A stretch of 32,767 bases of DNA from Oscillospiraceae bacterium (GTDB taxonomy: Bacteria > Bacillota > Clostridia > Oscillospirales > Ruminococcaceae), in contig JAFQBH010000042.1 of the NCBI GenBank assembly GCA_017399765.1, forward strand, positions 1 to 32,767, given 5' to 3'. A program made the translations under genes and the position numbers. The notes under the pieces are model-generated. The model ran no database searches, was not told where the DNA came from, and saw nothing but the letters and a program-made list of their open reading frames with translations. This document shows positions 1 to 32,767 of the stretch, piece by piece. How positions within the stretch are numbered: position 1 is the stretch's first letter; each line of letters opens with the position of its first letter.

Positions 1-87
1 CGATTTGAGTTCTTTTTTCTCCGGCATTGGGTCGCCCGGATACACTTGGCAGCCGAAAACTTCTTGGGAAATATCGTAGATTTTCAT
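1..87 (-). CDS. Cyclase / arylformamidase-like family protein (N-terminal fragment)
   Basis: Only the first 29 codons are inside the window; the gene runs off the left edge. The peptide begins MKIYDISQEVFGCQVYPGDP, which matches the start of the cyclase family (PF04199; kynurenine formamidase-like metal-dependent hydrolases), where an early D-I-S-Q and a Y-P-G-D-P motif are typical. The ATG is preceded by GGAG about eight bases upstream and by a promoter at 127-155. It is transcribed divergently from the FAD dehydrogenase gene. The substrate cannot be told from this fragment. Confidence 0.72.
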   Translation of the reverse strand, partial: MKIYDISQEVFGCQVYPGDPMPEKKELKS

Positions 88-126
88 TACTTATTCTCCG
101 TCAAATTCTTATTTATCGTTCAGTTT

Positions 127-155
127 ACTTTATCATATTTTTCGGCCTGCATCAA
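127..155 (-). promoter_or_regulatory. Sigma-A promoter of the cyclase-family gene
   Basis: On the minus strand TTGATG (150-155) and TAAAGT (127-132) are separated by 17 bases, with TGA just before the -10, giving an extended -10. It lies about 40 bases upstream of the ATG at 87. Confidence 0.6.
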
Positions 156-224
156 CACTTAGTGAAACTGCCAAAGATGTAACCCGTCAGTCCAAAAGTA
201 AATTGGGACCTTTTTTCTGTTATC

Positions 225-253
225 TTGCAAATTTCTTCTGCCGATGTTATACT
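225..253 (+). promoter_or_regulatory. Sigma-A promoter of the FAD dehydrogenase gene
   Basis: TTGCAA (225-230), a 17-base spacer and TATACT (248-253), preceded by TGT as an extended -10. Transcription would start near 260, so the first possible start codon of the open frame, at 244, lies upstream of the transcript. This supports ATG 295 as the real start. Confidence 0.7.
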
Positions 254-294
254 ATATTAGTTATAAAAAATCACCTTCGGAGGTGCTCTTTCCC

Positions 295-1662
295 ATGAAA
301 TATGACGTAATTATAATCGGTGCCGGTCCCGGCGGAATTTTTTCCGCCTTTGAACTTATCCGGAAAAAACCGGAACTCAAGGTCGCGGTTTTTGAAGCGG
401 GACATTCCCTTGAAAAACGCCGCTGTCCCATTGACGGCGAAAAAGTAAAAAGCTGCATTGCCTGCAAAACCTGTTCAATTATGAGCGGTTTCGGCGGCGC
501 GGGCGCTTTTTCCGACGGAAAATATAACATCACCAACGATTTCGGCGGAACTCTTTATGAATATATCGGCAAGAAAAAAGCCCTTGAGCTTATGCATTAC
601 GTCGATGAGATAAACATGGCCTATGGCGGCGAAGGCACAAAGCTTTATTCCACCGCCGGAACAAAATTCAAAAAACTTTGCATTCAGAACGACCTTCACC
701 TTCTCGATGCTTCCGTTCGTCATCTCGGAACGGACATCAACTACGTCGTTCTTGAAAATCTTTATAATTTCCTTAAAGAAAAGGTCGAATTTTTCTTCGA
801 TACTCCCGTTGAGCACGTTGTTGCTTCCGAAAACGGATATGAAGTCAAAACCTCGGATGAATCCTTTTTCTGCAAGGACTGCGTAATTTCCGTCGGCAGA
901 AGCGGAAGCAAATGGATGGAAAAAGTTTGCGGAGAAATGGGAATTCCCACAAAATCCAACCGAGTTGATATCGGCGTCCGCGTTGAACTTCCGGCGGAAG
1001 TTTTCTCCCATCTTACCGATGAACTTTACGAAAGCAAAATTGTTTACCGCACCAAGGAATACGGCGACCTTGTAAGAACTTTCTGCATGAACCCGAAAGG
1101 CGCTGTAGTTAACGAAAACACCAACGGAATCATCACCGTTAACGGCCACAGCTATGAAGACCCGGCAAAACAGACCGAGAACACAAACTTCGCTCTTCTT
1201 GTTGCAAAACATTTTTCCGAACCTTTCAAGGATTCCAACGGTTACGGCGAAAGCATTGCAAGACTTTCCAATATGCTCGGCGGCGGAGTTATCGTCCAGC
1301 GTTTCGGTGACCTTATCCGCGGAAGACGTTCCACCGAAGACCGCATTGAAGGAGCTTTCATCACCCCGACCCTTGCTGCAACCCCCGGCGATCTTTCCCT
1401 CGTTCTTCCGAAGCGAATCCTCGACGGAATTATCGAAATGCTCTATGCTCTCGATAAAGTCGCACCCGGAACCGCAAACGACGATACCCTTCTCTATGGC
1501 GTTGAAGTAAAATTCTATAACATGGAAGTCGAAGTCGGAAACGACCTTATGGCAAAAGATTACAAAGGCCTTTATATCATCGGCGACGGAAGCGGAATCA
1601 CCCATTCCCTTTCCCACGCTTCCGCAAGCGGCGTTCTTGTTGCAAGAGAAATCGCAGATTAA
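295..1662 (+). CDS. FAD-dependent dehydrogenase (COG2509 type NAD(P)/FAD oxidoreductase)
   Basis: This is a 455-residue flavoprotein. The N-terminus carries a Rossmann dinucleotide-binding motif, G-A-G-P-G-G at residues 9-14, after the start MKYDVIII. It is followed by a cysteine-rich stretch (C-P-I-D-G, then C-I-A-C-K-T-C) and a glycine-rich S-G-F-G-G-A-G-A-F-S-D motif, the signature of uncharacterised FAD-dependent dehydrogenases of COG2509. The C-terminus has the second FAD contact (Y-I-I-G-D-G-S-G). ATG 295 was chosen because GGAGGT at 279-284 lies ten bases upstream and the promoter -10 overlaps the longer frame. The gene appears monocistronic, with a terminator at 1681. The physiological substrate of the family is not established. 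Confidence 0.88.
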   Translation: MKYDVIIIGAGPGGIFSAFELIRKKPELKVAVFEAGHSLEKRRCPIDGEKVKSCIACKTCSIMSGFGGAGAFSDGKYNITNDFGGTLYEYIGKKKALELMHYVDEINMAYGGEGTKLYSTAGTKFKKLCIQNDLHLLDASVRHLGTDINYVVLENLYNFLKEKVEFFFDTPVEHVVASENGYEVKTSDESFFCKDCVISVGRSGSKWMEKVCGEMGIPTKSNRVDIGVRVELPAEVFSHLTDELYESKIVYRTKEYGDLVRTFCMNPKGAVVNENTNGIITVNGHSYEDPAKQTENTNFALLVAKHFSEPFKDSNGYGESIARLSNMLGGGVIVQRFGDLIRGRRSTEDRIEGAFITPTLAATPGDLSLVLPKRILDGIIEMLYALDKVAPGTANDDTLLYGVEVKFYNMEVEVGNDLMAKDYKGLYIIGDGSGITHSLSHASASGVLVAREIAD

Positions 1663-1680
1663 ACCGGATAAAAAATAAAA

Positions 1681-1703
1681 CCCGCTCTTCCGAGCGGGTT
1701 TTT
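1681..1703. terminator. Bidirectional terminator between FAD dehydrogenase and psuG
   Basis: Stem CCCGCTC (1681-1687) and GAGCGGG (1692-1698) with loop TTCC; flanked by an A-rich stretch on the left and a T-run on the right, so it can serve both converging transcripts. Confidence 0.85.
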
Positions 1704-1717
1704 CTTTTTCCATAAAA

Positions 1718-2638
1718 TTAAAGTTTGCAATATTCAACAGCGGTTTTTGCTGCAACTTTTGCGTTGTTGAAAACAAGCTGGATGTTGGAAGCAAGAGAAT
1801 CGCCGCCGGTGAGTTCGGCAACTTTTGCGAGAAGGAAAGGAGTGGTTTCCTTGCCTTTGATTCCTTTTTCGTTTGCTTCGGCAATGGCGGTGTCGATTGC
1901 GTTGTTAATAACGTCAAGTGGCATTGCAAATTCTTCCGGAATGGGGTTTGCAACAAGCATGCCTGCTTTAAGTCCCATATCGTGGGAAGCTTTGAATGCA
2001 GCGGCAAGTTCTTCGGGAGTATCGATGCGATAGTCAACTTTGAAACCGGAAGAACGGGTGTAGAATGCGGGAAGTTCCTCGGTGCCGAAACCGATTACCG
2101 GAACGCCTTTTGTTTCAAGATATTCAAGAGTAAGGCCGAGGTCAAGAATGGATTTTGCGCCTGCGCAAACAACCATCATAGGGGTCTGGCCGAGTTCTTC
2201 AAGGTCTGCGGAAATATCCATAGTGGTTTCTGCTCCGCGGTGAACGCCGCCGATTCCGCCGGTTGCAAAAATTTTGATTCCCGCCATATGAGCAATGATC
2301 ATGGTGGTGGTAACGGTGGTTGCACCGTCTTCGCCTCTGGAACAAAGAACAGCAAGGTCGCGGCGGGAAGCTTTGTGAATAGCCTGGCCTTTTTTACCGA
2401 AATATTCGATTTCTTCCGGGGTAAGACCCGCTTTAAGGCGTCCGCCGATGATTGCGATGGTTGCGGGAACGGCGCCGTTTTCGCGGATTATTTCTTCAAC
2501 TTTAAGCGCGGTTTCAACGTTCTGGGGGTAAGGCATGCCATGGCTGATGATGGTGGATTCAAGAGCAACAACGGGTTTGCCTTCTGCAATAGCCTGTGCA
2601 ACTTCTGCGTTTACGTCAAGGAATTTGTTGAGGTTCAT
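1718..2638 (-). CDS. psuG: Pseudouridine-5'-phosphate glycosidase
   Basis: PsuG reversibly splits pseudouridine 5'-phosphate into uracil and ribose 5-phosphate, the second step of pseudouridine breakdown. The 306-residue protein is full length and highly typical: A-L-E-S-T-I-I-S-H-G-M-P-Y-P-Q-N near residue 25 supplies the conserved glutamate (Glu27), and G-A-K-S-I-L-D-L supplies the conserved lysine (Lys162) equivalent to the Schiff-base lysine of the E. coli enzyme. The T-G-G-I-G-G-V-H-R-G and T-P-F-L-L-A-K motifs are also present. It starts 31 bases after psuK and is co-transcribed with it. The ATG is preceded by a GGAGAAA-type ribosome binding site. Confidence 0.97.
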   Translation of the reverse strand: MNLNKFLDVNAEVAQAIAEGKPVVALESTIISHGMPYPQNVETALKVEEIIRENGAVPATIAIIGGRLKAGLTPEEIEYFGKKGQAIHKASRRDLAVLCSRGEDGATTVTTTMIIAHMAGIKIFATGGIGGVHRGAETTMDISADLEELGQTPMMVVCAGAKSILDLGLTLEYLETKGVPVIGFGTEELPAFYTRSSGFKVDYRIDTPEELAAAFKASHDMGLKAGMLVANPIPEEFAMPLDVINNAIDTAIAEANEKGIKGKETTPFLLAKVAELTGGDSLASNIQLVFNNAKVAAKTAVEYCKL

Positions 2639-2669
2639 TGAAATTTCTCCTTTTTTAATTTTGCTGGTT

Positions 2670-3752
2670 TTATTTTCGTTTCATTCGTTTTTTAAGAAGT
2701 TCCGCGCTCATAAGCGGATTTATGGTTTCGTCCGATTCCATTGTTATGGAACCTGCCGCAAGTCCGGCGGCGGCGGTATCTTCAAGGTTCATACCTTCAA
2801 GATATGCCCAGACAAGAGCGCCCATAAAAGAATCTCCGCAGCCGGTTGTGTTCACCATTCTTCCGGGGATAATTCCGTGCCAAAGGCTTTCTTTTGCCGT
2901 TGCGGCAAAAACGCCTTTTGCTCCCATGGAAATGAAAACCCGGCGAACACCTTTTTCGATAAGGGCTTTTGCCGCTTTTTCGGCATCTTCTTCGGTTTCG
3001 ATTTTAACTCCGGAAAGAAGCTCCGCTTCAATTCTGTTCGGTTTAAGTGTATGGATTTTTGGGAGGATGGATTTTACCTTTTCCGCTTTTGCTGTTGAAA
3101 CGGTATCCACAAAAAGCGGAACAAAAAGATTTTCCGCAAGGAATTTAAGCGATTCTTCCGGAATGTTTGCGTCCGCAACAACAACCTGGGCGTTTTGCAA
3201 AAGGGAAAGATTTTTCGAAAGATATTCCGGAGTGATGCGCTTGCAAACTTCCATATCCGAAACCGCAAGGGCCATTTCGCCTTCCGGATCGGTTATATAA
3301 AGATATGTGGAAGTCGTTGCGCCCGGAACGCGAAGAGCATGGCTGAGGTCGATTCCGAGTTCGGAACAGGAAGCCGCAACCCTTTCGCCGTTAAGGTCAT
3401 CGCCATAGGCGGAAAGAAGCCGGACATCAAGGCCCATAAGACTCATATTATGGGCGATGTTTCTTCCAACTCCGCCAAGGCTTGTTATAACTTCGCCGGG
3501 GTTCGAATCTTCGCCGACAAGAGCCTTGAATGAACGGCCGCCGATATCAACGTTTACTCCGCCGACAACGACCGCATAGCTTCCGGTTCGAAGCACGTAT
3601 CCTTTTCCGGCGATGCAGCCTTTTTTTGTAAGGTTGGAAATATGAACCGCCACGGAAGAACGGGTTATGCCGAGCTTATCGGCAATTTCCTGCTGCTGGA
3701 TCATGGGGTTTGCTTCAATAAGCTGGAGAATCTGTCTTTCCCTTTGGGTCAC
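2670..3752 (-). CDS. psuK: Pseudouridine kinase (PfkB family) with N-terminal winged helix-turn-helix
   Basis: The 360-residue protein has two parts. Residues 1-52 form a winged helix-turn-helix (Q-Q-Q-E-I-A-D-K-L-G-I-T-R-S-S-V-A-V-H-I). From residue 57 it is a PfkB/ribokinase-fold kinase with the G-G-V-G-R-N-I-A-H-N substrate motif and the ATP-site motif N-T-T-G-C-G-D-S-F, whose Asp is the catalytic base. With psuG immediately downstream, phosphorylation of pseudouridine at the 5' position is the expected reaction. The start is GTG, with GGGAGGC eight bases upstream. The fused DNA-binding domain suggests it also regulates its own operon; an inverted repeat lies between promoter and gene. The fusion is known in Firmicutes sugar/nucleoside kinases. 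Confidence 0.93.
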   Translation of the reverse strand: MTQRERQILQLIEANPMIQQQEIADKLGITRSSVAVHISNLTKKGCIAGKGYVLRTGSYAVVVGGVNVDIGGRSFKALVGEDSNPGEVITSLGGVGRNIAHNMSLMGLDVRLLSAYGDDLNGERVAASCSELGIDLSHALRVPGATTSTYLYITDPEGEMALAVSDMEVCKRITPEYLSKNLSLLQNAQVVVADANIPEESLKFLAENLFVPLFVDTVSTAKAEKVKSILPKIHTLKPNRIEAELLSGVKIETEEDAEKAAKALIEKGVRRVFISMGAKGVFAATAKESLWHGIIPGRMVNTTGCGDSFMGALVWAYLEGMNLEDTAAAGLAAGSITMESDETINPLMSAELLKKRMKRK

Positions 3753-3776
3753 GAAAAAACGCCTCCCTAAAAATTA

Positions 3777-3830
3777 GTTTAATTAAATAAACATTTGCTT
3801 ATATTATAGCACCGCATACATCGTTGTCAA
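3777..3830 (-). promoter_or_regulatory. psuKG promoter and candidate operator
   Basis: On the minus strand TTGACA (3825-3830), a 16-base spacer and TATAAT (3803-3808) form a near-perfect sigma-A promoter. Downstream, GTTTA and TAAAC are inverted around six bases (3777-3792), in the early leader; this may be the site for the PsuK helix-turn-helix domain. The promoter is clear; the operator is inferred. Confidence 0.72.
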
Positions 3831-3876
3831 CAGAGTTTTTCATTATTTTTGAAATAAAATATTTACACTTTCGTTA

Positions 3877-3905
3877 TTCACTTTTTCGCTTTAATGTGAT
3901 AGAAT
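3877..3905 (+). promoter_or_regulatory. Promoter of the dipeptidase gene
   Basis: TTCACT (3877-3882), a 17-base spacer and TAGAAT (3900-3905) with an extended -10 TGA directly before it. It sits 40 bases upstream of the ATG at 3946. Confidence 0.5.
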
Positions 3906-3945
3906 TAATCCAAAGAAATTTCTTTCCGAAAGGGGTTTTTTATAA

Positions 3946-5373
3946 ATGCTCAGTATTGAAAATGAAAAACGCATTGAAAAATGGATCGAAGACCACAAAG
4001 AGGAATTTATTGCCGACCTTTCCAAAATAATCGCGGTGCCTTCCGTTGCAACTCCCGGCGTTTCCGAAGGAGAATTCCCCTTTGGAATCGAAAGCGCAAA
4101 CGTTCTTGCTGCCGCAAAGGAAATTGTTGAAGGCTATGGCTTCCCGGTAAAAAACCTTGATAATTATTGCCTTGTTGCAAACGTTGGCGAAGGCGAAGAA
4201 AAAATCGGTCTTTTCGGACATCTTGACGTTGTTCCCTGCGGAAACGACTGGAACTATCCGCCCTATCAGCTTACTGTTGACGGTGACCTTCTGATCGGCC
4301 GTGGAATCCTTGATGACAAAGGCCCGCTCTGGGCTTCAATTTTCGCAGTCCGCTGCCTTAAAGATCTTGACCTTATGCCCAAACGCGAAATCGAGATTTT
4401 CATGGGCGGCCAGGAAGAATGCGGAATGAACGACCTTCTCCATTACATCGAAGTTTCCGAAAAGCTTCCGGACGTTTCCTTCACTCCGGACGGAAACTAT
4501 CCTATCTGTCACGGAGAAAAAGGCGGACTTCGTTTCTATCTTGCTATCCCCTGCAACGATGAAAAAATCGTTGACTTCAAAGGCGGAACCGTTAAAAACG
4601 TTGTTGCGGACAAAGCAGTTGCAACCCTCAAAAATGTCTGTGCAGAATGCCTTGCTGAAAAACTCAAGGATAACGCAAGAATTTCCGTTGAGGCGGAAGG
4701 CGATTTTGTAAAAGTCACCGCCACCGGCGCTTCCGTTCATGCTTCCATTCCGGAAAACGGAATCAACGCCATCGGCGTTCTTGCGAACGCGCTTCTTGAT
4801 GCGGAAGTTTTTGAAGGCGAAGCGAAAAACGCAATGGAATTCCTGAAGCTTGTTAACTCCGATTATAACGGCGCGGCTCTTGGCGTTCCGGTTGAGGACG
4901 AACCCAGCGGAAAACTCACCCACGTCGGCGGAGTTATCTCCATGGACCGCGGAATCCTCGATCTTTCCATTGATATCCGTTATCCGGTAACCGAAAACGG
5001 CGATAAGCTTCTTTCGAAGATCATCGAAACCGTTGAACCTTATAACGTAACAGTCCACGCGGTTGCGGATACAAAACCTGCATATTCCCCTGCGGAATCC
5101 GAAAAGGTAAAGACCTGCATGCGCGTTATCAACAGCGTTTTCCATAAGGAACATTGGAAACCCTATACCATGGGCGGCGGAACCTATGCAAAACATCTGC
5201 CGAACGCCTGCGCCCTTGGTCCGGAAGACCCGGATTACGAAAGCCCCTTCGGTCTTTTCCGCGGAAGCATTCATCAGTCCGATGAATCCACTCCGGCAAA
5301 ACTTCTTTTCGATACCATGCTCGTTTATGCAAAGCTTCTTGTTGAGCTGGACGATATCGACGTAAATAAATAA
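3946..5373 (+). CDS. Sapep/PepV-family Mn2+-dependent dipeptidase
   Basis: This cytoplasmic M20-family metallopeptidase of 475 residues hydrolyses dipeptides, as do Lactobacillus PepV and Staphylococcus Sapep. Metal and catalytic residues are all visible: G-H-L-D-V-V-P gives His92 and Asp94; G-I-L-D-D-K-G-P gives the bridging Asp at 123/124; G-G-Q-E-E-C-G gives the Glu157/Glu158 pair; T-P-D-G-N-Y-P gives Asp182. The C-terminal His is in I-H-Q-S-D-E. The middle insertion (residues about 200-400) matches the PepV lid domain, and the length is normal for the family. AAAGGGG lies ahead of the ATG. It is followed by a hairpin and then, on the same strand, the DUF3810 gene. Confidence 0.92.
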   Translation: MLSIENEKRIEKWIEDHKEEFIADLSKIIAVPSVATPGVSEGEFPFGIESANVLAAAKEIVEGYGFPVKNLDNYCLVANVGEGEEKIGLFGHLDVVPCGNDWNYPPYQLTVDGDLLIGRGILDDKGPLWASIFAVRCLKDLDLMPKREIEIFMGGQEECGMNDLLHYIEVSEKLPDVSFTPDGNYPICHGEKGGLRFYLAIPCNDEKIVDFKGGTVKNVVADKAVATLKNVCAECLAEKLKDNARISVEAEGDFVKVTATGASVHASIPENGINAIGVLANALLDAEVFEGEAKNAMEFLKLVNSDYNGAALGVPVEDEPSGKLTHVGGVISMDRGILDLSIDIRYPVTENGDKLLSKIIETVEPYNVTVHAVADTKPAYSPAESEKVKTCMRVINSVFHKEHWKPYTMGGGTYAKHLPNACALGPEDPDYESPFGLFRGSIHQSDESTPAKLLFDTMLVYAKLLVELDDIDVNK

Positions 5374-5379
5374 AAAAGC

Positions 5380-5399
5380 GGGGCGGAATTTTCCGCCCC
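5380..5399 (+). terminator. Hairpin after the dipeptidase gene
   Basis: Perfect stem GGGGCGGAA / TTCCGCCCC with a two-base loop. The tail (ATTCGTTTA) is poor in T, so termination may be partial and could allow readthrough into the DUF3810 gene 13 bases later. Confidence 0.6.
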
Positions 5400-5412
5400 A
5401 TTCGTTTAAATT

Positions 5413-6519
5413 ATGAATTTGAAAAAATTTTTAAAATCACCTTATTTTTATTTTATAATGCTTCTTCCCCTGGGGCTTTTGCTTCTTGCGGCGGCAAGAT
5501 TTATCCCCGGCTTTGCTGACGGTTATTATAACATAATTTATCGAAATCTTGGCGGAATCTTCGGAAGCATTACCGGAATTTTTCCTTTTTCGCTTATGGA
5601 AGCGGGGATCTGCTTTCTTGTTTTTCTGGTGATATATTGGCTGATAAAGCTTGTGCTCAAATTAAAAGAGGAAAAGGATTCCGTGCTCAATTATTTTTTT
5701 GGCGTGCTCATGAAAATAGCTTCCGTTTTCTGTGCGGTGTTTTTCCTTTTTTCCGTTTTCAGCGGAACGAATTATTACCGGGAAGGTTTTGCCGAAAAGA
5801 CCGGGCTTGAAGTCAAAAAATCCTCCCCGGCCGAACTTTATGAACTCTGCGAGCATCTTCTTAACGAGGCAACCGAAGCCGGTTCAAAACTTTACCGCGG
5901 CGAAAATAATATCACCGTTTTTGACGAAAATAATTTCAGTATGTCAAACGAGGCAAAAGCTGAATTTGAAAAATTCGCCGGGAATTACGATTTTATGGAA
6001 ATGGGATTCGGAAAATTCGGAACCCCGAAGCCGGTTTTCTTTTCAAAAGTTATGTCATATCTTCAGATTTCCGGAGTTTATTCACCCTATACCTTTGAAG
6101 CAAACGTTTGCACCGAAGGACCGGATTTCCTCCGGGGCGCAACTATGATGCACGAACAAAGCCACCTCCGCGGTTTTATGAATGAAGCGGAAGCAAACTT
6201 TATCGCCTATCTTGCCTGCGAAAAAAGCGATTCCGCATTTTTCCGCTACAGCGGAAACTGCCTTGCGCTTATTCATTCAATGAACGCCCTTTATTCCGCA
6301 GATTACGAGCTTTGGTATGAACTGCGGATAAAATATCCTGATTATATCGATGCGGATATGCGCGCCCAGAACGCTTATGTTGAAGCCCACGACACAAAAG
6401 TTGCGGAAGTTTCCGACAAGGTCAACGATACATATCTTAAACTCAACGACCAGCAGGACGGAGTCCGCAGTTACGGAAAAATGGTGGATTTGCTTCTTGC
6501 ATACCGCCGGAGCTTGTGA
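5413..6519 (+). CDS. DUF3810 membrane protein with HExxH metallopeptidase motif
   Basis: The 368-residue protein starts with three hydrophobic segments (about residues 13-30, 57-80 and 96-118), then has a large soluble domain. The N-Y-Y-R motif after the third segment and the later H-E-Q-S-H followed by N-E-A-E-A-N-F fit the DUF3810 family. H-E-x-x-H plus a downstream glutamate is the zinc-binding pattern of gluzincin-type proteases, so a membrane-anchored metallopeptidase is likely, though no member's substrate is known to me. No strong ribosome binding site is seen ahead of the ATG, and the gene lies close behind the dipeptidase, so readthrough from that promoter is possible. Its last codons overlap the next gene's promoter. 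Confidence 0.82.
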   Translation: MNLKKFLKSPYFYFIMLLPLGLLLLAAARFIPGFADGYYNIIYRNLGGIFGSITGIFPFSLMEAGICFLVFLVIYWLIKLVLKLKEEKDSVLNYFFGVLMKIASVFCAVFFLFSVFSGTNYYREGFAEKTGLEVKKSSPAELYELCEHLLNEATEAGSKLYRGENNITVFDENNFSMSNEAKAEFEKFAGNYDFMEMGFGKFGTPKPVFFSKVMSYLQISGVYSPYTFEANVCTEGPDFLRGATMMHEQSHLRGFMNEAEANFIAYLACEKSDSAFFRYSGNCLALIHSMNALYSADYELWYELRIKYPDYIDADMRAQNAYVEAHDTKVAEVSDKVNDTYLKLNDQQDGVRSYGKMVDLLLAYRRSL

Positions 6520-6525
6520 TATACT
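6497..6525 (+). promoter_or_regulatory. Promoter of the small zinc-ribbon gene
   Basis: TTGCAT (6497-6502), 17 bases, TATACT (6520-6525), with TGA just before the -10. The TGA is also the stop codon of the preceding gene, so promoter and coding sequence overlap. Confidence 0.65.
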
Positions 6526-6565
6526 GACCTTGTAATATAAAATTATTGAAAGGTGGTTCCCGAAA

Positions 6566-6799
6566 ATGTCCATCTATCTTCAGGATGACGATGAAAACGA
6601 AGGCATCGAAGTTTTTTGCCCCTATTGCGGAAAACCCGTAATTGTTCCCGCCGGTTACAACAGATCTACCTATCTTTGTCCCCGTTGCCACAAGGCAATT
6701 CCGCTTTCCGAAAAAATGCTCGAAGAGCTTGCTTCTTCCGCAAAAGTTGAGGAAAAGCCGAAGGTAACTTCTCCCTGCAGAAGGGACAGCCTTCTTTGA
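6566..6799 (+). CDS. Small zinc-ribbon protein
   Basis: A 77-residue protein whose first half is a zinc ribbon: F-C-P-Y-C-G-K-P (Cys at about 18 and 21) and L-C-P-R-C-H-K (Cys at about 39 and 42), four cysteines able to bind one zinc. The N-terminus is acidic (D-D-D-E-N-E). AAAGGTGG precedes the ATG, the gene has its own promoter, and a strong terminator follows, so it is an independent unit. No more specific family is recognised; such proteins may bind nucleic acid or act as metal-binding adaptors, but nothing here decides this. Confidence 0.78.
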   Translation: MSIYLQDDDENEGIEVFCPYCGKPVIVPAGYNRSTYLCPRCHKAIPLSEKMLEELASSAKVEEKPKVTSPCRRDSLL

Positions 6800-6815
6800 T
6801 ATTTAAAGAAAAAAT

Positions 6816-6848
6816 AAAATCCCGCCTTTGGGCGGGATTTTTTTTATT
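6816..6848 (+). terminator. Rho-independent terminator
   Basis: Stem AATCCCGCC / GGCGGGATT with a TTT loop, followed by a run of eight T. It ends the zinc-ribbon transcript. Confidence 0.9.
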
Positions 6849-6897
6849 TTTCATTGGGCCGGCGTTTCCGTTTCGTTTTGGCTGAATACAAAAAAGA

Positions 6898-6947
6898 ATC
6901 CCTCCGTCACTTCGTGACACCTCCCTTTAGGCAAGGGAGGCTTTTTT
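6898..6947. repeat. Two-hairpin dispersed repeat, copy 1
   Basis: CCCTCCGTCAC-ttc-GTGAC then CCTCCCTT ... AAGGGAGG followed by CTTTTTT. The layout (CCCTC, short TTCG-loop hairpin, second purine/pyrimidine hairpin) recurs at 9581, 9668, 11378, 16814 and 23924. Confidence 0.75.
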
Positions 6948-6959
6948 ACCCGGGAAAAT

Positions 6960-7607
6960 TTATTTTTCTCTTTTGGCAAAGCGATAGACAAGCTTTCCGT
7001 TATTGAGGGCGGTTTTCTTCCAGTAAAACCATTTTCCCTTTTCCTGGGGAAAGGTGTCGCCTTCCCAACAGGCGTTTTCAATAAATTTTTCCGCGCTTCC
7101 TTCATAGATTTTATAACCTTCCAAAAGGGCGGAAAGTTCTTTTATCGAACAGAATTTTTTGTTTTTGAGCACCGGAATTTCCGCATATTTTTCGAGCATG
7201 CTCAAAACAAATTCCACGCAGGTATAGGAATGTTTTATCCTTACCCTTGTTTTAAAAGGAAAACAGGCGGCGGAAATCATGTTATAAATATGCTCTTCCG
7301 AATGGTTCGCAAAAAATTCAAGACGTTTCTTTGCCTTTTGATAATTTTCTTCCGAAACCGGAACCGCGCAGATTTTTATCCGGGCAAAATTATCCTTTTT
7401 CCGGTAACGCAAAACCGATTCCTTTGTAAATCCGCCGTAAAAAGGCGCGTTTTTATAATGGCGGGAAAAAGAATAGAGATATTTCATCTTCGGGGAAAGG
7501 GAAATTGCCGTGTGGTTATATGGAAAACCGGTCATTTTTCTTATAAACTCGCCCATTTTATAGGGAGTTGAAAGAAAAGCAACGTAAAAAAATCTTTTTT
7601 CTTCCAT
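6960..7607 (-). CDS. Permuted NlpC/P60 (YiiX/YebB-like) superfamily protein
   Basis: A 215-residue protein. An early N-H-T-A-I-S-L motif (His near residue 31) and a later Y-T-C-V-E-F-V-L motif (Cys near residue 130) are in the His-then-Cys order of circularly permuted papain-like NlpC/P60 enzymes. The reaction would be hydrolysis or transfer at an amide or ester bond; the substrate cannot be predicted. No signal peptide is visible, so it is probably cytoplasmic. It starts two bases after the stop of the 97-residue gene (TGATTATG) without its own clear ribosome binding site, which suggests translational coupling in a three-gene operon. Confidence 0.68.
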   Translation of the reverse strand: MEEKRFFYVAFLSTPYKMGEFIRKMTGFPYNHTAISLSPKMKYLYSFSRHYKNAPFYGGFTKESVLRYRKKDNFARIKICAVPVSEENYQKAKKRLEFFANHSEEHIYNMISAACFPFKTRVRIKHSYTCVEFVLSMLEKYAEIPVLKNKKFCSIKELSALLEGYKIYEGSAEKFIENACWEGDTFPQEKGKWFYWKKTALNNGKLVYRFAKREK

Positions 7608-7609
7608 AA

Positions 7610-7903
7610 TCAGTATCTGTCCGGGTTTTCCTCAACAAATTCCCGGAATTTGGATTCTATCCATTCGTTCGCTTCCAAAAGTCCTTCCGGAGAAAGAGGA
7701 AAATCCTTTTCCTGAACGTCATCGGCGTGTTCATAGCTCATAACGGTATAAACCGCCGCATGGATCACCCCGTTTTCCTTATCGGGACAATGGCGCCAGC
7801 GGAAATCTCTGCGGCTGTCGGTATAGATATTGTTTTCCCGGAGCATATCCCAGGTTGGTCTGTCAAGTTCAAGGGGTCTTTGCCATTCGCGTTTATATGC
7901 CAT
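7610..7903 (-). CDS. Uncharacterised 97-residue protein
   Basis: I do not recognise this family. The protein is charged and rich in Trp, Tyr, Asp and Glu, with no membrane segment, signal peptide or cysteine pattern; a single cysteine lies in R-W-R-H-C-P-D-K. It lies between the PNPOx-like gene (10 bases upstream) and the permuted NlpC/P60-like gene (2 bases downstream), and AAAGGAG precedes the ATG, so it is real and co-transcribed. It is likely a small soluble protein. Confidence 0.75.
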   Translation of the reverse strand: MAYKREWQRPLELDRPTWDMLRENNIYTDSRRDFRWRHCPDKENGVIHAAVYTVMSYEHADDVQEKDFPLSPEGLLEANEWIESKFREFVEENPDRY

Positions 7904-7913
7904 TTTTCTCCTT

Positions 7914-8390
7914 TCAGGATTCCTTTACCCTCTTTCCGGAAATATGTTCCGGAACAAGTTTTAAAAGAACCGTTTCTTTCCCGAATTTTTCAATTTCGCT
8001 TTTAATATATTCCTCATCGGAGGTGAATTTTCTGCTGAGCTTTGCGGTTATTTCCGCAACGGTTTTTAAATCTTCGATGATTTCGATTTTTCCGAAAACG
8101 ATTACGCTTCTTACGGAAAGCGCCCAGTCGCCTTCGGTTTTTGTGCCTTTTTCAAAAACGCAGAATGAAACCTTCCGCTCCTTTTTAAGAGAATCCAGCC
8201 GGTGACCCTTTTTTCCGCAATGGAACCAGATGTTTCCGTCCTCCGGGTCATAAAAATGATTCATCGGCATTCCGTAAGGATAGCCTTCCTCGCCCATAAC
8301 CGAAAGAACTCCCCGGGTTTCCTTTTCAAGAATTGAAAAACATTCCTCTTTCGGAATTGCTTTGTTTTTCCGCAAAAGTTCCCTGAACAA
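7914..8390 (-). CDS. Pyridoxamine 5'-phosphate oxidase-fold flavoprotein (NimA-like)
   Basis: About 158 residues with the split-barrel FMN-binding pattern of the PNPOx-like family: L-S-V-M-G-E-E-G-Y-P-Y-G-M-P-M-N, then I-W-F-H-C-G-K-K-G-H-R-L-D, then V-S-F-C-V, then S-V-I-V-F-G-K, and a C-terminal P-E-H-I-S-G-K. The family usually starts M-F-R-E-x-R-R-K, which points to the TTG at 8388-8390, with GGTGA five bases upstream; an in-frame GTG at 8397-8399 would add three residues. It heads the three-gene minus-strand operon under the promoter at 8424-8452. The family often reduces flavin-dependent substrates such as nitroimidazoles, but the reaction is unknown here. Confidence 0.82.
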   Translation of the reverse strand: MFRELLRKNKAIPKEECFSILEKETRGVLSVMGEEGYPYGMPMNHFYDPEDGNIWFHCGKKGHRLDSLKKERKVSFCVFEKGTKTEGDWALSVRSVIVFGKIEIIEDLKTVAEITAKLSRKFTSDEEYIKSEIEKFGKETVLLKLVPEHISGKRVKES

Positions 8391-8423
8391 AAAAATCACC
8401 GCTTTTCTGAAAATTATATTAAA

Positions 8424-8452
8424 ATTTTATCACAGCGCCTTCTCTTTTTCAA
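8424..8452 (-). promoter_or_regulatory. Promoter of the PNPOx-like operon
   Basis: On the minus strand TTGAAA (8447-8452), a 17-base spacer and TAAAAT (8424-8429) with an extended -10 TGA. It is back to back with the next promoter. Confidence 0.65.
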
Positions 8453-8466
8453 CGAAAATTAATATG

Positions 8467-8495
8467 TTTACTTAAAATGTGATTTGTGATAAAAT
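8467..8495 (+). promoter_or_regulatory. Promoter of the YwaF-like gene
   Basis: TTTACT (8467-8472), 17 bases, TAAAAT (8490-8495) preceded by TGA. It shares the TGTGATAAAAT -10 element with the divergent promoter 15 bases away. Confidence 0.55.
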
Positions 8496-8523
8496 ATCCG
8501 AGGTTAAAAAAGGAGGCGACAGA

Positions 8524-9276
8524 ATGCCGGAATTCTGGTACACAAAAACCACAATGGATAAACTTAATCCGGATTATATCCGTTTTGAACATTTCAGCCC
8601 TCTGCATCTTTTTGTAACGACTGTTTTCTTTGCAATAATAATCGGCGCGATGGTTTTTTACCGCAAGCTCGACGAAAAAGGAAGACAAAAGTTTCTTTAT
8701 ATAATGTCCGCACTTTTGATTGCCGATGAACTTTGGAAACATATTTTAAGCGCCGCAACGGGACAATGGGAATGGGAGTTTATTCCGCTTCATCTTTGCA
8801 GCATAAACATTTTTGTCTGCGTTATCAATTCCTTCCGGCGGGACAAACTCACTTCTGAAATTCTCTATGCTCTTTGCGTTCCCGGCGCGCTTCTTGCGCT
8901 TTTGATGCCGACCTGGACCAACCTTCCCTACTGGAACTTTATGAGTCTTCATTCAAATTCGGTGCACGTTCTTCTCCTTATGTATCCGCTTCTTCTGCTT
9001 GCGGGCGGCTTCAAACCGGATTTTAGAAGACTTCCGAAAGTTCTCGCAATCGTTCTTTGCGAATGTGTTCCGGTTTTCTTCCTTAACAAAATTCTTGATA
9101 CCAATTTCTTTTTCCTCAACGGAACGGCTGGAAACCCGGTTTTAAAAATTCTTGCTTCGATTTTCGGAAAAGATTTTTATTTCATCGGTTTTATCCCGCT
9201 TCTTGCCGTTGTCTGGTTCTTTATGTATTTCCCCTGGTATCTTGCGGAAAAGAAAAGGAAAAAAATTTCGGCATAA
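8524..9276 (+). CDS. TIGR02206 / YwaF-family integral membrane protein
   Basis: A 250-residue polytopic membrane protein with about six or seven hydrophobic segments. The motif F-I-P-L-H-L-C-S-I-N-I-F in the middle and the short C-terminal basic tail fit the YwaF/TMEM164-like family TIGR02206, whose role is unknown in bacteria. ATG 8524 is chosen because AGGAGG (8511-8516) is seven bases upstream; the frame is open further back to 8479 but the promoter -10 lies there. A strong terminator follows directly, so it is monocistronic. Confidence 0.85.
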   Translation: MPEFWYTKTTMDKLNPDYIRFEHFSPLHLFVTTVFFAIIIGAMVFYRKLDEKGRQKFLYIMSALLIADELWKHILSAATGQWEWEFIPLHLCSINIFVCVINSFRRDKLTSEILYALCVPGALLALLMPTWTNLPYWNFMSLHSNSVHVLLLMYPLLLLAGGFKPDFRRLPKVLAIVLCECVPVFFLNKILDTNFFFLNGTAGNPVLKILASIFGKDFYFIGFIPLLAVVWFFMYFPWYLAEKKRKKISA

Positions 9277-9280
9277 AAAA

Positions 9281-9311
9281 AGAGCACCGCTTTGGCGGTG
9301 CTCTTTTTTTC
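9281..9311 (+). terminator. Rho-independent terminator
   Basis: Ten-base stem AGAGCACCGC / GCGGTGCTCT with a TTTG loop and a T-run. Confidence 0.92.
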
Positions 9312-9369
9312 AACAAAAATTGAAACCGGGTTGATTTTTTATTGCATTTTTCAGTATATAATATATTTT

Positions 9370-9500
9370 ATGCCTCCGGAAGTTTTTCGCTCTTTTTCTA
9401 AAAAACGCTTCCTGAATATATAGCGAAAAAATTTTTGCCGAAGAAATTTTCTTCGGTTCCGGAAGCAGGGGCGCACCTTTGTGTGCGCCCGTTTTTTATT
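9370..9500 (+). ncRNA. Candidate small structured RNA
   Basis: The gap 9305-9786 has no gene. Its first part could encode an RNA of about 130 bases. Outer stem TCCGGAA (9375-9381) / TTCCGGA (9457-9463) encloses a nine-base stem TTTTTCGCT (9383-9391) / AGCGAAAAA (9422-9430) and a six-base stem CCGAAG (9438-9443) / CTTCGG (9451-9456), a three-way junction. A GC-rich hairpin GGGCGCAC...GTGCGCCC with a T-run follows at 9470-9497 and could terminate it. Upstream -35/-10 candidates (TTGATT at 9331, TATATA at 9355, spacer 18) are weak. No known Rfam family is recognised, and the terminator resembles a dispersed hairpin. Confidence 0.4.
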
Positions 9501-9535
9501 ACGGCGGGAGCAAGCCCCCGCCCTACATTAAATTA
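9470..9535. repeat. GC-rich intergenic hairpin repeat
   Basis: GGGCGCAC...GTGCGCCC followed by GTTTTTTATTACGGCGGGAG and CAAGCCCCCGCCCTAC. A similar GGGCGCA...TGCGCCC hairpin recurs at 19480-19502. This looks like a dispersed non-coding repeat in the core genome and may double as a terminator. Confidence 0.5.
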
Positions 9536-9580
9536 TTGTAAATATTGATATTATCTGCCCGTTTTTAATTGGATCGGATT

Positions 9581-9633
9581 ATCCCTCTTTCGTCATTTGC
9601 TTCGCAAATGCCACCTTCCCTCCGAGAAGGCTA
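9581..9633. repeat. Two-hairpin dispersed repeat, copy 2
   Basis: ATCCCTCTTTCGT then CATTTGC-ttc-GCAAATG then CCTTCCC...GAAGG. Same architecture as copy 1, with different stem sequences. Confidence 0.65.
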
Positions 9634-9667
9634 AACGGAAAGTCCGCCCGATTTTACCTTTGCGGAA

Positions 9668-9720
9668 TTTCTCTCCCTCAGTCAGCTTCGCTGACAGCTC
9701 CCTCATCAGAGGGAGCTTAT
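9668..9720. repeat. Two-hairpin dispersed repeat, copy 3
   Basis: GTCAGC-ttc-GCTGAC followed by AGCTCCCTC-atca-GAGGGAGCT. All 53 bases are identical to the copy at 16814-16866. Confidence 0.85.
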
Positions 9721-9721
9721 A

Positions 9722-9780
9722 TTTTGCATTATGCACTTTGAATTATGCACTGAAAAAAGCACCCTTACGGGTGCTTTTTT
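9722..9780. terminator. TTTGCATTATGCAC repeat with bidirectional terminator for the ABC operon
   Basis: A short A/T-rich repeat (two TTATGCAC blocks) leads into AAAAAAGCACCC-ttac-GGGTGCTTTTTT (9753-9780), a symmetrical hairpin that terminates the minus-strand ABC transporter operon ending at 9787 and also works on the plus strand. A partial copy of the same unit lies at 24061-24108. Confidence 0.85.
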
Positions 9781-9786
9781 GTTTCG

Positions 9787-10524
9787 TTAATTTATGAATC
9801 TTGCAAGGAATTCCTTGGTTTCTTCTTTCTGCGGATTTGCGAAAATATCTTCGGGAGTTCCTTCTTCCCAGATTATGCCGTCTTTCATAAAAACAACACG
9901 GCTGGAAACGTCCCTTGCGAATGCCATTTCGTGGGTTACGACAATCATCGTAAGTCCTTCCGCCGCAAGCTGGCGCATTACCGCAAGAACTTCGCCGACC
10001 ATCTGGGGGTCAAGAGCGGAAGTGGGTTCATCGAAAAGGAGAACTTCCGGTTCCATAGCAAGGGCTCTTGCTATTGCAACACGCTGTTTCTGTCCGCCGG
10101 AAAGCTGCTTCGGTTTTGCGTTGATATAAGGAAGCATTCCTACTTTTTCAAGGAAATATTTTGCTTTTTCCTCCGCTTCGTCTTTCTTTTTTCCAAGAAC
10201 CTTTATCTGGCCGACCATGCAGTTCTGGAGAACGGTCATGTTGCTGAAAAGGTTGAAGCTCTGGAAAACCATTCCGACTTTTGCGCGGTAATCGGTTACG
10301 GAAAAGCCTTTTTCTTCAATATCTTTTCCGTGGAAAAGGATTTTTCCGCCGGAAGGAGTTTCAAGAACGTTTATGCAGCGGAGAAGGGTGGATTTTCCGG
10401 AACCGGAAACGCCGATTATTGTTGTAACGTCGCCTTTTTTTACGGAAAAATCGATATCGGAAAGAACTTTGTGGCTTCCGAAATTCTTTTCAAGATGCTG
10501 AATTTCTATGATATTTTCGCTCAT
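9787..10524 (-). CDS. Amino-acid ABC transporter ATP-binding protein (probably lysine)
   Basis: This is the cytoplasmic ATPase of a polar-amino-acid importer, 245 residues, the normal size of GlnQ/HisP-type proteins. Walker A is G-V-S-G-S-G-K-S-T (near residue 37), the ABC signature L-S-G-G-Q-K-Q-R, Walker [13 protein letters not shown], and the switch histidine sits in V-V-T-H-E-M. Its ATG overlaps the end of the permease gene by four bases (ATGA). It is the last gene of the riboswitch-controlled operon binding protein-permease-ATPase, so lysine is the most likely substrate; the sequence alone does not fix this. Confidence 0.95.
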
Positions 10525-11318
10525 TTGAAGTCCTCCAAAGTTTTTTCTTTTGCATGATAGGTGTACATTCCGCTGGTATGCGCAAGGGTATCGGTTGTTG
10601 CGAGGTCATAGTTATCGTCGCCGTCGAGTTTCTTTTCAAGAAGTCTGAGAAGGAAGGAAGCGGTAACGGTCATAACGAGATAGATCACCATTACGATGCT
10701 TGCGGAATGGAAGAAGAGATAAAGTGCGCCGACAGCGCTTTTGTGCATGAAGAAGAGGTCCGCAAATCCGATTACGGAAAGGACGGAAGTATCTTTGATG
10801 TTGATGATAAAGTTGTTGCCGATCTGGGGGATTATGTTGCGGAAAGCCTGGGGAATGATTACGTTTATCATGGTCTGAACGTGGTTCATTCCGATCGCCT
10901 TTGCGCCTTCGGTCTGGCCCGGATCTATCGAAAGAACGCCGCCGCGGACGGTTTCTGCCATATATGCGCCGGTGTTGATGGAAACGATAAGAAGTGCGGC
11001 AAAATAGATGTCCATTTTATAATCAAAAACCATGATTACGCCGTAATGGATGAAAACGGACTGGACTATCATCGGGGTTCCGCGGAAAAGTTCGACATAA
11101 CCTTTAAGAATAAGGTTCACGATTTTGAGGATGATTTTTTTCCATGCAGGGTCTTTGCTTTCGATCGGAATGGTCTGAACAACGCCTACTCCGAAACCGA
11201 TAAGACAGCCCACTGCCGTGCCGACAAAAGAAACGATAAGGGTGTTGAGCGCGCCTTCGAGAAATGCGGAACCGTATCCGTTCCAGACTTTGAGGACGCC
11301 TTCGATAAATTCTGCCAA
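10521..11318 (-). CDS. Amino-acid ABC transporter permease (probably lysine)
   Basis: A 265-residue HisM/GlnP-type inner-membrane permease. The segment G-T-P-M-I-V-Q near residue 100, the conserved loop with [20 protein letters not shown] (the EAA motif that contacts the ATPase) and I-P-Q-A-F-R are diagnostic. The start is TTG, with AAGGAG seven bases upstream. The C-terminus extends about 40 residues past the usual end with a charged tail (residues about 230-265). It lies downstream of the binding protein, separated by a repeat and a GC-rich hairpin that may lower expression relative to the binding protein. Confidence 0.93.
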
Positions 11319-11377
11319 GGTTATTCTCCTTTTTATATATTGGATTCCCGGTCAATTTCCCTCCGGGTTACCTAATA

Positions 11378-11430
11378 ATCCCTCTTCCGTCACGCCTCCG
11401 GCGTGCCACCTTCCACTCTGGGAAGGCTAA
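11378..11430. repeat. Two-hairpin dispersed repeat, copy 4
   Basis: AATCCCTCTTCCGT then CACGC-ctccg-GCGTG then CCTTCC-actct-GGGAAGG. It lies inside the ABC operon, between the binding-protein and permease genes. Confidence 0.65.
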
Positions 11431-11454
11431 TAAAAGGGCAGTTGACATTACAAA

Positions 11455-11477
11455 CCGCCCGGAGTTCTTCCGGGCGG
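11455..11477 (-). terminator. Intra-operon hairpin after the binding-protein gene
   Basis: Stem CCGCCCGG / CCGGGCGG with a seven-base loop. On the minus strand the following sequence is TTTGTAATG, a weak T-tract, so it probably stabilises the upstream message or terminates only in part, making the binding protein more abundant than the permease. Confidence 0.55.
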
Positions 11478-11499
11478 CATTTTTTATAAATTTCGGTGA

Positions 11500-12330
11500 T
11501 TATTCGCTGAGAGGCTGAACAGCGATTGCTTCCTGCATCATTGCTTCATAATCTTCAACGGTCATGGTGGCAAGAACGCCGTTAACTGCTTCGAGAAGTT
11601 CGGTGTTGCCTTTCTTCATGGAGATTCCGAGGTTGATTTCTTCTTCGGAAACTTCAAATTCGCCTTCGGTGCCGGTGAAATCGAGAAGGACCATATCGGA
11701 ATAAACAGCGGTTGCTGCCATTGCGGTAGGCATATCGGTTACAACGAGGTCAACTGCGCCGGAATCAAGAGCAACGAGCATTGCGGGTGCGGTTTCCTGT
11801 GCGTTCTGGATATCAGCATCCGGAATCTGCGGGAGGCAGATATCATACCAGATGGTTCCGAGCTGGGAAGTGCAGACAGCGCCTGCAAGGTCTGCTACAG
11901 AGGTTGCGGAAGCATAAGCGGAATCTGCTTTGGTAAGGGTTACGATGGAAGCATAGAAATAAGGATCGGAGAAATCTACTACTTCAAGTCTTTCTGCGGT
12001 GATGGACTGGCCTGCGATTACGAGGTCAACGTCGCCGGAATCAACTGCGGGAACAAGTGCGTCCCAGTCGAGTTTTACGATTTCAAGTTCTTTGCCCATG
12101 GATTCAGCGATAAGTTTTGCCATCATTACGTCATAGCCGTAAGCGAAGCTGTTGGTTCCTGCGATCGGAACAGCGCCGTTGGAATCATCATTCTGAGTCC
12201 AGTTATAAGGTGCGTAGGCACATTCCATTGCAACGCGGAGAACGTTGTCATTTTCAGGTTCGCTGCCGCAGGCTGCAAGGCCCAGGCACATTACCATTGC
12301 GAGTACGAGTGCGATAATCTTTCTTGTCAT
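11500..12330 (-). CDS. Amino-acid ABC transporter substrate-binding lipoprotein (probably lysine)
   Basis: A 276-residue extracellular solute-binding protein, family 3. The N-terminus M-T-R-K-I-I-A-L-V-L-A-M-V-M-C-L-G-L-A-A-C is a lipoprotein signal with lipobox L-A-A-C, so the mature protein is anchored by its cysteine. Diagnostic motifs are Y-A-P-Y-N-W-T, G-Y-D-V-M-M-A-K, D-L-V-I-A-G-Q-S-I-T-A-E-R and V-V-D-F-S-D-P-Y. The frame is open 29 codons further upstream, but that would destroy the signal peptide and lacks a ribosome binding site, whereas AAGGAA lies upstream of ATG 12330. It is the first gene after the lysine riboswitch, which makes L-lysine the likely ligand. Confidence 0.93.
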   Translation of the reverse strand: MTRKIIALVLAMVMCLGLAACGSEPENDNVLRVAMECAYAPYNWTQNDDSNGAVPIAGTNSFAYGYDVMMAKLIAESMGKELEIVKLDWDALVPAVDSGDVDLVIAGQSITAERLEVVDFSDPYFYASIVTLTKADSAYASATSVADLAGAVCTSQLGTIWYDICLPQIPDADIQNAQETAPAMLVALDSGAVDLVVTDMPTAMAATAVYSDMVLLDFTGTEGEFEVSEEEINLGISMKKGNTELLEAVNGVLATMTVEDYEAMMQEAIAVQPLSE

Positions 12331-12380
12331 TTTTGTTTCCTTCTTTCCTAAGAATTCATTTTTTTGCGGCTTTTTTGAAA

Positions 12381-12419
12381 ATAAAAAAGCCATGAATACT
12401 TTCGGATGAAGATTCATGG
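12381..12419 (-). terminator. Terminator of the lysine riboswitch expression platform
   Basis: On the minus strand CCATGAAT (12412-12419) pairs with ATTCATGG (12390-12397), followed by CTTTTTTATTTT. It lies between the aptamer and the first gene, the expected place for a transcriptional attenuator. Confidence 0.85.
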
Positions 12420-12477
12420 TACATTCTTACACAAAATGCTTTGCGGAATATTCTTTATCAATAAACCGCTAACCAAT

Positions 12478-12641
12478 GATAGCTCTCCACCGAAGTGACA
12501 GTCCAAAGGATATTTTCCCCTGGCCCAGCAAACGGAAAACAAGGCCTTTTCCCGAAAGCTTCGGCGAAAGTTCCTTTCTCACAAAACCGGGAGCCTTCCC
12601 TTAACTTGCTTTGCGTTACTAATAGCTTTCGCGCCTCTACC
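12478..12641 (-). ncRNA. Lysine riboswitch (L-box) aptamer
   Basis: The minus strand carries the conserved L-box blocks in order: GGTAGAGGCGCG, AGTAACGC, GGGAAGGC, GAGAAAGGAAC, CGCCGAAGC, GCTGGG, and ACTGTCACTTCGGTGG ending GAGAGCTATC. The first and last blocks (GGTAG / CTATC) close the P1 stem. Established knowledge of RF00168: lysine binding favours the terminator, here at 12381-12419, and shuts down downstream genes. This makes the three-gene ABC importer a lysine uptake system repressed when lysine is plentiful. Confidence 0.95.
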
Positions 12642-12681
12642 ATTGTTTATGGCAAAGCCAAAAACAATATGTATTTTGTTT

Positions 12682-12707
12682 TCACATAGTTTTTAAAAAC
12701 TATGTGA
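12682..12707. promoter_or_regulatory. 26-bp perfect palindrome at the transcription start
   Basis: TCACATAGTTTTT is followed directly by its exact reverse complement with no loop base. It begins three bases downstream of the -10 hexamer of the lysine transporter promoter and covers the expected start site (near 12704), so it could be a repressor operator or a 5' stem on the transcript. Confidence 0.6.
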
Positions 12708-12710
12708 CAC

Positions 12711-12739
12711 AGTATAGCAGACTAAAGCGCTAAAGTCAA
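12711..12739 (-). promoter_or_regulatory. Promoter of the lysine-riboswitch transporter operon
   Basis: On the minus strand TTGACT (12734-12739), 17 bases and TATACT (12711-12716). It is about 65 bases upstream of the aptamer. Confidence 0.8.
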
Positions 12740-12826
12740 CACCTTTTTTAAAAAATTTTTATTTTCCCCGTTGCAAAGCCATTTTTTTAATGCATAAAAG
12801 ATTTCAAAAAAACTTTTGTTTTGCTG

Positions 12827-12855
12827 TTGCATTATGCACCTCACATAATTATAAT
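12827..12855 (+). promoter_or_regulatory. Promoter of the cation:proton antiporter gene
   Basis: TTGCAT (12827-12832), 17 bases and a perfect TATAAT (12850-12855). Because transcription starts near 12862, an upstream start codon in the same frame at 12855 can be excluded. Confidence 0.75.
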
Positions 12856-12899
12856 TGATTTTTTGTAATAATATTATAAGAAAACGAAGTGAAAAAATA

Positions 12900-14213
12900 A
12901 TGAACGAACTTTTATCCGTTGCAGTAGCCGTTATCGCCGGACTTGTTATGACAAGGCTTATAAAACCTCTTCATCTTCCTGACGTAACCGCGTATCTTCT
13001 TACCGGTGTTGTGCTTGGGCCTTATCTCATCGGTTCTTTCGGAATCGAAGGGGTGGGTTTTTGCTCCGCTGAAAACATCTCCGCCTTGAGATCCGTTTCC
13101 GAAACCGCTCTTGGCTTTATCGCCTTTGCAATAGGAAACGAATTCCGTCTCGAAGAACTTAAAAAAATCGGAAAAGCCGCAACCGTTATCGGAATACTTC
13201 AGGCGTTTGCCGCCGCCGTTGTTACCGACATTGCACTTATTGCTGTGCATTTTGCGATTCCGGAAAAGTTTTCCCTTTCCGCAGCAATAACTCTTGGCGC
13301 AATTGCAACCGCAACCGCGCCCGCCGCAACCCTTATGGTTGTTCGTCAGTATAAAGCAAAAGGCGAGCTTACCGACCTTCTTCTTCCGATAGTTGCTCTT
13401 GATGATGCCGTCGGTCTTGTAATTTTTGCGGTAAGTTTCGGAATTGCAAAAGCACTTAACAGCGGAATTGTTGATATATATTCCGTAATAATCGACCCTC
13501 TTCTTGAAATTGTGCTTTCGCTCCTTCTCGGCGCTGCTCTTGGCGCATTTCTTACTTTTCTTGAGAAAAAATTCCTTTCAAACTCCAACCGTCTTTCCCT
13601 TATAATAGGTTTTGTTCTTCTGACTGTTGCCGTTTCTTCAATAGAATTTAAAATCGGCCCTGTCACCGTTGCTTTCAGCTCTCTTCTTGTCTGCATGATG
13701 CTCGGAACGGTTTTTTGCAACACTGACAAACTCTCTTTCGACCTTATGGAACGTGCGGACAAATGGACAGCCCCTCTTTTCATCTTTTTCTTTGTAATAA
13801 GCGGTGCGGAGCTTGAACTTTCTGTTTTCGGCGAATTTACGACAATGCTCATCGGCATCATTTATGTTCTTTCCCGGGCGGCCGGAAAATATTTTGGCGC
13901 ATATGCCGGATGTAAAATCACAAACCAGAACAAAAAGGTCACCCAAAACCTTGGAATCGCACTTTTCCCGCAGGCAGGTGTTGCGCTTGGAATGTGCATA
14001 ACCGCTTCCACTCTTGAAGGCGACGGCGAAACTATCCGCAATATTGTACTCTTTGCGATTTTTGTTTATGAAATTTTCGGACCGATGCTCACAAAAGGCG
14101 CTCTCAAACGTGCCGGCGATATCGTTGGAAAATCCGATATGGTCAAAAACCGCCGAACCGATATTCTTTCGGGAAAACACAAGACCTGGAACGAAGAAGA
14201 ACCGCAGGCTTAA
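12900..14213 (+). CDS. Cation:proton antiporter (CPA2 / Kef-NapA-like)
   Basis: A 437-residue membrane protein with about twelve hydrophobic segments. The motifs P-D-V-T-A-Y-L-L-T-G-V-V-L-G-P-Y near the N-terminus and the paired acidic residues in L-D-D-A-V-G-L-V-I-F in the sixth segment fit monovalent cation:proton antiporter-2 exchangers. It would exchange Na+ or K+ for H+ across the plasma membrane. The short C-terminal tail has no RCK/TrkA-N domain. The start at 12900 is set by the promoter; GAAGTG is a weak ribosome binding site. It is monocistronic, with a terminator at 14220. Confidence 0.88.
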   Translation: MNELLSVAVAVIAGLVMTRLIKPLHLPDVTAYLLTGVVLGPYLIGSFGIEGVGFCSAENISALRSVSETALGFIAFAIGNEFRLEELKKIGKAATVIGILQAFAAAVVTDIALIAVHFAIPEKFSLSAAITLGAIATATAPAATLMVVRQYKAKGELTDLLLPIVALDDAVGLVIFAVSFGIAKALNSGIVDIYSVIIDPLLEIVLSLLLGAALGAFLTFLEKKFLSNSNRLSLIIGFVLLTVAVSSIEFKIGPVTVAFSSLLVCMMLGTVFCNTDKLSFDLMERADKWTAPLFIFFFVISGAELELSVFGEFTTMLIGIIYVLSRAAGKYFGAYAGCKITNQNKKVTQNLGIALFPQAGVALGMCITASTLEGDGETIRNIVLFAIFVYEIFGPMLTKGALKRAGDIVGKSDMVKNRRTDILSGKHKTWNEEEPQA

Positions 14214-14219
14214 AAAGCA

Positions 14220-14250
14220 AAAGCACCGGAAAATCCGGTGCTTTCTTTTT
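14220..14250 (+). terminator. Rho-independent terminator
   Basis: Stem AAAGCACCGGA / TCCGGTGCTTT with a short AAA loop, then CTTTTTT. Confidence 0.9.
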
Positions 14251-14269
14251 TCTCACGTTTTGCTTTTAA

Positions 14270-14298
14270 TTGAAAAATCCCTTTTCCTATGTTATTAT
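14270..14298 (+). promoter_or_regulatory. Promoter of the U32 gene
   Basis: TTGAAA (14270-14275), 17 bases and TATTAT (14293-14298) with an extended -10 TGT. It excludes the in-frame ATG at 14270 as a start. Confidence 0.65.
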
Positions 14299-14332
14299 AA
14301 AATATAGTTTAAAAATAACGGAGGTTTTTTTG

Positions 14333-15529
14333 ATGAAAAGACCCGAACTTCTTGCTCCTGCGGGAGATATGGAATGTCTTGAAACTGCGGTCCATTTCGG
14401 CGCCGATGCGGTTTATATCGGCGGACCCCTTCTTCAGCTTCGCGCAGACAACGTCGGTTTTGACCGGGAAGGAATTGCCAAAGCGGTAAAATATGCCCAC
14501 GAACACGGAGTAAAACTTTACGTCACGGTGAACTGCTTCGCAAAAAACGAAGAAATCGACGCGGCGGAAGATTACGCAAAATTTCTTTATTCCGTCGGGG
14601 TCGATGCGGTAATCGTTTCCGATATCGGACTTATCGCAAAAATCCACGAATCCGCGCCGGAACTTGAGATCCACGTTTCCACCCAGGCAAACTGCCTTAA
14701 CTTCAATGCCGCAAAGGTTTATTGGAACATGGGCGCAAAAAGGGTTGTTCTCGGCCGGGAAATGACCCTTGATGAAATAATCGAATTCCGGAAAAGAATT
14801 CCGGAGGAAATGGAAATCGAAGCGTTCGTCCACGGCGCAATGTGCATGTCCTATTCCGGAAGATGCATGATTTCTTCCTATCTTGTTAACCGAAGCGGAA
14901 ACCGCGGCGGCTGCGCCCAGCCTTGCCGCTGGAACTATCACCTTGTTGAAATGAAGCGCCCCAACGAATTTTTCCAGGTTGTTGAGGACGAAAAAGGCAC
15001 CGCAATTTTAAGCTCCCACGATATGTGCGCCGTCGGTTTCCTCGATAAACTCGAAGAAGCGGGAATCTGTTCCTATAAAATCGAGGGAAGAATGAAAACG
15101 CCTTTCTATGTTGCAACGGCGGTCAACGCTTATCGCCACGCAATCGACGGCGACGTTCCCATGGAAGTTATCGAAAGGGAGCTTGACAGCATCAGCCACC
15201 GCCCCTATTCCAGCGCTTTTTATTTCGGCGAAATGAAGAACAGCCACGGAAATTCCGGCGCATATATCCAGAAATGCACCTTCATCGGAAAAGTTCTTGA
15301 TTATTCCGATGGCTTTGTTACAATTCAGCAGCGCAACAATTTTAAACCCGGTGACGAACTCGAAGTCGTTTCTCCCATCAGCACCGGAGAAAAATTCACC
15401 GTTACCGCGATTTTTGATGAGGAAGGAAACGAAAGAGAGGACGCAAGGCTTATTCAGCAGATTCTCCGCCTTCCCTGCCCAATCAGGCTCCAGAAAGGCG
15501 ACCTTCTCCGGAAAAGAATTGAAGAATAA
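14333..15529 (+). CDS. U32-family protein (YrrO/TrhP-like, tRNA or rRNA hydroxylation)
   Basis: A 398-residue protein of the peptidase U32 family. The start M-K-R-P-E-L-L-A-P-A-G-D and the TIM-barrel motif A-D-A-V-Y-I-G-G are diagnostic, as are H-V-S-T-Q-A-N, the family signature E-A-F-V-H-G-A-M-C-M-S-Y-S-G-R-C and a Cys-rich segment N-R-G-G-C-A-Q-P-C-R-W. The cysteines are those proposed to hold an iron-sulphur cluster. Although classed as peptidases, characterised relatives (TrhP, RlhA) hydroxylate RNA, TrhP making 5-hydroxyuridine at tRNA position 34. This one most resembles the Bacillus YrrO/TrhP group. GGAGG lies eight bases before ATG 14333. It is monocistronic. Confidence 0.9.
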   Translation: MKRPELLAPAGDMECLETAVHFGADAVYIGGPLLQLRADNVGFDREGIAKAVKYAHEHGVKLYVTVNCFAKNEEIDAAEDYAKFLYSVGVDAVIVSDIGLIAKIHESAPELEIHVSTQANCLNFNAAKVYWNMGAKRVVLGREMTLDEIIEFRKRIPEEMEIEAFVHGAMCMSYSGRCMISSYLVNRSGNRGGCAQPCRWNYHLVEMKRPNEFFQVVEDEKGTAILSSHDMCAVGFLDKLEEAGICSYKIEGRMKTPFYVATAVNAYRHAIDGDVPMEVIERELDSISHRPYSSAFYFGEMKNSHGNSGAYIQKCTFIGKVLDYSDGFVTIQQRNNFKPGDELEVVSPISTGEKFTVTAIFDEEGNEREDARLIQQILRLPCPIRLQKGDLLRKRIEE

Positions 15530-15537
15530 AAAAACTG

Positions 15538-15567
15538 AGCACGGATTTTTCCGTGCTTATTTTTTTG
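15538..15567 (+). terminator. Rho-independent terminator
   Basis: Stem AGCACGG / CCGTGCT with an ATTTTT loop, followed by TATTTTTTT. Confidence 0.85.
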
Positions 15568-15577
15568 AAAAAAGCTA

Positions 15578-15626
15578 TTGACAACGTAACAATGTTACGC
15601 TATAATGTGACCGTAACATTGTTACG
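15578..15626 (+). promoter_or_regulatory. yhbD promoter with two palindromic operators
   Basis: A perfect consensus sigma-A promoter: TTGACA (15578-15583), 17 bases, TATAAT (15601-15606). The spacer is filled by CGTAACAATGTTACG (15585-15599), a 15-bp palindrome. A second site, CGTAACATTGTTACG (15612-15626), lies on the expected start point. The two are exact reverse complements with centres 27 bp apart. The arrangement predicts strong repression by a dimer that blocks RNA polymerase. The regulator may be YhbD itself, whose N-terminus is MerR-like, or a TetR-type protein elsewhere. Confidence 0.88.
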
Positions 15627-15663
15627 CATATATGCAATTTTTAAAAAAAGGGAGGTTTTGCCG

Positions 15664-16044
15664 ATGGATTTAAGCGACAAAAACCTTATCTCCAAAAAAC
15701 AGCTTCTTGAAAAATATGAAATTTCCTATGGCGCGCTCTATCGCTGGAAGCGAAAAGGTCTTATTCCGGAGGATTGGTTCATAAAAAAATCCACCACCAC
15801 CGGTCAGGAAACTTTTTTCCCGAAGGACCTCATCACCGAAAGGGTTGAACTTATCCTTGAAAAAAAGGAGGACGTTCTTCTTGATGAACTGGCGGAAAAA
15901 ATTTCCGGTGAGGAGGAAAACAACGCAAAAATCGTTATCGAAACGGTTTTCGGCGAAAAAGTTTTCTTTTTAAAGGATATAAAAAACATAAATCTGGTTG
16001 ATAAAAACGGAAAAACCAGAAAAATCGAAATTTTGGAGGACTGA
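15664..16044 (+). CDS. yhbD: YhbD family protein (DUF4004, MerR-like helix-turn-helix)
   Basis: A 126-residue protein. Residues 8-45 (I-S-K-K-Q-L-L-E-K-Y-E-I-S-Y-G-A-L-Y-R-W-K-R-K-G-L-I-P-E-D-W-F) are a MerR-like winged helix, and T-G-Q-E-T-F-F-P-K-D is the family signature. The C-terminal half is beta-rich and less conserved. In Bacillus, YhbD precedes the bactofilins YhbE/YhbF, and here too the bactofilin-like gene follows three bases later. AGGGAGG precedes ATG 15664; upstream in-frame starts lie within the promoter. The protein probably regulates its own operon through the palindromes at 15585 and 15612, an inference. Confidence 0.88.
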   Translation: MDLSDKNLISKKQLLEKYEISYGALYRWKRKGLIPEDWFIKKSTTTGQETFFPKDLITERVELILEKKEDVLLDELAEKISGEEENNAKIVIETVFGEKVFFLKDIKNINLVDKNGKTRKIEILED

Positions 16045-16047
16045 AAA

Positions 16048-16761
16048 ATGGATATGAAAATTTCAGGTGCCGGAGTTATCGGCGGCGGCGAATATGATAA
16101 AATTTCAATAAGCGGAAGCGCAAAGGCGGAAGGTTTTATCCGCTGTAAAAATTTCGAATGTTCCGGCGCTTTCTCCGGAAATTCGGATATCGAATGTGAA
16201 AACGATATAAAAATTTCCGGTGCTTTCAAAAACACCGGAAAAATCAAGACAAAGGAATTCGAAACTTCCGGAAGCGCAAAAACCGGCACAATTTCCGCGG
16301 AAATCATCAGGGTTGCCGGAGCTTTTAAGGTTGAAGGAAATCTTAAAGCGACCGAACTCAAAATCGGCGGCGGTCTTAAAACCGAAGGCGACATAGAGGC
16401 GGAAAAAGCCGAAATAACCGGCGGAGTTTCCTGCGGCGGACTTATCAACGCGGAAGAAATAAAAATCGAACTTTCAAATTCTTCAGGTTCAAAAGCCGAA
16501 AGCATTGGCGGAAGCAGAATTGTTATTGAAAATTACAGGGAAAAAGGAATTATCGAGCGAATTTTCGGAAGAAAAACCTGCGGCTTCGTTGTTTCAGAAT
16601 CCATCGAAGGCGACGAAATCATAATCGAGCACACCAAGGCAAAAAACGTTACCGGAAAATACGTTATGATCGGTGAAGGCTGTGAGATCGAACTTCTTCA
16701 GTATTCCGAAAACGCGGAAATTTCGCCTAAAGCAAAAATCGGAAGATGCGAGAAAATCTGA
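16048..16761 (+). CDS. Bactofilin-like polymer-forming protein (YhbE-like)
   Basis: A 237-residue protein consisting almost entirely of short beta-helix repeats with the recurring pattern I-S-G-[AS]-[AF]-K and G-x-I-x-x-x-x-x-x-x-G, the bactofilin type of cytoskeletal protein that polymerises without nucleotide. The length equals that of Bacillus YhbE. It is translated three bases after yhbD with a GGAGG site between, so the two form an operon. Bacillus homologues affect cell surface and motility assembly; the role here is not known. No membrane segment is present. Confidence 0.82.
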   Translation: MDMKISGAGVIGGGEYDKISISGSAKAEGFIRCKNFECSGAFSGNSDIECENDIKISGAFKNTGKIKTKEFETSGSAKTGTISAEIIRVAGAFKVEGNLKATELKIGGGLKTEGDIEAEKAEITGGVSCGGLINAEEIKIELSNSSGSKAESIGGSRIVIENYREKGIIERIFGRKTCGFVVSESIEGDEIIIEHTKAKNVTGKYVMIGEGCEIELLQYSENAEISPKAKIGRCEKI

Positions 16762-16771
16762 TATATAACAA

Positions 16772-16804
16772 AAAACCGGCGCATAAAAATGCGCCGGTTT
16801 TTTC
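16772..16804 (+). terminator. Rho-independent terminator
   Basis: Stem AAACCGGCGCAT / ATGCGCCGGTTT with an AAAA loop and a T-run. Confidence 0.92.
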
Positions 16805-16813
16805 AGAACGTAT

Positions 16814-16866
16814 TTTCTCTCCCTCAGTCAGCTTCGCTGACAGCTCCCTCATCAGAGGGAGCTTAT
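16814..16866. repeat. Two-hairpin dispersed repeat, copy 5
   Basis: Identical over all 53 bases to copy 3 at 9668-9720. Its last bases include the stop codon (TAA on the minus strand, 16863-16865) of the DHHW gene, so the element supplies the end of that coding sequence. Confidence 0.85.
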
Positions 16867-17966
16867 TTTTTAAGAATAAAGCTGTCGTTGAGGATAAGGC
16901 TGCTGTAAATCATAAGGACGTCCGCGCCTTCAAAATCAACATATTCTCCGATGAAATTCGGAAGAAGATAGCGGGTATCGATAATTGTTATCTTCGAATA
17001 ATCGCGCATTAAAAGCGGCGCAAGGGAAGAACCGAAGGAATCGCGGAAAATTATAAGGTGGCGGTCGCTTTTGGCGGAAGAGTTTGTGACTTCCAGAAGC
17101 GGAACCGCACCGGAAAGATAGAATTCATAAGGGTCCTTGCCTTCGAGCTTATCGAAATCATAAATTCCGCCTTTCAGACCGGTTTCATAATTGAAAACGC
17201 TCATGGATTCAAGTTCCGGAGTTGTGAGATAAACGATTTTTTCCGGCTTGAGCGGAAGGGCGCTTTGGCCGTAATAAACACCGTGGAAATTTTCCGTTGC
17301 AACCTTTTCCTCAAGGTCCTCAAAAGGTCTTGCTTCAAGGTGAACAAGAATTTTTTCCGCAACCCCGGTGATGTCCTGCTGCTGCCAATGGGTATCGGTA
17401 AGGTAATAATCGCTTTCGTCAACAAGGTCAAAAATCTCTACGTGGTTTGCGAAGGGAAGTTTTTCCTTAAAGAAGCCGATCATATAATCGTAATCCATCT
17501 GTGGATAGCCGTTTTTTTCGCCGAGGTAAGCGTTTTTATCCGGAACAACGGAGAAAAGGACTTTGTTAACCTTGCCTTCCATATAGGTTTCATAAAGTTC
17601 GTTAAAACGCAAAGCGGCATAATCGAGGGAATCCTGGTTTATGGGAAAATCGAGCTTTGCGATATGGCCGTCGGCAAAATAAAGTTCGTTGTTATCGGAA
17701 AGTCCGAAAAGATAATATTGCGCAAGGGCTTTTACGCTGCGGAAAGTATCCCTGAAGGGGAACTGGTCATTGGTATAGTCCTCAAAATTATCCATAAAAT
17801 CGCCGTTAAGAAGGGTCTTTATGGAAAGTTCCGGAAGCTGTTCAAGGGGTCTGCGTTCGCTTTCGGAAAAATCACCGGCGGGTTTGAGCACCGCGAAAAG
17901 GGAGAGCCCGAAGATGAGCAGAGCCATAACGATTATTGTATAAATATATTCTGTTTTCTTTTTCAT
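16863..17966 (-). CDS. DHHW/AlgX-like accessory protein for O-acetylation
   Basis: A 367-residue protein with one N-terminal membrane segment (about residues 8-28, after M-K-K-K-T-E-Y) and an extracytoplasmic SGNH-type domain. Y-L-T-D-T-H-W (D-x-H-W) and the serine motif F-R-D-S-F-G-S-S-L are the catalytic features of the AlgX/AlgJ and DHHW families. The MBOAT gene lies immediately upstream, 13 bases away; such pairs move acetyl groups from the cytoplasm onto a surface polysaccharide. ATG 17966 follows AGGAGG; the frame is open 19 codons further but overlaps the MBOAT gene. The target polymer cannot be deduced. Confidence 0.88.
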   Translation of the reverse strand: MKKKTEYIYTIIVMALLIFGLSLFAVLKPAGDFSESERRPLEQLPELSIKTLLNGDFMDNFEDYTNDQFPFRDTFRSVKALAQYYLFGLSDNNELYFADGHIAKLDFPINQDSLDYAALRFNELYETYMEGKVNKVLFSVVPDKNAYLGEKNGYPQMDYDYMIGFFKEKLPFANHVEIFDLVDESDYYLTDTHWQQQDITGVAEKILVHLEARPFEDLEEKVATENFHGVYYGQSALPLKPEKIVYLTTPELESMSVFNYETGLKGGIYDFDKLEGKDPYEFYLSGAVPLLEVTNSSAKSDRHLIIFRDSFGSSLAPLLMRDYSKITIIDTRYLLPNFIGEYVDFEGADVLMIYSSLILNDSFILKK

Positions 17967-17979
17967 TTTTCCCGCCTCC

Positions 17980-19383
17980 TTAGAATCTGAAATAGAGGAA
18001 CGGGTTAAAAGATCCGTCCGCAAGATATCCGGTTACCATTATGAGCACCGCCGCAAAACCGAGAGGTTTAAGCACAGCGAAGGTTTTTCCGCCGATTTCG
18101 GTGGAATCGATTTTTTTGAGCATGGTTTTGACAGCCGGAGTTGCCAGAAGAGAACCGGCAACGAACATAAGCGCATAGCTTTTGAGGTAATAAAGGGTCG
18201 CGGTACCCGCAAAAGGAATTCCCGCAAGACCGAACATTCCTTTAAGATCCTCAAGAGCTCCGCCGATGCTCACAGAATTGAAGATAACAAATCCGATTGC
18301 GGTGAAGAAAAGGACATAGATATGTCTGAGCACCGCGGGAGCTTTGTCGAGATGTTTTTTGAGCCACATTTTTTCAATTACGAGCAGAGTTCCGTAGAAA
18401 AGGCCCCATACAATGAACTGCCAGTCGGCTCCGTGCCAGAAACCGGTAAGGAACCAGACAACAAAGATGTTGAAAAGGAATCTCGGGGTGCTCACCCGGT
18501 TGCCGCCAAGGGGAATATATACATAGTCACGGAACCAGCTTCCGAGGGACATATGCCAGCGGCGCCAGAATTCGGTGATGCTTTTTGAAATATAGGGGAA
18601 ATCGAAGTTTTCGAGGAAGGTGAAGCCGAAGATTCTTCCGAGACCTATTGCCATATCGGAATATCCGGAAAAGTCGAAATATATCTGGAGCATAAAAGCC
18701 GCCGCATAGATCCAATAAAAGAGCACGGTTTTTTCGTCGCTTGCGCGGAAAATTGAACAAAGTTCGCCGAAGGCATTTGCAAAAAGAACTTTTTTCCCAA
18801 GACCGATGCAGAAACGCTGGATTCCGTAAGCGGTTTTTTCAAGAGTATGGGTGCGGTTTTTGAGCATATCGGCGATATCGACGTAACGGACGATAGGACC
18901 GGCAATAAGCTGGGGGAAAAGCACGACATAGGTTCCGAAATCCAGAATGTTTTTGTTTGCTTTGGTGTCGCCGCGATAAACATCGATGGTATAGCTCGCG
19001 ATCTGGAAGGTATAGAAGCTGATGCCTACCGGAAGAGCTATTTTAAGAAGCGGAACAGAAAGTCCCGTTGCGGCGTTGAAGTTGCTTATGAAGAAATCCG
19101 CATATTTGAAATAGGCAAGGAAGGAAAAGCTTATGACAACGGAAATTATCATAAGTATTTTTTTCATTTTCGGGGTTTTTGCCCCATCCATCAAAAGCGC
19201 AAGCCCCCAGGCGGAAATTATTGAAGCCGCCATAAGGAAAACATAAACCGGTTCGCCCCAGGCATAGAAAACAAGGCTGTAGGCAAAAAGCACCGCGTTT
19301 TTAAGCTTTTTCGGCACCGCAAAATAGGTTAACAGAACAAGCGGCAGAAAATAATAAAGGAAAGGAATGCTCGAAAAGAGCAT
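17980..19383 (-). CDS. MBOAT-family O-acyltransferase (AlgI/DltB-like)
   Basis: A 467-residue membrane protein with about ten or more hydrophobic segments. The start F-S-S-I-P-F-L-Y-Y-F-L-P-L-V, the motif Q-L-I-A-G-P-I-V-R-Y, F-W-R-R-W-H-M-S-L-G-S-W-F-R-D-Y-V-Y-I-P-L-G-G-N-R and the catalytic-histidine segment T-G-F-W-H-G-A-D-W are all typical of AlgI/PatA-type transferases. It is expected to pass acetyl groups across the membrane for the DHHW protein encoded downstream. GGAGG precedes the ATG. No clear promoter was identified in the 100 bases upstream. Confidence 0.94.
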   Translation of the reverse strand: MLFSSIPFLYYFLPLVLLTYFAVPKKLKNAVLFAYSLVFYAWGEPVYVFLMAASIISAWGLALLMDGAKTPKMKKILMIISVVISFSFLAYFKYADFFISNFNAATGLSVPLLKIALPVGISFYTFQIASYTIDVYRGDTKANKNILDFGTYVVLFPQLIAGPIVRYVDIADMLKNRTHTLEKTAYGIQRFCIGLGKKVLFANAFGELCSIFRASDEKTVLFYWIYAAAFMLQIYFDFSGYSDMAIGLGRIFGFTFLENFDFPYISKSITEFWRRWHMSLGSWFRDYVYIPLGGNRVSTPRFLFNIFVVWFLTGFWHGADWQFIVWGLFYGTLLVIEKMWLKKHLDKAPAVLRHIYVLFFTAIGFVIFNSVSIGGALEDLKGMFGLAGIPFAGTATLYYLKSYALMFVAGSLLATPAVKTMLKKIDSTEIGGKTFAVLKPLGFAAVLIMVTGYLADGSFNPFLYFRF

Positions 19384-19479
19384 GGATTCACCTCCAAAAG
19401 TTTTTTGAACAGAAAAGTTTTAAAAGTTTTGATTTTTTATAAATCAGAATTTTTAAAGCCCTTTTGTTTTAACAATACC

Positions 19480-19515
19480 GGGCGCACCGGAAAGATGCGC
19501 CCGATAGTTTTTTTT
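19480..19515. terminator. GGGCGCA/TGCGCCC hairpin between lipoprotein and MBOAT genes
   Basis: Stem GGGCGCA (19480-19486) / TGCGCCC (19496-19502). The T-run follows on the plus strand, while the gene to be terminated is on the minus strand, where the tail is only CGGTATTGTT. It may work weakly, or may simply be a dispersed hairpin like the one at 9470. Confidence 0.45.
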
Positions 19516-19519
19516 AAAA

Positions 19520-20077
19520 TTATGCGATTGCTTCGCTGTAAACGATTTCTGCTGCGGGATATGCTGCGGAAAGTTTTTCTTCAAAAGGATTAATTGCGTC
19601 GTTGATTCCGAAGGAAGCGACAACATATTCATTTCCGATGGTTGCGATTACCATTTTGTCCGGGAAACCGCACATCCACTGAGCGGAAGCGATTGCTTCG
19701 TGCATGGTTTCTGCGAAAGCTTTTGCGTCGGCAACTTTGAAAGCGCCTGCGGTGAAGGAGTTAAGGTTCATTCCGTGAACAAGAGCTGCTGCTTCAAGAG
19801 TTTCGGTTCCTGCGGGAACAAGAAGAACGCCGGTGAGGAAATCTGCGTTGGTAACGGTGCCGGGAGCGCCATCTACCATGTTGTCATAGTCGCCGCCCAT
19901 TGCGAAGAATTTTTCGTCTTCGCCGAATTCGCCCCAAACGGTTTCGAGAATTTCGAGAGCGGAACCAACGGTTACTTCTTCGCCGCCGTTTTCGCCTTCT
20001 GCGGGTTCGGTGCTTCCGCAGGCTGCGAAAGAAAGCATCATTACTGCTGCAAGAACAAATGCAAGGATTTTTTTCAT
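19520..20077 (-). CDS. Uncharacterised small lipoprotein
   Basis: A 185-residue predicted lipoprotein. M-K-K-I-L-A-F-V-L-A-A-V-M-M-L-S-F-A-A-C has the lysine, hydrophobic core and lipobox (F-A-A-C) of a signal-peptidase II substrate. The mature part starts with a low-complexity Glu/Gly linker, then a single domain with W-M-C-G-F-P-D-K and a C-terminal S-A-A-Y-P-A-A-E-I-V. I have the impression of similar lipoproteins in gut clostridia, but know of no assigned function. AAAGGAA precedes the ATG. It stands alone between the MBOAT operon and the copper ATPase gene. Confidence 0.8.
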   Translation of the reverse strand: MKKILAFVLAAVMMLSFAACGSTEPAEGENGGEEVTVGSALEILETVWGEFGEDEKFFAMGGDYDNMVDGAPGTVTNADFLTGVLLVPAGTETLEAAALVHGMNLNSFTAGAFKVADAKAFAETMHEAIASAQWMCGFPDKMVIATIGNEYVVASFGINDAINPFEEKLSAAYPAAEIVYSEAIA

Positions 20078-20249
20078 TTTTGTTTAATTCCTTTCAGTTT
20101 TTAAATTTTTAATTAGTTTTTGTGTTTTTTTGCTTTTAATGCGCATTTGAAAAAAAGCGCGTATATATTAAGTGCGCGAAAAATCAAATTTTCTTGCATA
20201 AAATTTAAAAAATTTTTATGAATTTTTTGTTTCGGGCACAAAATACCGG

Positions 20250-22901
20250 TTATTCAAGATGATATCCCGCTTTTTCAACCGCTTCGCGGATAAGTTCCTC
20301 CGGAACTTCGGCGGTCATTTTTACAACGGCGTTATCATAAAGGCAGGAAGCTTTTGCTTCGGTGATTTCCGGAATTGCTTCAAGGGCTTCCTTAACATGG
20401 GCTTCGCAATGGGCGCACATCATTCCGGTAATCTTATAAGTTTTTTCGATGATTTCCGGTGCGGTTTCCGGTTCTGCGGAAACGTCTGCATTCTCCGGAA
20501 TTTCGGCAGGTTCTTCCGTGCGGATAATATCCTCCCCTACGGTGACATCTGCAGTTTCCGAAACCTCGGCTACGGTAACATCTGCAATTTCCGCAATTCC
20601 GGCCGTGGGTTCAAGTCCCGTCACCTTGCTTTTGCGCTTTCTGTCCTTCTTAGGATTAAAAATATCAATAAGGTTAAGGCGCAGTGCGTTGCTTACAACG
20701 CAGAAGCTCGAAAGGCTCATTGCCGCGGCACCGAACATCGGGTTAAGTTCAAGGCCGAAGGAAACAAGTGCGCCTGCGGCTATCGGAATTCCGATTGTGT
20801 TATAGATAAACGCCCAGAAAAGGTTCTGGTGAATGTTCCGGAGGGTTGCTCTTCCAAGGGCGATTGCCGCAGGAACATCCGAAAGGCGGCTTTGCATAAG
20901 AACAACGTCGGCGCAGTCGATTGCAACGTCCGTTCCGGCTCCGATTGCGATTCCTATATCCGCGGAAGTAAGCGCGGGAGCATCGTTTATTCCGTCGCCG
21001 ACCATTGCGACCTTTCCTTTTTCTCTAAAGCGGCGGACGGCTTCTTCTTTTCCTTCCGGAAGAACGCCGGCAATCACTTCGTCAACGCCAACCTGCGCAG
21101 CAATGGCTTTTGCGGTTCTCTCGTTATCTCCGGTGAGCATTACGGTATGGATACCCATGTTTTTAAGGCGGGAAATCGCTTCCGGGCTTTCCTCTTTTAT
21201 AACGTCCGCAACGGCGATCGTTCCGAGGAATTTTCCGTTTCCGCTGAAGAAAAGCGGAGTTTTTCCCTCTTCGGAGAGTTTTTCAGCAAGTTTTTCGGTT
21301 TCTTCCGGAATTTGCGCGGTGGTTTTTATGAAATCAAAATTTCCGCCGAAAACGGAAATTCCGCCGAGGATTCCGGTGACTCCGTTTCCGGGAAGGGCAT
21401 AGAAATTGGAAACCGGCGCGGACTGGATTTCGGCTTCTTCGGATTTTCTGATAATTGCCTTTGCAAGGGGGTGTTCGCTTTTTGCTTCAAGAGCAACGGC
21501 AATTTTAAGAAGAGCCGTTTCGGAAACATCTTCCGCGGGAATTATATCGGTAACGGCGGGTTCGCCTTTTGTAATGGTACCGGTTTTGTCCATAACCACA
21601 ATTTCGGTTCTTCCGGCTTCTTCAAGAGAAGCGGCGGTTTTATAAAGGATTCCGTTCTTTGCGCCGACTCCGCTTCCGACCATAATTGCAACGGGAGTTG
21701 CAAGACCGAGAGCGCAGGGACAGCTTATTACAAGAACGGAAATTCCCCTTGCAACGGCAAAACCGACCGTTTCGCCGAGAAAAAGCCAGACGAGAAACGT
21801 TATTACGGAAATTGTTATTACGGCGGGAACAAAAATTCCGGAAACCTTGTCCGCAACTTTCGCAATGGGCGCTTTTGTTGCGGCGGCTCCTTCCACCATT
21901 TTTATAATCTGAGAAAGAGTCGTATCTTCGCCGACCCTTGTTGCTTCGCATTTTATAAATCCGCTCTGGTTAATGGTTGCGGCGGAAACGGAAGAACCGA
22001 CCGTTTTATCCACCGGAACGCTTTCACCGGTAAGGGCGGATTCATTGACCGCAGTTTCGCCTTCAAGGATAATTCCGTCAACGGGAATGCTTTCGCCCGG
22101 GCGGACAACAAAAATTTCACCTTTACGGACTTCTTCAATACCTACGGAAATTTCTTCCCCTTCGCGGATAACCGTCGCGGTTTTCGGCGCAAGGTTCATA
22201 AGAGAACGGAGAGCATCGGTTGTTTTCCCTTTTGAACGGGCTTCCAGCATTTTTCCTACGGTTATAAGCGCAAGAATCATCGCCGCGGATTCAAAATAAA
22301 ATTCGTGGAGATAATGGTGGGCGCCGGAAAGATTTCCGGCAATAACTTCTTCGCTCATAAGATAGAGCGCATAGACGCTATAAACAAAAGAAGCGCCGGA
22401 ACCGAGGGCAACAAGGGTATCCATATTCGGGGCTTTATGGACAAGACCTTTGAAACCGCTTATAAAGAATTTTTGGTTTATCACCATTACTATTCCGGTA
22501 AGAATAAGCTGAACAAGGCCTATTGCAATGCAGTTTTCCGCAAGGAAAGCCGGAAGCGGCCAGTTCCACATAACATGACCCATTGAAACATACATCAGGA
22601 CCGCAAGAAAACCGACAGAAGCCCAAAGGCGTTTTTTTAGGACCGGCGTTTCTTTATCCTCAAGGGAATCCGCATTGTTTTGTTTTCTGTCCCTGGGATT
22701 TTCGGTTTTGAGCGAAGCGCCATAGCCGGCTTTTTCAACCGCGGAAATTATTTCCTCCGGTTTTGCGCTGCCGGAAACCCCCATGGAATTTGTAAGAAGG
22801 CTTACGGAGCAGGAAGTTACTCCCTCCACTTCCGAAACCGCTTTTTCAACTCTTGCGCTGCAGGCTGCGCAGCTCATTCCGGTTACGTTATATTGTTCCA
22901 T
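20250..22901 (-). CDS. copA: Copper-translocating P1B-type ATPase with N- and C-terminal metal-binding domains
   Basis: An 883-residue heavy-metal ATPase that expels monovalent copper. Residues 1-65 are an HMA domain with G-M-S-C-A-A-C (Cys11, Cys14). The core has TGES at 291-294, the intramembrane C-P-C at 394-396 that defines the Cu+ class, the phosphorylated Asp438 in D-K-T-G-T and G-D-G-I-N-D-A-P-A near the hinge. Unusually, a linker of about 75 residues with repeated A-D-V-T-V-A/G-E units leads to a second HMA domain at the C-terminus (residues 820-883; G-M-M-C-A-H-C, Cys829 and Cys832), resembling a fused CopZ chaperone. Promoter at 22987-23014. No copper regulator gene is adjacent. Confidence 0.96.
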   Translation of the reverse strand: MEQYNVTGMSCAACSARVEKAVSEVEGVTSCSVSLLTNSMGVSGSAKPEEIISAVEKAGYGASLKTENPRDRKQNNADSLEDKETPVLKKRLWASVGFLAVLMYVSMGHVMWNWPLPAFLAENCIAIGLVQLILTGIVMVINQKFFISGFKGLVHKAPNMDTLVALGSGASFVYSVYALYLMSEEVIAGNLSGAHHYLHEFYFESAAMILALITVGKMLEARSKGKTTDALRSLMNLAPKTATVIREGEEISVGIEEVRKGEIFVVRPGESIPVDGIILEGETAVNESALTGESVPVDKTVGSSVSAATINQSGFIKCEATRVGEDTTLSQIIKMVEGAAATKAPIAKVADKVSGIFVPAVITISVITFLVWLFLGETVGFAVARGISVLVISCPCALGLATPVAIMVGSGVGAKNGILYKTAASLEEAGRTEIVVMDKTGTITKGEPAVTDIIPAEDVSETALLKIAVALEAKSEHPLAKAIIRKSEEAEIQSAPVSNFYALPGNGVTGILGGISVFGGNFDFIKTTAQIPEETEKLAEKLSEEGKTPLFFSGNGKFLGTIAVADVIKEESPEAISRLKNMGIHTVMLTGDNERTAKAIAAQVGVDEVIAGVLPEGKEEAVRRFREKGKVAMVGDGINDAPALTSADIGIAIGAGTDVAIDCADVVLMQSRLSDVPAAIALGRATLRNIHQNLFWAFIYNTIGIPIAAGALVSFGLELNPMFGAAAMSLSSFCVVSNALRLNLIDIFNPKKDRKRKSKVTGLEPTAGIAEIADVTVAEVSETADVTVGEDIIRTEEPAEIPENADVSAEPETAPEIIEKTYKITGMMCAHCEAHVKEALEAIPEITEAKASCLYDNAVVKMTAEVPEELIREAVEKAGYHLE

Positions 22902-22986
22902 TATATAAAAACACCCCTTTTCGGTTTGTTTTGAAAATTTCTGGAAAAGCGGCGGAAAGCCGCCTTTACCCCATTATGCATATATT

Positions 22987-23014
22987 ATTGTAACATATTT
23001 TAAATAAAAAACAA
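22987..23014 (-). promoter_or_regulatory. Promoter of the copper ATPase gene
   Basis: On the minus strand TTGTTT (23009-23014), 16 bases and TACAAT (22987-22992), preceded by TGT as an extended -10. A CGGCGGAAAGCCGCC-type hairpin lies in the leader (about 22951-22966). Confidence 0.5.
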
Positions 23015-23120
23015 CCGCCGTTTTTTTTGATTAACCATATTTTTCATTTTAATTTCGGAATAAAATTTTCCCTTCCGGCAAAAATATTGCCAAAGGATTT
23101 TTTAAAAAGGTGGTTATAAA

Positions 23121-23828
23121 ATGAAAAACAATAAAAAAGGCGGTCTTGGCGGTTTTCTTGCGGGAAAAGGTTTTTATGCCGCAATGGCGGTTTGTCTTAT
23201 CGGCGCTGTGGGCGCCGCTTGGGTAACGGCCGGAAGAGCCATTGATTCCATAGGCGAAAAAGATAATGTTTCCGTTCCGGAAAACAGGGTCGTTTCTGAA
23301 GAAAAATATGATCCTGATGATTCCATTTTTGCTTCCGAGGACGTTGCAAAACCGAAAGAGGACGTTAAAATTGAAGAGCCTGAAACAAAAAAAGAAGAAA
23401 ACACTTTCAGCTTTTTCAAAAAAAACAGTTTTTCAATGCCGCTTAAGGGAGAAATTTCCGGAAATCACAGCGGCGGTGAACTTGTAAAATACGAAGCGCT
23501 TAACGAGTGGCGCACCCATGACGGAATCGATATTGCCGGTGAAATCGGTTGTGAAATAAGCGCCGCCGGCGACGGAAAAATTCAATCGGTAACAACCGAC
23601 CCCCTTTGGGGCACTGTTGTTGAAATTTCCCACGAAGGAAACCTTGTTACAATTTACAGCGGTCTTGCGCCGGAAGTTTCAGTAAAAGCCGGCGATGAAG
23701 TTAAAAGCGGCGACGTTATCGGAAAACTTGGTGAAACAAACCTTGCGGAAGTTGATAAAGAATCTCATCTTCATTTTGCCATGAAGGAAAACGGAAAATT
23801 TATCGACCCGATGACAAAACTCAAATAA
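23121..23828 (+). CDS. M23-family peptidase, SpoIIQ-like
   Basis: A 235-residue protein with one N-terminal membrane anchor (about residues 17-36), an acidic, proline/lysine-rich linker and a LytM/M23 domain (about 105-235). Zinc-site motifs are intact: T-H-D-G-I-D-I-A gives the H-x-x-x-D pair and S-H-L-H-F-A gives the H-x-H pair, so it may still cut peptide cross-links. The single anchor plus short M23 domain resembles clostridial SpoIIQ, the forespore protein of the engulfment channel; clostridial forms often keep the zinc site. Other envelope peptidases cannot be excluded. AAAGGTGG precedes the ATG; no convincing sigma-F promoter was found. Confidence 0.85.
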   Translation: MKNNKKGGLGGFLAGKGFYAAMAVCLIGAVGAAWVTAGRAIDSIGEKDNVSVPENRVVSEEKYDPDDSIFASEDVAKPKEDVKIEEPETKKEENTFSFFKKNSFSMPLKGEISGNHSGGELVKYEALNEWRTHDGIDIAGEIGCEISAAGDGKIQSVTTDPLWGTVVEISHEGNLVTIYSGLAPEVSVKAGDEVKSGDVIGKLGETNLAEVDKESHLHFAMKENGKFIDPMTKLK

Positions 23829-23834
23829 AAAAAC

Positions 23835-23865
23835 AGCGGGCGGAAATTTTCCGCCCGCTTTTTTA
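23835..23865 (+). terminator. Rho-independent terminator
   Basis: Long stem GCGGGCGGAAA / TTTCCGCCCGC with almost no loop, followed by TTTTTT. Confidence 0.92.
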
Positions 23866-23923
23866 CCTTCTCAGAGGAGGAGGGATTTTTTATTACGGTG
23901 GAAGTTGATGTTGGTTTCCACCC

Positions 23924-23977
23924 TTCCGTCTTTCGCCTTCGGCGAAATCCACCTCCCCTGATAGGGGAGGTTTTTTT
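23924..23977. repeat. Two-hairpin dispersed repeat, copy 6
   Basis: CCCTTCCGTC then TTTCGCC-ttc-GGCGAAA then CCTCCCC-tgata-GGGGAGG and seven T. It is the last copy before the mobile-element junction. Confidence 0.7.
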
Positions 23978-24108
23978 CGGGCGAACACACAGGTTCACCC
24001 CTGCGGATTCAGAATTGATATTGGTGCGTCGTGGCAGGTGAGGCTTTTATCCGCTCTTTAATTTTGCATTATGCATTTTGAATTATGAATTAAAAAAAGC
24101 ACCCTCAG
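23978..24108. repeat. Intergenic repeats ending in a truncated terminator
   Basis: The gene-free interval 23829-24266 continues here with GGGCGAAC...GTTCACCC (about 23980-23999) and then, from 24061, a copy of the TTTGCATTATGCA repeat seen at 9722. At 9753-9780 that unit ends in a complete AAAAAAGCACCC/GGGTGC hairpin; here AAAAAAAGCACCCTCAGG runs straight into unrelated sequence, so the right half is missing. This marks the insertion point of the element. Confidence 0.7.
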
Positions 24109-24185
24109 GATAGCTTCCAATAAGACAGTATGAGAACATTACTGACATAGGGTAGCTGCCGTACAGGAGTGCGACAAGAAAAATT

Positions 24186-24223
24186 GGCGATACTTGGTTT
24201 TCAAAACCAGGTATCGCCTTTTT
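24186..24223 (+). terminator. Strong hairpin terminator at the element's left end
   Basis: GGCGATAC (24186-24193) / GTATCGCC (24211-24218) continued by TGGTTTT / AAAACCA with a single-base loop, then a T-run. It would stop transcription entering from the chromosome or a leader transcript ahead of tnpV. TCCAATAAGA (24116-24125) and TCTTATTGGA (24247-24256) are inverted around it. Confidence 0.85.
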
Positions 24224-24266
24224 CTATCTTTAACAGAATGTTTGAATCTTATTGGAGGTACATATG

Positions 24267-24629
24267 ATGCAGGAACTGAACTATATCCGTTTCGGTGATT
24301 ACTATATTCCCGATATTCGTTTGCCAGAGGAAACCAGACCTATTGGTCGTTGGGGGCGTATGCACAGAGATTATATCAAGGAGCATAACCCTATTCGTTT
24401 TAACAATCTGTGTCTTAGCGGTGAGCTATGGACTTATCTGGCTGATTTGAACGAGCAGGCACAAAGCCGCTTTGAACTTATTATCGAGCAAATGAAAGAC
24501 TCTGAGGGCGTGACAGAGCGCATGAAGCAGCACGATCAGATGGCGTGGGTTGGAGCTATGAACAGCATCCGCAACCGAGCCGAGGAAATTGTTCTGCGTG
24601 AGATGATCTACGAGGAGGATGCGGTATGA
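24267..24629 (+). CDS. tnpV: TnpV-like transposon protein
   Basis: A protein of about 121 residues starting M-Q-E-L-N-Y-I-R-F-G-D-Y-Y-I-P-D-I. P-I-G-R-W-G-R-M-H-R-D-Y-I-K-E-H, the helix L-N-E-Q-A and M-A-W-V-G-A-M-N-S-I-R-N-R-A-E-E-I-V are the hallmarks of TnpV of Tn4451 and relatives. TnpV is not needed for Tn4451 excision as far as known and has been loosely compared with Xis-type proteins; its function is open. ATG 24267 is chosen for its eight-base distance to GGAGG (24254-24258); an adjacent ATG at 24264 is five bases away. Its end overlaps the next gene by four bases. Confidence 0.9.
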   Translation: MQELNYIRFGDYYIPDIRLPEETRPIGRWGRMHRDYIKEHNPIRFNNLCLSGELWTYLADLNEQAQSRFELIIEQMKDSEGVTERMKQHDQMAWVGAMNSIRNRAEEIVLREMIYEEDAV

Positions 24630-24889
24630 GAATCCTTGAAGAATTTTGGTACGGCAACATCGAGCCAACCGAGTATGACACATCCTCTTGCAAAGAATAC
24701 AAGAAGCTACTGGAGCTGATTTGCAAGAACGAAGAAAAGCTCAAAGCCACCATGACTGACGAGCAGAAAGAATTGTTTTCTCGATATACAGACTGTGTAC
24801 GAGAGTTCCAGACAATGACAGACTGCTTGCTGTTTCAGAACAGTTTCAAATTAGGTGCAAGAATGATGTTGGAAGTCATGGAAGAATAA
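24626..24889 (+). CDS. DUF6809 family protein
   Basis: An 87-residue helical protein; M-R-I-L-E-E-F-W-Y-G-N-I-E-P-T-E near the start and F-K-L-G-A-R-M-M-L-E-V-M at the end are the conserved blocks of DUF6809, small proteins found beside tnpV on clostridial mobile elements. The ATGA overlap with tnpV shows translational coupling. The function is unknown; no metal-binding or catalytic motif is visible. A terminator follows at 24905. Confidence 0.85.
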   Translation: MRILEEFWYGNIEPTEYDTSSCKEYKKLLELICKNEEKLKATMTDEQKELFSRYTDCVREFQTMTDCLLFQNSFKLGARMMLEVMEE

Positions 24890-24904
24890 TCGAATATCCC
24901 AAGT

Positions 24905-24939
24905 GGGGCTTGTGCTTAGTTGGGCACAAGCCCCCTTTT
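24905..24939 (+). terminator. Rho-independent terminator after the tnpV operon
   Basis: Stem GGGGCTTGTGC / GCACAAGCCCC with an eight-base loop and TTTTT. Its arms resemble those of the terminator at 32120-32152 (GGGGCACAAC). Confidence 0.88.
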
Positions 24940-24940
24940 T

Positions 24941-24967
24941 AGCTTCTGCCCGAGTTAGTAAGAAGTT
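24941..24967 (+). repeat. Degenerate palindromic unit upstream of the accessory operon
   Basis: AGCTTCTGCCCGAGTTAGTA then AGAAGTT. It agrees at 22 of 27 positions with the perfect palindrome at 32228-32254 and, like it, comes soon after a terminator. It flanks the accessory operon on the left. Confidence 0.6.
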
Positions 24968-24998
24968 CTCACTTGCTTTCGTACAGAAAAGTTCACAA

Positions 24999-25036
24999 AT
25001 AATACATTGACAATAAATTTGTCAATGTATTATAAT
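24999..25036 (+). promoter_or_regulatory. Promoter and 35-bp operator palindrome of the accessory operon
   Basis: TTGACA (25007-25012), an 18-base spacer and TATAAT (25031-25036). The promoter is embedded in a perfect inverted repeat: ATAATACATTGACAA (24999-25013) and its complement at 25019-25033, five bases apart. The arms contain the -35 box and reach the -10, so a bound dimer must block transcription. The XRE protein encoded first in the operon is the obvious candidate repressor. Confidence 0.85.
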
Positions 25037-25057
25037 GTTAACAGGAGGTGCGTAGAA

Positions 25058-25558
25058 ATGGAAGAGATTATTCGAATGCAAGAGAACCTGCTGCTGTTGC
25101 GACGAACTGTAGGATGGACAGCAGAAGAATTTGGTGAAAAAATAGGTGTCACACGCCAGACTATAAATAACATTGAAAATGGTCGTAATAAACTGACCAA
25201 AACACAATATATCGCCATGAGAAGCGTCCTTGATGCTGAAATGGTTCAAAAGCCAGAAGACACCGAAATGCTTAAGGTACTTTTGGATGTACTCGTAGAT
25301 CATCCTGAAAACTATAGTCCTGAAAGTCGCAGCGAACTACTGTCAAAGGCAAATATGATGGCACCTTCCATCCTTGCAGGAACTACTTCTCGAGCAGATG
25401 TATCTAAAGAATGGATAAAAGTTGCTGGTGCTGTTGTTGGGGTTGGTGCGCTTATGGGAGGACCTCTCAGCATAGGGGCGGGTATTGCTGCGGTAAATGT
25501 GTGGCTTGCCAAATCTGTTGCTGAAAGTAAAAAGAAATCAAAAAAGAACAAGGAGTAA
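25058..25558 (+). CDS. XRE-family regulator with C-terminal glycine-rich membrane segment
   Basis: A 166-residue protein in two parts. Residues about 8-65 are a Cro/C1-type helix-turn-helix (L-R-R-T-V-G-W-T-A-E-E-F-G-E-K-I-G-V-T-R-Q-T-I-N-N-I-E-N-G), with a linker of about 65 residues. Residues about 120-155 form a glycine-rich hydrophobic segment (A-G-A-V-V-G-V-G-A-L-M-G-G-P-L-S-I-G-A-G-I-A-A), followed by a very basic tail. AGGAGG precedes ATG 25058. It likely represses its own operon through the 35-bp palindrome, perhaps while attached to the membrane, where the next two products may also sit. A DNA-binding protein with such a tail is unusual and suggests a signal-sensing role, an inference. 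Confidence 0.85.
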   Translation: MEEIIRMQENLLLLRRTVGWTAEEFGEKIGVTRQTINNIENGRNKLTKTQYIAMRSVLDAEMVQKPEDTEMLKVLLDVLVDHPENYSPESRSELLSKANMMAPSILAGTTSRADVSKEWIKVAGAVVGVGALMGGPLSIGAGIAAVNVWLAKSVAESKKKSKKNKE

Positions 25559-25563
25559 GTGAC

Positions 25564-26109
25564 ATGGGTGACTATGTAAAAAAGAAAAAGGATATGGTCT
25601 TCCAAAGTGTGGACTCTCTTCAGCAGGTTGTAAATGTTGTAAACGAAGCTGCCGCAGCTCTAAATGACTCCAAACGAACTATTAAGGAGAGTGCTATTCC
25701 GGAAGTTCTTGCAGGAGCCCTCGGAGCGGGCATTGGTGGTGTCGGTTCCTTTGCTGCCCTTTATGGTTTGGGTGTTGTCGGTCTCTCCGCTGCAGGAATT
25801 ACATCCGGTTTGGCAACTGCTGGCGCACTTGTCGGTGGCGGAATGGTTGCAGGTGTTTTCGTTTTAGCCGCACCCATTGCAGCTTTAGCAGCTGGCGGTG
25901 TCGGTGTGGCTTCCCACCTCAAGAGCAAACAGCTACGGCAAGAAAAAGAACGTCTTTACAAAGAAGTTTTGGTTCGACATGAGGCCATTATTAAGGCACT
26001 TAAGGATGAAGCTGATGCCGCTAAGGAACGCTTAGATTACTTGCAAAGTCTAAACATATTACTCCAGCAAGCCGTGAAAGATTTGAGCCATGATCTGGGT
26101 GTTGCATAA
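25564..26109 (+). CDS. Glycine-zipper membrane protein with C-terminal coiled coil
   Basis: A 181-residue protein of no family I can name with certainty. Residues 1-45 are polar and helical; 48-117 are strongly hydrophobic and rich in Gly/Ala in a zipper-like spacing (G-A-L-G-A-G-I-G-G-V-G, L-S-A-A-G-I-T-S-G-L-A-T-A-G-A); 119-175 are charged and predicted coiled coil (K-Q-L-R-Q-E-K-E-R-L-Y-K-E). The central part resembles ISG12/IFI6-type glycine-rich segments of eukaryotic interferon-induced proteins and their bacterial look-alikes. AAGGAG precedes the ATG, five bases after the XRE stop. A membrane-inserting or pore-forming role is conceivable, not shown. Confidence 0.78.
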   Translation: MGDYVKKKKDMVFQSVDSLQQVVNVVNEAAAALNDSKRTIKESAIPEVLAGALGAGIGGVGSFAALYGLGVVGLSAAGITSGLATAGALVGGGMVAGVFVLAAPIAALAAGGVGVASHLKSKQLRQEKERLYKEVLVRHEAIIKALKDEADAAKERLDYLQSLNILLQQAVKDLSHDLGVA

Positions 26110-26121
26110 AGGAGGTTTTTC

Positions 26122-26469
26122 ATGGGAAACCGTTTCAAAGTACCCAATATCGATTTTGCCAAGATTGGTAATACGCTTGTACAAGCTGGTAGAACAGCTG
26201 GCAAATTCGTCAGTGACCATACGCCGGAATTTCTCATAGGTGCGCTCTCTTTTGTTACTGCTGATAATATCCGTGTTCGCCTGGGCCGTAAAAATGATCA
26301 GAAAGCTTTTGAGAAAAATGCTATCAGCCAGCAAGCGGTTATCAGAAAGCATGAAGCTGAAATCAATGTACTGAAAGAGCAAGCAGATCAGGCACAGGAT
26401 GCGCAGCAAAGAGTAGACCGGTTAGAGCAAATCGTAAAAAACATAACAGAGGGAGGTGCTACGGAATGA
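26122..26469 (+). CDS. Small protein with hydrophobic centre and C-terminal coiled coil
   Basis: A 115-residue protein. Residues about 10-50 are mildly hydrophobic (A-G-R-T-A-G-K-F-V-S-D-H-T-P-E-F-L-I-G-A-L-S-F-V), and 62-110 form a heptad-like charged helix (I-R-K-H-E-A-E-I-N-V-L-K-E-Q-A-D-Q-A). In layout it is a shorter relative of the preceding gene's coiled-coil half; both have the phrase R-K/R-H-E-A with I-x-x-L-K. AAAGGAGG precedes the ATG. Its end overlaps the next gene by four bases (ATGA), so their production is coupled. No family is recognised. Confidence 0.75.
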   Translation: MGNRFKVPNIDFAKIGNTLVQAGRTAGKFVSDHTPEFLIGALSFVTADNIRVRLGRKNDQKAFEKNAISQQAVIRKHEAEINVLKEQADQAQDAQQRVDRLEQIVKNITEGGATE

Positions 26470-27830
26470 GCAAGTTCAAATATACAGAAACCGAGAAGCA
26501 AATGAATACCGTACTCAAGCACCAAGATGAAATCCTCAAAGGAATACAGTTTCCATCTCAAGCAGAATCCGATGCAATAGCAGCAAAAGCAGATTCCTTA
26601 CTTCGTAGCCTTGGATATAAGCCAGAAGAACTCCAAGGACTTACCCCTTCTGTTAAAACAAAAAGCGTAATGGCCGTTCCGACCTGGGAAGAAGTATGTC
26701 ATGATGCCGAGCGGCACGTAGGGACGAATTGCGATTTGGAATCTATCTTCACAGAAGAAGAGCTTAAAAGCAACGAACTCGCTATTAAGCAGATGAATGC
26801 AGAATTTAGCGCTATCCACCGTTTGGATGCGTTTGATGTTTCAATTGCGGCTTTAGCGGCTCTCGTCGGTGCTACTGTTGATATTTTGCTTGTAGGAATT
26901 CCAGAAAAGACACCAGATGGATTGAAAGCCGGAACACTTTCAGACTACATCCGTGATTATTTCGATAAGAGATTCCCGGAAGAAGAAATGAAAAAACTTG
27001 CAAACTCAAAGGAAAGCAAGGTTCCGTTTGATGCTCAGGACAACAGACACACTACAATCCGTGTCGAAGGACTTTCTGCATATTATCACAGACTCCTTCA
27101 ATTAGGGCATGACCCTGTTTTGGGGTTCGTTTTCGGTGTAGCCGACATATTGACCGGACGAATGACCACGATTGACAAAACAGGTAGAATTGTCTCTCAG
27201 GTCATGGAGAACTATGCTGATCGCACAGAAGCAGATATCTTTGCTGCCTTGGCAAAGCAAATTGCACACTTCAAATCTGACGTAACAACGTCTATGGGGT
27301 TGCCTGTTCCCCTTATGAGCCTATTTAATCTTCTGCAATTCGGCAGTATTGGTGAAGAGGAACAGACTATTGCAGAAATCGTACAGGGCATGTACTATGA
27401 AGGGTATGATTTCATCCATTTCTGTTCTATGTCTATTCCCGCCATGCTTGTAGAAGTCATTGTTAGAATAGGTTATGCATTAAAGCGAATAAAAGAAGGC
27501 TATTCCGTAAAAGACTCTATTCCTATTTCCCTGAACAGAGAAAAGCATCCAAAACTGGCAACGATGTTGTTTATGGGCCATTCCGCTGTAACGGCGGTCA
27601 ATGCAGGAAAAGTTTATTTTACCCAAAATCCTATGGCAATAAATTATCCAGAGTGGATTGCATTTGCAAAATATTCGTACAGCCAACTGAAATGGATGTT
27701 GATCGAGAAGCCTGAATTAAAGGATCAATATGTAAGAGGGAAAATTAACGAAGAATTACATAGTATCATTGCCGAGGCAGATAAAACCTTTGAGAAATTT
27801 AGTTCAGAATATACAGTAGTATTCCACTAA
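26466..27830 (+). CDS. Uncharacterised 454-residue accessory protein
   Basis: I do not recognise a named domain. The N-terminal 110 residues are polar and helical; 122-145 are a hydrophobic segment (D-V-S-I-A-A-L-A-A-L-V-G-A-T-V-D-I-L-L); then come a charged region with G-T-L-S-D-Y-I-R-D-Y-F, the segment H-D-P-V-L-G-F-V-F-G-V-A-D-I-L-T-G near residue 220, and P-V-P-L-M-S-L-F-N-L-L-Q-F near residue 280. The short hydrophobic blocks suggest peripheral or embedded membrane contact. I have the impression that the G-H-D-P-x-L-G block is shared by unnamed clostridial proteins. It is translationally coupled to the preceding coiled-coil gene, so the two products may form a complex. Confidence 0.8.
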   Translation: MSKFKYTETEKQMNTVLKHQDEILKGIQFPSQAESDAIAAKADSLLRSLGYKPEELQGLTPSVKTKSVMAVPTWEEVCHDAERHVGTNCDLESIFTEEELKSNELAIKQMNAEFSAIHRLDAFDVSIAALAALVGATVDILLVGIPEKTPDGLKAGTLSDYIRDYFDKRFPEEEMKKLANSKESKVPFDAQDNRHTTIRVEGLSAYYHRLLQLGHDPVLGFVFGVADILTGRMTTIDKTGRIVSQVMENYADRTEADIFAALAKQIAHFKSDVTTSMGLPVPLMSLFNLLQFGSIGEEEQTIAEIVQGMYYEGYDFIHFCSMSIPAMLVEVIVRIGYALKRIKEGYSVKDSIPISLNREKHPKLATMLFMGHSAVTAVNAGKVYFTQNPMAINYPEWIAFAKYSYSQLKWMLIEKPELKDQYVRGKINEELHSIIAEADKTFEKFSSEYTVVFH

Positions 27831-27853
27831 CATAGTGCACGGGAGGTTGGATT

Positions 27854-30808
27854 ATGTCAGAAAAACAAAATATTGCATCGCATCCCGACCTCTTGGCTGA
27901 ATGGGACTGGGAAAAGAACAATGCAATAGGATTACAGCCAGAAAGCATATCCATTGGTTCTGTAAAGAAAGTTCAGTGGATATGCAAGTTTGGACACCGA
28001 TGGGAAGCAACTCCGAATAACAGAAGTCGAGGTCAAGGTTGCCCTGTCTGCGCTGGTCGCAAAATTGAAATCGGCTTTAATGACCTTGCTTCAAAGTACC
28101 CATTGATTGCATTAGATTGGCATCCCGATAAAAACGAGGGATTACTCCCAACACAGGTTACATCTGGCTCCAATAAGAGAATATGGTGGCATTGCTCTGA
28201 ATGTGGACATGAATGGCAAACCTCGGTAGCAAATCGTGTCGCAGGAAAAGGATGTCCTGTTTGTAGTCGAATAAAGCAAGGATTAACAAAAGAACAAAAT
28301 CTTGTTGAGCAGAAAGGTTCATTTGCTTCTCACTATCCTAATCTGCTAAATGAGTGGGATTATGAAAAGAATGCTGTAGATCCCGAAAAAATCACAAAGG
28401 ATTCGACACGCAGAGTATGGTGGCGTTGTGCTGAATGTGGGCACTCTTGGACTACAACTGTTTCTCATCGTACGATACGTGGCTCAGGGTGTCCCGCCTG
28501 TGCAAACAAAATTACAACAGCCAATAATTGTATTGAGACAACCCATCCGCACATTTTGGGGAAATGGAATTATAGACGCAATCACCATGTTACACCCAAA
28601 GATGTGACAGCGGGATCGAACAGAAAAGTTTGGTGGGTATGCGAACAAGGACATGAATGGCAGGCTGCGGTAACAAGCATCGTAAATGGCGGTGTGTGTC
28701 CGGTTTGTTGCGGGCAGCGTGTTGAAATCGGATACAATGACTTGGCATCTGTCAATCCGGAGCTTGCCAAGGAATGGCATCCCGCTAAAAATGGAGACTT
28801 ACTCCCAACGCAATTTACCACCGGCAGTTCGAGGGTGAAAATCTGGTGGCTTTGTCCCAAAGGTCATGAATATCAGACTACTATTGCCAACAGAACAAAC
28901 GGCACAGGTTGCCCTATTTGCGAGAAGGAACGCAAAACAAGTTTTCCGGAGCAAGCCATCTTTTACTATCTCAGAAAGATTACCAGAGCGGAAAACAGAT
29001 ACCTATTTGCTGGAAAAACCGAAATTGACGTGTACCTTCCTGAATATCAGGTTGGTATTGAATATGACGGACTTTACTATCATGCAAGCCCGGAAGCATA
29101 TACGAAAGAGCAAAAGAAAGATGCGCTTTTGTCACGAAATGGAATTGCCGTCATTCGTGTAAAGGAGGTCAAGGATACATCTGCCTACCAAGATGACGAT
29201 AAAATAATCTACTGCCGCAATGCAGGAAATTACCTCTATTTGAAGGATGTCATTCATAAAATAATTCAGCGCATACCGCTCCTTTCAAATAGCTGCAATA
29301 ATCTTGATATTGACATCGACCGTGATGTGGCCTCTATCATGTCGCAGTATATCCAATCCGAGAAAGAAAACAGTTTGGCAGTAAAATATCCAGAGTTGGC
29401 AGCCGAATGGCACCCTACTCGAAACGGATATATTTCTCCTGAAATGGTGAGCTATGCAAGCGGCAAAAAGGTATGGTGGTTGGGACAATGCGGACATGAG
29501 TGGTCAGCAGTCATTTCAAATCGTATTGCTGGAAATGGGTGTCCCATCTGTTCAAATAAAGAAGTGTTGGCAGGATTTAATGATCTCGAAACAACACATC
29601 CTCTATTGGCTAAAGAGTGGGACTATTCTAAAAATGGTTCACTCACACCCCAAAGAATCACCTTTAGTTCCGACAAAAAAGTTTGGTGGGTTTGTTCTAA
29701 AGGACATAGTTACCAAGCAACTGTATCCAACCGTTATTATGGAAAGAATTGTCCATACTGTTCCAACACTAAGGTGCTTAAAGGCTACAATGATTTGGCC
29801 TCTCAGTATCCACAAATTGCAGCGGAATGGAATTACAGCAAAAATCGTGATACACCAGATCAAGTAATGCCTGGATCAAACAAAAGGATTTGGTGGAAAT
29901 GCAGTACCTGTGGGCACGAATGGATAGCTCAACCGAACCATCGTGTATTCCGTCAATCCGGTTGCCCAGCTTGTTCTGGTCGAGTTGCTACCCACGACGA
30001 AAACCTTCTGGTTGCCAATCCCGAGTTGTGCAAAGAGTGGAATGTTGCTCGCAACAAAAAATCACCAAGTGAATATCGTCCACAATCCAGTCAAAAAGTG
30101 TGGTGGGTCTGTTCGACTTGCGGATATGAATGGAATGCTAAAATTAGCGAACGTAGCAAAGGGACAGGTTGCCCGTGTTGCGCTGGCAAAAAAGTTTTGA
30201 AAGGTGTAAATGACTTAGCTACCATGCGTCCAAGGCTTGCAGAAGAATGGGACTACGAAAAGAACACAACTATTTCCCCAACAGATGTGACAATAGGAAC
30301 TCATAAAAAAGTATGGTGGAAATGTTCGGAATGTAGTTATGAATGGCAAGCGTCCATTTCTAACAGAAGTAAAGGGCGAGGATGTCCGATGTGTGCAAGA
30401 AGAGCCACAACGGAAAGTAAGGAAAAAGAGATATTCCAATACAGTTCGTATGGCGAATATATCAAAATGTTTAACAGCATAAAAGAAGCCAAAGAACAAT
30501 TGAGCCTTAATTCCATTTCGCCGTCTTCTACGGAAAAGAAAACATCGGGTGGCTTCATTTGGCTTTTGGAGAGGGACGACAATAAGGCTCTCGAAATAGC
30601 CGCTACAATCAACCAGTCTCGTACTGTTTTCAAAAAAATGCCGGTTCTGCAGTATTCTATTGATGGCTCATTCATCAAAAGGTATGCTTCTTCTGGTGAA
30701 GCAGAAAGAGAAAATGGTATTGCTCGCTCAAAGGTTGGTGCTTGCTGCCGGGGAAAAAACAAAACTGCTGGCGGTTATGTTTGGCGTTACGACATTGAAG
30801 ACAACTAA
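27854..30808 (+). CDS. Zinc-ribbon repeat protein with PD-(D/E)XK nuclease and NUMOD1-like modules
   Basis: A 984-residue protein. It has ten copies of a unit of about 68 residues: N-D-L-A ... E-W-x-x-x-K-N ... P-x-x-V-T-x-G-S-x-K-x-V-W-W-x-C-x-x-C-G-H-E-W ... N-R-x-x-G-x-G-C-P-x-C, the PF14311-type zinc ribbon. Five lie before and five after a central nuclease domain (about 363-475): F-P-E-Q (Glu366), E-I-D-V-Y-L-P (Asp392) and G-I-E-Y-D-G (Glu403, Asp405), the Vsr/DUF559-like PD-(D/E)XK fold, with R-N-G-I-A-V-I-R-V-K-E after it. The end carries two NUMOD1-like modules (V-L-Q-Y-S-I-D-G-S-F-I-K-R-Y ... A-G-G-Y-V-W-R-Y). Repeat 6 lacks its first zinc cysteine, and repeats 9 and 10 the His of the GH pair. 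It probably binds and cuts DNA. Confidence 0.88.
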   Translation: MSEKQNIASHPDLLAEWDWEKNNAIGLQPESISIGSVKKVQWICKFGHRWEATPNNRSRGQGCPVCAGRKIEIGFNDLASKYPLIALDWHPDKNEGLLPTQVTSGSNKRIWWHCSECGHEWQTSVANRVAGKGCPVCSRIKQGLTKEQNLVEQKGSFASHYPNLLNEWDYEKNAVDPEKITKDSTRRVWWRCAECGHSWTTTVSHRTIRGSGCPACANKITTANNCIETTHPHILGKWNYRRNHHVTPKDVTAGSNRKVWWVCEQGHEWQAAVTSIVNGGVCPVCCGQRVEIGYNDLASVNPELAKEWHPAKNGDLLPTQFTTGSSRVKIWWLCPKGHEYQTTIANRTNGTGCPICEKERKTSFPEQAIFYYLRKITRAENRYLFAGKTEIDVYLPEYQVGIEYDGLYYHASPEAYTKEQKKDALLSRNGIAVIRVKEVKDTSAYQDDDKIIYCRNAGNYLYLKDVIHKIIQRIPLLSNSCNNLDIDIDRDVASIMSQYIQSEKENSLAVKYPELAAEWHPTRNGYISPEMVSYASGKKVWWLGQCGHEWSAVISNRIAGNGCPICSNKEVLAGFNDLETTHPLLAKEWDYSKNGSLTPQRITFSSDKKVWWVCSKGHSYQATVSNRYYGKNCPYCSNTKVLKGYNDLASQYPQIAAEWNYSKNRDTPDQVMPGSNKRIWWKCSTCGHEWIAQPNHRVFRQSGCPACSGRVATHDENLLVANPELCKEWNVARNKKSPSEYRPQSSQKVWWVCSTCGYEWNAKISERSKGTGCPCCAGKKVLKGVNDLATMRPRLAEEWDYEKNTTISPTDVTIGTHKKVWWKCSECSYEWQASISNRSKGRGCPMCARRATTESKEKEIFQYSSYGEYIKMFNSIKEAKEQLSLNSISPSSTEKKTSGGFIWLLERDDNKALEIAATINQSRTVFKKMPVLQYSIDGSFIKRYASSGEAERENGIARSKVGACCRGKNKTAGGYVWRYDIEDN

Positions 30809-30835
30809 TAACACAGAGAAAAGGATGGTGAAAAC

Positions 30836-32026
30836 ATGATTGAAGCGGGCAAATACTGGGTTGCTAAAGGTCAAAAGATTGATGATATAAATAATATTGA
30901 AGATGTAATCACTTTTGACTGGAGTAAAAATCCCACAGATGACTATATAAAACTGAGTGAATCTTTTTATTATGCAGCTCGAATTATTGCAGAAGAAATC
31001 GTTGAACATTCTTCTGACAATGTCAAATGTGATCAATGGTTTTTCCCGTCCTTTTATCTATATAGGCAAGCTATAGAACTTCTGTGCAAGGGATTATTAA
31101 TTTCGGTTGTTCCTCGAAAGGATATAACAAATAAGCTTACCACCTACAAGCATAATATCATCGACTTATTCAAGGATTATTGTAGTATTTCATCAACTCA
31201 AGCTTTTATCAAAGATGAGGTGAGTTGGTTGAATTCTTATCTCACCGAATTGGAAATCATCGATAGCAAATCCAATTTGTTTAGGTATCCTATAAAAGAT
31301 GGTTATCTAAACCAATATAGAGATGATTTTCTTGATATCGTCGATATGATAAATTCGATTGACCAATGCTATTCACTTATCTTTAAGTGTGTAAATGAGA
31401 AGCATAGTCCTCTGAAATATACTAACGGAATTGATCTATCGCTCACTCCAAAGGTTTTGTTTTTTGCAACACATGGATTTGGAAACTGCATGTTGTATAC
31501 TTCACCGTGGGATGAGGGGTACTATCCACATATCCAAGGATACTCAGATATAGCTTACTTTTTGATCGACAAAATGGAGAAGAATCACTGGTCATTTCTC
31601 CCAATAGCATTTCTAATTAGGCATGCCATAGAACTTGCTCTTAAATGCATGTTGGTGTCACGAACGGATACAAATGTCGGCGAACACGTGCAACGACAGA
31701 AAAGAAGAAGCCATATCATTTATAAAGATTTGTGGAAATCCGTTAAGGACATGGTTGAGCATTATGCTAATGCAATGGGATATGATTTAGAGGTTGTGTC
31801 CTGTGCGGATACATATTTGAATGAATTAAGCTCATTGGACAAACAGGGCGATAGATTTAGGTATCCAACAAATTATGGTCTCGAATACCATTTGAGTTTA
31901 AGTAAAGTCGATTATTATCAAGCTATATATTGGTTGATAGGCATATTTAATTTTGTTAATGGCTGCTCTGATATGCTTGATGCGGCCTACGAATTTGAAT
32001 GTGACATGAGGTCTGAATATCTGTGA
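30836..32026 (+). CDS. Tandem-repeat alpha-helical protein (HEPN-like halves)
   Basis: A 396-residue protein built from two diverged copies of one unit. The first has R-Q-A-I-E-L-L-C-K-G-L-L (from Arg77), H-N-I-I-D-L-F-K and F-R-Y-P (149-152); the second R-H-A-I-E-L-A-L-K-C-M-L (from Arg262), H-I-I-Y-K-D-L-W-K and F-R-Y-P (341-344). The R-x-A-I-E-L-x-x-K helix and all-alpha character resemble HEPN-type domains, many of which are RNases in defence and toxin systems, but a convincing R-x4-6-H catalytic motif is not clear. It is the last gene of the operon, 27 bases after the nuclease gene. Base composition is the most A/T-rich of the cassette. Confidence 0.75.
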   Translation: MIEAGKYWVAKGQKIDDINNIEDVITFDWSKNPTDDYIKLSESFYYAARIIAEEIVEHSSDNVKCDQWFFPSFYLYRQAIELLCKGLLISVVPRKDITNKLTTYKHNIIDLFKDYCSISSTQAFIKDEVSWLNSYLTELEIIDSKSNLFRYPIKDGYLNQYRDDFLDIVDMINSIDQCYSLIFKCVNEKHSPLKYTNGIDLSLTPKVLFFATHGFGNCMLYTSPWDEGYYPHIQGYSDIAYFLIDKMEKNHWSFLPIAFLIRHAIELALKCMLVSRTDTNVGEHVQRQKRRSHIIYKDLWKSVKDMVEHYANAMGYDLEVVSCADTYLNELSSLDKQGDRFRYPTNYGLEYHLSLSKVDYYQAIYWLIGIFNFVNGCSDMLDAAYEFECDMRSEYL

Positions 32027-32119
32027 GCGAGTGGGAATTTCAATATCTTCTTTGTTTTTCGTGTATAAACGAACTCCGGTGTATGCTATGGATGAAAAAC
32101 TAAATGATCGTAAAGCAAG

Positions 32120-32158
32120 GGGGCACAACAGCTATGAACGGCGTTGTGCCCCTAAACT
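32120..32158 (+). terminator. Terminator of the accessory operon
   Basis: Stem GGGGCACAAC (32120-32129) / GTTGTGCCCC (32143-32152), then TAAACTTTTTT. Short frames that run through it are not credible genes. The stretch 32027-32767 has no supported protein gene; its contents are the terminator, the palindrome array and the candidate RNA listed next. Confidence 0.82.
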
Positions 32159-32195
32159 TTTTTGCGTAATTTCTTATGTTAACTTTCCCGTTCTA

Positions 32196-32356
32196 ACTTC
32201 GGTGCAACTTGCGGCGAAGTGATTTTCAACTTCTGCCCAAGTTGGGCAGAAGTTGAATTTAGGACTTCCGACCAACTTGGTTGGAAGTGAGTTTTATATT
32301 CCCGACAAGTTGTCGAGAAGTTAGTTTTGAAAATTCTGCCCAGGTTGGACAGAATT
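32196..32356. repeat. Array of five spaced palindromes
   Basis: Units at 32196-32220, 32225-32257, 32264-32288, 32299-32319 and 32332-32356, with centres at 32208, 32241, 32276, 32309 and 32344 (spacing 33, 35, 33, 35). Each has the plan ACTTC-NNNN-CAA-C/G-TTG-NNNN-GAAGT. Ends and centre are conserved while the inner four bases differ from unit to unit and mostly stay complementary. The second unit is a perfect 33-bp palindrome with 16-base arms. Not a CRISPR: units vary and there are no unique spacers. Confidence 0.85.
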
Positions 32357-32471
32357 ATTTTTGCCCGTTGATATTTCTCTTGAAAACGTCCTAACAGGTA
32401 GAGAGAACTTTTCTGCTACCGTTGATTTGCGTTCTCTGTAGTTCCGAATATAGTGAGGGGGCTTTGCAATC

Positions 32472-32500
32472 TTGACGGTATAGTACATTATCTGTATAAT
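32472..32500 (+). promoter_or_regulatory. Promoter of the candidate RNA
   Basis: TTGACG (32472-32477), 17 bases and a perfect TATAAT (32495-32500). No ribosome binding site with an open frame follows, which fits a non-coding transcript. Confidence 0.7.
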
Positions 32501-32506
32501 AATGGC

Positions 32507-32757
32507 ACAGCGGTACGCCGCTACATAACAACTGAATAGAAATGTTCGACCATATTGAGACATAATTAGTCGGTTTTATCCGACACGGTATCGGTACACC
32601 GGAAGTGCCGAACTGCTCCACCACGCCTTTGGTTCTGTTGGCGGGAGCAGTATGAAGCAGAACCCGACTTTGATCTTCAGAGCCGATTACATAGAACATC
32701 ATTTTGAAGCGAGAGCCACGCTCCCGCCGATTTCTGATGCTCTGTGTAATCGGCTCT
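32507..32757 (+). ncRNA. Candidate structured RNA of about 250 bases with kissing loops
   Basis: Between the promoter at 32472 and a terminator the sequence is dense in hairpins: AGCGG/CCGCT, GTCGG (32569-32573) / CCGAC (32580-32584), and GGTTCTG (32631-32637) / CAGAACC (32658-32664). The 3' hairpin has 22-base arms (32679-32700 and 32736-32757, two non-Watson-Crick pairs) followed by TTTTTG. GGCGGGAGC (32640-32648) in one loop is the exact complement of GCTCCCGCC (32720-32728) in the other, a nine-base kissing interaction. No known RNA family is recognised. A minus-strand frame (32391-32702) overlaps it but lacks a ribosome binding site. Confidence 0.5.
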
Positions 32758-32767
32758 TTTTGTTTAC

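Follow-up and report, generated by a model that had tools for sequence, protein, structure and literature searches.

The six genes near the right end of the window, the whole 32,767-nucleotide stretch of DNA from a gut-type Oscillospiraceae bacterium analysed here, are most likely a stripped-down, self-regulated relative of the Bunzi anti-phage system, accompanied by a nuclease gene and one gene without a known function, and not a six-gene system that is new throughout. By sequence comparison their core is related to Bunzi (BnzA and BnzB) and to the PADLOC candidate PDC-M09 (A and B), and the epithet 'undescribed' that a sequence-only reading had given the operon is thus untrue of this core. 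We assign a probability of roughly 0.6 to the whole explanation, namely that a mobilizable element carries, as the core of the operon, a Bunzi-like membrane defence module lacking TerB, which works along the lines proposed below.

All six open reading frames lie on the plus strand. Gene 1 (25058-25558) encodes an XRE-type regulator, gene 2 (25564-26109) a glycine-zipper hydrophobic protein, gene 3 (26122-26469) a short 'slot' protein, gene 4 (26466-27830) the BnzB-like protein, gene 5 (27854-30808) a nuclease-like protein and gene 6 (30836-32026) a tandem-duplicated protein. From gene 1 to gene 6 the gaps are 5, 12, -4, 23 and 27 nt, in agreement with the tight packing described earlier; the start of gene 1 is the one chosen in that description, and the list of open reading frames begins it further 5' at a TTG. 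Ahead of gene 1 stands a sigma-70-type promoter, TTGACA-18-TATAAT (25007-25036, plus strand), with 12/12 matches, the sole perfect one in the scanned interval 24800-32300, and the idea of a single shared promoter is hence upheld. Since the scan totals did not exceed chance for promoter-like sites (19 versus 17.2 in shuffled sequences) or for terminator-like sites (5 versus 5.7), it is the perfect match by itself that carries the weight. A terminator-like hairpin with a 13-pair stem and a T run (24905-24934, plus strand; a consensus match only) is found between the upstream TnpV/DUF6809 genes and the operon promoter, and 3' of gene 6 lie five tandem palindromes of ~25 bp (32190-32354) in a 29-nt register with a spacing of 33/35.

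The strongest link to Bunzi is gene 4, previously put down as a 454-residue unknown, which matches the PADLOC BnzB profile PDLC03834 with an E-value of 1.6e-62; residues 11-434 align to positions 49-500 of 504, nearly the full length of the profile. Over 13 relatives D124, D189, H208 and H215 are invariant and H268 and D272 nearly so, which singles out six conserved candidate residues in BnzB. Gene 4 belongs to no Pfam, NCBIfam or PHROGs family, and genes 2 and 6 to no informative one; profile searches of genes 2, 4 and 6 and of the nuclease region of gene 5 against solved structures returned nothing convincing, a match of gene 2 to a PurE chain (E 1.4e-3) being judged compositional. The conserved aspartates and histidines, a similar motif order (HR...H, then H-x3-D-x2-[NT]) and the three hydrophobic segments of gene 4 recall YdjM (PF04307), and BnzB could accordingly be a membrane-bound, metal-dependent hydrolase of that kind. 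This seems unlikely, with an hhalign probability of 0.2-0.3% in three tries, even though the H-x3-D motif made up one aligned segment; despite the motif likeness, an identification of gene 4 as YdjM/PF04307 was rejected because profile homology was not significant (at most about 0.3%).

Gene 2 is glycine-rich and hydrophobic by sequence, as expected from its earlier designation as a glycine-zipper membrane protein, and has a coiled-coil-like C-terminal part. It resembles the zipper of BnzA without TerB, aligning to positions 297-407 of the 544 in the PADLOC BnzA model (E 6e-5, about 20% of the model); when run on the genome, this model matched another contig, not gene 2. Against the zippers of proteins that partner BnzB relatives, gene 2 reached an hhalign probability of 95%, versus at most 1.2% for 20 column-shuffled controls; among these partners only that of L121 matches PADLOC BnzA, and weakly. 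At E 0.1 there was no PADLOC match of gene 2 to PDC-M09A or of gene 4 to PDC-M09B; PDC-M09A is matched by the zipper partners in L006, L120, L121 and L122 and by the fusions in L124 and L125. Pfam TerB was likewise absent from genes 1-6 at E 0.1 in a search that recovered its positive control, the L122 partner, which combines TerB (25.8 bits, cut-off 24.4) with a zipper and matches PDC-M09A, not BnzA. For the Bunzi system a TerB domain is reported (PMC10952713). What the operon shares with Bunzi is the BnzB-like gene 4, a glycine-zipper partner beside it and carriage on mobile elements, whereas gene 2 has no TerB and aligns to just a minor part of the BnzA model, gene 3 separates gene 2 from gene 4, and there are extras in the form of a regulator with a conserved operator, a gene-2-like gene and two cargo genes.

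The gene-2-like gene is gene 3, a probable paralogue of gene 2 in shortened form. The two proteins of the window are 30% identical over 70 aa (E 5.6e-4), and a profile of 22 slot proteins matches gene 2 at 98.5%, a comparison in which column shuffling is no control for coiled-coil periodicity. Its description as a coiled coil survives in the form of weak coiled-coil-type matches, next to the likeness to gene 2, and no hydrophobic segment rises above the threshold used. The slot between gene 2 and gene 4 is occupied in 22 of 68 complete loci; L070, where the gene 3 reading frame overlaps both neighbours, was passed over by the slot-calling script.

Gene 2 is present in 74 of 80 gene 4 loci, on mobile elements that include prophages and plasmids, a sample with near-duplicates (L003/L058, L027/L065, L036/L037, L047/L048, L056/L057, L073/L074 and L078/L079 among others) that represents fewer independent events. 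The gene calls at these loci are greedy picks of open reading frames, antisense ones included; the gene 4 set (A5) holds 61 length-filtered, de-duplicated rows besides the window and the gene 2 set (A6) 52, and the tree excludes a paralogue in L015 (23% identity). In some of the loci genes 1-4 are again found as one block. A glycine-zipper partner also adjoins, or is fused to, the BnzB relative in L005, L006, L120, L121, L122, L124 and L125, and L060 has a BnzB relative without gene 2. In the gene listing of L067, genes 2 and 4 appear in broken form. Gene 4-type loci occur in prophage, plasmid and integrative settings, and BnzB relatives on plasmids, phages and in distant genomes. The homology of gene 4 to BnzB and the gene 2-gene 4 pairing on several kinds of mobile element favour the defence or conflict character proposed at the outset.

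A pair so closely tied to mobile elements could also serve element maintenance, entry exclusion or toxin immunity rather than anti-phage immunity. Conjugative plasmids account for 436 of the 491 plasmid records with a gene 4 relative, pairs adjoin phage recombinase genes, and exclusion would suit the predicted membrane localisation. We nevertheless regard such a role as rather unlikely, given that the BnzB family is reportedly defined by a phage-protection system, Bunzi, and that the pair also turns up in non-conjugative and phage records. In L005 the gene 2-gene 4 pair resides on an IncHI1B-type plasmid, which agrees, same pair or not, with the concentration of Salmonella Bunzi calls on IncHI1 plasmids described in another report (PMC11305592). 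The neighbourhood of the gene 4 loci provided 286 neighbours (258 after de-duplication), and 116 from loci L002-L054 were scanned; with the best 25 of 209 PADLOC and the best 25 of 101 Pfam families considered, recombinases had 6 members, mad2 3 and mad5 2, and the matches listed included type I specificity subunits (2), ResIII (2), macro domains (2) and others, all as raw counts, not enrichment.

The operon itself belongs to an integrative mobilizable element, of which the window holds the left portion (24093-32767, plus strand), taken from the left edge of homology to the relative locus L007 up to the end of the contig. In blastn comparisons 24093-32385 is 89.5% and 32364-32765 84% identical to L007. 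Downstream, L007 encodes MobC, a relaxase and a large serine recombinase (Pfam-type matches to Relaxase, E 3.9e-13, and to Resolvase and Recombinase), so that the relaxase and recombinase of an integrative mobilizable element are found in what is the same element as that of the window, where the contig stops before this part; the mobile-element location noted earlier is thereby corroborated. Upstream of the operon, the window carries genes for TnpV, a transposon-encoded protein (24252-24629, plus strand; Pfam E 2.4e-45), and a DUF6809 protein (24626-24889, plus strand; Pfam E 1.7e-26). With TnpV, MobC, relaxase and serine recombinase in common, the L007 element may be Tn4451-like, the difference being its cargo of defence-like genes.

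Gene 1 has the predicted helix-turn-helix (HTH_3, E 1.8e-9) and a Gly/Ala-rich C-terminal tail that is hydrophobic in the window and in 10 relatives, as the label of XRE regulator with membrane tail implied; it is possibly a membrane-tethered autorepressor. Its putative operator is the palindrome TTGACA-N7-TGTCAA (25007-25025), which contains the -35 box of the promoter and occurs at one site in the whole 1.83-Mb genome. Autoregulation is likely because each of the 10 other loci whose gene 1 is full-length keeps the palindrome over the -35 box, near-duplicates and hence fewer independent events among them, and with one right arm mismatched. The pattern was composed after inspecting the promoters; in L026, L027 and L065 the called gene 1 begins 5' of the palindrome, which places the site inside the reading frame, and the 'gene 1' of L029, a different XRE protein of 90 aa, was excluded from the count. 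Loci that start near gene 2 (e.g. L069) cannot reveal gene 1. The operator alone was discarded as a finder of new gene 1 loci: in viral_contigs the strict pattern hit 1 stretch and the relaxed pattern 11, that 1 included, and none of these 11 loci matched genes 1-6 by tblastn, so the palindrome by itself is not specific to gene 1. For the association of gene 1 with the gene 3 slot, the tree holds 4 independent pairs on starred branches, with which significance is unattainable.

A 2026 review counts Bunzi with the systems whose mechanism is unknown and largely uncharacterised (PMC12926258). In the mechanism that we propose the main pair would be gene 2 and gene 4, with gene 3 as a gene-2-derived partner, and gene 1 would be the transcriptional switch that binds the palindrome and represses its own operon. 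An infection signal may upset gene 1, the assembly of genes 2, 3 and 4 at the inner membrane, or both, and thereby derepress the operon; the glycine zipper would then insert or oligomerise, BnzB would act as a membrane-associated enzyme or gate, and infection would be blocked or cell growth stopped. Genes 5 and 6, expressed as cargo from the same promoter, may contribute cleavage of DNA or another toxic activity. Sequence comparison establishes the homologies, the pairing of genes 2 and 4, the conserved operator and the mobile element, and it supports the paralogy of gene 3 well; the role against phages, the membrane insertion, the repression and the enzymatic function of BnzB are inferred.

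It is a bolder and distinctly improbable proposition that Bunzi, PDC-M09 and the short form make up one superfamily, whose irreducible core of glycine-zipper membrane protein and BnzB is served by an exchangeable sensor (TerB, another N-terminal domain or, here, the hydrophobic-tailed repressor gene 1 with its decoy-like paralogue gene 3) that responds to membrane disturbance by derepressing an operon which also arms the nuclease and gene 6. If true, this would be a multi-effector defence switch that senses the membrane and is coupled to transcription. Comparison narrows the family to a pair of recurrent proteins and reveals a widespread form without TerB for which a specific operator and repressor are predicted; through these and the candidate residues, an uncharacterised system becomes directly testable. 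Tools that demand a full-length BnzA could miss this form, which occurs across three phyla as well as on plasmids of enterobacteria.

All six genes are found together, besides the window, in 1 of the 80 gene 4 loci, L007, a close copy of the same element, and genes 5 and 6 are each distributed separately. Because the whole set occurs in that 1 locus only, genes 5 and 6 look like add-on cargo. The co-occurrence on which the notion of a six-gene system depended is therefore not seen, and an entirely new six-gene system was rejected, as the genes do not travel together. We consider it very unlikely that genes 1-6 nonetheless form one multi-effector defence system, with a membrane sensor-regulator in control of zipper/BnzB, DNA nuclease and gene 6. 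The one perfect promoter, the gaps of at most 27 nt and the gene-5-type proteins beside gene 2-gene 4 pairs in L054 (40%, convergent) and L081 (23%, upstream, codirectional) would fit, even though a gene-5-type protein occurs anywhere, at E 1e-20, in just 29 of the 147 genomes from the order, its own included. Against it stand the single complete locus, the 14 viral gene 5 relatives, none with genes 1-4 or 6 in the adjoining DNA examined, and the rarity of gene 6 (matched in 2/295 genomes of the order and 3/398 of the phylum, own included) together with its lower GC content (0.353 versus 0.414-0.478).

Gene 5 encodes 10 DUF4379 treble-clef stretches, an inserted PD-(D/E)XK-like nuclease and a NUMOD-like C-terminus. 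The zinc-ribbon part of its former annotation corresponds to these stretches, and the nuclease part to a sub-threshold REase_MTES_1575 match (E 5e-4) and the motif EIDVYLP..IEYDG at aa 390-410. The architecture is shared with the DUF4379/PD-(D/E)XK/NUMOD nucleases of the phage endonuclease PHROGs, from which gene 5 differs by its place in a defence-like operon and by treble-clef stretches that flank the nuclease. It is nearly an even bet, if a slightly doubtful one, that gene 5 represents a selfish endonuclease of the homing type, settled 3' of an unrelated defence module: the C-terminus, matches to PADLOC homing endonucleases (E 1.6e-10) and to PHROGs endonuclease/homing families, and a scattered occurrence, with several places in some genomes, all point that way, but gene 5 lies within the same gene run, is kept in L007, and has counterparts in L054 and L081 that adjoin the gene 2-gene 4 pairs.

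Gene 6 is a true tandem duplication whose halves align at E 8e-9. The HEPN-like half of its earlier assignment is weakly supported, by a tandem repeat with R-x3-E-L-x2-K and a sub-threshold Pfam HEPN match in the relative L101 (E 0.0031). Unlike HEPN proteins it has no conserved R-x4-6-H, which is absent from all 5 aligned rows at any of the 3 invariant arginine columns, and each half has an FRYP motif of its own. With a weak profile signal besides, a catalytic tandem HEPN RNase was rejected, and the suggested RNase activity loses ground. Relatives of gene 6 were absent from viral_contigs and phages; three plasmids of the Bacillus group carry them, close to type I restriction-modification, TIR or AAA genes.

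The first four genes of the six-gene plus-strand run at 25058-32026 form a real, recurrent and mobile module akin to Bunzi, the anti-phage system composed of BnzA and BnzB, in an arrangement that is new, and genes 5 and 6 look like added cargo. The six ORFs are present with the gaps of 5, 12, -4, 23 and 27 nt noted in the sequence-only reading, and the promoter it postulated is a perfect sigma-70-type promoter at 25007-25036. Between the operon and the genes for TnpV (24252-24629) and a DUF6809 protein (24626-24889) lies a terminator-like hairpin (24905-24934). Gene 4, formerly considered a 454-residue unknown, turned out to be BnzB-like: the PADLOC BnzB model matches residues 11-434 (E 1.6e-62), and Pfam, NCBIfam and PHROGs hold no family for it. 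The protein has three hydrophobic regions. D124, D189, H208 and H215 are kept throughout 13 diverse BnzB relatives, some partial, and D139, H268, S271 and D272 nearly always, a pattern that a catalytic or ion-binding site would be expected to show. The possibility that gene 4 encodes a YdjM-like hydrolase found no support.

Relatives of gene 4 were compared in 80 loci (L002-L081; 62 from genome_contigs, 13 from viral_contigs and five annotated regions) from Bacillota, Actinomycetota, Bacteroidales MAGs and one enterobacterial plasmid, with 50-94% identity to the window's protein over 60 rows, plus one 23% paralogue. With tblastn, relatives appeared on three phage records and 491 plasmid records, mostly of enterobacterial genera; 436 of the latter are conjugative, and identity is mostly about 30% among the matches listed. 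Four of 197 genomes of the window's own family, its own included, gave matches; the other three are weak and partial, and no full-length gene 4 was seen elsewhere in this set. The BnzB model matched in 10 of 398 genomes of the phylum, own included, two of them near E 1e-3. In published work, TerB is common to Shango and Bunzi (PMC10952713), Bunzi of Salmonella, surveyed with PADLOC and DefenseFinder, is reported on IncHI1 plasmids (PMC11305592), and Bunzi is listed among systems of unknown mechanism (PMC12926258); further known work is covered by PMC11206119 and PMC10121019.

Gene 2, the glycine-zipper protein, is present in 74 of the 80 loci (54-97% identity to the window's over 52 rows). Two of the others begin within gene 4 (L055, L066), one contains a gene-4 fragment (L068), a Streptococcus suis element (L004) has only a short ORF whose end resembles gene 2, L006 encodes a different zipper protein, and in L060 its place is taken by two proteins, an HTH protein that includes a hydrophobic stretch and a small one rich in Gly and Ala. 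The L060 arrangement (8895-11305), in which these two precede the BnzB relative and the former is of HTH_17 type, is a second, unrelated case of an HTH-plus-hydrophobic protein adjoining BnzB. The partner of BnzB is longer in more distant genomes: in L122, whose BnzB ORF has only 218 aa, it consists of TerB (above the Pfam cut-off) and a zipper and matches PDC-M09A, a component of a PADLOC candidate system; in L120 and L121 another N-terminal part precedes the zipper, and in L124 and L125 the partner is fused. Because gene 2 and the zippers of six distant partners are linked by profile comparison (hhalign 95%, E 4e-8, score 59.9; 20 column shuffles gave scores of at most 20.7 and probabilities of at most 1.2%), the core common to BnzB loci is, judging from sequence, zipper plus BnzB, and the window's version does without TerB. 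Against this shared core count the PADLOC BnzA match of gene 2, which covers only 297-407 of 544 (E 6e-5), the BnzA model's matching another contig of the genome while missing gene 2, and its matching, weakly, just one of the six compared partners (L121). In the human-gut phage NatCom_3357 (L006, 3294-5847) a strong BnzB match (E 3.7e-99) adjoins a PDC-M09A match (E 3.9e-70), which links the two PADLOC entries; among the papers listed by full-text searches of one literature collection, none is apparent that unites Bunzi with PDC-M09 or reports a TerB-less form. By eye, gene 2 of L077 (8619-9998) appears fused to an N-terminal domain resembling ADP-ribosylglycohydrolase, possibly a further sensor swap. 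In L067 (9088-11009) the pair of genes 2 and 4 is broken into several fragments.

Genes 2 and 4 are both complete in 68 loci. They lie at most 60 nt apart in 46 of these, and a 'slot' protein of 76-132 aa, the position of gene 3 in the window, separates them in 21; the remaining locus, L070, also holds a gene-3 relative there, so filled slots number 22 of 68. In sequence, slot proteins are similar to the final third of gene 2 (L018, 46%, E 9e-20; L003, E 7e-6), and the window's own genes 2 and 3 can be aligned over 70 aa (30%, E 5.6e-4). The relation of genes 2 and 3 is well supported at the sequence level: profiles of gene 3-type (8 rows) and of all 22 slot proteins match gene 2 at 84% and 98.5%, and the 20 shuffles of each never exceeded 0.84%, a control that leaves coiled-coil periodicity uncontrolled for. 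Among 21 slot proteins hydrophobicity is clear in 11 (best 19-residue mean at least 1.45), weak in eight (0.84-1.21) and lacking in two; gene 3 of the window has no hydrophobic stretch above 1.3. The slot protein may act as partner or brake of the zipper.

Gene 1, the XRE regulator, has matches in 11 of the 80 loci, that of L029 being a different protein. At its promoter a 19-bp palindrome, TTGACA-N7-TGTCAA, encloses the -35 hexamer in the window and all ten other loci, with a mismatch in one arm in L031. The pattern, composed after the promoters had been inspected, has only two further matches in the 80 loci (1.2 Mb), both with non-A/T spacers, and is single-copy in the window's genome (1.83 Mb, 88% complete; the window is the entire contig C42). 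As a stand-alone marker for gene 1 the palindrome was discarded as non-specific, its viral_contigs matches being unrelated. Where the sequence-only reading proposed a membrane tail, gene 1 has a Gly/Ala-rich hydrophobic tail that is kept in 10/10 relatives. Since operator and tail are conserved across gene-1 loci, autorepression via the putative operator is likely and membrane tethering possible. A slot protein accompanies gene 1 in 10/10 loci versus 12 of 58 complete loci without it; shared ancestry explains part of this association, and a tree test had too few independent pairs. Genes 1-4 occur as a four-gene form in annotated phage NatCom_11578 (L003), where they adjoin two large serine-recombinase-like genes, and in Anaeromassilibacillus sp. 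An172 (L058).

The suggested mobile element is corroborated by a copy at a different site in Clostridia bacterium RGIG7280 from water-buffalo caecum (L007), where MobC, a relaxase and a large serine recombinase are encoded downstream of gene 6. Homology starts at window 24093 and L007 7639, downstream of an M23-peptidase gene and after a VanW-like gene, respectively, and proteins 1-6 are 84-97% identical. As a unit of six, the supposed undescribed defence system recurs in this one locus of 80 only, on the same element. Downstream of gene 6 (window 32190-32354) lie five tandem palindromes of about 25 bp (ACTTC...GAAGT type) whose arms differ while self-complementarity is kept; L007 has a similar cluster at 15716-15874 and a perfect palindrome of this kind at 8485, just upstream of gene 1. 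A script scan of 1.8 Mb, duplicates included, found this type confined to the element, the sole other match (L168) being A/T-rich sequence of a different kind. Between palindromes and mobilization genes, L007 carries three copies of a 30-nt repeat with CGGCTACCAC (15909-16123), within some 300 nt that lack a counterpart in the window.

Upon the observed homologies, gene pairing, operator conservation and mobile context a mechanism can be proposed in which gene 1 would keep the operon repressed until infection perturbs the membrane assembly or gene 1 itself; gene 2 would then insert or oligomerise, BnzB would work with it at the membrane, and genes 5 and 6 may contribute DNA cleavage or toxicity.

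In gene 5, ten DUF4379 stretches are combined with a PD-(D/E)XK-like motif, and the C-terminus is NUMOD-like. Within the order, 29 of 147 genomes, counting the window's own, encode proteins of this type (E 1e-20). They adjoin the gene 2-4 pair in three of 80 loci: L007, L054, where the orientation is convergent, and L081, where the protein is encoded upstream. In the DNA covered, genes 1-4 and 6 are absent from all 14 viral gene-5 loci. For gene 6, described earlier as tandem HEPN-like, the tandem duplication holds but the HEPN catalytic motif shows no conservation. The gene is rare (2/295 and 3/398 genomes, own included; other matches partial), with no relatives in phages or viral_contigs. 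Three Bacillus-group plasmids encode relatives (83-93% coverage, 25-28% identity), in the vicinity of a type I RM locus, genes for TIR-domain proteins and a gene for an AAA ATPase. Elsewhere in the window, an ordinary lysine riboswitch (12472-12647, minus strand; Rfam, 98.7 bits) lies upstream of what by eye appears to be an amino-acid ABC transporter operon (9787-12417).
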